Positions 1 through 64,000 of a stretch of DNA of 64,000 bases are shown one piece after another. Numbering within the stretch: position 1 is the stretch's first letter; each line of letters begins with the position of its first letter. The position numbers and the translations under genes were made by a program. The notes under the pieces are model-generated. The model was not told the origin of the DNA. It saw nothing but the letters and a program-made list of their open reading frames with translations, and searched no databases. Origin of the DNA: Kitasatospora albolonga (GTDB lineage Bacteria > Actinomycetota > Actinomycetes > Streptomycetales > Streptomycetaceae); the NCBI GenBank assembly GCA_002082585.1, contig CP020563.1:2164001-2228000 (forward strand). Reading direction: 5' to 3'.

Positions 1-138
1 CACCGACCCGAAGGGGTCCGTCTCACCGCCCACGATCTTGCGGCCCGCCCCGTCCGTGATGACGAACTCGGCCTGCCTCACCGGTTCGTTGACCGGGTCC
101 AGCACCCGGCAGCTGAGGACGCCCGCGGAACGGTGCAC
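1..138 (-). CDS. partial protein of unknown function (N-terminal piece, runs off the window)
   Basis: On the minus strand a frame from a GTG at 138 reads about 46 residues to the window edge and contains VLSCRVLDPVNEPVRQAEF and a later TDPFGSV. The short beta-strand pattern (VLDPVNEPVRQAEFVITDGAGRKIVGG) has the feel of a carboxypeptidase-regulatory-like or Ig-like domain, but this is an impression only. There is no convincing ribosome-binding site before the GTG and the rest of the gene is outside the window, so both start and identity are uncertain. Confidence 0.3.
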   Translation of the reverse strand, partial: MHRSAGVLSCRVLDPVNEPVRQAEFVITDGAGRKIVGGETDPFGSV

Positions 139-564
139 CGGGAATCCGGCCAGGGCCCCACCCCGCCCCGCACCCGCCCGACTCCTGTTTCCCAGCCAAC
201 GGCCGAACATGTTCTCCGTACCCCCAGGGGCGCTTCGTACCTCGGGGCCTCTGACAGGTGGACGTCATTGTCGGATACAGCGGCCCGCCGACGAGCATGC
301 ATTCGATCACCCTTGGGGCGTTCGAGGCAAACGGTGGGTCTGGGCAGACCTTGTACGGAGCTGGGACGAGCCGTACTGAGGTGTGCGCGAAGGTCCCCTT
401 TGAGTGTTTGCGCGCCAGGCCCGGACCCGGGGCCGCGCCCGATGCTCCGGTACGGATCGCGCCTTCCGGGCAGGGGTGCGGACACCGGCGCGGGAGTGGG
501 TGTGGGTGCGGGCACGAGTGCGGGCGCGGACGGGGGGCGCGGGGCGCGGATACCGTCGGAGGAC
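139..564. other. no gene recognised between a partial gene and a broken transposase
   Basis: Overlapping open frames exist on both strands here but none has a ribosome-binding site, a recognisable motif or codon use that favours it over the others. The stretch 470-545 is a low-complexity run rich in GCGGG/GTGCGGG. It lies immediately 3' of the transposase remnant and may include decayed element sequence. Confidence 0.4.
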
Positions 565-1351
565 CTATTGATCTTTTCGTGAGTTCGGCGGGTGGTGGGG
601 GATGGTCAGGCCGGTGTGGGTGAGGAACGACCACGGCAGTTGAGGCTTGGTGTCGATGCAGTGGATGCCTTGTTCGGTGGCGTCGGCGACGTCCGCGAGG
701 TGGTCACCGGCGAGGTCGCGCTTCTTGAGGGAGGAGGCCCCGGCCATCGACGCGCGCTTCCAGTTCAGGCAGTGCCGCAACAGCGGGGTGCGGTCCCGGG
801 GTGCGTAGGTGCGGCGGATCTGCGGGAGGAGCGAGACACCTGATTCGTCGAAAAACACGATCCAGGCACCTGTGTTCACGGCCCCCTTTTGATGCGCGGC
901 CACTCATGCGCGATCAGGCGGGCGATCTCGGACTCGCCCCGCTCGACCGCCCGCCGCCCGGGCCGTTGCAGGCTCCATCCGAGCCGGCCGGTCAGCAGTC
1001 GCCACACCGAGGCCCGCGAGAGGGACACCCCGTAACACGCTCGACCACCGCACCGACCCGCTCCAACGTCCACAGACCGGCCTCGAAGCCGTGGGCCTGG
1101 GCACCCCGCTCCAGCGCGGCCCGTACCTCTTCCACCGGGGCATCGCCCACCTCCGGCGGGCGACCGGATGCCGACCGTCGCCGCGTCGTCTCAGCTCCGC
1201 CGCTCTCCCATGCGCGTCTCCACCGCCGCACACTCTCGGCATGGACCCCTACCGTCCCCGCGACCTCGGCGTTCGAGCGGCCCTGCCCGAACAACTCGGC
1301 CGCACGAACTCGCCGAGCCTCCGCCAACTGCAACCTCGACAACGGAGGAAC
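565..1351 (-). pseudogene. IS630-family transposase, broken by frameshifts and an internal deletion
   Basis: The minus strand holds pieces of one IS630-type transposase in different frames. An N-terminal part (about 1351-1040) has a helix-turn-helix with GRSNAEVAGTVGVHAESVRRW. A frameshift near 1040 leads to SLSRASVWRLLTGRLGWSL and IAHEWPRIKRG. A second shift near 890 leads to the DDE start WIVFFDESGVSLLPQIRR. After LNWKRASMAGA the sequence jumps directly to the C-terminal signature DLAGDHLADV...PWSFLTHTGL, so the central catalytic part is deleted. The element cannot make active transposase. I could not define its terminal inverted repeats. It marks the accessory patch next to comEC. Confidence 0.8.
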
Positions 1352-1578
1352 AGACCCCCAGAAACCGTGGACGACGATTGAGACGACACAACAGAAGGCC
1401 CTCACCCATCCACCCACCCGACACACCGAACTTACGAAAATCGACCGACATCAGCCACTCGACGTCGTCCGCCGCGTCCGCCTTTGATGGCGCGTTTATG
1501 GTCGGTGGCTCGGCGAGCAGAACCTCTGTGACGCCGTTGCCGGGCACCATGGGCCCGGCAAAGGTTCCTGAGGCAGGG

Positions 1579-3027
1579 TCAGCAGCTGGCGCCCTGGGGG
1601 GCACGGGTGTGCGATCGCAGCACGAGAGCGATCACGATGGCGATCGCAGAGCATATGGCCAGCCCCAGGAAGCCGTTGCCGACGCCTGCGGTGGTCGCGT
1701 CCACGAGCGAACCGCCGCCGTTGAGACGGCTGTCGACCGAGGTCGCGAGGATGGTGCCGACGACGGCCATACCAAGGGCGGCGCCGGTCTCGTTGAAGGT
1801 GTTCAGCAGACCGGATCCGACGCCGGATTCCTCCAGCTTGACGTGCGAGGTACCGATGCCGAACAGCGGGACGAAGCAGGCGGGCAGACCGGCGCCGATG
1901 ACGGCCAGCGCGACGATGGCCAGCGGGACGCTGTCGGTGCCGGTCGCCAGGACGCCCGCGCCGACCAGTTGCAGCGCGGCCCCGACTACGTACATGCCGC
2001 CCAGGCCCAGGTTGTCGGCCAGCGACGGGGCGACCAGGGCGACGACGAGGGCGGCCAGGCCCATGGGGAGCAGCGAGAGACCGGTGGCGAAGGCGCTCAT
2101 CTCGTGGACCCGCTGGAAGTACATGCTGGCCAGGAAGGAGCTGCTGATCATCACGCTGGCCACGAGGAGCAGGCCGACGCTCGACAGCCAGTAGGTGGGC
2201 TTGCGCAGCAGGTGCAGTGGAAGCAGAGGGTCAGCCTGGCCGATCTCCATGAAGGTCACCGCCGCAAGCAGCACCATGGCGGCGCCGATGCTGATCCAGG
2301 CGTTCCGGTCGCCGAATCCCTCGTGGAGGCGAATCAGGCCGAAGGACAGGGCGGCGATTCCGGCGGTGGACACGATCGCTGACGGCAGTCGCAGCTTGCG
2401 ACCGCTGTTCGTCCTGAGGGCGGGCATGCTGCGCAGGGCGCCGATGAAGGCGGCGATGCAGACAGGGATGTTGATCAGGAAGGCCCAGCGCCAGCTGATC
2501 GCCGTGACGATCAGACCACCGAGCACCACGCCGATGGTCGCGCCGATCACGCCGAGACCGCTCCAGGCGGTCAGCGCGATCTTGCGTTGCTCCTCGTCCT
2601 GGTAGACCGCCAGGACGATGGACAAGGCGGCTGCGGAGAGCAGCGCGGCCCCGGCCCCCTGGATGGCGCGGCCTGCGACGAGCAACTCCTGGTTGCCCGC
2701 GATACCGCAGAGCACAGAGGAGACGGCGAAGACGGAGAGGCCGCCGAGAAAGGTACGGCGGCGGCCGAAGACGTCGGAGACGCGGCCGCCGAAGAGCAGC
2801 AGGCCGCCGAGCATCAGGACGTACGCGCTGATGGTCCACTGAAGGGCTGTCTGATCGGCGGGCAACTGGGTCCCGATCGAGGGGAGCGCCACGTTCACGA
2901 CCGTCGAGTCCAGCATGACCATCAGCTGGGCCACGCCGACCACCACCAGGGTGGCCCAGGGGGCCTGTGTGGGCGATTGCTCCGCGCCCCGCTCGGCAGG
3001 TTGGGGGGCCAGCGTCTGCTCGGTCAC
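1579..3027 (-). CDS. DHA2-family drug efflux MFS transporter
   Basis: A 482-residue polytopic membrane protein of the QacA/EmrB (DHA2, 14-TM) class, expected to export lipophilic drugs by proton antiport. Diagnostic motifs are LDSTVVNVALPSI in the first helix, GGRVSDVFGRRRTFLGG in the first cytoplasmic loop, and GAGAALLSAAALSIV. I chose GTG at 3027 because AGAGGAGA lies seven bases upstream; a longer reading to 3237 would cover the regulator's promoter. It is transcribed divergently from the MarR-type gene at 3133, and the 105-base gap contains a paired inverted repeat, so the pump is very probably repressed by that regulator and induced by a ligand. The substrate cannot be read from sequence. 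Confidence 0.88.
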   Translation of the reverse strand: MTEQTLAPQPAERGAEQSPTQAPWATLVVVGVAQLMVMLDSTVVNVALPSIGTQLPADQTALQWTISAYVLMLGGLLLFGGRVSDVFGRRRTFLGGLSVFAVSSVLCGIAGNQELLVAGRAIQGAGAALLSAAALSIVLAVYQDEEQRKIALTAWSGLGVIGATIGVVLGGLIVTAISWRWAFLINIPVCIAAFIGALRSMPALRTNSGRKLRLPSAIVSTAGIAALSFGLIRLHEGFGDRNAWISIGAAMVLLAAVTFMEIGQADPLLPLHLLRKPTYWLSSVGLLLVASVMISSSFLASMYFQRVHEMSAFATGLSLLPMGLAALVVALVAPSLADNLGLGGMYVVGAALQLVGAGVLATGTDSVPLAIVALAVIGAGLPACFVPLFGIGTSHVKLEESGVGSGLLNTFNETGAALGMAVVGTILATSVDSRLNGGGSLVDATTAGVGNGFLGLAICSAIAIVIALVLRSHTRAPQGASC

Positions 3028-3055
3028 CGCGTCTCCTCTACATCTCAGCAAAAAG

Positions 3056-3106
3056 ATCCATGCGAATGCATTGATTGACGAGCACGGTACATGCATGCGA
3101 ATGGAT
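3056..3106. promoter_or_regulatory. paired inverted-repeat operator between MFS pump and MarR gene
   Basis: Left half-site ATCCATgcgaATGCAT (3056-3071) and right half-site ATGCATgcgaATGGAT (3091-3106) have outer and inner hexamers that are exact inverted complements (ATCCAT/ATGGAT, ATGCAT/ATGCAT), separated by 19 bases. This is the arrangement expected for two MarR dimers repressing divergent promoters. Function is inferred from symmetry and location. Confidence 0.6.
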
Positions 3107-3132
3107 CGACAAGTACACGCATCGAACCTACG

Positions 3133-3555
3133 ATGAGAGGTGTGACAGAAACAGTTCTGACCGAACGATGGGTGACCGTGTCCCGCGCCTGTGCGCAGAT
3201 CAATCAGGCCGCTGAACGCGCGCTGGCCGAACGCCACGGCCTCTGCGTCAGCGCCTTCGAGATCATGGACGTGATGGCGCGCACGGATGACTGGATCCGG
3301 GCGGGTGAACTCAGCTCTCGCGCGACCCGCAGCCAGCCGCAGGTCTCACGCCTGCTGGCGCAGATGGTCAGCGCCGGCTATGTCGAGCGCAAGCCGTGCC
3401 CCAACGATCGGAGGGGCTTCGACGTTCAGCTCACCCCGCCCGGCCGGCAGCTCTTCGCGCAGTCCGTCGCCACGATGGAAACGGTGCTGCGAGAAATGAC
3501 CGAAAGCAGCGAAGAAGTGCGGGACGCGATGGGCGTAACCGCCGCCCACCAGTAG
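3133..3555 (+). CDS. MarR-family transcriptional regulator
   Basis: A 140-residue protein with the MarR winged-helix layout: an N-terminal dimerisation helix, SSRATRSQPQVSRLLAQMVSAGYVERKPC as recognition helix and the start of the wing, then DRRGFDVQLTPPGRQL, the DxR wing motif typical of the family. Expected to be a ligand-responsive repressor of the divergent pump at 1579-3027 and of itself. ATG at 3133 has no clear ribosome-binding site and lies just past the operator, so the message may be leaderless. Reading on past the TAG stop in the same frame gives the PPOX-like remnant described next. Confidence 0.85.
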   Translation: MRGVTETVLTERWVTVSRACAQINQAAERALAERHGLCVSAFEIMDVMARTDDWIRAGELSSRATRSQPQVSRLLAQMVSAGYVERKPCPNDRRGFDVQLTPPGRQLFAQSVATMETVLREMTESSEEVRDAMGVTAAHQ

Positions 3556-3783
3556 AGCTATCCGCTGGTGTTAGGAGCGGACCTGCCCGCCGCCGACGGT
3601 GACGCGTTCGCGGCGAAGCTCGCGTGGGACCCGCGGAAGCACTCCCCGTGGGTGTACCTGCGCATCACCCCGCACACCGTTCGGGCCTGGCGGGAGGTGA
3701 ACGAGCTGGCCGACCGCGACCTGATGCTCTCCGGCACCTGGCTGACCCGGCCCGCCCCGACCCCGGCAGGCCACCCGGCCTGA
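3556..3783 (+). pseudogene. C-terminal remnant of a pyridoxamine-5-phosphate-oxidase-like protein
   Basis: Directly after the MarR stop, in the same frame, about 75 codons read through FAAKLAWDPRKHSPWVYLRITP and VRAWREVNELADRDLM, which resembles the C-terminal end of PPOX-class flavin proteins (a strand followed by RxxAWREVNE...DGTWL). The N-terminal FMN-binding half is missing and GTG at 3568 is a poor start, so this looks like a truncated leftover and not a working gene. Family assignment is from remembered sequence patterns, so moderate confidence only. Confidence 0.45.
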
Positions 3784-3826
3784 ACGTCCACCCCTTCCGC
3801 GGCGCGCCCACCCCCTCCGCGCCCCT

Positions 3827-6574
3827 TCACGAACGCCCCACCGCCCGCAGCTCCCTGCCCGCGCCCGTCACCGCGATGGCACCGTCGGTGTCCGTACGCA
3901 GGACCCGCGCACCGGCGGCCCTGAGTGCGTCGACGGTCCGGGGCGCCGGGTGGCCGTACGGGTTGTTCGCGCCGCAGGAGATCAGCGCCAGCCTCGGCCG
4001 CGCGCTGTGCAGCAGCCCCCTGTCCTGGAAGGCGGAGCCGTGGTGGGCCACCTTGAGGACGTCCACCCGGGGCAGCCCGGCGGGGCTGTGCAGCAACCGC
4101 AGCTGGGCCGGCGGTTCCAGGTCGCCGAGGAGCAGCAGCGTCAGGCCGCCCGCGGCCCGTACGTGGAGAGTCACGCTGGAGTTGTTGGGCCCCTGAACCG
4201 CGCCTCCCCGCGCTCCCGGCCGGTCGCTCGGCCACACGACCCGCCAGTCGAGCGGACCGGCCCTGCGCCGCTCGCCGGGTACCGCCCGCACCGTCGGGAC
4301 CCGCGCCGAGGCCGCCGTACGCCGGACGAACTCAGCCTGCTCGGGCGGCTCGTCGAGGCTCGTCGTCTGGACGGCGCCCACGGATCTGCCCCGCAGCACC
4401 CCGGGCAGTCCCCGCACGTGGTCGGCGTGGAAGTGGGTGAGGATCACGAGCGGAACACGGGTGACACCGAGATCGCGGAGGCAGCGGTCGACGGCACGGG
4501 GATCGGGTCCGGCGTCCACGACCACCCCCGTCCCCTCCCCGGCCGCGAGCACCATCGCATCGCCCTGTCCGACGTCGCACAGCGCGAACGCCCAGCCCGG
4601 CGGCGGCCATCCGGTCACGATGCGGGTCAGCGGGACCGGCCGCAGCACCACGAGGACGAGGAGCAGCGCGACGGCCGAGCAGACCCAGGGGTGGCGCACC
4701 AGCCGAGGGGCGAGGAGCACCGCCAGGACGGTGAAGGCCGCGAGCAGGGCGGCACCGGCCCACCCCCCGGGCCAGGGGAACTCCGCACCGGGAAGGTCCG
4801 CCCCCGTGCGGGCCACCCCGGCGATCCACCCGACGGGCCAGCCCGCGACCCGGGCCAGCAGTTCGGCCACCGGCGGGGCGACCGGCGCGACGGCGAGGGC
4901 CAGGAACCCGAGCACCGTCGCGGGCGCCACCGCGAACTCCGCCAGCAGGTTGCACGGGATCGCCACCAGACTCACCCGTGAGGCCAGGACCACCACGACG
5001 GGTGCGCAGACCGCCTGCGCGGCTGCTGCTGCCGCCAGCACCTCCGCGAGCCGGGGAGGTACCCGGCGCCGTTGCAGCGCCGCGCTCCACCTCGGCGCGA
5101 GGGTCAGCAGCGCGCCCGTGGCGAGGACCGAGAGCAGGAACCCGTAGCTCCGGGCCAGCCAGGGGTCGTACAGCACGAGCAGCACAACGGCCGCCGCCAG
5201 AGCGGGGATCAGGGATCTGCGACGGCCGGTTCCGATCGCGAGGAGGGTGATGAGGCCGCAGGCCGCCGCGCGCAGGACGCTCGGCTCCGGGCGGCAGACG
5301 ACGATGAACACGAGCGTCAACGCTCCGCCGATCAACGCGGTCCCCCGCAGGGAGATGCCCAGCTTCGGTGCCAGCCCGCGCCGTTCACTGGTGAGCGCCG
5401 AGCCGGGCGGGCCGATGAGGAGGAACAGCAAGATTGACAGGTTCGCCCCGGAAACGGCCAACAAGTGCGTCAGATCGGTGGCCTTGAAGGCGTCGTGCAG
5501 GTCCGGCGGGACCCTGGACGTGTCGCCGACCACCAGCCCCGGCAGCAGCGCCCGCGCGTCCGCGTCGAGCCCGTCCGTCGCCTCCCGCAGCCCGGAGCGC
5601 AGTTCCCCGGCCGCCTGTTGGACCCGCGTCGGAGGCCCTGTGATCCGGGGCGGCCCCCCGGTGTCCACCCGCAGGACGGCGGCCAGGCGTTCGCCCGCGT
5701 GGGCAGGGGGTGAGAGACGGCCGCCGACGCGGAGCCGGGTGGACGGCAGCAGCCGCTGCCACTCGGCCCGGTCGTCCCCGGGCGAGACCATGAGGAGCAC
5801 GGGCGTACGGACCCGGGTGCGGTGGCCACCCGGTTCAACCACCTCGATGATGTCGGCGCCGATGAGGAGGGAGGGCGGGGTGCTGTGGCTTCCCCGGACG
5901 CCGGGGCGGGTCGGCCGGGGGTCCGATGTCACCCGTACCTCGGCGTCGACCCGCGCATGCTCCTGCGCCAGCCCGGGAACGGGCCCGCGCCGCACGTCGG
6001 CACCGTGCAGCCCGGCCGTGGCTCCGCCCGCCGCCGCACAGAGCAGCACGGCTCCCACCGCGACGGCCCGCCTGCCTCCCGGGGACACGACACCCCACCT
6101 TTCCCCCGCCGGTACGGCACCCCGACGCCCCCCTACGGGCGCGGCACCCTGTTCGCCTCCCACAGGGGCAGCGGCCCGTCCGTCCCCCCTGGGCGCAGCG
6201 GCCCGTCCGTCCCCCATGGGCGCGGCGACCCGTCCGCCTCTCACGGGTGCGGCGGCCCGTCCGCCTCCCATAGGCGCGGCGACCCGTCCGCCTTCCGCAG
6301 GCCCGGTGGCCCGCCTGCCTCCGGTGGTCGCGGTGGCCAGCAGTACGAGCGCCACCACGGCGCAGACCACCGACCCCGCTGCCACCCAGGGGCCCGGCAG
6401 CCCCAGCGCGAGGGCGGCAGCCGCCCAGACCGCCAGCGCCGGCGGAACGAGCCGGAGGTCCGTCGGTCCTTCCTCCCGCGCTCGGGAGGAGGGGGCCGGC
6501 GCTCCGCTCGTGACGGCGGCGGTGTCGCGGTCGGCCGCCACGCCCGTCCCAGGGCCCGCCTCGCGGCTGCTCAT
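3827..6574 (-). CDS. comEC: ComEC/Rec2 competence-type DNA translocase
   Basis: A 915-residue membrane protein of the family that forms the channel for single-stranded DNA uptake. Two N-terminal hydrophobic helices (about 42-80) precede a low-complexity insert (94-166), then a third helix and the soluble DUF4131-like region. The Competence domain starts with LLAVSGANLSILLFLL (371-386) and spans many helices to about 650. The C-terminal metallo-beta-lactamase domain has CDVGQGDAM and the metal motif LTHFHADHVRG (712-722, HxHxDH), followed by KVAHHGSA, so the nuclease-like site looks intact. ATG at 6574 overlaps the comEA stop by four bases (ATGA), so the two are translationally coupled. The usual downstream neighbour in Streptomyces (holA) is not seen here; the accessory patch follows instead. 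Confidence 0.93.
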   Translation of the reverse strand: MSSREAGPGTGVAADRDTAAVTSGAPAPSSRAREEGPTDLRLVPPALAVWAAAALALGLPGPWVAAGSVVCAVVALVLLATATTGGRRATGPAEGGRVAAPMGGGRAAAPVRGGRVAAPMGDGRAAAPRGDGRAAAPVGGEQGAAPVGGRRGAVPAGERWGVVSPGGRRAVAVGAVLLCAAAGGATAGLHGADVRRGPVPGLAQEHARVDAEVRVTSDPRPTRPGVRGSHSTPPSLLIGADIIEVVEPGGHRTRVRTPVLLMVSPGDDRAEWQRLLPSTRLRVGGRLSPPAHAGERLAAVLRVDTGGPPRITGPPTRVQQAAGELRSGLREATDGLDADARALLPGLVVGDTSRVPPDLHDAFKATDLTHLLAVSGANLSILLFLLIGPPGSALTSERRGLAPKLGISLRGTALIGGALTLVFIVVCRPEPSVLRAAACGLITLLAIGTGRRRSLIPALAAAVVLLVLYDPWLARSYGFLLSVLATGALLTLAPRWSAALQRRRVPPRLAEVLAAAAAAQAVCAPVVVVLASRVSLVAIPCNLLAEFAVAPATVLGFLALAVAPVAPPVAELLARVAGWPVGWIAGVARTGADLPGAEFPWPGGWAGAALLAAFTVLAVLLAPRLVRHPWVCSAVALLLVLVVLRPVPLTRIVTGWPPPGWAFALCDVGQGDAMVLAAGEGTGVVVDAGPDPRAVDRCLRDLGVTRVPLVILTHFHADHVRGLPGVLRGRSVGAVQTTSLDEPPEQAEFVRRTAASARVPTVRAVPGERRRAGPLDWRVVWPSDRPGARGGAVQGPNNSSVTLHVRAAGGLTLLLLGDLEPPAQLRLLHSPAGLPRVDVLKVAHHGSAFQDRGLLHSARPRLALISCGANNPYGHPAPRTVDALRAAGARVLRTDTDGAIAVTGAGRELRAVGRS
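6077..6295 (-). repeat. 27-base tandem repeat inside comEC
   Basis: Codons 94-166 of comEC are about eight degenerate copies of a nine-residue unit of the type GGRVAAPMG / GDGRAAAPR, decaying toward the 3' end (GGRRGAVPA, GERWGVVSP). The repeat lies between hydrophobic segments, so it lengthens an extramembrane loop. Repeats of this kind usually vary between strains. Confidence 0.8.
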
Positions 6575-7908
6575 GGCTGCACGAGCGGTTGAAGGTCGGC
6601 GAACCGGCGGTCGCCGATGCCCTTGACCTGCCGGAGCTCGTCGACGGACCGGAATCCGCCGCTCTCCGTGCGGTGGTCGATGATGTGCTGCGCCAGCACC
6701 GGACCGACCCCCGGCAGGGTTTCGAGCTGCTCCTTAGTGGCCGCGCTCAGGCTCAGCGGTGCCGCCGGGCCGGGCGGCCCCGGTGCACCCGCTGCCCCGC
6801 CGGTCGTCCCGGCGGCGGCCTGGGCCTGAGGGAGCCCCACCACGACCTGTTCACCGTCCATGAGGACACGCGCCCGGTTGAGCCCCGTGACATCGGTCCC
6901 GGGGCGCACACCGCCCGCCTCCCGGAGCGCGTCCGCCACCCTCGAACCGGCGGGAAGACGCTGGACCCCCGGCCGGTGCACCTTGCCGCTGACGTCCACG
7001 ACGATCTGCCCGGCCGCTTCGGGCGGAGGGGAGGGCGGTACACCGGCAGCAGGCCGGGGCAGCGGTCCCGCGCCTCCGGGCCGTAACGCGTCCTCGACCG
7101 CCGCGGACGCCCCCGGCTCCACCGCTTCGGGCGCACGCACGGCCTGCGGACGCACGGACCAGAAGTGGAACACGGCGAGGCAGACAGCGGCCAGCAGCAC
7201 CAGGGCCAGCGCCGCGAGCGCCCGGGGCGTCGGCCCGCACCTGAGCCGTACCCACAACGGCATCCGGTCCCAGAGCCCCGACGCCGCGTGCCGCACTCCG
7301 ACGGACCCACGCGCCCGCACCCGTACGTCCTCTTCCGCGCCCTCCCCTGCCCCCGCGCTGCCGTCGGGGAGAGGAAATGGTCTCGGGGGCGGGGGCGGGG
7401 GCAGGGGCAGGGTCGAGGTCGAGGTCGGCGGTGAAGTCGGGCTCAGGGCCGGAGGCGAGCTCGAGGCTGGAGCCGGATTCAGAGATGGGTTCAAAGGCGG
7501 GCTCGGGTCAAGAACCGCACCCGGGCCCGGGTCGCCCGCCATCAGCGCGTCCGCCCGGCGCCGCGCGGACGCCGCCGCCAGGGCGGCACGGCCCCGTGCG
7601 GACCCCTGCCTGCCGGGGCGGGCACCGGGGCGGAGCCCCGCCCTGCCGCTCGGGCGGCTGCCGGGACCCCTTCGCACCCGACGCCCAGGCACCGGAGCAC
7701 GTTCGACAGCGGCCGCCGCTCCCGCCGCCGCACCATCGGAGGCCGAGGGCGGTGCGGGAGGCACCGTCGAAGGCGGGGAAGCAGCGGGCGGGACGGCGGC
7801 GGAGAGATGATCAGGGGCAGCGGAGAGGTGGTCGGGAGTGGCGGGCAGGGGATCGGGAGCGGTAGGCAGGTGGTCGGGGGTCGATACCCGAGGCAGTCGA
7901 AGGGCCAT
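6571..7908 (-). CDS. comEA: ComEA-like DNA-binding protein with SLBB and helix-hairpin-helix domains
   Basis: 445 residues. A long Pro/Ala/Arg-rich N-terminal half starts with near repeats (PDHLPTAPDPLPATPDHLSAAPDHL), followed by one transmembrane helix (ALAALALVLLAAVCLAVFHF). The extracellular part has an SLBB fold (IVVDVSGKVHRPGVQRLPAG) and at the C-terminus two helix-hairpin-helix motifs (LETLPGVGPVLAQHIIDHR and LRQVKGIGDRRFADL) that bind DNA backbone. It would hand double-stranded DNA to ComEC. The N-terminal extension is much longer than in Bacillus ComEA; the start is the first ATG and could be internal. It is the first gene of a comEA-comEC operon. Confidence 0.88.
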   Translation of the reverse strand: MALRLPRVSTPDHLPTAPDPLPATPDHLSAAPDHLSAAVPPAASPPSTVPPAPPSASDGAAAGAAAAVERAPVPGRRVRRGPGSRPSGRAGLRPGARPGRQGSARGRAALAAASARRRADALMAGDPGPGAVLDPSPPLNPSLNPAPASSSPPALSPTSPPTSTSTLPLPPPPPPRPFPLPDGSAGAGEGAEEDVRVRARGSVGVRHAASGLWDRMPLWVRLRCGPTPRALAALALVLLAAVCLAVFHFWSVRPQAVRAPEAVEPGASAAVEDALRPGGAGPLPRPAAGVPPSPPPEAAGQIVVDVSGKVHRPGVQRLPAGSRVADALREAGGVRPGTDVTGLNRARVLMDGEQVVVGLPQAQAAAGTTGGAAGAPGPPGPAAPLSLSAATKEQLETLPGVGPVLAQHIIDHRTESGGFRSVDELRQVKGIGDRRFADLQPLVQP

Positions 7909-7960
7909 GCCTCACGACGTTAGGCACAACCGCCCGAACCCGCTGAGCAGCCCCGATTCC

Positions 7961-7987
7961 TGTGGATAACTGGCCAGTTGTGGATAT
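7961..7987. promoter_or_regulatory. two DnaA-box-like sites upstream of comEA
   Basis: TGTGGATAA (7961-7969, the exact complement of the consensus TTATCCACA) and TGTGGATAT (7979-7987, one mismatch) stand in the same orientation 18 bases apart, in the gap between comEA and degV. They are perfect or near-perfect to the E. coli-type consensus in very GC-rich DNA. Binding by DnaA is inferred only. Confidence 0.4.
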
Positions 7988-8030
7988 CTCAGTCACTCGT
8001 CCGAGGGTGACGACTCGTCCGAGGGCGGCA

Positions 8031-8876
8031 TCACCGCGGCGAGATCACCGCGCCGAGCAGCCCCGGCCCCGTGTGCGCCCCGATGACCGCGCCCACCTCG
8101 CTGACGTGCAGGTCGGCCAGGCCCGGGACACGTTCCCGCAGCCGCTCGGCCAGGCGCTCCGCGCGGTCCGGGGCGGCGAGGTGGTGGACGGCGATGTCCA
8201 CCGTCGCCTCACCGGCCCGCTCGGCGACGATCTCCTCCAGGCGGGCGATGGCCTTGGACGCCGTCCGTACCTTCTCCAGCATCTCGATCCGGCCGCCGTC
8301 GAGCTGGAGGATCGGCTTCACCGCGAGCGCGGAGCCCAGCAGCGCCTGGGCGGTGCCGATACGGCCTCCCCGGCGGAGGTACTCCAGAGTGTCGACATAG
8401 AAATAAGCGGACGTTCCGGCGGCCCGCTTCTCCGCCGCCGCCACGGCCTCGTCCAGTCCGCCGCCCGCCTCCGCGGCCTCCGCCGCCGCGAGGGCACAGA
8501 AGCCCAGGGCCATCGCGACCATGCCGGTGTCCACCACGCGTACCGGAATCGGGGCGTCCTTCGCCGCGAGCAGCGCGGCGTCGTACGTGCCCGAGAACTC
8601 CGCCGACAGGTGCAGCGAGACCACCGCGTCGGCCCCGCCCTCGGCCGCCGCCCGGTATGTCTCGGCGAAGACCTCGGGGCTGGGGCGGGAGGTGGTCACG
8701 GAGTGGCGTTTCTGCAGGGCCAGGGCGAGCGAGCGGGCCGAAATCTCCGTACCCTCCTCCAACGCCTGATCGCCCAGGACGACGGTCAGCGGCACCGCGG
8801 TGATGCCGTGCCGCTCCATCGTCTGGGGCGGCAGATAGGCCGTTGAATCGGTGACGACAGCGACATGGCGGGACAT
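8031..8876 (-). CDS. DegV-family fatty-acid-binding protein
   Basis: 281 residues of the DegV family, which bind a fatty acid and in Firmicutes supply it to the FakA kinase. The family signature is clear: VAVVTDSTAYLPP at the start, SRPSPEVF (TSQPSP-like), HLSAEFSGTYDAA, and the RRGGRIG loop before LLGSALAVKPIL. ATG at 8876 was chosen because it starts directly before the first DegV strand; a reading to 8936 would add an unconserved stretch. No clear Shine-Dalgarno sequence precedes it, so it may be leaderless. No FakA-like kinase gene is beside it in this window. Confidence 0.88.
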   Translation of the reverse strand: MSRHVAVVTDSTAYLPPQTMERHGITAVPLTVVLGDQALEEGTEISARSLALALQKRHSVTTSRPSPEVFAETYRAAAEGGADAVVSLHLSAEFSGTYDAALLAAKDAPIPVRVVDTGMVAMALGFCALAAAEAAEAGGGLDEAVAAAEKRAAGTSAYFYVDTLEYLRRGGRIGTAQALLGSALAVKPILQLDGGRIEMLEKVRTASKAIARLEEIVAERAGEATVDIAVHHLAAPDRAERLAERLRERVPGLADLHVSEVGAVIGAHTGPGLLGAVISPR

Positions 8877-9087
8877 GAGGCGGAGGTTACCTGCCCAGGT
8901 GGGAGTGCGGGAGTCCGGCCCCGGCCCTCTGATCATTCGTGGTCACTTCGGAACACATCCTGCTCACCCGCGACAAGGAGCTCTCAGACAGCGGTCGGGC
9001 AGTCCTCAGCCGACCGCCCTCAGCCGACCCCTGAGAAAAGCGATCGGAAAGCGACCGGGAAGCAGTCGGGAAGTGGTCAGGCAGTGG

Positions 9088-9888
9088 TCAGTTGGTCGTC
9101 TCCGGCCGGGCCGACTTCTGCCACGGGTACCGCGTCCGCAGACGCGGGTCCGGAGCGGTGATCGCCTGCGGGGCCTCCGGTCCGGCAGGGCCGCCCCAGG
9201 ACTCGTCCGCCGTCGCGCTGCTCCCGGTCCCGGCGACCGGCTCGGGCCAGTCGACCCCGGTGCCGGACGTCCGCGTGGCTCCGGCGCCCGGGCCCTGGGA
9301 GGCGGCCCCCGGGCCCGAGGCGCGCGGCGGCTGCTCCTCCGCCGTCCAGTGGCGCAGGGCCCCCGCCTCGATGTCGATCTGGGCGTTCAGCGCGTCCAGG
9401 TCGTCGGCGGCGAACTGCCGCGCCCGGTCCCGTGCCGCCCAGCGCAGCGAGTCCGCCGAGTGCGTGATCCGCTGGGTGCGCTCCCTGAGCTGCGGCAGCA
9501 GCGAGGCGACCGTCGCCCGGTCCGGCTCGCGCTCCAGCCGCTTCAGCTCGTCGTCCAGCTCCAGGCCGTGTGCGCTGAGCCGCCGGAAGAGGTCCACCGA
9601 CTCGGCGAGCGAGGCGTCCTCGGCGACACCGGCGTGCAGGGCGTCCTGGGTGGCGCGCATCGAGGTGCGCAGGCCGAGCCGGAGCTGGGCCAGCTCGCCC
9701 GCGACGCCCGGCTGGCCGAAGCTCTTGGCCCGGAGCGTGGTGTCCTCCACGCTCCGGCGGGCCTGGGTGATCGTGCGGTCCACGCCCCTCTTGGCCGCGC
9801 CGACCACCTTCACCGTCGCGTAGACCCCCAGTGCGACGAACGCGAAGAAGAGCAACGCCACCACCGCGATCACGGCTTCGACTTCCAT
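9088..9888 (-). CDS. membrane-anchored protein of unknown function with long helical domain
   Basis: 266 residues. One N-terminal transmembrane helix (AVIAVVALLFFAFVALGVYATV), then a charged, mostly helical region (about 30-180) rich in Arg, Glu and Leu heptad-like spacing, and a disordered Gly/Pro/Ala C-terminal tail. ATG at 9888 is preceded by GAGGGG at good spacing. I recognise no catalytic motif. The layout of a single anchor plus cytoplasmic coiled coil suggests a scaffold or envelope-associated protein. It lies between degV and leuS but is separated from leuS by a strong terminator. Confidence 0.75.
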   Translation of the reverse strand: MEVEAVIAVVALLFFAFVALGVYATVKVVGAAKRGVDRTITQARRSVEDTTLRAKSFGQPGVAGELAQLRLGLRTSMRATQDALHAGVAEDASLAESVDLFRRLSAHGLELDDELKRLEREPDRATVASLLPQLRERTQRITHSADSLRWAARDRARQFAADDLDALNAQIDIEAGALRHWTAEEQPPRASGPGAASQGPGAGATRTSGTGVDWPEPVAGTGSSATADESWGGPAGPEAPQAITAPDPRLRTRYPWQKSARPETTN

Positions 9889-9951
9889 GGACGCCCCTCG
9901 GTGTCTCGATGCGGCCGCCGGTACCGGTCGCCCCCTCCACCGTAAACGGAA

Positions 9952-9992
9952 CGGGCAGGCCGAGGGTTCCTTCGGAACCCCCAACCTGCCCG
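9952..9992 (-). terminator. two-tier hairpin terminator of leuS
   Basis: Outer arms CGGGCAGG (9952-9959) and CCTGCCCG (9985-9992) enclose inner arms GGGTTCC and GGAACCC. It lies about 60 bases past the leuS stop and just upstream of the next gene on the same strand. Confidence 0.75.
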
Positions 9993-10051
9993 TAGGGGAT
10001 GGCCCTGATCACGTACCGAGACCCGTGACCGGGGCCGTCACACCTCTGCCG

Positions 10052-12925
<2,874 letters not shown>

Positions 12926-12965
12926 GATCCTCAAAGCTCCATCGATCGTCATCTGCCGGGAAACG

Positions 12966-12990
12966 AAAAATCCCCTCGCACAGGAGGGGA
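12966..12990 (-). terminator. attenuator terminator in the leuS leader
   Basis: Read on the minus strand, TCCCCTCctgtgcGAGGGGA (12971-12990) forms a 7-bp GC-rich stem with a six-base loop followed at once by TTTTT (12966-12970). It lies about 40 bases upstream of the leuS ATG, a typical intrinsic terminator placed to stop transcription before the structural gene. Confidence 0.88.
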
Positions 12991-12991
12991 C

Positions 12992-13044
12992 GCCGCGCTG
13001 ACTCCGACCAGGCGTTCTCACCGGTCGGAACTGTTCAGCGCGGC
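12992..13044 (-). promoter_or_regulatory. leuS leader pause hairpin
   Basis: Arms TCAGCGCGGC (13035-13044) and GCCGCGCTGA (12992-13001) are a perfect 10-bp complement and enclose an inner 7-bp hairpin GGTCGGA/TCCGACC (13023-13029 and 13003-13009). The outer upstream arm overlaps the last codons and stop of the leader peptide, so a ribosome stalled at the Leu codons or parked at the stop would change the fold and decide whether the terminator at 12966-12990 forms. Confidence 0.75.
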
Positions 13045-13073
13045 TCGCTAAGCAGAAGGCGTACGGCACGCAT
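13035..13073 (-). CDS. leucine-rich leader peptide of the leuS attenuator
   Basis: A 12-residue reading frame [12 protein letters not shown] starts at ATG 13073 and stops inside the pause hairpin. Three consecutive Leu codons (CTT CTG CTT), two of them the CTT codon that is rare in such GC-rich genomes, fit ribosome stalling on uncharged tRNA-Leu. A possible -10 hexamer TACCCT ends six bases before the ATG, so the peptide may be read from a leaderless transcript. Comparative studies have predicted classical attenuators before leuS in some Streptomyces, so this agrees with earlier predictions. Confidence 0.8.
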
Positions 13074-13431
13074 GGCGTCAGGGTACCGCACGAGCCCGGA
13101 CGGGAGCGGGGAGTAACCGGAGAGCGGACGCGGGGCGGATCTCATGCGCGCGGGGCGGAAACCCTCTCGCCCACTCGTCACCCTCAGTAGCTGACGCGTG
13201 ACCTTCCTGTGGGTGCACGGTGTGCATTCGGCGGGCTTCCGGTGATCGTCCGATGGGTTTTCGGCGGAGTCCTGGGGCACCTCCCGGGGCGGCGGGAACT
13301 CCGGGGAAGCGGCGGTTACTCCGCGTACCGACTTCTATCGGGGCAACCGAGCAAAGCCCGTACTGGCTGGTATGGGGCGTCCTAGCATGCGGCAACGGGA
13401 CCGCTTTGCCGAACTATTCGGAGTCGCCCCC
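13074..13431. other. divergent promoter region between leuS and the cytochrome-like gene
   Basis: 358 bases without a convincing gene. It must hold the leuS promoter near 13080-13110 (TACCCT on the minus strand) and the promoter of the plus-strand pair starting at 13432. A short GC-rich palindromic stretch GTGCACGGTGTGCA occurs near 13213-13226. I could not define a -35 element for either direction. Confidence 0.5.
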
Positions 13432-15048
13432 ATGAACCCTCATCGCAAGATCCGCGTATCCCCCACCATGAGCCCCGGAATGAGTCGGCCTGTACAGGGC
13501 GGCCTGACTGTCACCGCCCTGGTTTTCGTCCCCCTGCTCGCCGTCGCGGGGAGCGACGGCTTCCGCGCCACCCTCGATTTCACCACCGGCGTCCTGTCGC
13601 TGGTGTCGCTCACCGCGGCCGTCGCCTGGGGTCTGCTGGCCACCGACCGGCTGTTCCTCTCCACCCGTCAGCGGATCATCTGCCAGGGCATCCACCGGGC
13701 CACCGCCGTGGCGGCGCTCGGCTTCCTGCTGCTGCACGGGACCGTGAAGGTCGCCCTCGGGCATGTGAGCCTGCTCGGCGCCCTCATACCCTTCGGTCTA
13801 GGCGTCACGGGCACGGCGGGGCTGATCGGTTTCGGTTCGCTGGCCGGACTGCTGATGGTGGTCACGGCCGCGACCGGCGCCCTGCGCAGCGCGTTCGCCC
13901 AGCCCTCCGCCACGGCCACCCGGCTCGGGCAGTCGCTGGGCTCCCCCCGGGAGGCGGGCGGGATCGCGGGCCGGTGGCGCGCCCTGCACGCCCTGGCCTA
14001 TCCGGCCTGGTGCGCCGCGCTGATCCACGGCCTGTACGCGGGCCGGGCGCCCGCCACCTGGGTCGTCGTGATGTACGGGCTGTGCCTCGTCGCCGTCGCC
14101 GGTGCCCTGTGCCTGCGGCTGCTGCCCCGCCCGACGAAGCGCCGGATCACCGACCGGATCGCCGCGCTGCTGAGCCCCGACGCGGACTTCGACGTGCCGG
14201 ACCCGGTCCTGCGGGCCGCCGCCCCGCCGGGCTCCGGGCGCGGGCCCGGCGCGGACCGCGAGCCGGCCCCCGGGGAGCCCGCCGGGTGGAGCGAGCCCGG
14301 CCGGGGGAGCCGGGGCACTCCGGTGCGCCCGCGCACCCTGTCGGCGCCGGTACCCCCGCCGATACCGCCGCCCGCGCCCCCGTCCGTACCGCTGTCCGGC
14401 TCGCTGCACGAAGCGCCGACGGAGCTGCTGTACGGGGTCCAGCCCCCGCCGCACGAACCGTCCCCGCTGTACGAGCCGTCCCAGTCCTACGAGCCGCCTC
14501 CTCCGTACGAGCCGTCCCCGCCGCCGTACGAACCGCCTCCGCGCAGCTCCGACCGGCTCGCGGACGGTCCGGCGGGCGGGCCGGGTATCTCGGCCGGATA
14601 CCGCGCCGTCTCCCAGGCCGGCGGCCCCTCCCGCCCGCCGGGCGCCCGCTGGCCCGCCCCGTCCCCCGCTCCCCCCGCGCAGGCCCACCACCGCCCCGCC
14701 GGAGCCGAGCACACCTACGAGCACACCTACGCGCCCCCGCAGGAACCGCCGCTGTACGCGTCACCGCTCAACACGACACCCCCGTACGGCACACCGGCCC
14801 GCGGCACAGCTGACGCGACGCCTTCTTTTGGCAGCGATCCGGCCCACAGCTCCCCCACGCCTTCTTACGAAACGCCGTACGCGTCCCCGTACGAAGACCC
14901 TCACCGGGCGGCCCCGACGGCCGGGCCCCGCAACGCCGAACCTCACCCCACAGCCACCGCCGGTACCGGCACCGAACCGGCGGCCGGTCCGTTCTCCGCG
15001 CCCCCGGCCGGCGAACCCTGGCACGCACCCGCAGGAGACCGCCCGTGA
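13432..15048 (+). CDS. ferric-reductase/cytochrome-b-like membrane protein with long proline-rich tail
   Basis: 538 residues. Six or so transmembrane helices lie in the first 235 residues. Two helices carry histidine pairs at heme-ligand spacing: H88/H102 (IHRATAVAALGFLLLH) and H186/H199 (LHALAYPAWCAALIH), the HX13H-type pattern of ferric-reductase-like domains. Residues 240-538 are a disordered Pro/Gly/Ser tail with repeated PPYEP, SPLYEP and SQSYEP units. ATG at 13432 has GGAG eight bases upstream. The stop overlaps the GTG of the NuoF-like gene (GTGA), so the two are coupled, and the membrane protein is the probable electron acceptor of that flavoprotein. Heme binding is inferred, not shown. 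Confidence 0.72.
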   Translation: MNPHRKIRVSPTMSPGMSRPVQGGLTVTALVFVPLLAVAGSDGFRATLDFTTGVLSLVSLTAAVAWGLLATDRLFLSTRQRIICQGIHRATAVAALGFLLLHGTVKVALGHVSLLGALIPFGLGVTGTAGLIGFGSLAGLLMVVTAATGALRSAFAQPSATATRLGQSLGSPREAGGIAGRWRALHALAYPAWCAALIHGLYAGRAPATWVVVMYGLCLVAVAGALCLRLLPRPTKRRITDRIAALLSPDADFDVPDPVLRAAAPPGSGRGPGADREPAPGEPAGWSEPGRGSRGTPVRPRTLSAPVPPPIPPPAPPSVPLSGSLHEAPTELLYGVQPPPHEPSPLYEPSQSYEPPPPYEPSPPPYEPPPRSSDRLADGPAGGPGISAGYRAVSQAGGPSRPPGARWPAPSPAPPAQAHHRPAGAEHTYEHTYAPPQEPPLYASPLNTTPPYGTPARGTADATPSFGSDPAHSSPTPSYETPYASPYEDPHRAAPTAGPRNAEPHPTATAGTGTEPAAGPFSAPPAGEPWHAPAGDRP

Positions 15049-16622
15049 ACGACCCCCTCCCCGACGTTCCCGAGGTCCGCGTCGTCGGGCTGCCGCAACT
15101 GACCACCGGCTTCGACCTGGTGGAGCGGCTCGACCTCGCCATGCACCTGAAGGTGCACGGGCCCCTCGAACCGATGACCGGCGAGCGGCTGGCCGAGCTG
15201 GCCGAGGCGATCTCCCTGCGCGGGCGGGGCGGCGCAGGGTTCCCCTTCGGCAAGAAGCTGCGGGCGGTGGCCAAGGCGTCCATCCGGCGCGGAGTGCGCC
15301 CCGTGGTCGTGATCAACGGGAGCGAGGGGGAGCCCGCCTGCCGCAAGGACACCGTCCTGATCAACCGCGCCCCGCACCTGATCCTGGACGGTGCTCTGCT
15401 GGCCGCCGAGGCGCTCGGCGCGCGCACGCTGGTCGTCGCCGTCACCCGTAACTCCACCGAGGTCTCCGTACGCGCGGCCCTGGCCGAGCGCGGCCTCTCC
15501 GACCGGCGCGGCCAGCATCTGCGGGCCCGGGTGGTCCGCACCCCCGAGCGCATGGTCTCCGGCGAGGCGTCCTCGGTGATCCGGGCGGCGAACGGCGGTC
15601 CGGCCCTGCCCCCGGGCCGACGCGAGCGGGCGGCGGAGACCGGGGTGGGCGGTTCCCCGACCCTGCTGTCGAACGCGGAGACGTACGCCCAGCTCGCCGT
15701 CGCCGCCCGGATCGGCCCCCGCCGCTACGGGCACACCGGGCTGCCGAACGAACCGGGCACCGTTCTGCTCACCGTCTCCGGCGCCGTGGCCCGGCCCATG
15801 GTGGTCGAGGTGCCGACGGGCGTCCCGCTGCGGTACGTCCTCCAGCTGGCCGGGGCCCCGCCGCTGCCCCAGGGGGTGCTGACCGGCGGCTACCACGGCA
15901 ACTGGATCGACGCGGTCGCCTCCCACAACGCGGTCATATCCCGGGAGTCCCTGGCCACCGTGGGCGGCGCCCTGGGCGCGGGCGCGATCCTGCCGATCGG
16001 TCCGGAGACCTGCCCGCTGGGCGAGTCCCTCCGGATCGCGAACTGGCTGGCCGCCGAGACCGCCGGGCAGTGCGGCCCGTGCAAGCTGGGGCTCCCGGCG
16101 GCGGCAGGCGGGCTCTCCGACGTACTGAACGGAGGCGGGCCCGCCGCGCTGGAGGCGCTGCGCGAGGTGGCCCAGGCCGTGAAGGGCCGGGGCGCGTGCA
16201 AGCATCCGGACGGTTCGGCGCGGTTCTTCATGTCGACGCTGTCGGCGTTCACGGACGACCTCGCCGCCCATGTCCTGGACGGCGGCTGCGGCCGGGAGAC
16301 GCTCGGTGTGCTGCCGCTGCCCTTCTCCGGCCACCAGGACGTGGAGGAGTCGATTCCGAGCGGCGAGAAGCTGGCGGTGGACTGGACGCTCTGCCAGGGG
16401 CACGGCCTCTGCGCGGACATCGTGCCCGAGCTCATCAGGCTGGGCCCCGACGGCTATCCGGCACTGGCGGACGCCTCCGTACCGATGCATCTGCGCGGGC
16501 GCGCCCAGCGGGCCGTACGGCGCTGCCCCGCGCTGGCGCTCCGGATCGAGCAGCCGCCGGCCGAGGGGCGCCCCGCCCTGCCAGCGCCCAACCGGCGGGC
16601 CCTGGGCAGCGGACGGGGCTGA
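15045..16622 (+). CDS. NuoF-like NADH-binding flavoprotein fused to a one-cluster ferredoxin
   Basis: 525 residues. The NuoF/Complex1_51K fold is recognised by GRGGAGFPFGKK (60-71, FMN/NADH site), VVINGSEGEP (88-97) and an SLBB segment around 240-280. The iron-sulfur region reads ETAGQCGPC (338-346) where NuoF has ESCGxCxPC: the first cysteine is replaced by Ala340, leaving C343, C346 and C385. Residues 444-500 add a ferredoxin with C450, C456 and C494 (CQGHGLC...CP), the three-Cys pattern of [3Fe-4S] ferredoxins that serve actinobacterial P450s. GTG at 15045 follows AGGAGA. It is coupled to the two-His-pair membrane protein, so I infer electron flow from NAD(P)H through FMN and Fe-S to membrane heme. 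It is not part of a complex I operon. Confidence 0.8.
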   Translation: MNDPLPDVPEVRVVGLPQLTTGFDLVERLDLAMHLKVHGPLEPMTGERLAELAEAISLRGRGGAGFPFGKKLRAVAKASIRRGVRPVVVINGSEGEPACRKDTVLINRAPHLILDGALLAAEALGARTLVVAVTRNSTEVSVRAALAERGLSDRRGQHLRARVVRTPERMVSGEASSVIRAANGGPALPPGRRERAAETGVGGSPTLLSNAETYAQLAVAARIGPRRYGHTGLPNEPGTVLLTVSGAVARPMVVEVPTGVPLRYVLQLAGAPPLPQGVLTGGYHGNWIDAVASHNAVISRESLATVGGALGAGAILPIGPETCPLGESLRIANWLAAETAGQCGPCKLGLPAAAGGLSDVLNGGGPAALEALREVAQAVKGRGACKHPDGSARFFMSTLSAFTDDLAAHVLDGGCGRETLGVLPLPFSGHQDVEESIPSGEKLAVDWTLCQGHGLCADIVPELIRLGPDGYPALADASVPMHLRGRAQRAVRRCPALALRIEQPPAEGRPALPAPNRRALGSGRG

Positions 16623-16672
16623 GCGGACCGCCGAGCCACGGGCGGACCGCCGGGCCACGGGCGAGGGATCAA

Positions 16673-16709
16673 AAGAAGCGGGCCACCCGATCCGGGTGGC
16701 CCGCTTCTT
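16673..16709. terminator. 17-bp perfect hairpin, bidirectional terminator
   Basis: Arms 16673-16689 (AAGAAGCGGGCCACCCG) and 16693-16709 are exact inverted complements around a three-base loop; both flanks carry A/T bases. It ends the plus-strand flavoprotein operon and the minus-strand tRNA gene that converge on it. Confidence 0.92.
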
Positions 16710-16722
16710 CATGTGGAACTTG

Positions 16723-16795
16723 TGGAGCTAAGGAGAATTGAACTCCTGACCTCCTGCATGCCATGCAGGCGCTCTACCAACTGAGCTATAGCCCC
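16723..16795 (-). tRNA. tRNA-Ala (GGC)
   Basis: On the minus strand a 73-base cloverleaf starts GGGGCTATAGCTCAG with the D-loop AGTTGGTAGA, anticodon arm CCTGC-ATGGCAT-GCAGG (anticodon GGC, alanine), T-arm AGGAGTTCAATTCTCCT and acceptor 3' strand TAGCTCC plus discriminator A. The CCA end is not encoded. It is identical to the copy at 17534-17606. Confidence 0.97.
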
Positions 16796-16960
16796 TTGCT
16801 GTTTGCCGCCCGGTTCCCCCTGGCGACATCGAGAACATTACACGGTCACCCCGGTGCTTCACCAAATCGTTTCCGGTTTGGATCGATATGCCCGAATCAT
16901 CCTGGCTGTTGGACCTTCAGCCGCAGGTCAGAGGGTCGGGGCCACCGGGCCGCCGGACCG

Positions 16961-17194
16961 TCAGGCCGTCGCGAAGGAGTAGAACCGCTTGAGCGTGCAG
17001 TGCTCCTCCAGGAGGCGTCCGTAGATCGGCTCCCCCTCCAGCTCCCGGTACGTCTCGATGGGGTCGCCTTTTATGATCAGCGCCCGGGCGCATTCCTCGC
17101 ACCAGTACTGGTATTCCGGGTTGATCGGGTCCATGTCCCTGACAATGGGCGTACCGCTGCCGCACCAGTCGCACTTACGCCTGTGTGCACCCAT
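16961..17194 (-). CDS. small zinc-ribbon protein of unknown function
   Basis: 77 residues with CDWCGSG near the start and WCEECARAL later, two CxxC knuckles that would hold one zinc ion, then a helical C-terminus (EPIYGRLLEEHCTLKRFYSF). It begins three bases after the stop of the other zinc-ribbon gene upstream (17198-17401), so the two form an operon. Conserved-looking composition and a clean small operon support a real gene. A nucleic-acid or protein-binding role is possible but not shown. Confidence 0.75.
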   Translation of the reverse strand: MGAHRRKCDWCGSGTPIVRDMDPINPEYQYWCEECARALIIKGDPIETYRELEGEPIYGRLLEEHCTLKRFYSFATA

Positions 17195-17197
17195 CAG

Positions 17198-17401
17198 TCA
17201 GCTCCAACTGTGGCCGCAGGCCGTGCACACGTAGGAGACCCCTCCGTTGTCGCCCAGGACCTGGGCCACGTGGGACGAACCGCAGGACGGACAGCCGAGA
17301 CGGGATCGATCTTGGGACCTTGGATCTTCGGACCTCACGGAGCCGGGGGGCGGGGCGATGACAAGGGGCAGGTCGGGGACGTGCTCGCGGCTCGCAGGCA
17401 T
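17198..17401 (-). CDS. small zinc-ribbon protein
   Basis: 67 residues. The N-terminal half is polar and probably disordered; the C-terminal half is a compact ribbon LGCPSCGSSHVAQVLGDNGG followed by YVCTACGHSWS, with four cysteines as two CxxC pairs, like the zinc ribbons of transcription factors or ribosomal proteins. ATG at 17401 is preceded by GGGAGGGAG. First gene of a two-gene operon with 16961-17194, located between two identical tRNA-Ala genes. Confidence 0.78.
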   Translation of the reverse strand: MPASREHVPDLPLVIAPPPGSVRSEDPRSQDRSRLGCPSCGSSHVAQVLGDNGGVSYVCTACGHSWS

Positions 17402-17495
17402 CGCGCTCCCTCCCGATCGGTCCGTCGCCCCCTCCGGCGCTCCGATTCTGCCATGGCCCCGCAAGAGGGTCAGCCCGCTGCACGCTCCCATGCAG

Positions 17496-17528
17496 AAGAT
17501 CCCGCCCCCAGACCGGGGACGGGATCTT
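17496..17528 (-). terminator. terminator downstream of the second tRNA-Ala
   Basis: AAGATCCCG (17496-17504) pairs with CGGGATCTT (17520-17528), with inner C/G pairing across an AGA-type loop. It lies six bases past the 3' end of the tRNA on the minus strand. Confidence 0.75.
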
Positions 17529-17533
17529 GATTG

Positions 17534-17606
17534 TGGAGCTAAGGAGAATTGAACTCCTGACCTCCTGCATGCCATGCAGGCGCTCTACCAACTGAGCTAT
17601 AGCCCC
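17534..17606 (-). tRNA. tRNA-Ala (GGC), second identical copy
   Basis: The same 73 bases as 16723-16795, again anticodon GGC and no encoded CCA. The two copies are in direct orientation 811 bases apart. A promoter of the main vegetative type lies upstream (17652-17681). Confidence 0.97.
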
Positions 17607-17651
17607 GCTGTCCGCTGTGTTTCCCTGCGTTTCCGCCCTGCGAACAAGAAG

Positions 17652-17681
17652 AACTCTAGCCTGTGACCTGCCGGAAAGTGA
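17652..17681 (-). promoter_or_regulatory. vegetative-type promoter for tRNA-Ala
   Basis: On the minus strand TTCACT (17676-17681) is followed after 18 bases by TAGAGT (17652-17657), a good match to HrdB-type -35/-10 elements, about 45 bases before the tRNA 5' end. Confidence 0.6.
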
Positions 17682-17736
17682 AATCCGGCCGGGACGGCCC
17701 GATGACCGGCCCGGTGCCTGGTCCGAACGACCGGTC

Positions 17737-18387
17737 CTAGTCGTCGTCGCCGAGCACCGGCTCCGGCAGGGTGCCGGCGTTGTGCTCCAGCAGGCGCCAG
17801 CCGCGCGCGCCCTCGCCCAGGACGGACCAGCAGCAGTTCGACAGCCCGCCGAGCCCTTCCCAGTGGTGTGCCTCCAGGCCCAGCAGCCGCCCGATCGTCG
17901 TCCTGATCGTGCCGCCGTGGCTGACCACGACGAGCGTGCCGTCGACGGGCAGCTTCTCGGCGTGCTCCAGGACGACCGGAGCGGCCCGGTCGGCGACCTC
18001 GGTCTCCAGCTCGCCGCCGCCCCTGCGCACCGGCTCGCCGCGCTTCCACGCCGCGTACTCCTCGCCGTGGCGCTCGATGATCTCCCCGTGCGTCAGGCCC
18101 TGCCAGACGCCCGCGTACGTCTCCCGGAGCGCGGCGTCGTGGGCCACGGTGAGACCGGTCACGGCCGCCAGCTCGGCGGCCGTGGCCGCCGCGCGCCGGA
18201 GGTCGGAGGCGACCACGGCGTCGGGCTTCAGCGAGGCGAGCAGCCGGGCGGCCCTGCGGGCCTGCCCGACGCCCTCTTCGGTGAGCTCGATGTCCGTGGA
18301 GCCCTGAAAGCGGCGCTCCAGGTTCCACGCGGTCTGGCCGTGCCGCCAGAGGACGATCCTGCGGCCCCTGCCGCTGCGGGTGCTCAG
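17737..18387 (-). CDS. histidine phosphatase (phosphoglycerate-mutase-like)
   Basis: 216 residues. The catalytic motif LWRHGQTAWN is near residue 15 and the second histidine is in VVVSHGGTIRTT, with the Arg of ERRFQG and the ASDLRRAAATA helix, so the active site is complete. The catalytic RHG lies upstream of any in-frame ATG or GTG; the only sensible start is CTG at 18387, which overlaps the rsfS stop (CTGA) and has AAGGTGA about seven bases upstream. Starting at the first GTG would delete the active site. Coupled to rsfS in what is likely an nadD-LCP-rsfS-phosphatase transcription unit interrupted by a terminator. Its substrate is unknown. Confidence 0.85.
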   Translation of the reverse strand: MSTRSGRGRRIVLWRHGQTAWNLERRFQGSTDIELTEEGVGQARRAARLLASLKPDAVVASDLRRAAATAAELAAVTGLTVAHDAALRETYAGVWQGLTHGEIIERHGEEYAAWKRGEPVRRGGGELETEVADRAAPVVLEHAEKLPVDGTLVVVSHGGTIRTTIGRLLGLEAHHWEGLGGLSNCCWSVLGEGARGWRLLEHNAGTLPEPVLGDDD

Positions 18388-18815
18388 CTCAGGTCACCTT
18401 CCGTGCCGCCGTTGAGCTGTGCGTGCTCCTCGGCCCTGCCACGGGTCTTGACCGCGTCCTCGGGGAGGGCGATCTCCGGGCAGTCCTTCCACAGGCGCTC
18501 CAGCGCGTAGAAGACGCGCTCCTCGCTGTGCTGGACGTGGACGACGATGTCGACGTAGTCGAGGAGAATCCAGCGGGCGTCGCGGTCGCCCTCACGGCGC
18601 ACCGGCTTGGCGCCGAGCTGCTTCTGGAGCTGCTCCTCGATCTCGTCGACGATCGACTTGACCTGGCGGTCGTTGGGGGCCGAGGCCAGCAGGAAGGCGT
18701 CGGTGATCGACAGCACGTCACTGACGTCGTAGGCGATGATGTCGTGCGCGAGCCGGTCGGCGGCCGCCTGAGCGGCGGCGTTGATGAGCTCGATGGAGCG
18801 GTCCGTGGCGGTCAC
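18384..18815 (-). CDS. rsfS: ribosome silencing factor RsfS
   Basis: 143 residues of the RsfS/DUF143 family, which binds ribosomal protein uL14 and blocks joining of the 30S and 50S subunits. Typical core: IAYDVSDVLSITDAFLLASAPNDRQVKSIVDEIEE, then GDRDARWILLDYVDIVVHVQHSEERVFYALERLW. I chose GTG at 18815 (VTATDRSIEL), where conserved sequence begins; a TTG at 18845 would directly abut an AGAGG stretch and is unlikely. Gene order nadD, LCP, rsfS, phosphatase is usual in Streptomyces. Confidence 0.93.
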   Translation of the reverse strand: MTATDRSIELINAAAQAAADRLAHDIIAYDVSDVLSITDAFLLASAPNDRQVKSIVDEIEEQLQKQLGAKPVRREGDRDARWILLDYVDIVVHVQHSEERVFYALERLWKDCPEIALPEDAVKTRGRAEEHAQLNGGTEGDLS

Positions 18816-18940
18816 ATGCAGGCTTTCGTCGGCGGTCGGATGCAACCTCTAGGGTCTCACGGACCGCCGACAGCCCTTCACTCCTCGGTGCGCACCGGCC
18901 GTGAGCTGCGGAAGCATCCGCTGTGAGCCGCGGAAAGGAT

Positions 18941-18974
18941 CTCGCCGGACGGCGGTGGAGTGCCGTCCGGCGAG
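18941..18974 (-). terminator. 12-bp hairpin terminator after the LCP gene
   Basis: CTCGCCGGACGG (18941-18952) and its exact complement (18963-18974) flank a ten-base loop, 13 bases past the stop of the LCP-type gene, so rsfS needs its own promoter or read-through. Confidence 0.85.
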
Positions 18975-18986
18975 ACCCTCGCGGAG

Positions 18987-20804
18987 TTACTTGATCTTGT
19001 AGTTCTGGCCGAGTACGGCGGACACGTCGGCGTTGGCGGCAGGCTCGCCCTTCTTCACGGCCCCGGCGGGCAGCCCCAGGGTCTTGGCGACCTCCGTGGC
19101 CTTCTCCTTGTCCTTGGCGCTCCGGTAGAGGACGACGGACTCGGCCTCGGTGTCGGCCTTGCCGCCGCTCACGAAGGCGTAGCCGCCGTTGACGAGGGCG
19201 ATCCGGGCCGACTCCCCGGCGCGGTCGTCCCCGGTGGCGTTGCGGACGGCGACCCGGACGGGGGCGCCCGCCTCGGGGGCCTTCACCGTGCCGCCGAGGA
19301 CGTCCTTGACGACGCTGCGGGTGGCCGCGTCGGTGAGAGTGCCGTCGTCCTGGACCGGCAGCATCGTCGTCTTGTAGTCACCGACCTTGGCGCGCGAGGC
19401 CAGCTTGGCGAGCGAGGCGCCGAGGTCCTTCTCCGGCAGCGAGGGGTCCAGGACCTGCGCCAGCGTCTCCACGGTGACGGTCGCGGCCTTGGGGTCCTCC
19501 GAGATCTTACGCAGCACCGCGCGCATGACCTCCCCGAACCGGTTCAGCTGCTTGGCCTCGGCCTCGCCGGGGGCCAGGTAGGTGGCGTACGCGACGGCCA
19601 TCGGGCCGCTGAGCGTCTGCGCCTCCCCCTTCTTCACCAGCGGCGCGGCACCCTTCTTGGCGTCGGGCACATCGATGTCGGTGTCCATCTCGATGTTGCC
19701 GACCTGCTCGACGAGGATCTCCAGGTACGGGGTGTCCAGCCGCCAGGTTCCGCTGATCCTGGTGCCGAGGAGGGTTTCGATCGCCTCCCGGGTGCCGGTC
19801 CTGCCGTCGTCGTCCACGGACTTGCCCAGCGTGGTGCCGGCCCCGTCCTCGCCCGCGACGGCGAGCGTGTTCGGCAGCAGGACGGTGGTGCCCTGCTTGG
19901 TGGTGGCGTTGTCCACGAGGAGGGCGGTGGAGGTGCCGCCCTTCTTGGTGTTGTGCAGATGCACCACGATGACGTCACGCTGCTGCGCCCCGGCGGCGAC
20001 GGCCTTCTTCTCCTCGCCGCCGGAGAGGCCGGGGAGCAGATCGGCGGACCACAGGTAGCCGACCCCGCCGACGACCACGAGCACGGCGGCGACGATGAGC
20101 GCGATCATCCGGTTGCGGCCCTTGCGCCGCGCCTCCTCGCGCCGCTCGCTGCGGCTCTCGGTGAACTTGAGCCAGTCGATGACGTCCTCGGAGTCCTCGT
20201 CGGGCTCCTCGATGAACGAGAACTGCTCGGTGCGGTAGTCCGGCGCGGGACCGCGCTGCCCGGGGACGGCGGGATCGAGCTCCGCCGCGGAGGGCTCACG
20301 CCCGGGCGCCTGCTCGCGGTCGGACGGCACCTGCTCGCGTGCGGGCGGCGCGGCCGGTGGCGGGGCCTGTTCCGGTGCGGGGGCGGCGGCCTGCTGCGGG
20401 ATGTTCCACTGCTGCCCGGTGTCGACCGCGGCGGACTGCTGGGGCTGCTGCTGCCCGGTGGCGTAGCCGTAGTCGGTGTAGCCGCCGTACCCGTAACCCT
20501 GGTCCTGGGCCTGCCCCTGGCCGTACCCGTGGTCGGTGCTCCCGCCGCCCTGCTCCTGCTGGGGCTGCTGGCCCACGTAGGGGTCGTACGGCTGGGCCTG
20601 GGGCTGCTGGGAGTGGCCGTACGGGTCGTATCCGTACCCCGTGGCCTGGGCCTGGCCCTGCTGGGCGGCGTAGGGGTCGTACTGCTGCCCGCCCTGCTGT
20701 TGCCCCTGCTGCTGGTACACCGGCTGCCCGTACTCGTCGTAGCCGATGATCTGCGGCTGCTGGTAGTACGGGTCGTGGTCGTACGGGTTCTGTCGGTCGT
20801 TCAC
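18987..20804 (-). CDS. LCP-type cell-wall protein with LytR_C domain (degenerate LCP motifs)
   Basis: 605 residues. Residues 1-130 are Gln/Gly/Tyr-rich (QPQII, QQYDPY repeats) and disordered; one transmembrane helix lies at 232-252; an LCP (LytR-CpsA-Psr) domain at about 275-435; a clear LytR_C domain at 513-602. LCP enzymes attach wall glycopolymers to peptidoglycan. Here the usual IPRDT loop reads VLLPNTLAV (308-316) and the later YVRxR loop reads YATYL, so conserved phosphate-binding arginines appear missing; NRFGEVMRA retains one. GTG at 20804 follows GGAGAGGGG. S. coelicolor has a sporulation-linked LCP protein, PdtA, encoded in this chromosomal neighbourhood; whether this is its ortholog I cannot tell. 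Confidence 0.8.
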   Translation of the reverse strand: MNDRQNPYDHDPYYQQPQIIGYDEYGQPVYQQQGQQQGGQQYDPYAAQQGQAQATGYGYDPYGHSQQPQAQPYDPYVGQQPQQEQGGGSTDHGYGQGQAQDQGYGYGGYTDYGYATGQQQPQQSAAVDTGQQWNIPQQAAAPAPEQAPPPAAPPAREQVPSDREQAPGREPSAAELDPAVPGQRGPAPDYRTEQFSFIEEPDEDSEDVIDWLKFTESRSERREEARRKGRNRMIALIVAAVLVVVGGVGYLWSADLLPGLSGGEEKKAVAAGAQQRDVIVVHLHNTKKGGTSTALLVDNATTKQGTTVLLPNTLAVAGEDGAGTTLGKSVDDDGRTGTREAIETLLGTRISGTWRLDTPYLEILVEQVGNIEMDTDIDVPDAKKGAAPLVKKGEAQTLSGPMAVAYATYLAPGEAEAKQLNRFGEVMRAVLRKISEDPKAATVTVETLAQVLDPSLPEKDLGASLAKLASRAKVGDYKTTMLPVQDDGTLTDAATRSVVKDVLGGTVKAPEAGAPVRVAVRNATGDDRAGESARIALVNGGYAFVSGGKADTEAESVVLYRSAKDKEKATEVAKTLGLPAGAVKKGEPAANADVSAVLGQNYKIK

Positions 20805-20823
20805 CGGTGCCCCTCTCCGTGGC

Positions 20824-21441
20824 TCAGTCGCCGCGGTACAGCTGGCGCTTGTCGATGTAGCGGACCACACCGTCCGGCACCAGGTACCAGACCGGCTCCC
20901 CCTGCGCGACCCTCTCACGGCAGTCCGTGGACGAGATCGCCAGCGCGGGCACCTCCACGAGGGAGACACCGCCCTCGGGGAGTCCGTCGTCCGTGAGCAC
21001 GTGACCCGGCCGGGTCACACCGATGAAGTGGGAGAGCGAGAACAGCTCCTCCGCGTCGCGCCAGGTGAGGATCTGGGCGAGTGCGTCGGCGCCGGTGATG
21101 AAGAAGAGGTCCGCGTCGCCGTGGACCTCGCGCAGGTCCCGCAGCGTATCGATCGTGTACGTCGGTCCACCACGGTCGATGTCGCTGCGGCTGACCGAGA
21201 ACTGCGGGTTGGACGCGGTGGCGATGACCGTCATCAGATAGCGGTCCTCGGCCGGGGAGACGTTCTTGTGGCTCTTCTGCCACGGCTGCCCGGTCGGGAC
21301 GAACACGACCTCGTCGAGATGGAACTGGGCGGCCACTTCACTGGCCGCCACCAGGTGTCCATGATGAATCGGGTCAAACGTCCCGCCCATGACGCCGATG
21401 CGGCGTTTGCCGGGGCCGGTAGGCACTTCCTGCTCTCCCAT
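20824..21441 (-). CDS. nadD: nicotinate-nucleotide adenylyltransferase
   Basis: 205 residues. NadD makes deamido-NAD from nicotinate mononucleotide and ATP. The nucleotidyltransferase motif [12 protein letters not shown] is near residue 20, and the second motif reads [10 protein letters not shown], close to the usual ISSTxIR. ATG at 21441 is taken as start; a GTG 15 bases downstream with GGAG upstream is an equally good alternative, and a GTG at 21462 is less likely. It lies 19 bases upstream of the LCP gene on the same strand. Confidence 0.93.
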
Positions 21442-21479
21442 GCGTGCAGAGCCTACTGGCACAGCTGTACGCCTCCGCC

Positions 21480-21641
21480 TCAGCGGTCGCGGTTGAAGCG
21501 GGTGGTCACCCAGAGCAGGAACATCAGCGCGAAGAAAGTCAGACCGCCGATGAGGTAGGGGTTGAGGCTTTCGTGGTTGCCACCGCCCTCGCCCCCGGAG
21601 GCGAGGGTGACCAGCTGGTGTGCGGTGCTCGTGAGGCTCAT
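21480..21641 (-). CDS. small single-helix membrane protein
   Basis: 53 residues, [10 protein letters not shown] at the start, then a Gly-rich linker and one transmembrane helix ([20 protein letters not shown]) ending in a basic tail RFNRDR. Placed between nadD and another tiny membrane gene on the same strand. The Shine-Dalgarno sequence is weak. GC-biased third positions and the clean helix-plus-basic-tail design support a real gene. Function unknown. Confidence 0.65.
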
Positions 21642-21725
21642 CTTCGGCAGGACCTATCGATCGTGAGGCGGAAGGAAGACGTCGGGCACATCGTATGCGG
21701 GGCCCCCGGGCACGCTCACGCCGAC

Positions 21726-21878
21726 TCAGTCGTTGTCATCGGTGTTGCGGTAGCCGCGCAGCAGGAACCAGGCGAGCACCACCGCTCCGACGATCGAGAC
21801 CAGCAGCACGATCCGGAGGGTGTCCCCCGGTCCCTGTTCCGCGGCAGCGGCAGCAAGGGTGACGGCGATGTGCGGCAT
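21726..21878 (-). CDS. small single-helix membrane protein
   Basis: 50 residues: short Ala-rich N-terminus, one transmembrane helix ([19 protein letters not shown]) and a C-terminal [10 protein letters not shown] tail. ATG at 21878 has a strong GAGGAG at nine bases. It is upstream of 21480-21641 by 84 bases and divergent from the M48 protease gene. Role unknown; it may act as a small regulatory or assembly subunit. Confidence 0.7.
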
Positions 21879-21896
21879 TTCGGGCGCTCCTCAAAG

Positions 21897-21905
21897 TTAT
21901 CCACA
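21897..21905. promoter_or_regulatory. DnaA-box consensus site
   Basis: TTATCCACA, a perfect nine-base match to the classical DnaA-box consensus, lies in the 111-base divergent gap between the small membrane gene and the M48 protease gene. A single box may occur by chance; listed because another perfect match occurs upstream of comEA. Confidence 0.3.
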
Positions 21906-21989
21906 GCCCCCCGCACACCGTAGCGCCAGCGCATACGCTGGGTTTCGTCCGGGGGGCGAGCAACGTCTCGTACGAACAGGGGGCCATCC

Positions 21990-23120
21990 ATGACCGACAG
22001 CAGTCACGAGAACGTGCCGAGCAGGGCGCGCAGGCGATTCCCCGGGATCTCGTCCCGGGCCTACGAGCACCCGGCGGACCGCTCGGCCCTGGTGGCCCTG
22101 CGCAGGCTCACCGGTTTCGACACCGTGTTCAAGGCGCTCAGCGGGCTGCTCCCCGAGCGCAGCCTGCGGCTGCTCTTCCTCTCCGACTCCGTGCGGGTGA
22201 GCGAGGCGCAGTTCGCGCACCTCCACGACATGCTGCGCGACGCGTGTTACATCCTGGACCTGGAGAAGGTCCCGCCGATGTACGTGAAGCAGGACCCGCA
22301 GCCCAACGCCATGTGCATCGGGCTCGACGAGCCGATCATCGTGGTGACCACCGGCCTGGTCGAGCTGCTCGACGAGGAGGAGATGCGGGCGGTGGTGGGC
22401 CACGAGGTGGGCCACGCGCTCTCCGGTCACTCGGTGTACCGGACGATACTGCTCTTCCTCACCAACCTGGCCGTGAAGGTCGCCTGGATTCCGCTGGGGA
22501 ACGTGGCGATCATGGCGATAGTGACGGCGCTGCGCGAGTGGTTCCGCAAGTCGGAGCTCTCCGCCGACCGGGCCGGACTCCTGGTGGGCCAGGACATCCA
22601 GGCGTCGATGCGCGGTCTGATGAAGATCGCCGGTGGCAACCACCTCCACGAGATGAACGTGGACGCCTTCCTGGCCCAGGCCGACGAGTACGAGAAGGGC
22701 GGGGACCTGCGGGACTCGGTCCTCAAGATCCTCAATGTGCTGCCCCGGACGCATCCCTTCACCACGGTGCGGGCCGCCGAGCTGAAGAAGTGGTCGGAGA
22801 CCCGGGACTACCAGCGGATCATGGACGGCCACTACCCCCGGCGCGACGAGGACAAGGACACCTCGGTGTCCGACTCATTCCGGGAGTCCGCCTCGCACTA
22901 CGCCGACACCGTGCGCACGAGCAAGGACCCGCTGATGAAGCTGGTCGGGGACATCGCCGGGGGCGCCGGGGACCTGGGCGGCAAGCTGCGCGACAAGTTC
23001 ACCGGTGGCGGTGGCGGGGGCGCGAAGGGCGGTGCGGGCGGTTCCGCTACGGACGGGGGCGGAACTCCCGGAGGGCCTGAGGGTCCTGAGGAGTCCGGGG
23101 AGGGGCCCCGGAAGGCGTAG
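21990..23120 (+). CDS. M48-family zinc metalloprotease
   Basis: 376 residues. The zinc motif is VVGHEVGHALSGH (HExxH form HEVGH), with the third ligand region SELSADRAGLL downstream, as in HtpX/Ste24-like proteases. A hydrophobic segment (SVYRTILLFLTNLAVKVAWI) follows the active site, so the enzyme is probably membrane-associated and could take part in envelope protein quality control. The C-terminus is a Gly/Ala low-complexity tail. ATG at 21990 has an AGGGGG upstream. Its last 74 bases overlap the 3' end of the opposite-strand gene 23047-24183. Confidence 0.85.
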   Translation: MTDSSHENVPSRARRRFPGISSRAYEHPADRSALVALRRLTGFDTVFKALSGLLPERSLRLLFLSDSVRVSEAQFAHLHDMLRDACYILDLEKVPPMYVKQDPQPNAMCIGLDEPIIVVTTGLVELLDEEEMRAVVGHEVGHALSGHSVYRTILLFLTNLAVKVAWIPLGNVAIMAIVTALREWFRKSELSADRAGLLVGQDIQASMRGLMKIAGGNHLHEMNVDAFLAQADEYEKGGDLRDSVLKILNVLPRTHPFTTVRAAELKKWSETRDYQRIMDGHYPRRDEDKDTSVSDSFRESASHYADTVRTSKDPLMKLVGDIAGGAGDLGGKLRDKFTGGGGGGAKGGAGGSATDGGGTPGGPEGPEESGEGPRKA

Positions 23121-24183
23121 CGCCCAGCGGTGCCAGGGTGCCGCAGAGTGCCGCCGCGGGCCGGCCCGAGGCGTACGGGTCGGTGGCCGCGGGACCCCGG
23201 TCGTCGGCCCGCTCCCCCGCCAGGAGCGGGCGCAGCGTCCCCGTGGCACCGGCCGAGCAGGACTGCGGTCCGGCCTGTACGTGGGCGGTGCGCAGCTCCA
23301 GCCGGTGCAGCCGCAGGTCCTCCCGGTCGAAGCGGAAGTGCAGCTCGCGGCGGACGGTGAAGAGGGACGCGCCGTCCTCCTTGCGGGGGCCGTCCGCCGG
23401 GCGCAGGGCGTAGGTGAAGGTGTGGTCCGAGACGACCTCCAGGGTGCCCGCGCCGTCCTCCGCGTACGAGAGGGTGCCCTGCACCCGGATCTGCGGGTCC
23501 GCGAGCTCGACCTGGGCCGGGTCGAAGCGGACCAGCCAGCCGGTGGCGGCGTGGAGCCCGTCGTCGGCGGGGCTGCTCAGGGACCGTTCGAACTGGCCCC
23601 GCTGGTCCGGGTCCAGGAGCTGTTCGACGGGGCGGCGGACCTGGCCGGTGAGGACGTCGGGGTTGAGCGAGGACTCCACCAGGTAGTCCTTGACGGTGGC
23701 GAGGGCGGTGGTGATCTGACTGTCGGAGAAGTTCTGTGTGCGCCGTACGGAGGGGAAGTTGATGCCCTCCGCACCGATCCGGAAGCCGGAGAGCGGGGCG
23801 GCCCGGTAGAGCCGCTCGGGTGATCCGGCGGGGACGGCCGCGCGGGGGGCGAGGGGCACCACGGTGGTCCGCAGCGGCTCGGCCCGCCGGGGCACGGGCT
23901 GCGGGTAGGGGTTGCGGAAGCCGATGTAGACGGCCGTGGCGAAGGCCAGGGCGATCAGGACGACCAGCACGATGGCGGCCCTGGAGCCGTGGCCCGCCGG
24001 GACCACCGGCTCCGGCAGGGTCCGTACGGCCCTGGCGTGCTCGCCCATCCGTTCCTGGGCCGAGAACTCCTGCATGCGGGCACTGCGAATGAACGATTCG
24101 TCGAAGACGAGCGAGCGGTACTCGTCCTCGCCGCCCTCGGGGTTCTCGGGCGGGCCGTTCGGGGGTTCTGAGCGGCCTGTCAT
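23047..24183 (-). CDS. membrane-anchored protein of unknown function (FDE-motif family)
   Basis: 378 residues. A cytoplasmic N-terminus contains LVFDESFIRSARMQEFSAQERM, then one transmembrane helix (AIVLVVLIALAFATAVYIGF), then about 280 extracytoplasmic residues with no motif I recognise (FRIGAEGINFPSV, LHFRFDREDLRLHRLEL). The next gene upstream on the same strand (24429-25004) shares the N-terminal motif. ATG at 24183 follows GGGAG. Actinobacterial pairs of this sort next to proA-proB appear in Streptomyces, and genes in this neighbourhood have been linked to the spore-wall machinery, but I assign no function. Confidence 0.72.
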   Translation of the reverse strand: MTGRSEPPNGPPENPEGGEDEYRSLVFDESFIRSARMQEFSAQERMGEHARAVRTLPEPVVPAGHGSRAAIVLVVLIALAFATAVYIGFRNPYPQPVPRRAEPLRTTVVPLAPRAAVPAGSPERLYRAAPLSGFRIGAEGINFPSVRRTQNFSDSQITTALATVKDYLVESSLNPDVLTGQVRRPVEQLLDPDQRGQFERSLSSPADDGLHAATGWLVRFDPAQVELADPQIRVQGTLSYAEDGAGTLEVVSDHTFTYALRPADGPRKEDGASLFTVRRELHFRFDREDLRLHRLELRTAHVQAGPQSCSAGATGTLRPLLAGERADDRGPAATDPYASGRPAAALCGTLAPLGATPSGAPPRTPQDPQALREFRPRP

Positions 24184-24428
24184 GACGTCGTCTCCCGATC
24201 TCGCACCACCGGTCAGCGAGAAGCCCCCGGGAAGCGAGGGGGCACATCTTCAGAGTAGGTCGATCGGCGCGTACGTAAACGCGGAGAGCGGCGGCAAGTG
24301 GTCCGCGCGGGTCACCGCCGGACGGGTGACGCGCGAGTGCCGGGCGCGTGCCGGGCGGCCCGGGGAGGGGGTGCGTGGACGGCCGGGCCATGCGTGGACG
24401 GTCGGGGGCTGCGGGTGCGCGGGGCCGT

Positions 24429-25004
24429 TCAGGGGGTGCGGGGGGTGGCGGAGACCGCCGGGCGGGAGTGGTCGGCGGAGGCCGACGGGACCGCCCCGGG
24501 CTTGTCCACACCGCTGGTCACCGGCGGCGGCACCGAGTCCTGGCGGTGGGCCGAGGCGCCCCGGTAGACGGCGGTGAAGGCGAGGACGACCATCCCGACG
24601 CCCATCACCAGGGCCAGCAGCCAGGCGACCGGGCGGTGCCAGCGGGCGGCGCCCCGGTAGCGCCGGAGTCCCCCGCCCGGGCCGTAGGAGCCCTGGGCGG
24701 TCTCGTCGTCGCGGTCCGGTTCGTAGTCGAGGTCCTGGGGGTCGTGATAGCCCCGGGACCGCCCGTAGGAGCCGTACTCGCCGTCCGTGGGGCGCCTGCT
24801 GCGGCGGGCCCGGGCGGCGTCGGCCTGCGCGCGGGCCTCCGCCGCGGCGAGGAGACGCTCCACGGCGGTGGGTTCATGGACGGTGGCGGCCCGGACGAAG
24901 TCCTCGTCGAACACCACGGAGGCGAAGTCCTCGTCCGCGCCCCCGCGGTCGTCGTCGGGCTCCCAGCCGTCCGGAAACGGCTTGCCCCCCACGTCGTCCG
25001 GCAC
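24429..25004 (-). CDS. membrane protein of unknown function, partner of the FDE-motif protein
   Basis: 191 residues. The N-terminal half has FASVVFDEDFVRAATVHEPTAVERL, matching the motif of the 23047-24183 protein, then an Arg-rich cytoplasmic stretch, a transmembrane helix (PVAWLLALVMGVGMVVLAFTAVY) and only a short extracytoplasmic tail. I prefer GTG at 25004 (VPDDVGGKPFPDG); ATG at 25079 with AAGGA upstream is a possible longer start. The shared motif suggests the two proteins bind a common cytoplasmic partner. Confidence 0.68.
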   Translation of the reverse strand: MPDDVGGKPFPDGWEPDDDRGGADEDFASVVFDEDFVRAATVHEPTAVERLLAAAEARAQADAARARRSRRPTDGEYGSYGRSRGYHDPQDLDYEPDRDDETAQGSYGPGGGLRRYRGAARWHRPVAWLLALVMGVGMVVLAFTAVYRGASAHRQDSVPPPVTSGVDKPGAVPSASADHSRPAVSATPRTP

Positions 25005-25086
25005 GGATTCAGCGTAGCCCCGCGGGGACCTTTTGGGCAGGTGCTCCGCCAATTCGCCCGGCGAACGGCTGGGGAACATGCGGCCG

Positions 25087-25240
25087 GTCCTTGCCCCGTG
25101 GGCGTAAACCCGGCCGTACGAGCCCGCAAGGCCCCGTAGGCGTAAGCCGACCTTCCCCCGTACGCACGCCGACCAGACCGCGTGCGTACGCCCAGCCCCC
25201 TGTGCGTACGCTCACCAGCCCCCGTACGTACGCACCGCCC
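25087..25240. repeat. cluster of CGTACG palindromes in an intergenic gap
   Basis: The gap between the FDE-motif gene and proA contains repeated GCGTACGC / CCGTACGCAC units (near 25160, 25186, 25204 and 25224) separated by C-rich spacers such as CCAGCCCCC. A similar run lies at 33100-33180, 3' of a polyol-phosphate transferase gene. Both runs lie 3' of minus-strand genes. Confidence 0.5.
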
Positions 25241-25258
25241 CCGACCCGCCCGTCGGCG

Positions 25259-26542
25259 TTACCGGGTGTGGCCGTCGCCGGTCACGATGTACTTCGTGGA
25301 GGTCAGCTCCGGCAGGCCCATCGGGCCGCGCGCGTGCAGCTTCTGCGTGGAGATGCCGATCTCGGCGCCGAAGCCGAACTGGCCGCCATCTGTGAAGCGC
25401 GTGGAGGCGTTGACGGCGACCGTGGTCGAATCGACCAGCTGGGTGAACCGGCGGGCCGCCGCCTGCGAGGTCGTCACGATCGCCTCGGTGTGGCCGGAGG
25501 ACCAGAGCCGGATGTGGGCCACCGCCGCGTCCAGCGAGTCCACGACCGCCGCCGCGATGTCGTACGAGAGGTACTCGGTCTCCCAGTCCTCCGTCGTCGC
25601 CGCGACCACGGTGGCCTTGGTCCCCCCGGCGTGCGCGAGGACGTGCTCGTCGCCGTGCACGGTGACCCCGGCCTCGGCCAGGGCGTCCAGGGCGAGCGGC
25701 AGGAAGGCGTCGGCGACGTCCTTGTGGACGAGGAGGGTCTCGGCGGCGTTGCAGACGCTGGGGCGCTGGGCCTTGGAGTTGATGAGGATGTCGACGGCCA
25801 TGGACAGGTCCGTCTGCGCGTCGACGTAGACGTGGCAGTTGCCGGTGCCGGTCTCGATGACGGGGACCGTGGACTCCTCGACGACCGTGCGGATCAGCGA
25901 GGCGCCGCCGCGCGGGATGAGGACGTCGACCAGACCGCGGGCCCGCATCAGCTCCCGTACGGAGTCGCGGCTCTCGCCCGGGACGAGCTGGACCGCGTCG
26001 GCGGGGAGGCCCGAGCCGCCGACGGCGTCGCGCAGGACCCGTACGAGGGCGGTGTTGGAGGCGTACGCGGAGGAGGAGCCGCGCAGCAGGACCGCGTTGC
26101 CGGACTTCAGGCAGAGGGCGGCGGCGTCCACGGTGACGTTGGGGCGGGCCTCGTAGATGATGCCGACCACGCCGAGGGGGACGCGGACCTGGCGCAGGTC
26201 GATGCCGTTGGGCAGGGTCGAGCCGCGCACCACCTCGCCGACCGGATCGGGCAGCGCGGCCACGTCCCGTACATCGGCGGCGATGGCGCGGATGCGCTCC
26301 GGGGTGAGGGTGAGCCGGTCGATGATGCCCTCGCTCGTACCGGCCTCGCGGGCCCGCTCGACGTCCTGCGCGTTGGCCTCGACGATCTCGGCGGTCCGCA
26401 CTTCGAGGGCGTCGGCGATGGCCAGCAGCGCGTCGTCCTTGGCGGCGCGCGGAAGTGGCGCGATATCTGCGGCGGCGGCACGGGCCCGGTAGGCGGCCTG
26501 CGCGACCGGGGAGAGGTTGTCGTAGGGCGAGAGCGTGGTCAT
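25259..26542 (-). CDS. proA: gamma-glutamyl-phosphate reductase
   Basis: 427 residues. ProA reduces gamma-glutamyl phosphate to glutamate semialdehyde in proline synthesis. The aldehyde-dehydrogenase-like active site is [11 protein letters not shown] (catalytic Cys), with [24 protein letters not shown] for NADPH binding and the ending [20 protein letters not shown] at 26542 lacks a Shine-Dalgarno sequence and is instead directly preceded by a perfect 10-bp inverted repeat. It is in the same direction as proB but separated by one gene. Confidence 0.96.
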
Positions 26543-26571
26543 GCCCGCAGAGTAATGCGCGCTCTGCGGGC
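26543..26571 (-). promoter_or_regulatory. perfect inverted repeat touching the proA start codon
   Basis: On the minus strand GCCCGCAGAG (26562-26571) and CTCTGCGGGC (26543-26552) flank nine bases and end at the base before ATG. It could be an operator, or an RNA hairpin occupying the translation start of a gene that has no Shine-Dalgarno sequence. Confidence 0.55.
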
Positions 26572-26631
26572 ATACGGCACGTATCCCGTGATGCGAGACG
26601 ACCGGCCCGAGGGGCGGTCACCCCCCGGAGG

Positions 26632-27000
26632 TCAGTACGGATGCACGCCGACGGGGGCGGCGGGCGGCGGCCCGTACCCCTCGGCGATGCGCTGGTGGTA
26701 CGTCTCGCGGTCGATGACCTCGAGGCCGACGATCTTCCACGGCGGGAGCTGGGCGGTGGAGCGGTGCTCGCCCCAGAGACGCAGCGCGACGGCGGCCGCG
26801 TCGTGCAGATCGCGGGCCTCTTCCCAGTAGCGGATCTCCGCGTGGTCGCCCGCGTAGCGGCTGGTCAGCAGGAAGGGATGGTCGTGCGCGAGCTGTTCCA
26901 GGCCGCGTCTGACCTCCCCCAGCGGGGTCTCGGCCCCGGACACGCTGAGGGTGATGTGCCACAGCTTCGACTGCGGCTGGTTCTCCTGCCGCTCCGTCAC
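26632..27000 (-). CDS. conserved-looking protein of unknown function between proA and proB
   Basis: 122 residues: LWHITLSVSGAETPLGEVRRGLEQLAHDHPFLLTSRYAGDHAE then IRYWEEARDLHDAAAVALRLWGEH and a Pro-rich end GYGPPPAAPVGVHPY. The alternating strand-helix pattern suggests a small alpha/beta ferredoxin-like fold; no active site is visible. I chose GTG at 27000 after CAGGAG; spacing is short, and a start further upstream up to 27123 is possible but the sequence there is unconserved in character. Position between proA and proB suggests nothing firm about function. Confidence 0.7.
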   Translation of the reverse strand: MTERQENQPQSKLWHITLSVSGAETPLGEVRRGLEQLAHDHPFLLTSRYAGDHAEIRYWEEARDLHDAAAVALRLWGEHRSTAQLPPWKIVGLEVIDRETYHQRIAEGYGPPPAAPVGVHPY

Positions 27001-27250
27001 CGGCTCCTGTTCGGCGGTGCCTCCCAGGGGCGGGTTCCGGTCGAGATCAGCCCCCGCTCCGACGCTCGTCAGGGCGCGGCTGCCCGTGCCTCGGGGCGAC
27101 GCCCCCGGGCGCGCTCGTCTCACCGGCGGCCTCCTGTGATGTGTTGCTGTGCGGACCCCTGATTCCCCGCTACAAAGTGGACCAGCCCGGAGCCGGGCAT
27201 GGGGCGGTTTTGGTAAAGGTCACTGCCGGACAGCGGGACTTTCAGCCGTT

Positions 27251-28420
27251 TCAGGGGGTGAGGCGGGGCGTGAGAATGACCAGATCGTCCCTGTGTACGA
27301 CCTCGCGCTCGTAGGCGGGGCCCAGTTCACGGGCCAGCTCGCGGGTGGAGCGGCCGAGCAGCTGGGGGATCTCCTTCGCGTCGAAGTTGACGAGCCCGCG
27401 GGCGACGGGGGTGCCGCGCAGATCGCGCAGCTCGACCGGGTCACCGGCGCTGAACTCGCCCTCGACGGCGGAGATCCCGGCGGGCAGCAGCGAGGTGCGG
27501 CGCTCCACCACGGCCCGTACGGCGCCGTCGTCCAGGGTGAGCGCGCCCTGCGGGGTGGAGGCGTGGGCGAGCCAGAGGAGCCGGTCGGCGGAGCGGCGGC
27601 CGGTGCGGTGGAAGAACGTACCGGTGTCGCGGCCCGCGAGGGCGTCGGCGGCCCGGCTGGCGGAGGTGAGGACGACCGGGACCCCGGCGGCGGTGGCGAT
27701 GTTGGCGGCCTCGACCTTGGTGACCATGCCGCCGGTGCCCACGCCCGCCTTCCCGGCGCTGCCGATGGTGACGCCGGCCAGGTCGCCGGGGCCGGTGACC
27801 TCGGCGATGCGGGAGGCGCCGGGGGTGCCGGGCGGGCCGTCGTAGAGACCGTCCACGTCGGAGAGGAGGACGAGGAGGTCGGCGTGGACGAGGTGGGCGA
27901 CGAGCGCGGCGAGCCGGTCGTTGTCGCCGAAGCGGATCTCGTCGGTGGCGACGGTGTCGTTCTCGTTGACGACGGGGACGGCGCCCATCTCCAGGAGCTG
28001 GTCCAGGGTGCTGTAGGCGTTGCGGTAGTGGGCGCGGCGGCTGGTGTCGTCGGCGGTGAGGAGCACCTGGCCGACGCGGACGCCGTAGCGCGCGAAGGAG
28101 GCGGTGTAGCGGGCCACCAGGAGGCCCTGGCCGACGCTGGCGGCGGCCTGCTGGCGGGCGAGGTCCTTGGGGCGGCGGACCAGGCCGAGCGGGGCGAGCC
28201 CGGCGGCGATGGCCCCGCTGGAGACGAGGACGACCTCGCGTTCGCCGCCGTCCCTGACCTTGGCGAGGACGTCGACGAGGGCGTCGACCCGGTCGGCGTC
28301 GAGGCCGCCTGAGGCCGTGGTGAGCGAGGAGGAGCCGACCTTGACGACGATCCTGCGGGCGCCGGTCACTTCCGGACGGTGCGTCGACGGCCCGTGCTCC
28401 GACGGCGTGTGCTCTGACAC
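27251..28420 (-). CDS. proB: glutamate 5-kinase
   Basis: 389 residues. ProB phosphorylates glutamate in the first step of proline synthesis. The amino-acid-kinase domain shows RIVVKVGSSSLT, VVLVSSGAIAAG, NENDTVATDEIRFGDNDRLAALVA and GTGGMVTKVEAA; a C-terminal PUA domain follows (SAGDPVELRDLRG to the end). GTG at 28420 has GAGGAAG seven bases upstream. The frame stays open upstream through the next gene, but that extension is chance. Confidence 0.96.
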   Translation of the reverse strand: MSEHTPSEHGPSTHRPEVTGARRIVVKVGSSSLTTASGGLDADRVDALVDVLAKVRDGGEREVVLVSSGAIAAGLAPLGLVRRPKDLARQQAAASVGQGLLVARYTASFARYGVRVGQVLLTADDTSRRAHYRNAYSTLDQLLEMGAVPVVNENDTVATDEIRFGDNDRLAALVAHLVHADLLVLLSDVDGLYDGPPGTPGASRIAEVTGPGDLAGVTIGSAGKAGVGTGGMVTKVEAANIATAAGVPVVLTSASRAADALAGRDTGTFFHRTGRRSADRLLWLAHASTPQGALTLDDGAVRAVVERRTSLLPAGISAVEGEFSAGDPVELRDLRGTPVARGLVNFDAKEIPQLLGRSTRELARELGPAYEREVVHRDDLVILTPRLTP

Positions 28421-28605
28421 GTGCTTCCTCGCTCTGGATCGCCCCGGGCGTACCGGTGCCACGGCGACGGCGCCCCGGTCTTCCGGTGTTCCGGTCTTCG
28501 GTGAGGAGCGTTCGCACCGCCCCCGGCACAGCACAGTACGCGAGCGGCCGCCCCCGCCGCCCGCCGGTTCCGACCGGTGGACGGCTGCGGGGCGGCCGGG
28601 GTGGT

Positions 28606-31374
28606 TCAGTGCTGCTGCTCGTCCTTGATGGCGAGCATCCGGTCGACGACCCGGGCGGCGGCGCGCCCGTCGGAGGGCTCGCAGAAGTCGACCCGGAACT
28701 GGGCGTACTTCTCCTTGTACTCCTCGCTCACCGCGTCGATGTTCCGGATCGCGGAGACCAGGTCCTCGGAGGTCTTGATCAGCGGTCCGGGCGCGCGCGA
28801 GGTGAAGTCGAAGTAGAAGCCGCGCAGGGTGTCGCGGTAGTGCTCCAGGTCGTACGTGAAGAAGAGCATCGGCCGCCCGGAGTGGGCGAAGTCGAACAGC
28901 ACCGAGGAGTAGTCCGTGATCAGCACGTCGGCGATCAGGTAGAGGTCGGCGATGTCCGGGTAGTACGTGACGTCGTAGACGAAGCCCTGTCCGGCGCCGG
29001 GGATGGAGTCGAGGACCTTGTGGTGCTTGCGGTAGAGCAGCACGTGGTCCTCGCCGAGCTCGCGCTGGGCGGCCTCGACGTCGATCCTGTTGTCCAGCTT
29101 GAACCGGCGCCCGCCGTAGCGCTGGTCGTCGCGCCAGGTGGGCGCGTACAGCACGACCTTCTTCCCGGCGGGGATGCCGAGCTTCTCCCGTACGGCCGTG
29201 GCGCGCTTGACGCGGTCGGGGGCGTGGAAGACGTCGTTGCGCGGGTAGCCCGCCTCCAGGACCTCGCACTGGAGGCGGAAGGAGTTGGTCATGATCGGGG
29301 TGGTGAAGGCGTTCGGCGTGATGAACAGGCTGTACTGGCGCGAGCGCTGCGGGAGGCTCGCGATGTAGGCCAGGTTCGCCTTCGGGGTGCCGAGCAGGTC
29401 GGCGCCGATGCGCTTGAGCGGGGTGCCGTGCCAGGTCTGGACGACGACCTGGCCCTCGCGGCGGACGAACCATTCGCGGATGCCGCCGTTGGTGACGACG
29501 TACCGGCTGCGGGCCAGCGCCTCGTACCACTCGGTGCTGCCCCACTCCACGCCGCGCACACCGGGCGGCAGGACGACCTGCTGGTCGTGGACCATCGCGA
29601 TGTGCTCGACGTCGGTGCCGCGGCGCTTGAGCTCCTCGTAGACCGCGCGCGGGGAGTCGGAGAACTGCTTGCCGCCGAAGCTGTTGTAGAGCACGGCCTC
29701 GCGCAGCGGCAGCTTGCGCTGCTCGGGGGTGTAGACGTCCCGCATCAGGCGCTGGCGGTAGGCGCCGCGCAGCTCGGGGCCGAGGACCGGGCCGGACTCC
29801 ACGAAGATCCGGTCGAAGTCGAGCCTCTCCACGGTGTACGTGCGGTGCTCGCCCCGGTGGGAGAGCGGCAGTACGGAGACGAGGTCGGGGCGGATCGTGA
29901 CGGGGAGGTCGCGGGTGTGGTTCCACTCGGTGCGCAGGCGCAGGCGGGGCATCCAGCGGCCGGCGCGCAGCGACACGGTGCCCTCGTAGGTCTCCATGGT
30001 GTCCGGGCGCAGCCGGGCGGTGAAGCGGCCGTCCGCGAACTCGACGGGCAGCGGCCGGTCCTCGTTGCGGCCGGTGTGGCGCAGGACCATCTTCATCTGC
30101 TCGGCCGGGCCGGTGTAGGTGCCGGAGAGGACCAGCTCGCCGTCCGCGCTCCACTCGATGCTGTCGACGACCGGCTGGACGGTGCGCAGCTGCGGGGTGA
30201 AGTTCCCGGCGCCGTCGGTGACGATGGCCAGCTCACGGCCGTCGGGCAGGGGGTGGACCCCGGTGCGGAGGTTCTCGCCGTTGGTGGCGCGGCGGGTGGT
30301 GCCGTCGGCGAAGACGATGAGCGTGCGGTACTTGCGGGACTTGCCGGGGGCGATGCCGGTGACGGGGAGGTCGGCCAGCGGCAGCTTCGCGGTGTGGCGG
30401 AACCAGCCGTCGTCGCCGGTGCCGGTCTGCTCCAGGGGCAGGTCGGTGGTGAAGCCGCTCTGCTCGTGGTCGATACGGAGCGCCTTGGGGAACTTGCCCG
30501 CGGGGGCCGTGACGCGGGAGCGGAGGGTGACGGTGAGGGTGTCGCCGTCCGCTTCCTGGGCGTCGATCTCGGCGGGGACGACGTCCACGGTGAGCTTGAG
30601 GCGGTTGCGGTCGAAGCCCGCGACGAGCCGGACGCCGTCGTCCAGGACGCGGGTGAAGCTGTGTCCGGCCGCGCCCGCGTTGTTCTTGGTGATGCTGCCC
30701 ACGGACATGCCGCCGGGGCGCGGGATGCCGATGCCCAGGCGCCAGGTGCCGGGCTGCCACTGGCCGCGCACGCGGAGGCGGCCCGGGTCGATGCCGATCT
30801 CGAAGCCCGACCAGTCGTAGTTGTGCAGGGCGCCCTTGGCCTCGGCGGTGGCGCGGGGCTCCTCGACCGTGCGCAGGCGCAGCGGGAGGGTGGAGCGGCT
30901 GCCCTGGCGGCGCAGCACGGCGACGCGCAGGGAGCGCTTGCCGGTGGCGGAGGGGACGTTCGGGATGTAGGCGTAGCCCTTGACGAGGAGCTTGCCGTCC
31001 TCCCAGGCGAGGTCCAGCAGCTTGCCGCGTACGGGGAGTTCGCTGCGGTTGAAGTTGCGGACCGAGGAGGGCAGCGAGGAGCTCTCGATGCCGGGCAGCT
31101 CGATCCGGGCCCGCCGCAGGCCCTTCACGGCGAAGGCTCCCGGGTTCTCCCGCTCGTAGTGGAGCAGCTCCGCCAGTTCCTCGCCGCGTCCGCTGGCCGC
31201 CAGGTGCCACTTGACCCGGGCCATCGGGGAGAACTGCCGGACGACCTTGGGGGCGGCGCGGTCCAGGAAGTCCTTGGCGGCGCTGTGGAAGGCGGGGCGC
31301 TCCTCGGCCGGAGTCTCCGGGAAGTACTTCATGAGCCGGCTGAGCTCTTCGGGAATCGCTTCGAGGGACGCCAC
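28606..31374 (-). CDS. TagB/TagF-like polyol-phosphate (CDP-glycerol/ribitol) transferase, large
   Basis: 922 residues. The C-terminal 400 residues are a CDP-glycerol glycerophosphotransferase-type domain: VVQTWHGTPLKRIGADLL (His of the catalytic HGT motif), VLYAPTWRDD, LLYRKHH and LITDYSSVLFDFAHSGRPMLFF. These enzymes transfer polyol phosphate from a CDP-polyol to build teichoic-acid-like chains on the inner membrane face. The N-terminal 480 residues are helical then beta-rich and resemble the accessory domains seen in actinobacterial members; no separate GT2 signature is evident. GTG at 31374 has GAAAGG upstream at long spacing. The acceptor and whether glycerol or ribitol is used are not readable, but the nearby CDP-ribitol-type enzyme favours ribitol. 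Confidence 0.85.
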   Translation of the reverse strand: MASLEAIPEELSRLMKYFPETPAEERPAFHSAAKDFLDRAAPKVVRQFSPMARVKWHLAASGRGEELAELLHYERENPGAFAVKGLRRARIELPGIESSSLPSSVRNFNRSELPVRGKLLDLAWEDGKLLVKGYAYIPNVPSATGKRSLRVAVLRRQGSRSTLPLRLRTVEEPRATAEAKGALHNYDWSGFEIGIDPGRLRVRGQWQPGTWRLGIGIPRPGGMSVGSITKNNAGAAGHSFTRVLDDGVRLVAGFDRNRLKLTVDVVPAEIDAQEADGDTLTVTLRSRVTAPAGKFPKALRIDHEQSGFTTDLPLEQTGTGDDGWFRHTAKLPLADLPVTGIAPGKSRKYRTLIVFADGTTRRATNGENLRTGVHPLPDGRELAIVTDGAGNFTPQLRTVQPVVDSIEWSADGELVLSGTYTGPAEQMKMVLRHTGRNEDRPLPVEFADGRFTARLRPDTMETYEGTVSLRAGRWMPRLRLRTEWNHTRDLPVTIRPDLVSVLPLSHRGEHRTYTVERLDFDRIFVESGPVLGPELRGAYRQRLMRDVYTPEQRKLPLREAVLYNSFGGKQFSDSPRAVYEELKRRGTDVEHIAMVHDQQVVLPPGVRGVEWGSTEWYEALARSRYVVTNGGIREWFVRREGQVVVQTWHGTPLKRIGADLLGTPKANLAYIASLPQRSRQYSLFITPNAFTTPIMTNSFRLQCEVLEAGYPRNDVFHAPDRVKRATAVREKLGIPAGKKVVLYAPTWRDDQRYGGRRFKLDNRIDVEAAQRELGEDHVLLYRKHHKVLDSIPGAGQGFVYDVTYYPDIADLYLIADVLITDYSSVLFDFAHSGRPMLFFTYDLEHYRDTLRGFYFDFTSRAPGPLIKTSEDLVSAIRNIDAVSEEYKEKYAQFRVDFCEPSDGRAAARVVDRMLAIKDEQQH

Positions 31375-31682
31375 GGGGGGAGGGCCTTTCCGGGGGGACG
31401 TGCAGATGATGAACCCCTGGAAGACGGGGCGTAAATGAGACGCCTACAACGGTCTCATGGTTGCACCCCAGTATGGCGTGAGGCCAATCACAGGATCGAC
31501 CCGCCCCGGACTTCCGCCGGGACGGGGCTCCGGGCTCCTCGCCGCGTCCCGGGCCGTTCGGTCGGCCCTGGGAGGGGCCAGCGGACCCTGGGAGGGGTCG
31601 GCAGGCTCCGGGAAGGGAGCGGCGGGCCCGGGAAGGGGTCGGCGGGCTCCGGGAGCGTACGGTCGGTTCCTGGAGCGTTCAG
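31375..31682. repeat. intergenic gap with about five imperfect 20-base repeats (31563-31676)
   Basis: Between the GT2 stop and the TagF-like start lie units such as CGGACCCTGGGAGGGGTCGG and CGGGCCCGGGAAGGGGTCGG, 19-21 bases each, five full copies plus a partial one. 31440-31560 carries the promoter side of the TagF-like gene with lower GC near 31440-31490. No gene is seen. Confidence 0.55.
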
Positions 31683-32918
31683 TCAGACGCGGTGTGCGCG
31701 GGGGGCGCGCAGGGCGCTCAGCAGCGTACGGCGGGCCTTGCGGATCACACGCCGGGGGAAGGACGCCCGGGCCCCGGCCGCCGGGGCCTCGATCCGCCGG
31801 CCGCCGATCCACTCGGTGACGGTCACCTCGTAGGCCCGCTCGGGGAGTACGGAGGAACCCTCGCCGAAGTGCGGATACGCCAGGTGGAGGCGGTCGCCCC
31901 GGCGGACGGTCGCGGGCTCCTCCTTGTCACGCAGGAAGCGCACGATGTCGAGCAGCAGATCGAGCCGCCCCTCGGCCACGCAGGTCAGCCGCAGCCGCTC
32001 GTGGACCTTGAGCCGACGGCCCATCTCCGGGGTCCAGTAGGCCGCCATCAGGGGTGCGGCGAGCGCCATCTTCTTCTCACGCACGGCGTCGGACTGTTTC
32101 AGCAGTCCGGGTCCGAACTGGGGCAGCAGCGTGATGACGAACGGACGTACCATCAGCGCGTCCCGGCGCGGCCCGGGCGGCACCTGGTCGGCGATGAGCC
32201 CCATGAGGGCGCGGGCGGAGTCGAAGCGCCTGCGGTAGTTGCCCTTCTTGGTCATCTGGTTGCGGTCCTCGCGGCCCACCAGGTAGTAGCAGGTGTAGTC
32301 GGCGACGACGGAGACACCATTGCCCCGGAGGTACGCCTCCATGGTGAACAGCGCGTCCTCGCCCGTCTTCAGGGTCTCGTCGAAGGACATGCCGAGCCGT
32401 ACAAGAAGGTCGCGGCGGAACAGCTTCTGTGCGCTCAGCGTGAACTTGATGTTGGAGGAGTACAGGTCAGCGCGCTCGACGGTCTCCTTCCACATCGACT
32501 TCGCCGCACCGCGGTTGACGCCGACGATCTTTCCGAGCACCACGTCCGTGCCCGCCCGGTCGCCCATGGCGACCATGCGCTCCAGGGCCTCGTCACCGAA
32601 GTAGTCGTCGGCGTCGAGGAAGAAGACGTACCGGCCGCGGGCGAGGCCCAGGCCGACGTTGCGGGGGCCGCTGGGGCCTCCGGAGTTGGCCTGCCGGACG
32701 ACGCGCATCGGGACGGGCGTCCGGGCGGCGAACTCCTCCAGGTACTCCCCCGTGCCGTCCGTGGAACCGTCGTCGACCGCGACGATCTCCAGCCGTCCGG
32801 CGCCGATCGTCTGCGCCTCGACGGACTCCAGGCATCGGACCAGGTAGGGCATCGCGTCGTATGCCCCGATGATCACACTGACATCGGGCTCGTGGTTCTT
32901 CCTGGGCATGTCGGCCAT
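31683..32918 (-). CDS. family 2 glycosyltransferase
   Basis: 411 residues. The GT-A fold is plain: VSVIIGAYDAMPYLVRCLESV, IVAVDDGSTDGTGEYL, then the metal-binding FFLDADDYFGDEALERM (DxD). The second half is a helical domain with basic residues (ASFPRRVIRKARRTLL at the end), expected to sit on the membrane. It resembles the 46606-48222 enzyme in its first 250 residues, so the two are paralogs adding sugars to a lipid-linked wall polymer. I favour ATG at 32918; GTG at 32924 and ATG at 32909 are possible and the ribosome-binding site is weak. Sugar and acceptor unknown. Confidence 0.85.
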   Translation of the reverse strand: MADMPRKNHEPDVSVIIGAYDAMPYLVRCLESVEAQTIGAGRLEIVAVDDGSTDGTGEYLEEFAARTPVPMRVVRQANSGGPSGPRNVGLGLARGRYVFFLDADDYFGDEALERMVAMGDRAGTDVVLGKIVGVNRGAAKSMWKETVERADLYSSNIKFTLSAQKLFRRDLLVRLGMSFDETLKTGEDALFTMEAYLRGNGVSVVADYTCYYLVGREDRNQMTKKGNYRRRFDSARALMGLIADQVPPGPRRDALMVRPFVITLLPQFGPGLLKQSDAVREKKMALAAPLMAAYWTPEMGRRLKVHERLRLTCVAEGRLDLLLDIVRFLRDKEEPATVRRGDRLHLAYPHFGEGSSVLPERAYEVTVTEWIGGRRIEAPAAGARASFPRRVIRKARRTLLSALRAPRAHRV

Positions 32919-32991
32919 GTGCACCTGTCGATTTGATCACGAAAGAAGGCAGATTGCCCGACTCTGCACTCTTTATGCATCAACATGCCGA

Positions 32992-33033
32992 ACGACCCGT
33001 ACATCCCTCCCTCAGGAGAGATGCACGGGTCGT
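32992..33033 (-). terminator. 19-bp hairpin paired only in the minus-strand RNA
   Basis: Arms 32992-33010 (ACGACCCGTACATCCCTCC) and 33015-33033 differ from perfect complementarity at two positions. In the minus-strand RNA both are G-U wobbles; in the plus-strand RNA they would be A-C mismatches. It lies 150 bases past the stop of the membrane TagF-like gene and before the GT2 start, so it acts on the minus transcript as terminator or leader structure. Confidence 0.6.
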
Positions 33034-33099
33034 CATTGGGGTTGCGTCGTTTTCGGACAGTTCGATCATCTGATCAGATGTGCGCTTTTCGGCCGCGCA

Positions 33100-33180
33100 C
33101 GCTCGGTGCGTACGCCCCCAGGGCCACGCGCCCTTCAGCCGTACGCCCCCAGGCCGTACGCCCTTCGGGCCCTACGGCTT
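33100..33180. repeat. CGTACGCCC repeat run 3' of the membrane TagF-like gene
   Basis: Units of the type GTGCGTACGCCCCCAGG, CCGTACGCCCCCAGG and CCGTACGCCCTTCGG stand in direct repeat immediately downstream of the stop at 33181. They resemble the cluster at 25087-25240. Confidence 0.5.
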
Positions 33181-35439
33181 TCAGCGCACCGCCGAGGTCC
33201 CCTCGGAGACAGCGGCGTCCTCCTCCACCGTGTCCGGGTCGGCCGCGGCACCGACGTCGGCCGACGCCTCCGGCTCGCCCGTACCGACACCGACACCGGC
33301 GGCGTCGGCCTCCGGGTCCGGTACGGCCACGGCCTGGTCGCCGATCCGCTGGGCGACACCCGCGTTGCGGGCCTCGGCCTTGGCGGTGAGCGCCCGTACG
33401 GCGGCGTTGAACTGCTCCATGGAGGTCGGCTCGTCCGGGCCGAGGAGGTAGGTCTTCAGCTCCCGGCGGGCACCGGCCAGCACGTCCGCCGCCGGGTCGG
33501 CGACCGCGGCCAGCAGCTCGTCGAGCTCCTCGGCGCCGTTGGACAGGATGACCGCGGCCCGTACGGCGGTGTTCTGCCGCTTGAACTCCTCGGCACCCAG
33601 CGCGGCGGAGTCGGTGACGGCGTACGGCTTGCCGCTCGCGATGAAGTCGGAGACCACGCTGGAGATGTCCGAGACCATGGCGTCGGACTCGTTGAAGCAG
33701 TCGTACAGCTTGGGCTGCGCGCCCGTCACCGTACGGTGTTCCCACCAGCCGAAGGAGCGCCAGTAGGCGTCGTTCCACTCGGCCCGCAGCCGGGCCACCT
33801 CCGCCTCGCGGGCCGGGTCGGCGAGCGAGACCCGCGACTCCTCCGCGTCGTCCCCGCCGGAGTGGCCGAGGGCCGCGAGCTCCGCGAGGCGGGCGTCGAT
33901 CCGTACCAGCTCGGCCTTGGCGGCGCTCCGGGCGGCGGCCGTCCGCTCGGCCTCCTTCGCCCAGCGGGGCTCGGCGGCGCGCTCGGTGGCGGCCTTCCCC
34001 AGCATCCCGCGGATACGGGCGTCGACCGCCTTGGCCCGGGCGCTGCGGATGCCGGTGAAGGGGTGCGGCTTGTAGATGATCCGGACCGGCTCGGCGGCGG
34101 TGATGAGGCGGCGCACGATGTTCTCGCCCGCGAGCAGCAGGGAGGTGTTGCCGGGGTTGTCGTCCCAGCCCTCCCAGGTGGGCGCGTACAGCACGGTCGG
34201 GATGGGGTTCTTGACCGTGCCCGTCCAGCTCTTGATGGGCTCCAGCTGCGGGCGGCCGACCTCGACGATGTCCTCGTCGCGGACGCCCACGTCGGCCAGC
34301 GCGTAGCGGTCGCGACCGGCCCGGCCCGCCGTCCAGACCTCGTCGTAGACCTTGGAGAACGGGTTGACGCTGGCGAGCTTGTCGCTGTCGCCGTGGCCGA
34401 TGAAGACGTGCTTCATGGTCGGCACGCGCAGGATGTGGATGTTCTTGCCGACGTTGGCCGGATACAGGCAGACCCGGACGGTGGAGAGGTCCAGGTTCAT
34501 CAGGTGCGTGCCCGCCGGGACGCAGATCACCGGGACGGAGGTCTCGGCCAGCTGCGGGACCAGACCGCGCTCCCGCATGATGATCAGCGGCCGGCCCTCG
34601 ATCCGGGCCATGGTCTCCAGCCACATGTTGCCCTGGTAGGCGGACTCGTTGGAGCCGGAGAAGTACAGCACCACCGTCGGCTGGTACTCGCGCAGCCAGC
34701 TGTCGACGGCCTTGAGCACGGCGGGGGCCGAGGGCACCAGCCGGCTGCGGCGCGCGTACGGGGCGAGCGCGGCGATGTAGCCCAGGGCGAGCAGGAGGGT
34801 GAGCGCGGCGCCCGCGTAGCCGACGATGTCCTCACCGGTGCCCGCGGCGATCAGGATGCCGAGTATGGCCGGGATGTCGAGGTGCAGCATCTTCTCGGCG
34901 GAGCGGCGCAGCAGCACGGCCGGCGGGGCGTCGGGGATGCGGACGGCGTGCAGGTCCACGTTGCGGGTGACGACCGGCATGGTCCGCCGCAGCCGGACCA
35001 GGGTGGTCAGGGCGCCGTGCGGGGCCTGGAGCGCGTAGAAGAGGAGGAAGCAGGCGACCGCTGTGTAGAACAGCGGCTCCTCCGCGAGGTCCAGCCGGGC
35101 CAGCAGCAGGATGACCATCAGCTGGCGCAGCAGGAAGCGGATGGACAGCCCGGCCCGCACCTTGCCGAGCCGGTTGATCAGATAGCTCCCCCGCTGGTGC
35201 AGATACCAGTCCGCGGCATACGTGACCGTCATGGCCGCCACGAAGAACCAGGTGTGCGGGATGAGCGCGGCAAGCATGACGCAGGGATAGCCCAGCCCCA
35301 TCAACAACGCTGCCGCCAGTTCTGACCTGCTGCCCACACGGGCCAGGCGAATGGCTGTCGAGATCACGAAGAACCTGCTCCAGGGGGTGCCGGTTTGATT
35401 CACGTATTGAGGGAAATGTGAAGCGGCGGCTTCACGCAT
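33181..35439 (-). CDS. membrane-embedded TagF-like polyol-phosphate transferase
   Basis: 752 residues. The N-terminal 240 residues contain five or six hydrophobic helices (AAALLMGLGYPCVMLAALI, WFFVAAMTVTYAA, PLFYTAVACFLLFYAL, YAGAALTLLLALGYIAAL). Residues from about 250 on are a glycerophosphotransferase-like GT-B domain: VVLYFSGSNESAYQGNMW, VFIGHGDSDK (GHGD in place of the usual HGT), TVLYAPTWEGWDD, RIIYKPHPFTG, and SDAMVSDISSVVSDFIASGKPYAV. The acidic C-terminus is disordered. ATG at 35439 has AGGGG at good spacing; a TTG at 35490 is unlikely. Fusion to membrane helices differs from peripheral TagB/TagF enzymes and suggests a fixed position at the membrane. Substrate inferred to be a CDP-polyol. 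Confidence 0.82.
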   Translation of the reverse strand: MREAAASHFPQYVNQTGTPWSRFFVISTAIRLARVGSRSELAAALLMGLGYPCVMLAALIPHTWFFVAAMTVTYAADWYLHQRGSYLINRLGKVRAGLSIRFLLRQLMVILLLARLDLAEEPLFYTAVACFLLFYALQAPHGALTTLVRLRRTMPVVTRNVDLHAVRIPDAPPAVLLRRSAEKMLHLDIPAILGILIAAGTGEDIVGYAGAALTLLLALGYIAALAPYARRSRLVPSAPAVLKAVDSWLREYQPTVVLYFSGSNESAYQGNMWLETMARIEGRPLIIMRERGLVPQLAETSVPVICVPAGTHLMNLDLSTVRVCLYPANVGKNIHILRVPTMKHVFIGHGDSDKLASVNPFSKVYDEVWTAGRAGRDRYALADVGVRDEDIVEVGRPQLEPIKSWTGTVKNPIPTVLYAPTWEGWDDNPGNTSLLLAGENIVRRLITAAEPVRIIYKPHPFTGIRSARAKAVDARIRGMLGKAATERAAEPRWAKEAERTAAARSAAKAELVRIDARLAELAALGHSGGDDAEESRVSLADPAREAEVARLRAEWNDAYWRSFGWWEHRTVTGAQPKLYDCFNESDAMVSDISSVVSDFIASGKPYAVTDSAALGAEEFKRQNTAVRAAVILSNGAEELDELLAAVADPAADVLAGARRELKTYLLGPDEPTSMEQFNAAVRALTAKAEARNAGVAQRIGDQAVAVPDPEADAAGVGVGTGEPEASADVGAAADPDTVEEDAAVSEGTSAVR

Positions 35440-35503
35440 TCGGGCCCCTGCGATCGCACAAAGCGACAACAGAGGCCCGGATAAGCACAATTGTCAAGAA
35501 TTA

Positions 35504-37000
35504 TTACACATCTTCTTGACGGTCCAGCACGGAGGCGAGCGCCTGCTCGAACCCGGACTCGGCGGCTCCGGCCGTCGGGTCCTGCTGCCGTACGTCGATG
35601 ACGTGACCGGTCAGCGCGGAGAGCAGCACGTCCAGCGAGGTGCGCGCCACGGCCTCCGAGGAGAGCAGCGAGCCCTCCGGCTCCTGGCCGAACGCCTTGG
35701 TCCGCATCGGTGTCGCGGTGCGCTCCGGGTTGACGCAGTTGACCCGGATGCCCTCACCGGCCCACTCGTCGGCGAGCGCCTGGGTGAGGTTGACCATGGC
35801 GGCCTTGGTGGAGGAGTAGAGGCTGTACTCGGCGCGGCCCCGGGTGTAGCTGCTGGAGGTGTAGAGCAGCAGCTGGCCCTGGGTCTCGGCGAGGTACTTG
35901 TAGGAGGCGCGGGCGATCTGGACGGGGGCGAGGTAGTTGACGCTCAGTGCTTCCTCGATCGTCGCGTTGTCCGTCTCGGCCAGCTTGCCGATGCGCAGGA
36001 CGCCCGCCGTGTTGATGACGTAGTCGATGCGGCCGGTCTCGCCGTACGCCTTCGAGAGCGCCTCCTCGACGTGGACCGGGTTCTCCACGTGAGTGCCGGT
36101 GGTGGAGCGGCCCAGGGCGTAGACGCTCGCGCCGTAGCTCTCGGCCAGGGTCGCGATGTCGGCGCCGATGCCGTACGAGCCGCCGAAGACGACGAGGGTC
36201 TTGCCGGAGAGCAGCTCGCGGTAGGCGGCCTCGTCGGCCTGGCGCGGGGCGGCGGTGGAGGCGAGCTGGAAGAGCTTGTCGGTGATGAAGACGTCGACCG
36301 GCTGGGTGACCTTCATGTTGTACTCGTCGCCCGCGACCACGTAGATCGGCACGTCGGGGAGGTACTTGAGGACCACCGAACAGTCGTCGGTCGCCTGGAA
36401 GTTGGGGTCTCCGGCCGCGATCCCGTACGCCTTGCGGATCGTGGAGAGCTTGAACGCCTGCGGGGTCTGGCCGCGGCGCAGCCGGGAGCGGTCGGGGACC
36501 TCGGTGATGAACTCCCCGTCCTCGCCGTGGGTGCGGGTCACGATGATCGTGTCGGCGGACGGGATCGCGACGTCGACGGCCTGGTAGCGGTCGAGGGCGT
36601 CGACACAGTCCTTGATCACACGCTGTGACAGCAGGGGGCGCACCGCGTCGTGGAAGAGGACGTTGCGGTCCTCACCCTCGGCCAGGCCCTCGCCGAGGGC
36701 CGCGATGGCGCGCTCGGTGGTCTCGTTGCGGGTGGAGCCGCCCTCGATGATCCGGGTGACCTTGGTCAGTCCGGCCTTGGCGACGATCTTCTCGACATCG
36801 GGCACGAACCCGGGCGCCATCAGCACGATGACGTCGTCGATGTCCTCGGCGTTCTCGAAGATGGTCAGCGTGTGCTCGATGACGGCCTTGCCGGCGATCT
36901 TCAGGAGCTGCTTGGGGATCGACAGTCCCACGCGCTGTCCGGTACCACCGGCGAGTACGACCGCTGTGGTCCGGGGCTTGGCTTCGTGCGGCACAGACAC
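35504..37000 (-). CDS. fused IspD-like cytidylyltransferase and SDR reductase (CDP-ribitol synthesis, Bcs1/TarI-TarJ type)
   Basis: 498 residues. Residues 1-240: IspD/TarI-type nucleotidyltransferase with VVLAGGTGQRVGLSIPKQ, NVLFHDAVRPLLS and RRGQTPQAFKL. Residues 255-498: short-chain dehydrogenase with VVFGGSYGIGADIA (cofactor loop), NTAGVL and the catalytic YSLYSSTKAA (YxxxK). The same domain order occurs in Haemophilus Bcs1, which reduces ribulose 5-phosphate and activates the product to CDP-ribitol, so that is the expected function; a different polyol is possible. GTG at 37000 follows AAGGTAGGT. It is the first gene of a minus-strand run that continues with the two TagF-like enzymes and a GT2. 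Confidence 0.87.
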   Translation of the reverse strand: MSVPHEAKPRTTAVVLAGGTGQRVGLSIPKQLLKIAGKAVIEHTLTIFENAEDIDDVIVLMAPGFVPDVEKIVAKAGLTKVTRIIEGGSTRNETTERAIAALGEGLAEGEDRNVLFHDAVRPLLSQRVIKDCVDALDRYQAVDVAIPSADTIIVTRTHGEDGEFITEVPDRSRLRRGQTPQAFKLSTIRKAYGIAAGDPNFQATDDCSVVLKYLPDVPIYVVAGDEYNMKVTQPVDVFITDKLFQLASTAAPRQADEAAYRELLSGKTLVVFGGSYGIGADIATLAESYGASVYALGRSTTGTHVENPVHVEEALSKAYGETGRIDYVINTAGVLRIGKLAETDNATIEEALSVNYLAPVQIARASYKYLAETQGQLLLYTSSSYTRGRAEYSLYSSTKAAMVNLTQALADEWAGEGIRVNCVNPERTATPMRTKAFGQEPEGSLLSSEAVARTSLDVLLSALTGHVIDVRQQDPTAGAAESGFEQALASVLDRQEDV

Positions 37001-37250
37001 AGACGACCTACCTTGCTATGACGGAGGAACAGTGTGATGGTCGCACTCTCCGTGACCGTCTCGCAAGGTGGACTTCGTCCGTCGATCGCCCTTCGGAAAC
37101 CCGCAGTTCACCGTCTGGCCAGGGAGGTTGGGCGGTGCGGCGCCGGTACGCGGGGTGACCGAATCCACAGAGACGTTGCGTAATCGGCACATCCGCAGCA
37201 CGTGCACCCGGTGTGACCGGCCGGAACGGCCGCTGCCCGGCCCGAGGCTA
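37001..37250. other. promoter region of the polyol-phosphate operon
   Basis: Between the obg terminator and the start of the CDP-ribitol-type gene there is no gene. A lower-GC patch at 37155-37195 (minus strand GATTACGCAACG) is the likeliest promoter area, but I could not fix -35/-10 elements. Confidence 0.4.
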
Positions 37251-37287
37251 CCGGACGGCCGGCTCCATGTGGAGCCGGGCGGTCCGG
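37251..37287 (-). terminator. hairpin terminator of obg
   Basis: CCGGCTCCA-TG-TGGAGCCGG forms a perfect 9-bp core (37259-37278), extended by imperfect pairing of CCGGAC with GTCCGG further out. It is 24 bases past the obg stop. Confidence 0.75.
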
Positions 37288-37310
37288 TCCGGGCGCCCTC
37301 GGGCCCCTCC

Positions 37311-38747
37311 CTAGAAGGGGTCGAACTCGTCGTACGCCTTCTCCGCGTCGTCGCGCTGGGCGTCGCGTTCCCGGCGGCGCTGGGCGGCGGGGCGCGGCTC
37401 CTCCAGGCGGTGGTCCTCGCCGCGCCGGCCGAGCATCTCGGCACCGGCGCTGACGGTCGGCTCCCAGTCGAAGACGACCGCGTTGTCCTCGGGCCCGATG
37501 GCGACCCCGTCACCGGCCCGCGCACCGGCCTTGACCAGCTCGTCCTCGACGCCGAGGCGGTTGAGCCGGTCCGCGAGGTAGCCGACGGCCTCGTCGTTGT
37601 TGAAGTCGGTCTGGCGCACCCAGCGCTCGGGCTTCTCGCCCCGTACGCGGTAGAGGCCCTCGCCCTCCGCGGTGACCGTGAAGCCCGCGTCGTCCACGGC
37701 CTTGGGGCGGATGACGATCCGGGTCGCCTCCTCCTTCGGCTTGGTGGCGCGCGCCTCCGCGATGATCCCGGCGAGCGCGAAGCTCAGCTCCTTGAGGCCC
37801 TTGTGCGCGATGGCGGAGACCTCGAAGACCTGGTAGCCGCGGGCCTCCAGGTCGGGGCGGATCATGTCGGCGAGGTCCTGGCCGTCGGGGATGTCGACCT
37901 TGTTCAGGGCGACGATGCGGGGCCGGTCGTCCAGGCCGCCGTACTGGCGCAGCTCCTCCTCGATGATGTCGAGGTCGGAGACGGGGTCGCGGTCGGACTC
38001 CAGCGTCGCGGTGTCCAGGACGTGTACGAGCACCGAGCAGCGCTCGACGTGGCGCAGGAACTCCAGGCCGAGGCCCTTGCCCTGGCTGGCGCCGGGGATG
38101 AGGCCCGGGACGTCGGCGATGGTGTAGACGGTCGAGCCCGCGGTGACGACGCCGAGGTTCGGGACGAGCGTGGTGAAGGGGTAGTCCGCGATCTTCGGCT
38201 TGGCGGCGGAGAGGACCGAGATCAGCGAGGACTTGCCCGCGCTCGGGTATCCCACGAGGGCCACGTCGGCGACGGTCTTGAGCTCCAGGACGATGTCCCG
38301 GCTCTCCCCCGGCTCACCGAGCAGCGCGAACCCGGGGGCCTTGCGGCGGGCGGAGGCCAGCGCCGCGTTGCCGAGGCCGCCGCGACCGCCCTGACCGGCG
38401 ACGAAGGTGGTGCCCTGGCCGACGAGGTCGGCGAGCACGTTCCCGGCCTTGTCGAGGACGACGGTGCCGTCGGGGACGGGCAGGACCAGGTCCTGGCCGT
38501 CCTTGCCGGAACGGTTGTCACCGGCGCCGGGCTGGCCGTTGGTGGCCTTGCGGTGGGGGCTGTGGTGGTAGTCCAGCAGCGTGGTCACGGACTGCTCGAC
38601 GACGAGGATCACATCGCCGCCCCGTCCGCCGTTGCCCCCGTCGGGGCCGCCCAGCGGCTTGAACTTCTCACGGTGTACGGAGGCGCAGCCGTGGCCTCCG
38701 TTACCCGCGGCGGCATGCAGCTCGACGCGGTCCACGAAGGTGGTCAT
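37311..38747 (-). CDS. obg: Obg GTPase
   Basis: 478 residues, normal for actinobacterial Obg. The glycine-rich Obg fold ([30 protein letters not shown]) is followed by the G domain with [11 protein letters not shown] (G1), [10 protein letters not shown] (G3) and ALNKVDIPD (G4), then the OCT domain and an acidic/basic tail [12 protein letters not shown]. Obg acts in 50S assembly and in Streptomyces is linked to the onset of aerial growth. ATG at 38747 has TGGAGG upstream. It follows rplU-rpmA in the usual order, with a terminator hairpin between rpmA and obg. Confidence 0.96.
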
Positions 38748-38814
38748 GGTGGGTGCCTCCAGATAACAGGTGCAGGTACAGCGGAAAAAGCGGAATTGTC
38801 TCTGTCGTAACACG

Positions 38815-38867
38815 CCGAGGGCGGACCCGCTTCCCCGTTCGCCGGGAAAGCTGAGATCCGCCCTCGG
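38815..38867 (-). terminator. hairpin between rpmA and obg
   Basis: CCGAGGGCGGA (38815-38825) and TCCGCCCTCGG (38857-38867) are exact complements with smaller pairing inside. It ends or attenuates the ribosomal protein transcript, letting obg be expressed from its own promoter. Confidence 0.8.
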
Positions 38868-38906
38868 AAGGTGCTGTGTGCCGTTCTGCGCGCGCTGAGG
38901 AAGAAC

Positions 38907-39164
38907 TCAGACGGCGAGCGGAACGATGTTCACGACCTTGCGGCCGCGGTGCGTACCGAACTCCACCGCACCGGCGGTCAGCGCGAACAGCGTGTCGTCG
39001 CCGCCACGGCCGACGCCCGTGCCCGGGTGGAAGTGGGTGCCGCGCTGGCGGACCAGGATCTCACCGGCGTTGACGGCCTGACCGCCGAAGCGCTTCACGC
39101 CGAGCCGCTGAGCATTGGAATCGCGCCCGTTCCGAGTGGACGATGCGCCCTTCTTGTGTGCCAT
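38907..39164 (-). CDS. rpmA: 50S ribosomal protein bL27
   Basis: 85 residues: [44 protein letters not shown], ending VNIVPLAV, full-length bL27. Its N-terminal tail reaches the peptidyl-transferase centre. ATG at 39164, 14 bases after the rplU stop, so co-transcribed with it. Confidence 0.98.
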
Positions 39165-39178
39165 GTGTTCTCAGTCCC

Positions 39179-39499
39179 TTACTTCGCAGCCGCGGGGATA
39201 CCGGTGACCTTGATCGCCGTGTACTGCTGGCGGTGACCCTGGCGACGGCGGTAGCCGGTCTTGTTCTTGTAGCGAAGGATGTCGATCTTCGCGCCCTTGT
39301 GGTGGTCCACGACCTCGGCCGTGACCTTGATGCCGTCCAGCACCCACGGGTCGCTGGTGACCGAGTCACCGTCGACAACGAGCAGGGTCGAGAGCTCGAC
39401 CGTGTCGCCAACCTTGGCAGTGGAAATCTTGTCAACCTCAACGATGTCGCCGACAGCAACCTTGTGCTGGCGACCACCGCTGCGCACGATGGCGTACAC
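39179..39499 (-). CDS. rplU: 50S ribosomal protein bL21
   Basis: 106 residues, [22 protein letters not shown] to [11 protein letters not shown], full-length bL21. GTG at 39499 with GAGAGAGA eight bases upstream. The 150 bases upstream on the minus strand contain short GC hairpins (GGGCTCCGGCCC near 39553-39564) that may be a ribosomal leader, but I cannot define one. Confidence 0.97.
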
Positions 39500-39750
39500 G
39501 CGGATCTCTCTCTCGCTCGGAACGGGTCCCCTGATGCCAGCCGCTCGCACGGGCCGGAGCCCGGGACGATCCGGAAGGATGAGCGGCCTCTCCTGGCGGA
39601 CGGCGCGAACACCGACCGTGACCGGGAGGGATGTGCTCAGGGGCAGGTGTGCATGGAAAACACACCGAGGGTCAAGGTTACGGGGCGGGGGTGTGGGGGT
39701 CAAACCGGGGTGGAGTGCCGCCGCGACCGGGCCCTTCAGCTACCCGAAGG

Positions 39751-39769
39751 GGCCGCCGCGGAGGCGGCC
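39751..39769 (-). terminator. hairpin after the secreted-protein gene
   Basis: GGCCGCC (39751-39757) and GGCGGCC (39763-39769) pair across five bases, 24 bases past the stop at 39793. Confidence 0.6.
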
Positions 39770-39792
39770 GGGACTCCTCGGCCCGCCGACAA

Positions 39793-40257
39793 CTACCCGG
39801 GAATCCAGTAATTGGCCATGAGGGTCTCACTGGGATTCTCATTCACGCCGTTCATGTAAAGCTCACCCCAGCCGTAATTATTTCCGACCTTGCCCGATGA
39901 GCTTTTCCCGTAGCAGGCGGTGAGCGCACCCGCCGAAAGGTTGCTGTCGTGGCAGTAGGCGAACGTGTTCGGGTTCCAGCCCGCATGCACACGCCCGTAT
40001 ATTTCAATGTCCACGCTGGCGTTGTTCCTCACCAGCATGACCGGCTGCATGTTCTTTCCGCTTCCACGGATGATGCAGGTCTGAAAGATGACGTTCTTCG
40101 ACTTCCAGTGATTCGTCGTGGGGCCGCATGTGTAATCTGACGTGGGCACCCACTTCTGCCAGAAGGGCCATGCGGCGGCCGGAGTCACCGTCAACAGCGA
40201 GGCTGCTGCGACAACACCGGCTACAGTCGCGGCTCGGACCATTCGACGCGGAACCAT
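39793..40257 (-). CDS. small secreted protein of unknown function, four cysteines
   Basis: 154 residues. A Sec signal peptide (basic MVPRRMVRAA, hydrophobic core GVVAAASLLTV, cleavage after PAAA) is followed by about 125 residues with C in DYTCGPTT, FQTCIIRG, FAYCHDS and TACYGK, consistent with two disulfides. The mature part is rich in Asn, Gly, Tyr and Trp. ATG at 40257 has a strong AGGGGG. Codon use is less GC-biased than in neighbours (ATA, TTT, GTT), suggesting later acquisition. It sits between rplU and the plus-strand sugar operon. No family recognised. Confidence 0.75.
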   Translation of the reverse strand: MVPRRMVRAATVAGVVAAASLLTVTPAAAWPFWQKWVPTSDYTCGPTTNHWKSKNVIFQTCIIRGSGKNMQPVMLVRNNASVDIEIYGRVHAGWNPNTFAYCHDSNLSAGALTACYGKSSSGKVGNNYGWGELYMNGVNENPSETLMANYWIPG

Positions 40258-40601
40258 TGATATCCCCCTGTGAAGTTCGCGGTCACTCGACCTGCCGGGA
40301 TACTACACAGAAATCTCGAGGGCTCACCTGAATCAATCCCGCAAATGCCGCATAATCTACTTTTCTTGCGAGATAATCGACGTCGCTCTCCAGCCGATCG
40401 AAAAAACGGCAGGCCCGGTGGATGCTCTCCACAGCAGCGTCCGAGCACTGCGGAGGACAAAATAAGGCGCATACCGGGATCTGCACGGACCACGCCGCCG
40501 GCAGAAGTCCGGCCGTCTTGCGGAGTCGACCGGGGAACTGGCCCTTCACGTGGATGCCCTAGGATTTCCCAACGATCCGTTCCCCATGGAAGGCGCAGAG
40601 C
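40258..40601. other. AT-richer divergent promoter region before the sugar operon
   Basis: 344 bases between the secreted-protein gene and the acetyltransferase gene, with a relatively AT-rich core at 40335-40400 (TAATCTACTTTTCTTGCGAGATAAT). It should carry promoters both ways; GATAAT near 40370 is a candidate -10 for the plus-strand operon. A minus-strand frame 40283-40549 is open but has weak codon bias and a TTA codon, and I do not call it. Confidence 0.45.
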
Positions 40602-41204
40602 GTGAACTACAGGGTCCAGCCCACCGCCCAGGTCGACGAGACCGCCGAGATCGGCGCGGGCAGCAGCGTCTGGGAGCTGGCGCAGATCCGTGAGGGGGCG
40701 AGGCTCGGCGAGGGCTGCGTCGTGGGCCGGGGCGCGTACGTCGGTACCGGGGTCCGCATCGGCAACAACGTCAAGCTGCAGAATTACGCCCTCGTCTACG
40801 AGCCCGCCGAGCTCGGCGACGGCGTCTTCGTCGGCCCCGCGGTCGTCCTCACCAACGACCACAACCCGCGCTCGGTGGACCCCGAGGGCAAGCAGAAGCG
40901 CGGCGGCGACTGGGAGGCCGTGGGCGTCCAGGTCGCCGAGGGCGCGTCGCTCGGCGCCCGGTCCGTCTGTGTGGCCCCGGTGCGGATCGGCCGGTGGGCG
41001 ATGGTCGCGGCGGGCGCGGTGGTGACCAAGGATGTCCCCGACTTCGCCCTGGTCGTCGGCGTACCGGCCCGGCAGATCGGCTGGGTGGGCCACAGCGGCG
41101 TACGCCTGGTGGCCCGCGAGGGGGAGCCAGGCGGGTGGGAGTGCCCGCAGAGCGGTGCCGTGTACGAGGAGAAGGACGGCGCCCTCACCGAGCGGGCGGG
41201 CTGA
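40602..41204 (+). CDS. left-handed beta-helix N-acetyltransferase, WbpD-like
   Basis: 200 residues of hexapeptide repeats (ETAEIGAGSSVWELAQI, GVRIGNNVKLQNYALVY, FVGPAVVLTNDHNPR, GASLGARSVCVAPVRIG, WAMVAAGAVVTKDVPDFALVVGVPARQIGWV). The overall pattern and the DFALVVGVPARQIGWVGHSG ending match WbpD/WlbB enzymes that acetylate the 3-amino group of UDP-2-acetamido-3-amino-uronic acid. GTG at 40602 with GGAAGGCG upstream. First gene of the plus-strand operon with the acyltransferase and the 2-epimerase; its likely substrate would be produced by the dehydrogenase, oxidoreductase and aminotransferase of the 45313-50359 genes. Confidence 0.87.
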   Translation: MNYRVQPTAQVDETAEIGAGSSVWELAQIREGARLGEGCVVGRGAYVGTGVRIGNNVKLQNYALVYEPAELGDGVFVGPAVVLTNDHNPRSVDPEGKQKRGGDWEAVGVQVAEGASLGARSVCVAPVRIGRWAMVAAGAVVTKDVPDFALVVGVPARQIGWVGHSGVRLVAREGEPGGWECPQSGAVYEEKDGALTERAG

Positions 41205-41208
41205 CGCC

Positions 41209-41313
41209 ATGACCGTACGACGGGACTCCACCGCCACGCTCGTGACGCCGCTCCCCCCGAAGCTTCTGAGCCGACAGCTCATACGCCGGCTCAGAGAAGC
41301 CAGAGAAGGATGA
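41209..41313 (+). CDS. possible 34-residue coupling peptide
   Basis: ATG at 41209 reads MTVRRDSTATL to RRLREAREG and stops at TGA 41311-41313, overlapping an ATG at 41310 as ATGA. It fills the gap between the acetyltransferase and acyltransferase genes and contains an inverted repeat. It may be a short leader whose translation couples the next gene, or chance. Confidence 0.3.
   Translation: MTVRRDSTATLVTPLPPKLLSRQLIRRLREAREG
41262..41300 (+). promoter_or_regulatory. hairpin upstream of the acyltransferase start
   Basis: CTGAGCCG (41266-41273) pairs with CGGCTCAG (41287-41294), extended by GCTT with AAGC. It lies just before the ATG choices at 41310 and 41325 and could control translation of the acyltransferase. 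Confidence 0.5.
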
Positions 41314-41324
41314 GGACGACGCCG

Positions 41325-42536
41325 ATGGCGAAGGGCCCCCTGCCGGAGGCCGGGCACTCGCGGCTGGACTCCCTTACCGGACTGCGTTTCTGGGCGGCGC
41401 TGGCCGTCGTGTTCTACCACCTGTCGCGGCAGGGCGGTGAGCTCCCCTGGATCAGCGATATCACCTGGTACGGGCGGAGCGGGGTGACCTTCTTCTTCAT
41501 CCTCTCCGGGTTCGTGCTGGCGTGGACGTACGACGGCAAGTCCGTGCCGGTCGTCGTCTTCCTCTGGCGCCGGTTCGCCCGGATCTGGCCGCTGCTCGCC
41601 GTCTCGACGGTGGCCTCCATCGCCGTGTGGCGGGCCCTCGGCACCGACATATCGCTGCGGGGCACCGCCGCCACCCTGGCCCTGGTGAACGCCTGGGTGC
41701 CCGAACGCCCGTATCTCGTGGGCGGGAACCCCGCCGCCTGGTCCCTCAGCGACGAGGCATGGTTCTACCTGCTCTTCCCTCTTCTCATGGCGCTGCCGCT
41801 GATGCGGAGCTCCCGGGGCCGCGTGGGCATCGCCGTCTTCGTGTGCGTCGCCTCCGTGGGCGTCTGGCTGAGCAGCTCCCTGATCAGCGATTCGCTGGTG
41901 CGGCTGTGGGCCATGGACTACTTCCCGCCGACCCGGACGCTCCAGTTCGTCCTGGGCGTCGCCGCCGGGCTGGCCGTCAAGCGGGGCTGGCGACCGCCGG
42001 TCGGGCTGCGCGCCGCCGTCGTACTGGTCGTGGCCTGGCACCTGGTGCTGATCCCGTGGTCGGACGCCGTACCCGACACCCTCTGGTACAGCCCCTACAC
42101 CGCTTCCCAGCTGCTCGCCGCACCGTTCTTCGCGCTCCTGGTCGCGGCGGCGGCGGCCGCCGATGTCGAACGGCGCCGGACCGGCCTCTCCGGGCCCGGC
42201 ATGGTCAGGCTCGGCCAGTGGTCGTTCGCCTGGTACCTGTTCCACGAGATCGTGCTCAGGGCCCTGCTGGGCACCTTCGGCAAACCGGTGGGGCTGCTCG
42301 ACACCGCCACCCTCTGGGGCGCCACGCTGGTGCTGAGTCTGGCGCTGGCCGCGATTGCTTACCATGGCGTGGAACATCCGCTCGAACGGCTGCTCCGTCG
42401 CCGTGGCCCTGGTGGGACCACTCCCGGCGCTCCTGCGGAACAGACCGGGGCGCAGGAGCCCGCGGTCCCGCAGCCGAGCATGCGAAGCCCCTACCCATCT
42501 CATCGTCGGACGACCCAGAAGAAGAGCGTGCAATGA
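41325..42536 (+). CDS. acyltransferase family 3 membrane protein (OafA/YrhL-like)
   Basis: 403 residues with about ten transmembrane helices. Family marks: LDSLTGLRFWAALAVVFYHL at the N-terminus with the catalytic His, VTFFFILSGFVLAW, FLWRRFARIWPLLAV, and AWSLSDEAWFYLLFPLL (the SLxxExxFYL motif). Such proteins O-acetylate or otherwise acylate surface sugars. I chose ATG at 41325 because GAGGA lies eight bases upstream; ATG at 41310 overlaps a preceding short frame and is an alternative. Its stop overlaps the start of the epimerase gene (ATGA). It would decorate the wall polymer made here. Confidence 0.85.
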   Translation: MAKGPLPEAGHSRLDSLTGLRFWAALAVVFYHLSRQGGELPWISDITWYGRSGVTFFFILSGFVLAWTYDGKSVPVVVFLWRRFARIWPLLAVSTVASIAVWRALGTDISLRGTAATLALVNAWVPERPYLVGGNPAAWSLSDEAWFYLLFPLLMALPLMRSSRGRVGIAVFVCVASVGVWLSSSLISDSLVRLWAMDYFPPTRTLQFVLGVAAGLAVKRGWRPPVGLRAAVVLVVAWHLVLIPWSDAVPDTLWYSPYTASQLLAAPFFALLVAAAAAADVERRRTGLSGPGMVRLGQWSFAWYLFHEIVLRALLGTFGKPVGLLDTATLWGATLVLSLALAAIAYHGVEHPLERLLRRRGPGGTTPGAPAEQTGAQEPAVPQPSMRSPYPSHRRTTQKKSVQ

Positions 42537-43627
42537 AAGTCATCAGCATCGTCGGTGCCCGTCCCCAGCTGGTGAAGCTGGCCGCCGTGGCGGCGGCATT
42601 CGCCCAGACCGAGCACCAGCACGTGATCGTCCACACCGGGCAGCACTACGATGCGGACCTCTCGGACGTCTTCTTCTCCGGTCTCGGCATCCCCGACCCG
42701 GACGTGCACCTCGGTGTCGGTTCCGGGAGCCACGGGGTGCAGACCGGGTCGGTGCTCTCCGCGCTCGACCCCGTGCTCGACGCGGAGCAGCCCGACTGGG
42801 TCCTGGTCTACGGCGACACCAACTCCACGATCGCCGGGGCGCTCTCGGCCGTGAAGCAGCACCTTCCGGTCGCGCACCTCGAAGCGGGGCTGCGGTCGTT
42901 CAACCGGCGGATGCCCGAGGAGCACAACCGGGTGCTGACCGACCACTGCGCCGATCTGCTGCTGGCGCCGACCGAGGAGGCCATGCGCCACCTCGCCAAC
43001 GAGGGGCTCGCCGAGCGGTCCGAGCTGGCCGGCGATGTGATGGTGGACATCTGCCTGCGGATCAGGGACGCCGTGCTGGCCGGGGAGCACCCCGCTCCGG
43101 CGCTGCCCGAGGGCATCGACCCCACCCAGCCGTTCCTGCTGGCGACCCTGCACCGCCCGGACAACACGGACGACCCGGAGCGGCTGTCCGCCATTATCGG
43201 GGCGCTGGCCGCGCTGCCGGTGCCGGTGGCGCTGCTGGCGCACCCCCGGCTCATCGCCCGGGCCCAGCAGCACGGCATCGAGCTGGCACAGGGCTCCGTC
43301 CACGTGGGCCGACCGCTGCCGTACGCCGGGCTCGTCGCCGCCGTCCTGGCCTCGTCCGGGGTGGTGACGGACTCCGGCGGGCTCCAGAAGGAGGCGTACC
43401 TGCTGGACCGGGTCTGCACGACGGTCCGGCCGGAGACCGAGTGGGTCGAGACCCTCGAGGACGGCTGGAACCACCTCGTCCCGGACCCGCACACGATGGC
43501 TCCCGCCGACTGGTCGGCGCTGGCCACCCGCCCCGCCCCCGAGGCCCCGCACGGGGCTCCGTACGGCGACGGCACGGCCGCCCAGCGCGTCGTGAAGCTC
43601 ATGGAGCAGGCCATGCGCCGCGCCTGA
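42533..43627 (+). CDS. UDP-HexNAc 2-epimerase (WecB/WbpI-type)
   Basis: 364 residues. Non-hydrolysing epimerase hallmarks: SIVGARPQLVKLAAV, VHTGQHYD, VYGDTNSTIAGA, HLEAGLRSFNRRMPEEHNRVLTDH, LLATLHRPDN, and VTDSGGLQKEAYLL. It inverts C2 of a UDP-2-acetamido sugar. Because the operon also has a WbpD-like acetyltransferase, and the opposite operon has a dehydrogenase, oxidoreductase and aminotransferase, the diacetamido-uronic acid epimerase WbpI is the better match than plain WecB; this is inference from context. ATG at 42533 overlaps the preceding stop. Slightly divergent C-terminus ends in a disordered stretch. Confidence 0.88.
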   Translation: MKVISIVGARPQLVKLAAVAAAFAQTEHQHVIVHTGQHYDADLSDVFFSGLGIPDPDVHLGVGSGSHGVQTGSVLSALDPVLDAEQPDWVLVYGDTNSTIAGALSAVKQHLPVAHLEAGLRSFNRRMPEEHNRVLTDHCADLLLAPTEEAMRHLANEGLAERSELAGDVMVDICLRIRDAVLAGEHPAPALPEGIDPTQPFLLATLHRPDNTDDPERLSAIIGALAALPVPVALLAHPRLIARAQQHGIELAQGSVHVGRPLPYAGLVAAVLASSGVVTDSGGLQKEAYLLDRVCTTVRPETEWVETLEDGWNHLVPDPHTMAPADWSALATRPAPEAPHGAPYGDGTAAQRVVKLMEQAMRRA

Positions 43628-43640
43628 CGCCGTGAAACCG

Positions 43641-43678
43641 CCGAAGGGCTCATCCGCCGTCGCGGGTGAGCCCTTCGG
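43641..43678. terminator. bidirectional hairpin between convergent genes
   Basis: CCGAAGGGCTCATC (43641-43654) pairs with GGTGAGCCCTTCGG (43665-43678), 14 bp with one wobble, between the epimerase stop and the GT4 stop. Confidence 0.88.
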
Positions 43679-43727
43679 TGTTCGGGGAAGTCCCCGGGCC
43701 GGCCGGGGAGACCGGCCGGCGCGGTGA

Positions 43728-45284
43728 TCAGCCGAGGTGCTTCAGGAGTCGCTCGTACAGGGCGACGTACTTCTCCGCCTGCGCCTCCCAGCTCCACTCG
43801 TCGAGCATGCCGGGCTGGTCGTAGGCGGCGGTGTAGCGGTCCCGGTCGTTGAGGACCATCCCGACGGCCCGCGCCAGGTCCTTGCTGTCCTCGGAGCGGA
43901 AGACCTCGCCGTTGCCGACCCGGGTGACCTCGTCCGACATCGCCTTGACGTCGCTGACGACCACGGGGAGCCGCGCCTGCATGAACTCGAAGAACTTCGT
44001 GCTCAGCGCGACCTCGTGGTTGACCGGGCCCTTGCGCAGCGGGTGGATACCGACGTCCGCGGTGGACAGGAACCGCACCAGCACGTCGTACGGGACGTAC
44101 GGCATGAGGTGAATCCGGTCCGTGACCCCGAGCTCTCCGGCGAGCGCCCGCAGGGAGTTGACGTAGTCGCCGTCCAGGTTGTTGATCATGAACGCGGCGT
44201 GCACGTCGGGCGTGTGCTGGAGCGACTCCACGATGGTGTGGAGGCACCGCTGGGGTGCCGCCCCGCCGCAGTAGACCACCAGGGGAACGTCCGGCGCCAG
44301 GCCGCACGCCTCACGGACGTCCCGCGCCCCCTCGGCCGTGGTCCAGTCCGCCCGCTCGCCCTCCTCGCCGGGCACCAGCTTGGGCGGCGCGTTGAGCGTC
44401 ACCTCCGGCCGCTCGGCCAGGCCGTGCTCGGTCTCCAGCATCTCCGCGAGGGCGGGGGAGACCGTCACGATCGCGTCCACGAACCCGATGTGCTCACGCT
44501 CGTAGGCGACCTGCGAGGCCAGCCACTTCCGCGACCGCTTGGCCTGGGCCAGACCGGGCACGAACTCGTGCGCGTCGTAGATCACCTTGACGTCGCGGCC
44601 GGCCTGCCGGGCCCGGACCGCCGCACGCGCCGCGACACCGATCATCCGGAAGTCGTGGGCGTGGATCAGGTCGGGCTTGAGCTTCTCGATCTTCTCCCGG
44701 TAGCTGAGCTCGTAGCGGAGCGGCAGCGGGTCCAGGCGCCGCCAGGCGCGATCGCCCATGGCGGTGCTCCAGAAGCGGCGCTCCACCTCCTCCCAGGCCC
44801 CGTCCTGGTCGCCCCAGCTGCCCGTGCGCGCCGTCGTCTGGCGGGCGCGGACCTTGATCGTGGTGCGGCGGAGCTTCCCGGCGGCTCGCTGCGCGAGCAT
44901 GGGCAGCTGCTTGGTCTGCGGCTCCTTGGAAATACCGGTGCGGGCACCGGAGGCGACCTTGTTCATCTCCAGCTCAGCCCAGATCACCTTGATGCTCTGG
45001 GTCTTGAGTATGGCCCGGTCCTGCGTCGGGTAGGACAGCGGGTAACGGAGCCGGGACAGGCGCCGCCGCAGGGTCTTGCGCGGGGGCAGCCGCCGCAGCG
45101 TCAGCCGGTGGATCTGCGCGTCGCCGATCTTGTACTTGTCGGGACCGGACGAGGGCGCCTTCCCGATGAGGTGGACCTCCCAGCCCGCCTCGGCCATGGC
45201 CCGGGCGCTCTTCTGAACGCGCGAATCACCGTCGATGGTGTTGTCGACGAGCATCACGACTCGTCCGGGTCGTCTCTCTTGCAT
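43728..45284 (-). CDS. family 4 glycosyltransferase
   Basis: 518 residues with GT-B layout. N-terminal domain: VVMLVDNTIDGDSRVQKSARAMAEAGWEV; acceptor side LIHAHDFRMIGVAARAAV and VIYDAHEFVPG; C-terminal GT4 donor domain with VVYCGGAAPQRCLHTIVESL, VGIHPLRKGPVNHEVALSTKFFEFMQARLPVVVSDV (the EX7E-type region). An extra basic helical insert lies at about 90-180. ATG at 45284 has AAAGGAAACC. Last gene of the minus-strand sugar operon, 28 bases after the dehydrogenase gene. Donor and acceptor cannot be told. Confidence 0.85.
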   Translation of the reverse strand: MQERRPGRVVMLVDNTIDGDSRVQKSARAMAEAGWEVHLIGKAPSSGPDKYKIGDAQIHRLTLRRLPPRKTLRRRLSRLRYPLSYPTQDRAILKTQSIKVIWAELEMNKVASGARTGISKEPQTKQLPMLAQRAAGKLRRTTIKVRARQTTARTGSWGDQDGAWEEVERRFWSTAMGDRAWRRLDPLPLRYELSYREKIEKLKPDLIHAHDFRMIGVAARAAVRARQAGRDVKVIYDAHEFVPGLAQAKRSRKWLASQVAYEREHIGFVDAIVTVSPALAEMLETEHGLAERPEVTLNAPPKLVPGEEGERADWTTAEGARDVREACGLAPDVPLVVYCGGAAPQRCLHTIVESLQHTPDVHAAFMINNLDGDYVNSLRALAGELGVTDRIHLMPYVPYDVLVRFLSTADVGIHPLRKGPVNHEVALSTKFFEFMQARLPVVVSDVKAMSDEVTRVGNGEVFRSEDSKDLARAVGMVLNDRDRYTAAYDQPGMLDEWSWEAQAEKYVALYERLLKHLG

Positions 45285-45312
45285 GGTTTCCTTTTTCTCT
45301 GTAAGTGAGCGT

Positions 45313-46596
45313 TCAGCCACCGATGACCACGCGGCGTACGCCCGCCCACTTCGCCGGGTCCGTGGTGCGGCGGCCGTCGACCAGGACACGGACGTCCGGC
45401 AGGTCGGCGGCGGAGAGCTCGCGGTACTCGGCGTGGTCGGCCTGGAGGATCGCCGCGGTGACGGCCTGGCCCTCGTGCGGGACGAGGCCGTGGGCGGTCA
45501 GCTCCTCGGCGGTGTACATCGGGTCCGAGACGAACGGCACCGCGCCGCGCGCCTTGAGCGCCTCGACGGTCCCGAAGACACCGGAGAACGCGGTCTCCTT
45601 CACACCGCCCCGGTAGGCGGCGCCCAGCACCAGGACCCCGACGCCGTCCAGGTCGCCGTAGGCGGCGGCCAGCAGGTCGACGGCGTACGCGGGCATCGCG
45701 GCGTTGGCCTCGCGGGCCGAGCGCACGACGGTCGCCTCGGGGTCGTTCCACAGGTACATCCGCGGGTAGATCGGGATGCAGTGGCCGCCGACGGCGATGC
45801 CGGGCTGGTGGATGTGGCTGTAGGGCTGGCTGTTGCAGGCTTCGATGACCTTCTTGACGTCGATGCCGTTCTTGTCGGCGAACCGGGCGAACTGGTTGGC
45901 CAGCCCGATGTTGACGTCCCGGTAGGTGGTCTCGGCGAGCTTCGCCAGCTCGGACGCCTCCGCCGTGCCGAGGTCCCAGACCCCATTGGGGCGGGGCAGG
46001 TCGGCGCGCTCGTCGAAGTCGAGCACGGCCTCGTAGAAGGCGACACCGCGCGCGGAGGACGCCTCGTCGATGCCGCCGACGAGCTTGGGGTAGCGGCGCA
46101 GGTCGGCAAAGACCCGACCGGTGAGCACGCGCTCCGGGGAGAAGACCAGGTGGAAGTCCTCGCCCGGGGTGAGGCCGGAGCCCTCGGCCAGCATCGGCGC
46201 CCAGCGGTCACGGGTGGTGCCGACGGGCAGCGTGGTCTCGTAGCTGACCAGGGTGCCGGGCTTCAGGCCCGCCGCGATGGCCCGGGTCGCGGCGTCCATC
46301 CAGCCGAAGTCCGGGGTGCCCTCGGCGTCCACGAAGAGCGGGACGACGACCACGACGGCGTCGGACGCGGCGACCGCCGCAGTGGTGTCCGTCGTGGCGG
46401 AGAGCAGACCGGCGGCGACCGTCTCCTTGAGCTTGACATCGAGGTCGTGCTCGCCGGGGAACGGCTCCGTGGCCGCGTTGACGAGCTCGACGACCTTCTC
46501 GTTGACGTCCGCGCCGATGACCTTGTGGCCCTTGGCGGCGAACTGCACGGCGAGCGGAAGTCCGATCTTGCCGAGCGCGACTACACAGATGTTCAT
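45313..46596 (-). CDS. nucleotide-sugar 6-dehydrogenase (WbpA/WecC-type)
   Basis: 427 residues. NAD-binding VALGKIGLPLAVQFAAKGHKV at the N-terminus, then SYETTLPVGTTRDRW, the SPERVLTGRV loop, and the catalytic cysteine in VGGHCIPIYPRMYL. These enzymes oxidise C6 of UDP-HexNAc to the uronic acid. The SPERV and GGHCIPIYP pattern groups it with UDP-GlcNAc/ManNAc dehydrogenases and not UDP-glucose dehydrogenases. With the aminotransferase and oxidoreductase upstream it would start a Wbp-like route to a diacetamido-uronic acid. ATG at 46596 with GAGGAAG at longer spacing. Confidence 0.9.
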   Translation of the reverse strand: MNICVVALGKIGLPLAVQFAAKGHKVIGADVNEKVVELVNAATEPFPGEHDLDVKLKETVAAGLLSATTDTTAAVAASDAVVVVVPLFVDAEGTPDFGWMDAATRAIAAGLKPGTLVSYETTLPVGTTRDRWAPMLAEGSGLTPGEDFHLVFSPERVLTGRVFADLRRYPKLVGGIDEASSARGVAFYEAVLDFDERADLPRPNGVWDLGTAEASELAKLAETTYRDVNIGLANQFARFADKNGIDVKKVIEACNSQPYSHIHQPGIAVGGHCIPIYPRMYLWNDPEATVVRSAREANAAMPAYAVDLLAAAYGDLDGVGVLVLGAAYRGGVKETAFSGVFGTVEALKARGAVPFVSDPMYTAEELTAHGLVPHEGQAVTAAILQADHAEYRELSAADLPDVRVLVDGRRTTDPAKWAGVRRVVIGG

Positions 46597-46605
46597 CGGG
46601 GTTAC

Positions 46606-48222
46606 TTACTTCCTCTTCGACCTGGAAAGCGTTCGGCGCAGCCGTGCGCCCACGCCGGGCTTGGGTTCCCACAGGGGGGCCGTCGTGATCACGAGCCGCC
46701 CCTTGGTGTTCGGGGTCGCGGCGACCCGGTGGGGCGTGGTCCTCCCCCACCGGCGGGCCAGCGGCATCGGCAGACCTTCGGTGCGGACCGGGATCTCGTA
46801 CGTGGAGCCGGCGACGTCGACGTACACGCGGACGCCGCGCTTGGCCCGGACGGCCTCGACCGGGACGCGGGCGTCCAGCAGGGTGCCGGTGCCGTCCCCG
46901 GCGGGTACGGCGGTGAACGTACCGAGCGCCTCCGGGCGCCGGGCGCCCTTGGACAGCTTGCGGGCGCCGGGCTTGTCGGCGGACTCCGGCATGGCGCCCT
47001 GGGCGAGGGCGACGTAGGCCGACGAGGTGTCACCGGCGATACCGAGGCGCAGCTTCAGGGCGAGCGTGAGCTCCTCCCCGTCCTGCTCCCACTCCGCCGA
47101 CTCCAGCTTCGTACCGGCCGCGAGCCTGCCCGCGACCGTCTCGTGGGCCTCGTACCACCGCTCGTCGAGGCCGACCCCGGCGTCCCGGAAGCCCGGGTAC
47201 AGCGCGAAGGCACGGTCCCCCTCCAGCAGGAAGGGCGGCGCCCCGTGCTCGGTCTCGTCCGCGATGGCGCGGGTGAGCTCCTCGACTGCGCCGCGCAGGG
47301 CGAGGCCGAAGCGCACCCGGCGCTTGACGCCCGTACCGTCGCGCAGCGCGTCCGTGAAGTACGCCTCCACCAGCGCGCCGATGCCCTCGCACACCTGGCG
47401 CCGGGTGTCGGGGTCGAGGGCGGTGAAGTCCTTCTTCAGAAGCTTGGAGAGCTCCCAGTCGAAGTGCCGCTTGAGCACGGCGTCGCGCTCGGGCCCGGCC
47501 GGGACGAGCCCCGCAGTGTGCTCCATGATGCGCGCGGTGCACCGGAGGCGGGCCAGGTGGTCCGCCCGGTAGGTGATGTTGCTCTCGTCGCCGCGCTTGA
47601 CCGCGTAGTAGTACGTGTAGTCGGAGAGCACGGAGATCTTCCGGGCCCGGACGCACGCCTCGATGGTGAACGGCTGGTCGCTGCCGACGGGCAGGTCCTC
47701 GGGGAACCGCAGCCCGTGCTTCTCCACCAGTTCGCGGCGGAAGAGCTTGGTGTTGGCGAGCGTGTAGGGCAGCTCGGAGTCGTAGAGGCTGATGTCGGTC
47801 CGGTCGCCGCTGTACAGCTTCTGGTGGACGTAGCGCCCGTTGGTGCCGACCATCTTGCCGATGACCACGTCCGACTCGTTGGCGTCGGCGCAGGCGACCA
47901 TCCGCTCCAGGGCCTCTTCGCCCAGGTAGTCGTCCGAGCCGATGAAGTAGACGAAACGGCCGGTCGCCAGATCGAGGGCCCGGTTGCTGGGCGCGGCGGG
48001 GCCACCGGAGTTCTCCTGGTGGATCACCGTGACCGTGCCGGGGTAGCGCTCGGCGAACCGGTCCAGCTCCCGGCCGCTGTCGTCGGTGGACCCGTCGTCC
48101 ACGGCGATGACCTGGAGCCGTTCCGTACCGATGCTCTGTCCCACGAGTGAATTCAGGCACTCGGTGAGATACGGCATGGTGTTGTAAACGGCTACGACGA
48201 CGGTGACATCGGGTTCGGTCAA
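46606..48222 (-). CDS. family 2 glycosyltransferase with C-terminal accessory domain
   Basis: 538 residues. GT-A motifs VTVVVAVYNTMPYLTECLNSLV, VIAVDDGSTDDSGREL and FVYFIGSDDYLGEEALERM; residues 290-538 form a further helical and beta-rich part ending in LRRTLSRSKRK, a basic membrane-binding end like that of the 31683-32918 paralog. The start is TTG at 48222, overlapping the stop of the oxidoreductase gene (TTGA), with GGGGGTGG upstream; no ATG or GTG gives an intact N-terminus. It would add a sugar, perhaps the diacetamido-uronic acid, to the lipid-linked chain. Confidence 0.83.
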   Translation of the reverse strand: MTEPDVTVVVAVYNTMPYLTECLNSLVGQSIGTERLQVIAVDDGSTDDSGRELDRFAERYPGTVTVIHQENSGGPAAPSNRALDLATGRFVYFIGSDDYLGEEALERMVACADANESDVVIGKMVGTNGRYVHQKLYSGDRTDISLYDSELPYTLANTKLFRRELVEKHGLRFPEDLPVGSDQPFTIEACVRARKISVLSDYTYYYAVKRGDESNITYRADHLARLRCTARIMEHTAGLVPAGPERDAVLKRHFDWELSKLLKKDFTALDPDTRRQVCEGIGALVEAYFTDALRDGTGVKRRVRFGLALRGAVEELTRAIADETEHGAPPFLLEGDRAFALYPGFRDAGVGLDERWYEAHETVAGRLAAGTKLESAEWEQDGEELTLALKLRLGIAGDTSSAYVALAQGAMPESADKPGARKLSKGARRPEALGTFTAVPAGDGTGTLLDARVPVEAVRAKRGVRVYVDVAGSTYEIPVRTEGLPMPLARRWGRTTPHRVAATPNTKGRLVITTAPLWEPKPGVGARLRRTLSRSKRK

Positions 48223-49244
48223 TTGGCCACCCCCTGGAGAGATTCGTCCGCGGTCCTGAGCGACACCGAGAGGCCGGTCGTCGCCGACTCGATGACGGCG
48301 GCTGCCACCTCCACCGTACGAAGGCCCTGGCGCAGGGTGCAGATATCGGCAGGCTTGCCCTGTACAGCGTCGCGGAAGAGCTCGTGCTCGACAAGCAGCG
48401 GCTCGCGCTTCGGGATCGCGTAACGGACCATGTCGCCCTCGGATACCCCGCGGAAGGCGCGCAACGCCTCCCATTCGGTGGTGACCGCGGCGTTGGAGTG
48501 GAAAGTGAGGTCGGCGGTGAGGGTGTCGGCGATGAAGCAGCCGCGCTCGCCGGTGACCGAGGTGAATCGTTCCTTGAGCGGGCTCAGCCAGTTGACCAGG
48601 TGGTTGACCATCGTGCCGTCGGAGAGCTGGCCGACGGCGGAGACCATGTCCTCGTGCGGGCGGCCGGACTTGGAGACGGTGTGCGCGGCGATCGAGGTGT
48701 ACGTCTGGCCGGTGACCCAGCCCGTCAGGTCGATGTCGTGCGTGGCGAGGTCCTTGACCACGCCGACGTCCGCGATCCGGTGCGGGAAGGGCCCCTGGCG
48801 GCGGGTGACGACCTGGTAGACGTCGCCCAGCTCGCCGGCCTCCAGGCGGCTGCGCAGCGAGAGCAGGGCGGGGTTGCAGCGCTCGATGTGGCCGACGCCC
48901 GCGACCAGGTCGCGGGACTCGAACGCCTCGACGAGGCGGCGGGCGCCCTCGACGGTGTCCGCGAGCGGCTTCTCGATCAGGGCGCAGACACCGGCGTCGG
49001 CGAGCTGGAGGCCGACCTCCTCGTGCAGGCCGGTGGGGCAGGCCACTACGGCGTAGTCGATGCCGCGGGCGATGAGCTCCTCGACGGTGGAGAGGACCGG
49101 GGCGCCCTGCGCCCAGCCGTTCTTGTCGCCCATCGGGTCGACGACGCCGACCAGCTCGACGCCCTCCAGGCCCGCGAGGATACGGGCGTGGTGGCGGCCC
49201 ATGGAGCCGAGGCCGATGAGCCCGGCCTTGAGTACGGCGCTCAC
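48219..49244 (-). CDS. Gfo/Idh/MocA oxidoreductase (UDP-sugar 3-dehydrogenase candidate)
   Basis: 341 residues. Rossmann motif AGLIGLGSMGRHHARIL near the N-terminus, the family EKP motif in VCALIEKPLADTV, and HIERCNPALLSLR with the helix that carries the catalytic Lys/His region (DVGVVKDLATHDIDLTGWV). Members next to DegT aminotransferases oxidise C3 of UDP-GlcNAc or its uronic acid (GnnA or WbpB). GTG at 49244 overlaps the aminotransferase stop. Context makes the 3-dehydrogenase role likely; the exact substrate is not certain. Confidence 0.87.
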   Translation of the reverse strand: MSAVLKAGLIGLGSMGRHHARILAGLEGVELVGVVDPMGDKNGWAQGAPVLSTVEELIARGIDYAVVACPTGLHEEVGLQLADAGVCALIEKPLADTVEGARRLVEAFESRDLVAGVGHIERCNPALLSLRSRLEAGELGDVYQVVTRRQGPFPHRIADVGVVKDLATHDIDLTGWVTGQTYTSIAAHTVSKSGRPHEDMVSAVGQLSDGTMVNHLVNWLSPLKERFTSVTGERGCFIADTLTADLTFHSNAAVTTEWEALRAFRGVSEGDMVRYAIPKREPLLVEHELFRDAVQGKPADICTLRQGLRTVEVAAAVIESATTGLSVSLRTADESLQGVAN

Positions 49245-50359
49245 AGGTTCTCCCCCAGCGCGTTCACGGCGGCGACGATGCGCTCCAGGTCGTTCCGGGT
49301 GAGCGAGGGGTGCACGGGCAGCGAGACGACCTCGGCCGCGGCCTTCTCGGTCTCGGGCAGCTCCCAGGTGCGGCCCGCCTTCTGGTCCGGCTCCCAGTAG
49401 GGCCTCAGCCGGTGGATCGGCGTCGGGTAGTAGACCGCGTTGCCGATGCCCGCCTCGGTGAGCTGGGCCATCGCGGCGTCCCGGTCGCCCCGGATGCGCA
49501 CGGTGTACTGGTGGTAGATGTGCCGCGCGCCCTCGGCGACCGGCGGCGTGGTGACGGCCGGTGCGGTGATGTGGGCGTCGAAGTAGGCCGCGTTGGCCCG
49601 GCGCTGCTCGGTCCAGCCCTCCAGCTTGGCGAGCTGTACGCGGCCGACGGCGGCGGAGACGTCGGTCATCCGCATGTTGGCGCCGACGATCTCGTTGGCG
49701 TACCGCTGCTCCATGCCCTGGTTGCGCAGGAGGCGGAGCGTACGGGCCAGTTCGGCGTCGCCCGTGGAGACCATGCCGCCCTCGAGGGAGTGCATGTTCT
49801 TGGTCGGGTAGAAGCTGAAGGTGCCGCCCGCGCCGAACGCGCCGACCGGGGTGCCGTTCAGCGCCGCCGCGTGGGCCTGGCAGGCGTCCTCGACGATGGC
49901 CAGCCCGTGCTTCTCGGCGATCGGCACGATCCTGTCCATCGCCGCCGGGTGGCCGTAGAGGTGGACCGGCATGATCGCGGCGGTGCGCGGGGTGATCGCG
50001 GCCTCGACGGCCGCCGGGTCCAGGCCGAAGCTGCCCGGCTCGATGTCGGCGAAGACCGCGTCGGCGCCGACCAGGCGGACCGCGTTGGCGGAGGCGGCGA
50101 AGGAGAACGAGGGGACGATCACCTCGTCGCCGGGGCCGATCCCCAGCGCGAGGAGCAGCAGGTGGAGGGCCGAGGTGCCCGAGTTCACGGCGACGCAGTG
50201 CCGGCCGTCGACCAGCTGCGAGAAGCCCTCCTCGAAGGCCGCGACCTCGGGCCCCTGCACGACCCGGCCGCTGCGCAGTACGCGTACGGCGGCCTCGATC
50301 TCGTCTTCCCCGATGACCGGACGGGCAGCAGGAATCGGCTGCTCGTTGATGCTCGTCAT
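49241..50359 (-). CDS. DegT/DnrJ/EryC1 aminotransferase (WbpE/GnnB-like)
   Basis: 372 residues. PLP fold with VNSGTSALHLLLLALGIGPGDEVIVPSFSF, IVEDACQAHAA, and the PLP lysine in FSFYPTKNMHSLEGGM. The enzyme should transfer an amino group from glutamate to the 3-keto UDP-sugar made by the coupled oxidoreductase. ATG at 50359 has a near-perfect AAGGAGG. First gene of the operon aminotransferase, oxidoreductase, GT2, dehydrogenase, GT4, each joined by overlaps or short gaps. Confidence 0.92.
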   Translation of the reverse strand: MTSINEQPIPAARPVIGEDEIEAAVRVLRSGRVVQGPEVAAFEEGFSQLVDGRHCVAVNSGTSALHLLLLALGIGPGDEVIVPSFSFAASANAVRLVGADAVFADIEPGSFGLDPAAVEAAITPRTAAIMPVHLYGHPAAMDRIVPIAEKHGLAIVEDACQAHAAALNGTPVGAFGAGGTFSFYPTKNMHSLEGGMVSTGDAELARTLRLLRNQGMEQRYANEIVGANMRMTDVSAAVGRVQLAKLEGWTEQRRANAAYFDAHITAPAVTTPPVAEGARHIYHQYTVRIRGDRDAAMAQLTEAGIGNAVYYPTPIHRLRPYWEPDQKAGRTWELPETEKAAAEVVSLPVHPSLTRNDLERIVAAVNALGENL

Positions 50360-50630
50360 GGACGTCCTCCTTGAACACCGCAAGAGCTCGTTACAGGGCA
50401 GAGCTCTGGGGTGCGGGACGTCTTACGAGGCCGCGCGTAACCCCACCGGCGCGATGCCGACGCCCTGCCGAGGAAACTGGTCCGGCTTCTTTGACTCACC
50501 GGGCCGGTCACCGGTTGTAGTTTCTGCGAAGAATCCTCACAGTCCAGCGACCGCCGTCACATTATCAGGGATTTCTCGTCCCATTTCGGGCCCGTTAACC
50601 GGTGCTTGCATCAGTTCAGAAACAAAGGGC
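50360..50630. promoter_or_regulatory. promoter region of the minus-strand sugar operon
   Basis: No gene in this gap. On the minus strand TGATAAT (50561-50567) is the best -10 candidate, preceded by the small palindrome GGGACGAGAAATCCC, giving an untranslated leader of about 200 bases. A clear -35 is not visible. Confidence 0.45.
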
Positions 50631-50663
50631 GTGGCCCGCCCCGAAAGTATCGGAGCGGGCCAC
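50631..50663 (-). terminator. terminator of the RNase E/G gene
   Basis: GTGGCCCGC (50631-50639) pairs with GCGGGCCAC (50655-50663), continuing inward through CCGA/TCGG. It is 28 bases past the rne stop. Confidence 0.85.
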
Positions 50664-50691
50664 GGAAAATGAACGACCGATTACGGATTCG

Positions 50692-53600
50692 TCAGTTGCC
50701 CGACGAGTCCCCGTCGGTGGACTGCGTCGAAGCGGTTACGGAAGGCGACGACTGCTCGGCGGCGACGGTCTTCTTCGTCGCCTTCTTGGCGGCCGTCTTC
50801 GCCGTCGTCTTCTTCGCGGCGGTCTTCTTGGCGGCCGTCTTCTTGGCCACCGCCTTCTTCGCCGGAGCCTTCTTGGCGGCGGCCTTGCGGGCCGTCTTCT
50901 TCGCCGGGACCGCTTCGTCGGACGCACCAGCCTCCGGAGCCGTCGCCTGCGGGGCGTCGGCCTGCGGGGCGTCGGCCTGCGGGGCGTCGGCCTGCGGGGC
51001 GTCGGCCTCAGGTGCCTTCGCCTCGACCACGACGACCGCCGTGTCCTCCGCACCGGTGGGCGAACCCGCCGGAGCGGTGACCTTACGGGTCACCCGGCGC
51101 CGGGCACGCGGCGGAGCGGCCTCCTTGGGGGCCTCCGCCTCAGGCGCCTCGGGCGCCTCGGGCGTTTCAGGCACCTCAGGTGTCGCGGGCGTCTCCTGTA
51201 CGGGAGCGGCCTCGACGACCGGGTCCTCGACGGCGACCGGCTCCGTGGCGGGCTCGGCGGGCTGCACCGGCACCGCGGGCTCGGCCTGCTTCGGCGAACC
51301 CGCCGGGGCGGACGCCTTCCGGGTGGCGCGACGGCGCGTACGGCCCTGGGGCGCGGCCTCGGGGACCTCGGCGGCCTCCTGGGCCACCGGAGCCTCAGCA
51401 GCAACCGGAACCTCCGGAGCCTGCGGCTCGGGCGTGTCGGCAACCGGCTCCGGCTCCGCCTCAACGACCGGAGCGGACGCCTCCGCCACCGGAGCCTCGG
51501 CCTTCGGCGCACCGGCCGGGGCCGACGCCTTGCGGGACGCCCTGCGGCGGCCACGGCGCGAGGCAGCCGCCTCGGCCTCGGCCGGGCTGCTGTAGAACTC
51601 CTCGTCGGCGGTGACCTCGGGCTCCACCGCCACCGGGGCGGCGACCTCGGCGGCCAGTTCGGCCTCCGTCTCCGCAGGCTCGACGGCCGTGTGGTCCTCG
51701 TGCTCGTGGTCCTGGCCCGCACCGCCCCGGCGCTTCTTGGACTTCTTGCCGCCACCGCCGCCACCGGCGGACGTCGGCTGCTCCATGTGGACGATCACAC
51801 CGCGCCCGTTGCAGTGGACGCAGGTCTCGGAGAAGGACTCCAGCAGCCCCTGGCCCACCCGCTTGCGGGTCATCTGGACCAGGCCCAGCGAGGTGACCTC
51901 GGCCACCTGGTGCTTGGTGCGGTCGCGGCCCAGGCACTCCAGGAGGCGGCGCAGGACGAGGTCCCGGTTGGACTCCAGCACCATGTCGATGAAGTCGACC
52001 ACGACGATGCCGCCGAGGTCGCGCAGCCGCAGCTGGCGCACGATCTCCTCGGCCGCCTCCAGGTTGTTCCTGGTGACGGTCTCCTCCAGGTTGCCGCCCT
52101 GGCCGGTGAACTTGCCGGTGTTGACGTCGACCACGACCATCGCCTCGGTCTTGTCGATCACCAGCGAACCGCCGCTGGGCAGGTAGACCTTGCGGTCCAG
52201 CGCCTTCATCAGCTGCTCGTCGATGCGGTACGTCGCGAAGACGTCGACCTCGGAGGTCCAGCGGGAGAGCCGCTCGGTGAGGTCGGGCGCGACGTGCGAG
52301 ACGTAACCGTGGATGGTCTCCCAGGCGTCGTCACCGCTGACGATGACCTTGGAGAAGTCCTCGTTGAAGATGTCGCGGACGACCCGGACGGTCATGTCCG
52401 GCTCGCCGTAGAGCAGCGTCGGCGCGTTGGAGCCGCTGGTGCCCTTCGCCTTCTTCTGGATGTCCTCCCACTGCTGCTGGAGCCGCTCGACGTCACGGCG
52501 CAGCTCGTCCTCGCTGGCGCCCTCGGCGGCGGTGCGCACGATGACGCCCGCGTCCTCGGGGACGATCTTCTTGAGGATCGTCTTGAGGCGGGAGCGCTCG
52601 GTGTCGGGGAGCTTGCGGCTGATCCCGGTCATCGAGCCCTCGGGCACGTACACCAGGTAGCGGCCGGGCAGGGAGACCTGGCTCGTCAGACGGGCGCCCT
52701 TGTGGCCGATCGGGTCCTTGGTCACCTGGACCAGGACGGACTGGCCGGACTTGAGCGCGGTCTCGATGCGGCGCGGCCCGTGGGCCATGCCGAGCGCCTC
52801 GAAGTTGACCTCACCGGCGTACAGGACGGCGTTGCGGCCCTTGCCGATGTCGACGAAGGCGGCCTCCATGGAGGGCAGGACGTTCTGCACCTTGCCCAGG
52901 TAGACGTTGCCGACGTAGCTGGTGGCCTGCTCCTTGTTGACGTAGTGCTCGACGAGCACGTTGTCCTCGAGGACGCCGATCTGGGTGCGCTCGCCGCTCT
53001 GGCGGACGACCATCACGCGCTCGACGGCCTCGCGGCGGGCGAGGAACTCGGCCTCGGTGATGATCGGGACGCGGCGGCGGCCCTGCTCGCGGCCCTCGCG
53101 GCGGCGCTGCTTCTTGGCCTCCATACGGGTCGAGCCCTTGATGGACTGGACCTCGTCGAAGCCGGTGCCCGGCTCGCGCTCCTCCTTCTTGCGGGGCTCG
53201 CGGACCTTGACGACCGTACGCTCCGGGTCGTCCGTGCCGTTGTCGGTCTCGGCCGCACCCTCGCCGCTGCGGCGACGGCGACGGCGGCGACGACGGCTGC
53301 TGCTCGAACCGGAGGCGGCGGAGTCGTTGTCGCCGTCGTCCTCCTCGTCGGCCTCCTGGGCCGGAGCCTCGGCCTCGGCGCGGGACGGCACGGGCGCCTC
53401 GTCGGCGTGCTGCTGCTCGGCCTCGTCCGTGTCACTGGCCTCGCCACGGCGGCGACGGCGGCCACCGCGACGGCGGCGGCGCGAGGGGCGGTCGCCGTAC
53501 TCGTCGGTGTCCTCGCCCTCGTGCTCGTCCGCCTCGGCCTCGGGGGCCTCATCGGCGGGCTCCTCCACCGGGGCGGCGGGCGCGGCGGTCTGCTCGGGCT

Positions 53601-54921
53601 CGGCGGCCTCACCACGGCGGCGGCGACGGCGGCGCGAGCCGCCCTGCGGCGCGGCCTCGGCGGGTGCGGTGCTCTGGGCGGCCTCGGCGGGCTGCTGCTC
53701 CTCGGCCTCCTCGACCTCGTCGTACGGGGAGGAGGAACCGGCCGCGGCAGCGGCGGCGGCCGCCGTCTCGGGGGTCTGGAACATCGGCTCGGCGAAGACC
53801 GGGGCCTGGAACACGGCGACGGCGGGGCGCGCGGCGCGGCGGCCCTTGCGGCTCGGCTCCTCGGCCCGGGCGGTGAACTCGGGGGTCCCGGCGGCAGCGG
53901 TGGCCCGGCGGCGCTGGCGTCCGCGCGGGGCGGCCTCCTCGACCTCCTCCACCTCGGCCGCGAGCTCCTCGGCGACGGCGGCGGGCAGGCTCTCACCGGC
54001 CCCGGCGGGCTCCTCCACGGCGGCCGGCTCGGTGACCTGCGGGGCACCGGCCGGGGCGCTGGCCTTACGGGAGGCACGGCGACGGCCGCGCGGGGCCGGG
54101 GCCTCCTCGGCGGGCTCGGAAGAAGGCTCCACCGCGGGCTCGTTCACAGCTTCCGTAGCAGCGGCCTGCGGGGCACCGGCCGGGGCGGAGGCACGACGGC
54201 GGGTACGGCCGCGCGGGGCTTCGGCGGCGGGCGCGGCGGCCTCGGGGATCTCGACCTTGACGACCGTCTCCTCGGGGTCGGCGGACGCGACCGGCTCGAC
54301 GATCACAGCGGCCTCGGCGGCCTGCGGCGCACCGGCGGGCGCGGTGGCCTTACGGGAGACGCGGCGGCGGCGCGGGGCCGGGGGCTCGGGGGCGGCCTCG
54401 GGCTCGACGGCCTCGGCCACCGGCTCCTCGTCCTCCTCCGCCTCGGCGAGGGGCTCGGCCGGGGTCTCGACAACCGCCACGGCCTCGGCGGCCTGCGGGG
54501 CACCGGCCGGAGCCGTCGCCTTGCGGACCGCGCGGCGGCGGGTGCGGGGCGCCGGAGCCTCCTCGGCCGGGGCTTCCTCAGCGGCGGCCTCGGTCGCGGC
54601 GGCCACCGGAGCGGCGGCCTCGGCGACCACCTCGGCGCTCTCCGGAGCGCCTGCGGGCGCGGTCGCCTTGCGCACGGCGCGGCGGCGTGTACGGGCGGGC
54701 GGCGCGGTCTCCGCGACAGGCTCGGGCGCGGCGGCCGGGGTCTCCACGGCGGCGGTCCCGCCGGCCGGTGCGGCGGTGTCCTCGGCGGCGGGGGTCACAG
54801 CGCCCCCGGGCGGGCCCGCCGGGCGGGAGGCGGCGCGGCGCCTGCGGCGCGGCGGCAGCTTGTCCCCGGGGGTGTTCTCTTCGTTGTTCCCGTGCGGAAC
54901 GGGCTCGTTCGACTGAGGCAT
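50692..54921 (-). CDS. rne: ribonuclease E/G with basic repeat arms and histone-H1-like tail
   Basis: 1409 residues. The catalytic core is about 620-1070: RVMVVRQSGERTQIGVLEDN, the S1 domain (SYVGNVYLGKVQNVLPSMEAAFVDIG), active-site aspartates in VVVDVNTGKFTG and VVVDFIDM, and the Zn-link CVHCNGRG. Both flanking arms hold about nine copies of a basic unit of the form RRRAxRKATAPAGAP between acidic Ala/Glu/Pro linkers, and poly-Arg blocks. Near the C-terminus ADAPQ is repeated four times, then a Lys/Ala tail (KKTARKAAAKKAPAKK and on) like bacterial histone H1-type tails. ATG at 54921 with GGGAGAA. Streptomyces RNase E/G is known to have the core in the middle; the tail may bind RNA, DNA or partner proteins. 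Confidence 0.95.
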   Translation of the reverse strand: MPQSNEPVPHGNNEENTPGDKLPPRRRRRAASRPAGPPGGAVTPAAEDTAAPAGGTAAVETPAAAPEPVAETAPPARTRRRAVRKATAPAGAPESAEVVAEAAAPVAAATEAAAEEAPAEEAPAPRTRRRAVRKATAPAGAPQAAEAVAVVETPAEPLAEAEEDEEPVAEAVEPEAAPEPPAPRRRRVSRKATAPAGAPQAAEAAVIVEPVASADPEETVVKVEIPEAAAPAAEAPRGRTRRRASAPAGAPQAAATEAVNEPAVEPSSEPAEEAPAPRGRRRASRKASAPAGAPQVTEPAAVEEPAGAGESLPAAVAEELAAEVEEVEEAAPRGRQRRRATAAAGTPEFTARAEEPSRKGRRAARPAVAVFQAPVFAEPMFQTPETAAAAAAAAGSSSPYDEVEEAEEQQPAEAAQSTAPAEAAPQGGSRRRRRRRGEAAEPEQTAAPAAPVEEPADEAPEAEADEHEGEDTDEYGDRPSRRRRRGGRRRRRGEASDTDEAEQQHADEAPVPSRAEAEAPAQEADEEDDGDNDSAASGSSSSRRRRRRRRRSGEGAAETDNGTDDPERTVVKVREPRKKEEREPGTGFDEVQSIKGSTRMEAKKQRRREGREQGRRRVPIITEAEFLARREAVERVMVVRQSGERTQIGVLEDNVLVEHYVNKEQATSYVGNVYLGKVQNVLPSMEAAFVDIGKGRNAVLYAGEVNFEALGMAHGPRRIETALKSGQSVLVQVTKDPIGHKGARLTSQVSLPGRYLVYVPEGSMTGISRKLPDTERSRLKTILKKIVPEDAGVIVRTAAEGASEDELRRDVERLQQQWEDIQKKAKGTSGSNAPTLLYGEPDMTVRVVRDIFNEDFSKVIVSGDDAWETIHGYVSHVAPDLTERLSRWTSEVDVFATYRIDEQLMKALDRKVYLPSGGSLVIDKTEAMVVVDVNTGKFTGQGGNLEETVTRNNLEAAEEIVRQLRLRDLGGIVVVDFIDMVLESNRDLVLRRLLECLGRDRTKHQVAEVTSLGLVQMTRKRVGQGLLESFSETCVHCNGRGVIVHMEQPTSAGGGGGGKKSKKRRGGAGQDHEHEDHTAVEPAETEAELAAEVAAPVAVEPEVTADEEFYSSPAEAEAAASRRGRRRASRKASAPAGAPKAEAPVAEASAPVVEAEPEPVADTPEPQAPEVPVAAEAPVAQEAAEVPEAAPQGRTRRRATRKASAPAGSPKQAEPAVPVQPAEPATEPVAVEDPVVEAAPVQETPATPEVPETPEAPEAPEAEAPKEAAPPRARRRVTRKVTAPAGSPTGAEDTAVVVVEAKAPEADAPQADAPQADAPQADAPQATAPEAGASDEAVPAKKTARKAAAKKAPAKKAVAKKTAAKKTAAKKTTAKTAAKKATKKTVAAEQSSPSVTASTQSTDGDSSGN
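50946..51005 (-). repeat. 15-base tandem repeat in the rne 3' region
   Basis: Four near-identical 15-base units (plus strand GCCTGCGGGGCGTCG) encode ADAPQ repeats just before the lysine-rich tail. Copy number probably varies between strains. Confidence 0.85.
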
Positions 54922-55153
54922 GCGGGCGGTTCTCCCGTCGTGCTCCCGGGCGCCGCGTCTGTGTCCGGTCCGGCACGGTCCGCAGGGGTGCGGGACCGCT
55001 CGTCCGGGGCGCGGGCGCCGCACGGGAGCTGATGTCTGGCTCGCCGGTTCCGTACGCGGTGTTGCGGACGGCCTGGCGAAAGTCTTATTTGGGTCAGTGC
55101 GCGGCCCGACCCAGGTGGCTCCCGAGTCGGAGGGCTGCGCTACAACGACCGCC

Positions 55154-55975
55154 CTACGCGGAACCTGCACCTTCCGGCGCCGTCGCGACGGCTGCTGCGA
55201 CCGCGGGATGTGCGGTCGGGGCGGCCTCGCGGTCGGGCGCGAGCGGGTCGGTCACCGTGCCGGACTCCTCGTCGAAGAGCCCCTGCGCCAGCCTCGTCAC
55301 CGCGGCGGGGACGGGCGGCGCCAGGTCGGCCACAGCGCGGAGACCGGACAGGACGTCGTCGGGTCGCACGGCAGGTGTCACGTGCCGAACAACCAGCCGC
55401 AGTATCGCACAGGGCCTGTCCCCCGGCCTATCAGCCGGTGGATCAAGGGCCTCCAGACCGGCGACGGCGGCACGGGCGTCGAAGGTCCGGATGCCGTTCT
55501 TCGCCTTGCGCTGGACCTCGACGGCCTCGGCGGCGTTGAACGCGGCCACGGCCGTGCGGGCCTCGTCGGGGTCGACGCCGTCCAGGCGCAGCTCCCAGAC
55601 GGAGGCGGTCAGCCGCTCGGCGAGGCCGGAGGTGCGGGCCTCCACCGCGTCGGTGATGTCGAGACCGTCCGGCAGCGAGTTGTCGAGCAGCTCGCGCAGG
55701 AGGTCGGGGTCGCGCGCCTCGGTGAGGGCGATCTCCAGGAACTCGGCCTCGCTGCCCGTGCCGGTGGGGGCGGCATTGGCGTAGGAGACCTTGGGGTGCG
55801 GGGTGAAGCCCGCCGAGTACGCCATCGGCACCTCGGAGCGGCGCAGTGCCCGCTCGAAGGCCCGCTGGAAGTCGCGGTGACTGGTGAACCGGAGGCGGCC
55901 GCGCTTGGTGTAGCGCAAACGGATGCGCTGCACTGCCGGTGCGGGCGGCGGGCCTTCGGGCTGTCGCTTGCCCAG
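55154..55975 (-). CDS. TIGR03936-family protein, partner of radical SAM enzyme
   Basis: 273 residues. Recognised by RIRLRYTKRGRLRFTSHRDFQRAFERALRR, PMAYSAGFTPHPKVSYANAAPTGTGSEAEFLEI, and the later VEVQRKAKNGIRTFDARAAV. The family (DUF2344) occurs with the TIGR03960 radical SAM protein, here encoded at 57194-59122. The best start is CTG at 55975 (LGKRQPEGPPP) because GAGGAGAAGAACCA ends right before it; GTG at 55933 has no ribosome-binding site. Function of the family is unknown; an RNA-modification role together with RNase E/G has been a plausible idea from gene order. Between this gene and rne, 54922-55153 holds only the rne promoter region. Confidence 0.85.
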   Translation of the reverse strand: MGKRQPEGPPPAPAVQRIRLRYTKRGRLRFTSHRDFQRAFERALRRSEVPMAYSAGFTPHPKVSYANAAPTGTGSEAEFLEIALTEARDPDLLRELLDNSLPDGLDITDAVEARTSGLAERLTASVWELRLDGVDPDEARTAVAAFNAAEAVEVQRKAKNGIRTFDARAAVAGLEALDPPADRPGDRPCAILRLVVRHVTPAVRPDDVLSGLRAVADLAPPVPAAVTRLAQGLFDEESGTVTDPLAPDREAAPTAHPAVAAAVATAPEGAGSA

Positions 55976-56057
55976 TGGTTCTTCTCCTCGGTGCGGGGCG
56001 GGCGCCGGGGAGCGCCGCCCACGAAATACGGGGTGGTCCCCGGGGTGCCGCTCCGGC

Positions 56058-57119
56058 TCACGCCCGCTTGACGAGTTTCTCGCCAGGCAGGGAGGTCTCG
56101 GACGCCTGCGCCGCGCTGGGGACAGTCGTTGTACTACCCAGAGTACGCGCAGGCACCCCCCGCGGTTCCCCGGACCGCGCCCTGCCCGTCCCTCCGGTCA
56201 GGGCGTGCCAGGCGTCGCGGCGGGCCTGCCGCACGGTTTCCCGGGCGGTGGCGAGGGCTGAGCGGGCGGCCCGGCCCGCCTCGGCGGCGGCGCGTCGGGC
56301 CGGGGCCCACAGGGCGTCCCGGACGACGTGGCCGACCGGGACGCACACCGTGCGGTAGGCCCAGGCCGCCGGTACGCCGATCAGGTGCCGGAAGAGCCAG
56401 GCGATGCCCCGGCCCACCGCCCGCGAGAGGTATCCGGCGATCCGCCAGGCGACCTCGGCGGCCTCCGCGATCTCCCGGCCGACCGGGGCGAGGACGGCCC
56501 CGTACAGCCACACCAGCGGCACGACCACGCCGTACCGCACCGCCGGGACGAGGACGTACCGCCACAGGCCCACGACCGGGCGGACGAGCAGCATGGTGAA
56601 GAGCCAGGCCGGCCCGGCCACCAGAGCGAGGGCCGCCGGGACCAGGACGGCCGTGCCGAGCAGGCGCAGCGCGTGGCCCAGCGGGGTGAGGGCGGCCCCG
56701 TACAGCCACACCGCCGGGGCCGCGATGCCGTAGCGCGCCACCGGGACCAGCACGTACCGCCACAGGGCGGTGGCGAGCCAGAGGGCGGCACGGCCCAGCG
56801 GGGTGAGGACCGAGGTGTACAGCCACCTCAGGGGGATCAGCACCAGGGTGGCGATGAGCCACCCCACCGCCCGGCCGGTACCGCCGAACAGCCACTCCAG
56901 GCCCCGCCCCAGCGCACCGGCCGCCGCCGCCAGCGCCCGCCGGACCGGGGGCAGCACGGACCGGTCGAGGGCGTGCCATCCGGCGGCGAGCAGGTCCCAG
57001 ACCATGCGGACCGGCAGGACCACGACCAGCACCACGACGCGCACCGGAATCCTGATCGCCCGGGTGAGGGCGGTCTCGGACGCGTACCGGTCCCGTGGCT
57101 GGTTCTCGCTGTCGTCCAT
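56058..57119 (-). CDS. repeat-built membrane-associated protein of unknown function
   Basis: 353 residues made of related hydrophobic units: PLRWLYTSVLTPLGRAA, APAVWLYGAALTPLGHAL and VPLVWLYGAVLAPVGREI, with LWRYVLVPVARYG and LWRYVLVPAVRYG between them. Arg and Trp are regularly placed, giving amphipathic helices that could lie in the membrane. The C-terminus is polar. ATG at 57119, no strong ribosome-binding site. It separates the TIGR03936 and TIGR03960 genes, which are often adjacent. Nothing indicates a catalytic role; a membrane scaffold is my best guess. Confidence 0.72.
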   Translation of the reverse strand: MDDSENQPRDRYASETALTRAIRIPVRVVVLVVVLPVRMVWDLLAAGWHALDRSVLPPVRRALAAAAGALGRGLEWLFGGTGRAVGWLIATLVLIPLRWLYTSVLTPLGRAALWLATALWRYVLVPVARYGIAAPAVWLYGAALTPLGHALRLLGTAVLVPAALALVAGPAWLFTMLLVRPVVGLWRYVLVPAVRYGVVVPLVWLYGAVLAPVGREIAEAAEVAWRIAGYLSRAVGRGIAWLFRHLIGVPAAWAYRTVCVPVGHVVRDALWAPARRAAAEAGRAARSALATARETVRQARRDAWHALTGGTGRARSGEPRGVPARTLGSTTTVPSAAQASETSLPGEKLVKRA

Positions 57120-57133
57120 GCCACGGAAGACGC

Positions 57134-57170
57134 GGCGGGCCCGGTCCGTGGTTGCCGGACCGGGCCCGCC
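57134..57170 (-). terminator. 15-bp perfect hairpin terminator
   Basis: GGCGGGCCCGGTCCG (57134-57148) and its exact complement (57156-57170) with a seven-base loop, 24 bases past the radical SAM stop and just before the next start. Confidence 0.88.
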
Positions 57171-57193
57171 GAAACGTCAGGAAGGGAACGTGA

Positions 57194-59122
57194 CTACTTG
57201 TTCACCACGCTCAGCGGCAGCAGCTTCTTGCCGGTCGGGCCGATCTGGATGTCCAGGTCGAGCTGCGGGCAGACACCGCAGTCGAAGCAGGGGGTCCAGC
57301 GGCAGTCCTCGACCTCGGTCTCGTCCAGCGCGTCCTGCCAGTCCTCCCAGAGCCATTCCTTGTCCAGGCCGGAGTCCAGGTGGTCCCAGGGCAGGACCTC
57401 CTCGTAGGTGCGCTCGCGGGTGGTGTACCAGTCGACGTCGACGCCGTACTCGGGGAGCGTCTTGTCCGCGCAGGTCATCCAGAGGTCGTAACTGAAGTGC
57501 TCGCGCCAGCCGTCGAACCGGCCGCCCGACTCGTAGACCGCGCGGATGACGGAGCCGACGCGCCGGTCGCCGCGCGAGAGCAGGCCCTCGACCACACCGG
57601 GCTTGCCGTCGTGGTAGCGGAAGCCGATGGAGCGGCCGTACTTCTTGTCGCCGCGGATCTTGTCCCGGAGCTTCTTCAGCCGGGCGTCGGTCTCCTCGGC
57701 GCTCAGCTGCGGGGCCCACTGGAAGGGGGTGTGCGGCTTGGGCACGAAGCCGCCGATGGAGACCGTGCAGCGGATGTCGTTCTGGCCGGAGACCTCGCGG
57801 CCCTTGGCGATGACGTTGACCGCCATGTCACCGATCTGGAGGACGTCCTCGTCGGTCTCGGTGGGCAGGCCGCACATGAAGTACAGCTTCACCTGGCGCC
57901 AGCCGTTGCCGTACGCGGTGGCCACCGTCCGGATCAGGTCCTCCTCCGAGACCATCTTGTTGATGACCTTGCGCATCCGCTCGGAACCGCCTTCGGGGGC
58001 GAAGGTGAGGCCGGAGCGGCGGCCGTTGCGGGTGAGCTCGTTGGCCAGGTCCACGTTGAACGCGTCGACGCGGGTGGAGGGCAGCGAGAGGCCGACCTTG
58101 TCCTCGGTGTAGCGGTCCGCGAGCCCCTTGGCGATGTCACCGATCTCGCTGTGGTCGGCGGAGGAGAGCGAGAGCAGGCCGACCTCCTCGAAGCCGGTCG
58201 CCTTGAGCCCCTTGTCGACCATCTCGCCGATGCCGGTGATGCTTCGCTCCCGCACGGGGCGCGTGATCATGCCGGCCTGGCAGAAACGGCAGCCGCGGGT
58301 GCAGCCGCGGAAGATCTCCACGGACATCCGCTCGTGCACGGTCTCCGCGAGCGGGACGAGGGGCTGCTTGGGGTAGGGCCACTCGTCGAGGTCCATGACG
58401 GTGTGCTTGGAGACGCGCCACGGCACACCGGACCGGTTGGGCACGACACGCCCGATGCGGCCGTCGGGGAGGTACTCCACGTCGTAGAAGCGCGGGACAT
58501 AGACGCCACCGGTCTTGGAGAGCCGGAACAGCACCTCGTCACGGCCGCCGGGGCGGCCCTCGGCCTTCCACGCGCGGATGATCTCGGTGATCTCCAGGAC
58601 GGCCTGCTCGCCGTCGCCGATGACCGCGCAGTCGATGAAGTCCGCGATCGGCTCGGGGTTGAAGGCCGCGTGGCCGCCCGCGAGGACGATCGGGTGGTCC
58701 ACCGTGCGGTCCTTGGACTCCAGCGGGATGCCCGCCAGGTCCAGGGCGGTGAGCATGTTGGTGTAGCCGAGCTCGGTGGAGAAGCTGAGCCCGAAGACGT
58801 CGAACGCGCCGACGGGGCGGTGGCTGTCCACGGTGAACTGCGGCACGTTGTGCTCGCGCATCAGCTCTTCGAGGTCCGGCCAGACGCTGTACGTGCGCTC
58901 CGCGAGGACGCCCTCGCGCTCGTTGAGTACCTCGTAGAGGATCATGACGCCCTGGTTGGGCAGCCCGACCTCGTAGGCGTCGGGGTACATCAGGGTCCAG
59001 CGGACGTCACAGCTGTCCCAGTCCTTGACGGTGGAGTTCAGCTCACCGCCGACGTACTGGATGGGCTTCTGCACATGCGGGAGCAGAGCTTCGAGCTGTG
59101 GGAAGACCGATGCGGCAGACAT
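57194..59122 (-). CDS. TIGR03960-family B12-binding-type radical SAM protein
   Basis: 642 residues. N-terminal B12-binding-like domain (DVRWTLMYPDAYEVGLPNQGVMILYEVLN, VFGLSFSTELGYTNMLTALDLAG, VLAGGHAAFNPEPIADF), then the radical SAM core with CTRGCRFCQAG (CxxxCxxC for the 4Fe-4S cluster) and GLTFAPEGGSERMRKVINK. The C-terminus has CFDCGVC, a second cysteine group. Works presumably with the TIGR03936 protein; the substrate of the pair is not known. ATG at 59122 with GAAGG at nine bases. Confidence 0.92.
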   Translation of the reverse strand: MSAASVFPQLEALLPHVQKPIQYVGGELNSTVKDWDSCDVRWTLMYPDAYEVGLPNQGVMILYEVLNEREGVLAERTYSVWPDLEELMREHNVPQFTVDSHRPVGAFDVFGLSFSTELGYTNMLTALDLAGIPLESKDRTVDHPIVLAGGHAAFNPEPIADFIDCAVIGDGEQAVLEITEIIRAWKAEGRPGGRDEVLFRLSKTGGVYVPRFYDVEYLPDGRIGRVVPNRSGVPWRVSKHTVMDLDEWPYPKQPLVPLAETVHERMSVEIFRGCTRGCRFCQAGMITRPVRERSITGIGEMVDKGLKATGFEEVGLLSLSSADHSEIGDIAKGLADRYTEDKVGLSLPSTRVDAFNVDLANELTRNGRRSGLTFAPEGGSERMRKVINKMVSEEDLIRTVATAYGNGWRQVKLYFMCGLPTETDEDVLQIGDMAVNVIAKGREVSGQNDIRCTVSIGGFVPKPHTPFQWAPQLSAEETDARLKKLRDKIRGDKKYGRSIGFRYHDGKPGVVEGLLSRGDRRVGSVIRAVYESGGRFDGWREHFSYDLWMTCADKTLPEYGVDVDWYTTRERTYEEVLPWDHLDSGLDKEWLWEDWQDALDETEVEDCRWTPCFDCGVCPQLDLDIQIGPTGKKLLPLSVVNK

Positions 59123-59174
59123 CTCGCGAACCTTCGTGAGCCGGCAGGGGTGACCATCCAGCGTACCCCGCGTC

Positions 59175-60701
59175 TCAGTGCTTCAGATCCGCCCGCAGTA
59201 CGGGATCGGAGGCGCGCTCCCAGACCTCGGGCAGCTCGCGCTCCCGCCGGTCGGCCGTCGCCTCCTCGTGTCCGTACAGGAGTCCCCAGGTGAACGCGGT
59301 CTCCCCGGCCGCGTGGGACTGGACGGCGAGGGTGCGCAGGGCCTCGCGGGCGACCACGCTGTCCTGGTGGTCGCCCAGGAGGGACTGCACGGCCTTCACC
59401 CGCTTGGCGAACCGCTTGGCGGGCTTTCCGAGGGCGGGGCGGGCGGCCTCGCCCGCGTACCGGGTGCGCTTGGCGGCCTTGCGGGCCTCGTGCATCGCCT
59501 CGTCCCGCCCGGGTCCGGGCGGCTGCTCCAGGGCGTGGTCCATGCGGCGCGCGAGCTTCCTGTAGTCCTTGAGCACCGCGCGGGGCAGGGCCTTTCCGGG
59601 GGCGCGGGAGGCGGCGGAGCGCAGCGGCGGGTCGGCGCTCAGCGCGTCCAGGGTGTCCAGCAGATCGAGGTAGCGCTTCCCGTCCAGTACGTCGATGATC
59701 CGGCGGCGCGATCCGGTGCGGCGGGCGGCCGACCAGACCTGGAGCCGACCGCGTACGGGCCCGAGGACCAGGGTGCCGGGGAGCCCCTCGATCCGGGTGG
59801 ACAGCCGCTCGTCCAGGACCTCCTGGTCACGGTCGACGCCCAGCTCACCGGCGAGCCACTTCAGCTCGCTGCCGACGGGGTCGGTGGCCCCGCGGTCCAG
59901 GATCGCGCGGTACGTCTTGAAGGCGCTGCGCAGCCGCCGGGTCGCCACGCGCATCTTGTGCACGGAGTCGGGCAGGTCGCGGCGGACGGCGGGGTCGAGG
60001 TCGACGATGGTGCGGATCTGCTTGCGTACGTAGGCGAGGACGTGGTCCCCGGCGGTCTGCGGGGCCTCCTTCCTCCGCCCCTTCTCCTCGCGTACGGGGG
60101 TGGTCTCCGCCAGCGCCCTGGCCAGCTTCGACCCGGACTCCGAGGGGCGCACCCCGGCCTTGCGCAGCCGTTTCCCGACCGCGTCCAGGAAGGCGGGGTC
60201 GCCGTCGTCGGCGAGCTCGACCTCGATCTCGGTCCAGGTGGCGGTGGTGCCGGTCCCCTCCCCCGCCAGCCGTTCGGCGCAGACCGTGTCGACGCTGACC
60301 TCGGCGAGGAGGGCGCCGTCGGGGTCCGTGAGGTGCTGGAGGGCACGGGAGGAGAGCAGCCGGACCACGGGGGCGGGCTCGTCGTGGCGGAGGCGGGAGC
60401 GGAGCAGGGCGGCGAAGGAGCGCGGGAGGGTGTCGCTCAGGGGTTCGTGGAGCTCGTCCCGGATGCCGGTGGCGACGGGGAACTTCAGGTGCCAGCCCTC
60501 GTCGTCCCCGCCGGTCCTGCGGCGGAGGGTGAGGGAGTCGGCGGCGAGGCGGAGGCCGGCGGTGTCGTAGTAGACGGCGTCCAGCTCCACCACGCCCCGG
60601 TCCTCGACCCGGCCGACCCCGGCCACCCGGCTCAGGTCGGGCAGCCGGGCGGCGTCGGTGGCCTCGTACTTCCGCTCGATCTCGCGCTTGGTGTCCGCCA
60701 T
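59175..60701 (-). CDS. CYTH-CHAD domain protein
   Basis: 508 residues. CYTH (triphosphate tunnel) domain at 1-200: EIERKYEATD (the ExExK motif), LRRRTGGDDEGWHLKFP. CHAD domain at about 220-500: helical with conserved VHKMRVATRRLRSAFKTY, HEARKAAKRTRYAGEA, LLGDHQDSVVARE, basic surfaces that bind polyphosphate. CYTH proteins hydrolyse or bind triphosphate or inorganic polyphosphate; CHAD domains target polyphosphate. A role in polyphosphate handling is likely. ATG at 60701 with GGTAGGTG. Confidence 0.93.
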   Translation of the reverse strand: MADTKREIERKYEATDAARLPDLSRVAGVGRVEDRGVVELDAVYYDTAGLRLAADSLTLRRRTGGDDEGWHLKFPVATGIRDELHEPLSDTLPRSFAALLRSRLRHDEPAPVVRLLSSRALQHLTDPDGALLAEVSVDTVCAERLAGEGTGTTATWTEIEVELADDGDPAFLDAVGKRLRKAGVRPSESGSKLARALAETTPVREEKGRRKEAPQTAGDHVLAYVRKQIRTIVDLDPAVRRDLPDSVHKMRVATRRLRSAFKTYRAILDRGATDPVGSELKWLAGELGVDRDQEVLDERLSTRIEGLPGTLVLGPVRGRLQVWSAARRTGSRRRIIDVLDGKRYLDLLDTLDALSADPPLRSAASRAPGKALPRAVLKDYRKLARRMDHALEQPPGPGRDEAMHEARKAAKRTRYAGEAARPALGKPAKRFAKRVKAVQSLLGDHQDSVVAREALRTLAVQSHAAGETAFTWGLLYGHEEATADRRERELPEVWERASDPVLRADLKH

Positions 60702-60752
60702 GTACGGACACCTACCCGCGCGGGCCCGGTTCAGTACCCGCGCGGGTACGGC

Positions 60753-61946
60753 TCAGGCGGACATCGGGCGCTGCACCCTGATCGACTGGAGCAGTCCGAT
60801 CGCCACCCAGACGGCGAACATCGATGACCCTCCGTAGGAGACGAAGGGCAGCGGCAGACCGGCCACCGGCATGATGCCGAGCGTCATGCCGATGTTCTCG
60901 AAGGACTGGAAGGCGAACCAGGCGATGATGCCCGCGGCGACGATCGTGCCGTAGAGCTCGGTCGTCTCGCGGGCGATGCGGCAGGCGCGCCAGAGGACGA
61001 CCCCGAGCAGGACGATGATCAGTCCGGCGCCGAGGAAGCCCAGCTCCTCACCGGCGACGGTGAAGACGAAGTCGGTCTGCTGCTCGGGAACGAACTGGCC
61101 GGTGGTCTGGGTGCCCTGGAAGAGCCCGGTGCCGGTGAGTCCGCCGGAGCCGATCGCGATGCGGGCCTGGTTGGTGTTGTAGCCGACGCCCGCCGGGTCG
61201 AGCGCCGGGTTGGCGAAGGCGGCGAAGCGGGCGATCTGGTAGTCGTCGAGCAGGCCGAGCTGCCAGACGGCCACCGCCCCGGCGGCGCCCGTGCCGAGGA
61301 GGCCGAAGACCCAGCGGTTGGAGGCGCCGGAGGCCAGCAGGACGCCGAGCACGATCACGGCCATCACCATCACCGAGCCGAGGTCCGGCATCAGCATGAC
61401 GACGCCCATGGGGATCGCGGCGAGGGCCAGCGCCTTGGCGACGGACCGGTGGTCGGGGTGGGCCTGGTCTCCCGCGTCGACCCGGGAGGCGAGGATCATC
61501 GCCATCCCGAGGATGATCGTGATCTTCGTGAACTCGGAGGGCTGGATCGAGAAGCCCGCCGGGAGCTTGATCCACGCGTGGGCACCATTGACGGTGGTGC
61601 CGAGCGGGGTGAGGACGGCGAGGACCAGCAGCACCGAGATGCCGTAGAGGACCGGGACGGCCCCGCGCAGGGTGCGGTGGCCGAGCCAGATCGTACCGAT
61701 CATCAGGGCGATGCCGATGCCGGTGTTCAGGACGTGCCGGAAGAGGAAGAAGTACGGGTCGCCCTGGGTGAGGTGGTCGCGGTTGCGGGTCGCGGACCAG
61801 ACGAGCAGCGAGCCGAGCAGGGAGAGCGCGAGCGCGGCTCCGAGCAGCGGCCAGTCCAGCCGCCGTACGAGGGAGTCGCGGGCGGTCAGCTTGGCCCAGG
61901 AGCCCTGCTCGGGGGCGTAACGGGAGACCGAGAAGCCACCTGCCAT
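60753..61946 (-). CDS. rodA: RodA-type SEDS peptidoglycan glycosyltransferase
   Basis: 397 residues, about ten transmembrane helices. SEDS marks: AWIKLPAGFSIQPSEFTKI, MLMPDLGSVMVM, the extracellular loop with ARIAIGSGGLTGTG and QTDFVFTVAGEELGFLGA, and MPVAGLPLPFVSYGGSSM. It polymerises lipid II with its class B PBP partner, encoded immediately upstream with a one-base overlap (TGATG). The Streptomyces ortholog is called Sfr and belongs to the spore-wall synthesis group with MreB, MreC, MreD and PBP2. Confidence 0.95.
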   Translation of the reverse strand: MAGGFSVSRYAPEQGSWAKLTARDSLVRRLDWPLLGAALALSLLGSLLVWSATRNRDHLTQGDPYFFLFRHVLNTGIGIALMIGTIWLGHRTLRGAVPVLYGISVLLVLAVLTPLGTTVNGAHAWIKLPAGFSIQPSEFTKITIILGMAMILASRVDAGDQAHPDHRSVAKALALAAIPMGVVMLMPDLGSVMVMAVIVLGVLLASGASNRWVFGLLGTGAAGAVAVWQLGLLDDYQIARFAAFANPALDPAGVGYNTNQARIAIGSGGLTGTGLFQGTQTTGQFVPEQQTDFVFTVAGEELGFLGAGLIIVLLGVVLWRACRIARETTELYGTIVAAGIIAWFAFQSFENIGMTLGIMPVAGLPLPFVSYGGSSMFAVWVAIGLLQSIRVQRPMSA

Positions 61947-64000
61947 CAGGGCCGCCTCCCGGTGGTGGCCGGAGAGCCGGTGAGTCCGGGCTGGCCCGCG
62001 GGCTGCGGCACCAGGAACTCGGGGTCGGCCTGCTCGCCCTCCGGCTGGACCGGCCGGGGGTCGTACGGCTTGATCTTCGGGGCGTGGATCGAGCCGTCGG
62101 GCTGGATCTTCGGCAGCTTCGTCTGCGGCTTGGGCAGCAGGGCCCTCTTCAGGTCCTGGTTGCCCTGCTCGTCGAGGCCGTAGAGCGCGTCGTAGATCTT
62201 GCGGACGGCGGGCCCGGAGGCGCCGGAGCCGGTGCCGCCCTGGGAGATCGTCATGACGATCGTGTAGTCGTCGGTGTAGGTGGCGAACCACGAGGTGGTC
62301 TGCTTGCCGTAGACCTGGGCCGTACCGGTCTTGGCGCGCATCGGGATCTTGTCCTGCGGCCAGCCGCCGAACCGCCAGGCCGCCGTGCCGCCGGGCTCGA
62401 CCACGGCACGCAGGCCCTTGTCGAGGTCCTTGACGGTCTTGGCGTCGACGGGCAGCTTGCCCTGGGCCTTGGGCTTGATCTCCTGGACCGTCCTGCCGTC
62501 GGGGCTCACCACGGCCTTGCCGATCGTGGGCGCGTGGAGGGTGCCGCCGTTGCTGATCGCGGCATAGGCGGTGGCCATCTGGATGGGGGTGACGAGGACG
62601 TCACCCTGGCCGATGGAGTAGTTGATGCTGTCGTACGCCTTGAGCTGGTTGCCCTCCAGGCAGTTCTCGTAGGCGATCTGCTGCACGTACGTACCGCCCT
62701 TCTTGCCCTCCTTGCACCAGGCGTCCTTGTTCGCGTTCCAGAAGTTCTGCTTCCAGTCCCGGTCCGGGATGCGGCCCTTGACCTCGTTCGGCAGGTCGAT
62801 GCCGGTCTCGGAGCCGAGGCCGAAGTCCCGGGCGGTCGTGTAGAACCAGTTCTTGGCGTCCTTCCTCGGCTTTATGCCGCCGTCCCGCGACCACTCCTGG
62901 TGGCCGAGCCGGTAGAAGACGGTGTTGCAGGAGTACTTGAGCGCGTCGCCGAGGGTGATGGGGCCGTGCCCCTTGGACTCGAAGTTCGCGAAGGTCTGGC
63001 TGCCGAGGCTGTAGGAGCTGCTGCAGTCGTAGCGGCCGTCGAAGGGGTAACCGGCCCGCACGGCGGCGCTCGCCGAGACGATCTTGAAGACGGAGCCGGC
63101 CGGTGCCTGGCCCTGGATGCCCCGGTTGAGCAGCGGGTAGTTCGACTTCTTGCTGGTGAGCTTGGCGTACTGCTTGCCGGAGATCCCGCCGACCCAGTCG
63201 TTGGGGTCGTAGTCGGGCTGGGAGGCCATCGAGACGATGCGGCCCGTACGGGACTCCATGACGACGACGGCCCCGGAGTCGGCCTCGTACTTACGGCCGG
63301 TGATCTTGTCGGTCTCCTGGCGGACGGTCTTCATCGCCTGGGCGAGCTCGTACTCCGCGACCGCCTGGACCCGGGCGTCGAGGCTGGTGATCAGGTTGGA
63401 GCCGGGCACCGCGGGGTCGTTCTCCGCCTCGCCCATGACCCGGCCGAGGTTGTCGACCTCGTACCGGGTGACGCCCGCCTTGCCGCGCAGCTCCTTGTCG
63501 TACGTGCGCTCCAGGCCCGAGCGGCCGACCTGGTCGGAGCGCAGATAGGGCGAGGGGCCGTCCAGCGCCTTCTGGATCTCCTCGTCGGTGACGGGCGAGA
63601 GGTAGCCGAGGACCTGCGCGGTCTTCGCCTTGCCGGGTGCGGCGTAGCGGCGTACGGCGGTGGGTTCGGCGGTGATGCCGGGGAAGTCCTCGGCGCGCTC
63701 GCGGATCTGGAGGGCCTGCTGGGTGGTGGCCTCGTCGGTGACCGGGATCGGCTGGTAGGGCGAGCCGTTCCAGCAGGGCTGGGGGGTCTTGGAGTCGCAG
63801 AGGCGGACCTTGTCCCGGACGTCCTCGGGCTTCATGTCCAGGACCTCGGCGAGCCGGGTGAGGACGCCGACGCCGTCGTCCTTCATCTTCAGCAGCTCGG
63901 TACGGCTCGCGGAGACGACGAGCCGGGTCTCGTTGTCGGCGAGCGGAACGCCCCGCGCGTCGAGGATCGAGCCGCGCACGGCGGGCTGGACGACCTGCTG
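61946..64000 (-). CDS. mrdA: class B penicillin-binding protein PBP2 (5' end outside the window)
   Basis: 685 codons visible; the frame runs to base 64000 with the N-terminus missing. The visible part begins with the dimerisation region (VRGSILDARGVPLADN) and carries the transpeptidase domain: SxxK motif GSVFK within AGSVFKIVSASAAV, SxN as YSCNTVFYRLG and KTG as MRAKTGTAQVYG, all intact. The C-terminal tail is Pro-rich (PKIQPDGSIHAPKIKP). It crosslinks peptidoglycan together with RodA/Sfr, to which it is coupled. In Streptomyces the genes upstream are mreD, mreC and mreB, expected just beyond the window. Confidence 0.95.
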   Translation of the reverse strand, partial: QQVVQPAVRGSILDARGVPLADNETRLVVSASRTELLKMKDDGVGVLTRLAEVLDMKPEDVRDKVRLCDSKTPQPCWNGSPYQPIPVTDEATTQQALQIRERAEDFPGITAEPTAVRRYAAPGKAKTAQVLGYLSPVTDEEIQKALDGPSPYLRSDQVGRSGLERTYDKELRGKAGVTRYEVDNLGRVMGEAENDPAVPGSNLITSLDARVQAVAEYELAQAMKTVRQETDKITGRKYEADSGAVVVMESRTGRIVSMASQPDYDPNDWVGGISGKQYAKLTSKKSNYPLLNRGIQGQAPAGSVFKIVSASAAVRAGYPFDGRYDCSSSYSLGSQTFANFESKGHGPITLGDALKYSCNTVFYRLGHQEWSRDGGIKPRKDAKNWFYTTARDFGLGSETGIDLPNEVKGRIPDRDWKQNFWNANKDAWCKEGKKGGTYVQQIAYENCLEGNQLKAYDSINYSIGQGDVLVTPIQMATAYAAISNGGTLHAPTIGKAVVSPDGRTVQEIKPKAQGKLPVDAKTVKDLDKGLRAVVEPGGTAAWRFGGWPQDKIPMRAKTGTAQVYGKQTTSWFATYTDDYTIVMTISQGGTGSGASGPAVRKIYDALYGLDEQGNQDLKRALLPKPQTKLPKIQPDGSIHAPKIKPYDPRPVQPEGEQADPEFLVPQPAGQPGLTGSPATTGRRP

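Follow-up and report, generated by a model that had tools for sequence, protein, structure and literature searches.

The window analysed here is a 64,000-nucleotide stretch of the Kitasatospora albolonga genome, in which eight genes occupy the interval between rplU and the RNase E/G gene (rne), five on the minus strand and three (UtrJ, UtrI, and UtrH) on the plus strand (Table 1). All eight genes listed in the preliminary description, with the domains named there, were recovered by profile searches. The two operons, which had been described as divergent, are convergent, with their 3' ends facing each other tail to tail at 43.63–43.73 kb across two inverted repeats. An Rfam scan of positions 38000–52000 at gathering scores returned no family.

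Table 1. Features of the utr locus and its surroundings (window positions).
Feature	Position	Strand	Evidence and remarks
TagF-family polyol-phosphate polymerase	28606-31374	-	PF04464, 355.5 bits
GT2 with TarS linker, UtrC paralogue adjoining the TagF-family gene	31683-32924	-	PF00535, PF22181
Divergent Glyphos_transf protein, marginal	33181-35490	-	PF04464, 22.9 bits (cut-off 22.1)
IspD + SDR protein (TarIJ-like), teichoic-acid precursor	35504-37000	-	PF01128, PF00106
obg, after rpmA	37311-38813		NCBIfam match
rpmA, after rplU	38907-39164		Translation
rplU, locus anchor	39179-39499	-	Translation
UtrJ, hexapeptide N-acetyltransferase	40602-41204	+	PF00132
UtrI, acyltransferase 3	41310-42536	+	PF01757, 85.8 bits
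UtrH, non-hydrolysing 2-epimerase	42533-43627	+	Best PDB match 8sxv
Inverted repeat, possible shared terminator	43641-43678		17-nt arms, 94% complementary, 4 nt between
Second inverted repeat	43691-43727		Between the convergent operons
GT4-type glycosyltransferase of 518 aa, occupying the position of utrE/F/G	43728-45284	-	
UtrD, UDP-sugar 6-dehydrogenase	45313-46596	-	TIGR03026, 281.3 bits, above cut-off
UtrC, GT2 with TarS linker	46606-48222	-	PF00535, PF22181 (TarS_linker); TTG start
UtrB, Gfo/Idh/MocA oxidoreductase	48219-49244	-	PF01408, PF22725, PF02894; GTG start
UtrA, DegT/DnrJ/EryC1 aminotransferase	49241-50359	-	PF01041, 405.7 bits
RNase E/G gene, other locus anchor	50692-55170	-	PF10150, 339.7 bits

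A locus of this kind, utrA–J (utr, umbrella toxin resistance), was described in December 2025 as the teichuronic-acid locus of Streptomyces griseus (PMC13274773). The paper names as its anchors the adjoining rplU/rpmA and the nearby TarIJ and TagF genes, gives as its product a chain that contains ManNAc3NAcA, is borne on ribitol teichoic acid, and serves as the umbrella toxin receptor, and reports NMR structures, utrC deletions, and toxin selections for S. griseus and S. antibioticus (PMC13274773). The window locus likewise adjoins rplU/rpmA, lies near TarIJ- and TagF-type genes, and carries orthologues of the core genes utrA, utrB, utrC, utrD, and utrJ, in addition to those of utrH and utrI. 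The identities to the S. griseus locus (L020) are 93.5% (UtrA), 94.2% (UtrB), 81.3% (UtrC), 94.9% (UtrD), 85.5% (UtrH), and 74.9% (UtrI), and UtrJ is 92% identical to the copy in the same genome. The gene order of L020 after the RNase E gene is A B C D E / F G H I, in two convergent blocks as in the window, with utrJ just past the utrA–I stretch in contig coordinates.

In contrast to S. griseus, the window yielded no tblastn match at 1e-10 to utrE (4-epimerase), utrF, or utrG within positions 26001–60000, and it carries a single GT4 gene after utrD. These three genes are variable accessory genes and do not define the system; the S. antibioticus locus is without utrE, utrF, and utrH. That locus, described here from the paper and lying outside the 80 of 245 relatives' loci that were fetched and compared, resembles the window in the absence of utrE and utrF and the presence of utrC and utrI, but differs in having utrG and no utrH, and its product is a beta-1,4-GlcNAc3NAcA chain (PMC13274773). 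The window locus had been put forward as a candidate for an undescribed system; this candidate was rejected, because the same locus is already published as utr (PMC13274773). The eight-gene set looks like the known utr system, and only the gene combination of this strain looks new. We infer the wall sugar of the strain and its linkages.

For the nucleotide-sugar enzymes, the five enzyme families are the same as those of the Wbp/Wlb UDP-ManNAc3NAcA pathway of Pseudomonas and Bordetella, which, unlike the utr system, feeds lipopolysaccharide. UtrA, a predicted 3-aminotransferase, matched the solved structures 7b0d (303 bits) and 2oga (273 bits; presumably a DegT aminotransferase of an antibiotic sugar pathway) above the WbpE chains 3nyu/3nu7 (about 240 bits). 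The best match of UtrD was 4r16 (203.8 bits), and that of UtrJ was 3mqg (160 bits, versus 85.8 for 4mzu), the substrate of which we take to be a uronic acid. UtrB, predicted from its sequence to oxidise C-3 of the UDP sugar, matched 7bvj (which we take to be GnnA) best at 80.6 bits, followed by inositol dehydrogenases at 72.1 bits and below, 3q2k (presumably WlbA) at 53.3 bits, and 3o9z, a chain named WbpB, at 23.7 bits. All of these scores are weak, and UtrB, only a distant relative of WbpB, is not closer to the WbpB/WlbA chains than to the inositol dehydrogenases. The solved structures nearest to UtrH (see below) and UtrJ support the Wbp-like assignment, and the one nearest to UtrA is not WbpE.

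The ranking of the UtrB matches, with 7bvj ahead of 3q2k and the WbpB chain, would suit a route in which the C-3 amino branch comes first: UtrB would act on UDP-GlcNAc in a GnnA-like manner, UtrA and UtrJ would yield UDP-GlcNAc3NAc, and UtrD would oxidise C-6 later, from the same locus and to the same product. In addition, 5 of the 120 UtrB relatives listed, out of 8000 in total, bear the name UDP-N-acetylglucosamine 3-dehydrogenase, these names being automatic. We nevertheless consider this order rather unlikely, as the inositol dehydrogenases are intermediate between 7bvj and 3q2k and the closest solved relative of UtrJ presumably acts on a uronic acid. The published biosynthesis proposal also keeps the Pseudomonas step order (PMC13274773).

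UtrH most closely matched 8sxv, a UDP-GlcNAc3NAcA 2-epimerase (329.4 bits, versus 221.3 for 4neq). Three substitutions mark such epimerases: the Arg that binds the C-3 hydroxyl is replaced by Trp, a His/Gln by Tyr, and a Leu/Met by Ala (PMC10622841). The Tyr and the Trp are present in all 48 UtrH sequences, including the window copy (Y93 and W304); the second 2-epimerase of the genome, which served as a control, has Gln and Arg at these positions and none of the three marks. The third mark is missing from UtrH, where L16 corresponds to Ala18 of the Thermus thermophilus enzyme, the one solved enzyme from which the Ala criterion comes. Leu, the residue type of UDP-GlcNAc epimerases, occupies this position in 47 of the 48 UtrH sequences, the remaining one having a gap. 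UtrH also scores above the cut-off of NCBIfam TIGR00236 (wecB, UDP-GlcNAc 2-epimerase; 246.2 versus 210.15 bits). UtrH probably acts on UDP-GlcNAc3NAcA, and we call it only a probable UDP-GlcNAc3NAcA 2-epimerase because of L16 in place of Ala. Three lines of evidence support the earlier reading that the locus makes UDP-GlcNAc3NAcA or UDP-ManNAc3NAcA for a wall polymer: the best solved matches of UtrH and UtrJ, the two of three diagnostic residues kept in UtrH, and the NMR structure published for the homologous S. griseus locus, in which both product sugars, GlcNAc3NAcA and ManNAc3NAcA, were shown (PMC13274773).

The window had also been said to contain no polymerase gene, which is contradicted by the TagF-family gene, a second and marginal Glyphos_transf gene, and the TarIJ-like gene (Table 1). 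The GT2 protein encoded next to the TagF-family gene clusters within the UtrC family. UtrC itself is TarS-like, its best match being 5tze (155.6 bits), which we take to be TarS, and its predicted role is to start the chain by priming ribitol phosphate. D182 of UtrC aligns with the catalytic D181 of S. griseus UtrC, the D181N mutation of which abolishes toxin sensitivity (PMC13274773). The diamino-uronic acid chain expected in this strain differs from the single GlcNAc residues of Staphylococcus aureus TarS/TarM. A product with no tie to teichoic acid, either a small secreted molecule or free exopolysaccharide, might be suggested by the antibiotic-sugar DegT aminotransferases (such as 2oga, in its presumed role) among the UtrA matches, but is very improbable in view of the TarS-type UtrC and the TagF/TarIJ-type neighbours. 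Furthermore, linkage to teichoic acid has been shown for the homologous polymer (PMC13274773).

No exporter was seen among the 30 window proteins scanned, in agreement with the preliminary description. A profile search of the genome with PF01061 gave 22 places, and the stretches around 21 of them (all except C1:7993506) were retrieved, a stretch just upstream of the window (L094) serving for gene calling only. Comparison of neighbouring proteins with six window proteins yielded one match at 1e-4, a TagF-family protein (34%) in stretch L110. A candidate ABC pair at C1:2737301-2738990, 0.52 Mb away, adjoins three TagF-family (Glyphos_transf) genes, and its ATPase is closest to two teichoic-acid exporter models. 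The ATPase falls below both curated TagH cut-offs, with 184.6 bits against 538 and 181.2 bits against 320, and we therefore call the pair only TagGH-like. It would most likely be this pair that exports the decorated teichoic acid. The export route, described earlier as missing from view, is indeed absent from the scanned proteins, and its absence is likely explained by attachment to teichoic acid, as in the homologous system (PMC13274773), together with a TagGH-like pair elsewhere.

The GT4 enzyme belongs to a glycosyltransferase clade found beside utrH. Among 36 scored loci, utrH was present in all 13 with a glycosyltransferase of this family after utrD and in 1 of the 23 with such an enzyme only between utrB and utrC; on the UtrC tree (74 loci), no fewer than 15 changes in the presence of utrH are needed. 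In both profile and fold, the enzyme matches mostly retaining GT4 enzymes, which form alpha links from UDP-alpha sugars. The published uronic-sugar links, in contrast, are beta (PMC13274773). This resemblance would be explained if the GT4 enzyme added an ordinary alpha-linked GlcNAc or GalNAc supplied by housekeeping enzymes, as proposed for the alpha-linked sugar of UtrF (PMC13274773), and UtrC added both GlcNAc3NAcA and ManNAc3NAcA, giving a disaccharide repeat again. We regard this as somewhat less likely than not, since the presence of utrH tracks the placement and clade of the GT4-family enzyme, as opposed to its many changes on the UtrC tree, and since a separate UtrG is proposed for ManNAc3NAcA in S. 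griseus (PMC13274773).

When the 7-row clade of the window was compared with the 20 rows from between utrB and utrC, with a border that we placed at residue 310, fixed differences were commoner in the C-terminal half (20/199 versus 8/289 columns, Fisher p 0.001), and columns without a shared residue showed no C-terminal excess (44/199 versus 51/289, p 0.25). This pattern is no more than suggestive of a donor switch.

Taken as a whole, the window locus is very likely the utr locus of this strain, with a pathway leading from UDP-GlcNAc to an exported teichoic-acid-bound chain. By homology, UtrA, UtrB, UtrD, and UtrJ would convert UDP-GlcNAc to UDP-GlcNAc3NAcA, part of which UtrH would convert to UDP-ManNAc3NAcA. 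On a wall teichoic acid supplied by the TagF/TarIJ-type genes, UtrC would attach the first GlcNAc3NAcA to ribitol phosphate. The single GT4 enzyme would lengthen the chain, either by adding ManNAc3NAcA or by adding to it, and UtrI, for which a role is proposed in PMC13274773, would O-acetylate the chain end. Assembly of the chain on the teichoic acid would finish in the cytoplasm, and a TagGH-type ABC exporter would carry both out together, so that the chain would not require its own flippase or polymerase; export is not discussed in PMC13274773. A teichoic-acid-bound chain and a TagGH-like pair are thus the likely answer to a polymer that lacks an exporter gene.

By analogy, the chain may be a species-specific surface receptor; utr loci are variable, and the chain structure is proposed to decide which umbrella toxins bind (PMC13274773). 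A search of the genome for umbrella toxin genes gave one weak match (33%, query residues 151–340), to a repeat protein of stretch L007. We tentatively suggest, at close to even chances, that the teichuronic acid specified by the locus is of a third Streptomyces type, with abundant ManNAc3NAcA and no dedicated GalNAc branch, and that the GT4 gene and utrH form an exchangeable cassette in the rplU–rne interval by which the uronic sugar in the wall receptor is switched from GlcNAc3NAcA to ManNAc3NAcA among close relatives. With one GT4 gene, utrH, and utrI, and with utrE, utrF, and utrG not nearby, the window offers a simple test case. A gene-content rule for the uronic sugar, based on the glycosyltransferase clade and the presence of utrH, would make the receptor type predictable from genomes.

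Eight genes occupy 40602–50359, between rplU and the RNase E gene, and the sugar-pathway genes claimed there by the preliminary description are real, all eight being found with the named enzyme types (table). The two operons, described as divergent, are instead convergent and meet over two inverted repeats. Gene overlaps of a few bases are seen at A/B, B/C, and I/H, and a TarIJ-like gene and TagF-family genes lie past rplU, rpmA, and obg. The small protein encoded between utrJ and rplU (154 aa) has a start that by eye resembles a signal peptide, and matched no Pfam family at 1e-3. The gene at this position differs in other loci; in S. griseus the UmbA gene adjoins utrJ (PMC13274773).

Features of the locus and the candidate exporter pair
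Feature	Coordinates	Strand	Content
rplU	39179–39499		
Small protein	39793–40257	−	
Plus-strand operon		+	UtrJ (hexapeptide acetyltransferase), UtrI (acyltransferase 3), UtrH (2-epimerase)
Inverted repeats	43641–43727		two repeats
Minus-strand operon, transcription order		−	UtrA (DegT aminotransferase), UtrB (Gfo/Idh), UtrC (GT2 with TarS linker), UtrD (UDP-sugar 6-dehydrogenase), GT4
GT4	43728–45284	−	518-aa glycosyltransferase
RNase E gene	50692–55170		
ABC permease and ATPase	C1:2737301–2738990		~0.52 Mb from utr locus, after a cluster with three Glyphos_transf proteins

The utrA–J locus of S. griseus was described in December 2025 in Cell (PMC13274773); the L21, L27, TarIJ, and TagF genes anchor the locus search of that paper. 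In that work, utr-gene mutations were found in toxin-resistant clones, and deletion of utrC abolished the chain ->3)GalNAc-alpha(1->4)-ManNAc3NAcA-beta(1->, which is linked via GlcNAc3NAcA to ribitol teichoic acid; the biosynthetic pathway is labelled a prediction by its authors (PMC13274773). Among the papers listed, judged by titles and abstract openings, only PMC13274773 treats a ManNAc3NAcA wall polymer of actinomycetes; PMC8269224, on Planobispora rosea, mentions teichuronic acid 15 times. In an S. griseus genome (L020), the genes called after the RNase E gene are A B C D E in forward and F G H I in reverse orientation, with utrJ a short way past this stretch by contig coordinates. Tul'skaya 2011, in the reference list of the Cell paper, is reportedly older structural work. 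The A–D proteins of the window are 81–95% identical to their S. griseus counterparts, and the UtrC Asp at residue 181 in S. griseus (counted from the GTG start), the position mutated in PMC13274773, is residue 182 in the window. Judged by the shared locus and the identity of A–D, 40602–50359 is the utr locus of the window's strain, and the system put forward as undescribed had already been described.

The proposed diacetamido-uronic sugar chemistry is plausibly read from the enzyme matches. The best match of UtrH is the solved UDP-GlcNAc3NAcA 2-epimerase, at 329 bits, the next enzyme scoring 221. At the positions of the substrate marks of the solved enzyme, Trp307, Tyr96, and Ala18 (PMC10622841), the window UtrH has Trp, Tyr, and Leu. 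When one UtrH was taken from each of 48 loci, that of the window among them, all 48 had Trp and Tyr; at the Ala18 position 47 had Leu and one had a gap. The other epimerase of the genome (C1:2564657) has Arg, Gln, and Leu. UtrH also exceeds the NCBIfam cut-off for UDP-GlcNAc 2-epimerase (246.2 versus 210.15 bits), which counts against a UDP-GlcNAc3NAcA substrate. UtrJ scored 160 bits against 3mqg, which we take to be WlbB, and 86 against the next match. UtrA matches WbpE well, yet two other PDB chains score higher. For UtrB, 7bvj came first (80.6 bits), followed by inositol dehydrogenases, with 3q2k at 53.3 and a WbpB-named chain at 23.7. By these scores UtrB is only distantly related to the solved enzymes, so C-3 amination could come either before or after C-6 oxidation. 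For the window's strain, the sugar, linkage, and chain length of the polymer are inferred.

Since the S. griseus chain is attached to teichoic acid (PMC13274773), the chain would leave the cell together with it; the term "export" does not occur in the searched text of PMC13274773. PF01061 matches lie at 22 places in the genome, and one of the 21 neighbourhoods compared with the window proteins encodes a protein matching the window's TagF-family gene; the ABC permease and ATPase of the table lie in this neighbourhood. For the ATPase of the ABC pair, the two best models are teichoic-acid exporters (184.6/538 and 181.2/320 bits, both under cut-off), and the pair appears TagGH-like. The surrounding second teichoic-acid locus (C1:2724000–2743900) holds, besides this pair, three Glyphos_transf proteins, two of them GT2 fusions, and a TylF-like methyltransferase.

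Of the 245 places with a confirmed UtrB relative, the best 80 loci were kept, 79 of them titled Streptomyces or [Kitasatospora] papulosa and one "Actinobacteria bacterium". UtrA–D were called in all 80 loci and the window, with a middle section very different between loci. No utrE, utrF, or utrG was found within 26001–60000 of the window. The order A B C D GT4 / H I J also occurs in L023 (S. halstedii) and L067; the middle is different in S. microflavus (L003), whose UtrB is 97% identical to the window's. At E <= 1e-90, UtrB was matched in 27 of the 121 genus genomes, the window's own among them, so the distribution of the locus looks patchy. One genome has two matches (G067, C1:2055610–2056569 and C1:5751337–5752329; 68% and 93% to the window UtrB).

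Other arrangements were also seen. A protein that by eye resembles glucose-1-phosphate uridylyltransferase directly follows utrD, in the place of utrE elsewhere, in L014, L032, L036, and L056. In L003, L004, L005, L006, and L038, utrD is followed by a long GT (867–870 aa), and these loci also have utrH and another GT; a related GT (851–862 aa) lies between utrB and utrC in L010, L013, L017, L075, and L076, with no utrH seen in L013, L017, and L076, or in L010 and L075, which end too early to show one. Judged by eye, umbrella toxin-like genes lie in or near some utr loci: an Ala-rich, UmbC-like repeat protein (L007:12315–14324), to which the window's genome has a weak match (33%; C1:3144103–3144684), and UmbA-like trypsin-like and repeat proteins (L009:13543–15258 and L071:18847–20379).

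GT4 resembles a retaining enzyme, which would give alpha links, whereas the published uronic links are beta. Either GT4 adds another sugar while UtrC adds both uronic sugars, or the chain of the window's strain is unlike both published ones. By clustering, the GT4 family has 56 members in 41 loci. The window GT4 falls in a seven-member clade (support 100/99) whose members all follow utrD in loci with utrH, in a tree for which the program warns of long branches, that of L035 being very long. The utrH state was scored in 36 of the 41 loci, the other five ending too early. With the family GT after utrD, utrH was present in 13/13 loci, including L069 with a short GT call (388 aa); where the family GT lies solely between utrB and utrC, in 1/23 (L046, also with utrF and utrG), absence being counted only where the locus reached utrJ or rplU and presence always, a bias towards presence. 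The Fisher value for the association (6e-9) ignores the relatedness of the loci. As a check, utrH state changes were counted on three trees: the RNase E tree (66 loci) requires at least 12, the UtrC tree (74 loci) at least 15, and the GT tree (48 rows) at least 6, the first two being quick trees and the three sets unequal in size. The epimerases closest to the window UtrH are the six from the loci of the other clade members (87.9–90.9%, versus 79.4–85.7% for the other 41). Together, the co-occurrence, the tree changes, and the nearest epimerases fit a GT and epimerase cassette with a ManNAc3NAcA-containing product. The system is a known one, and what is new here is another member with its own gene combination.
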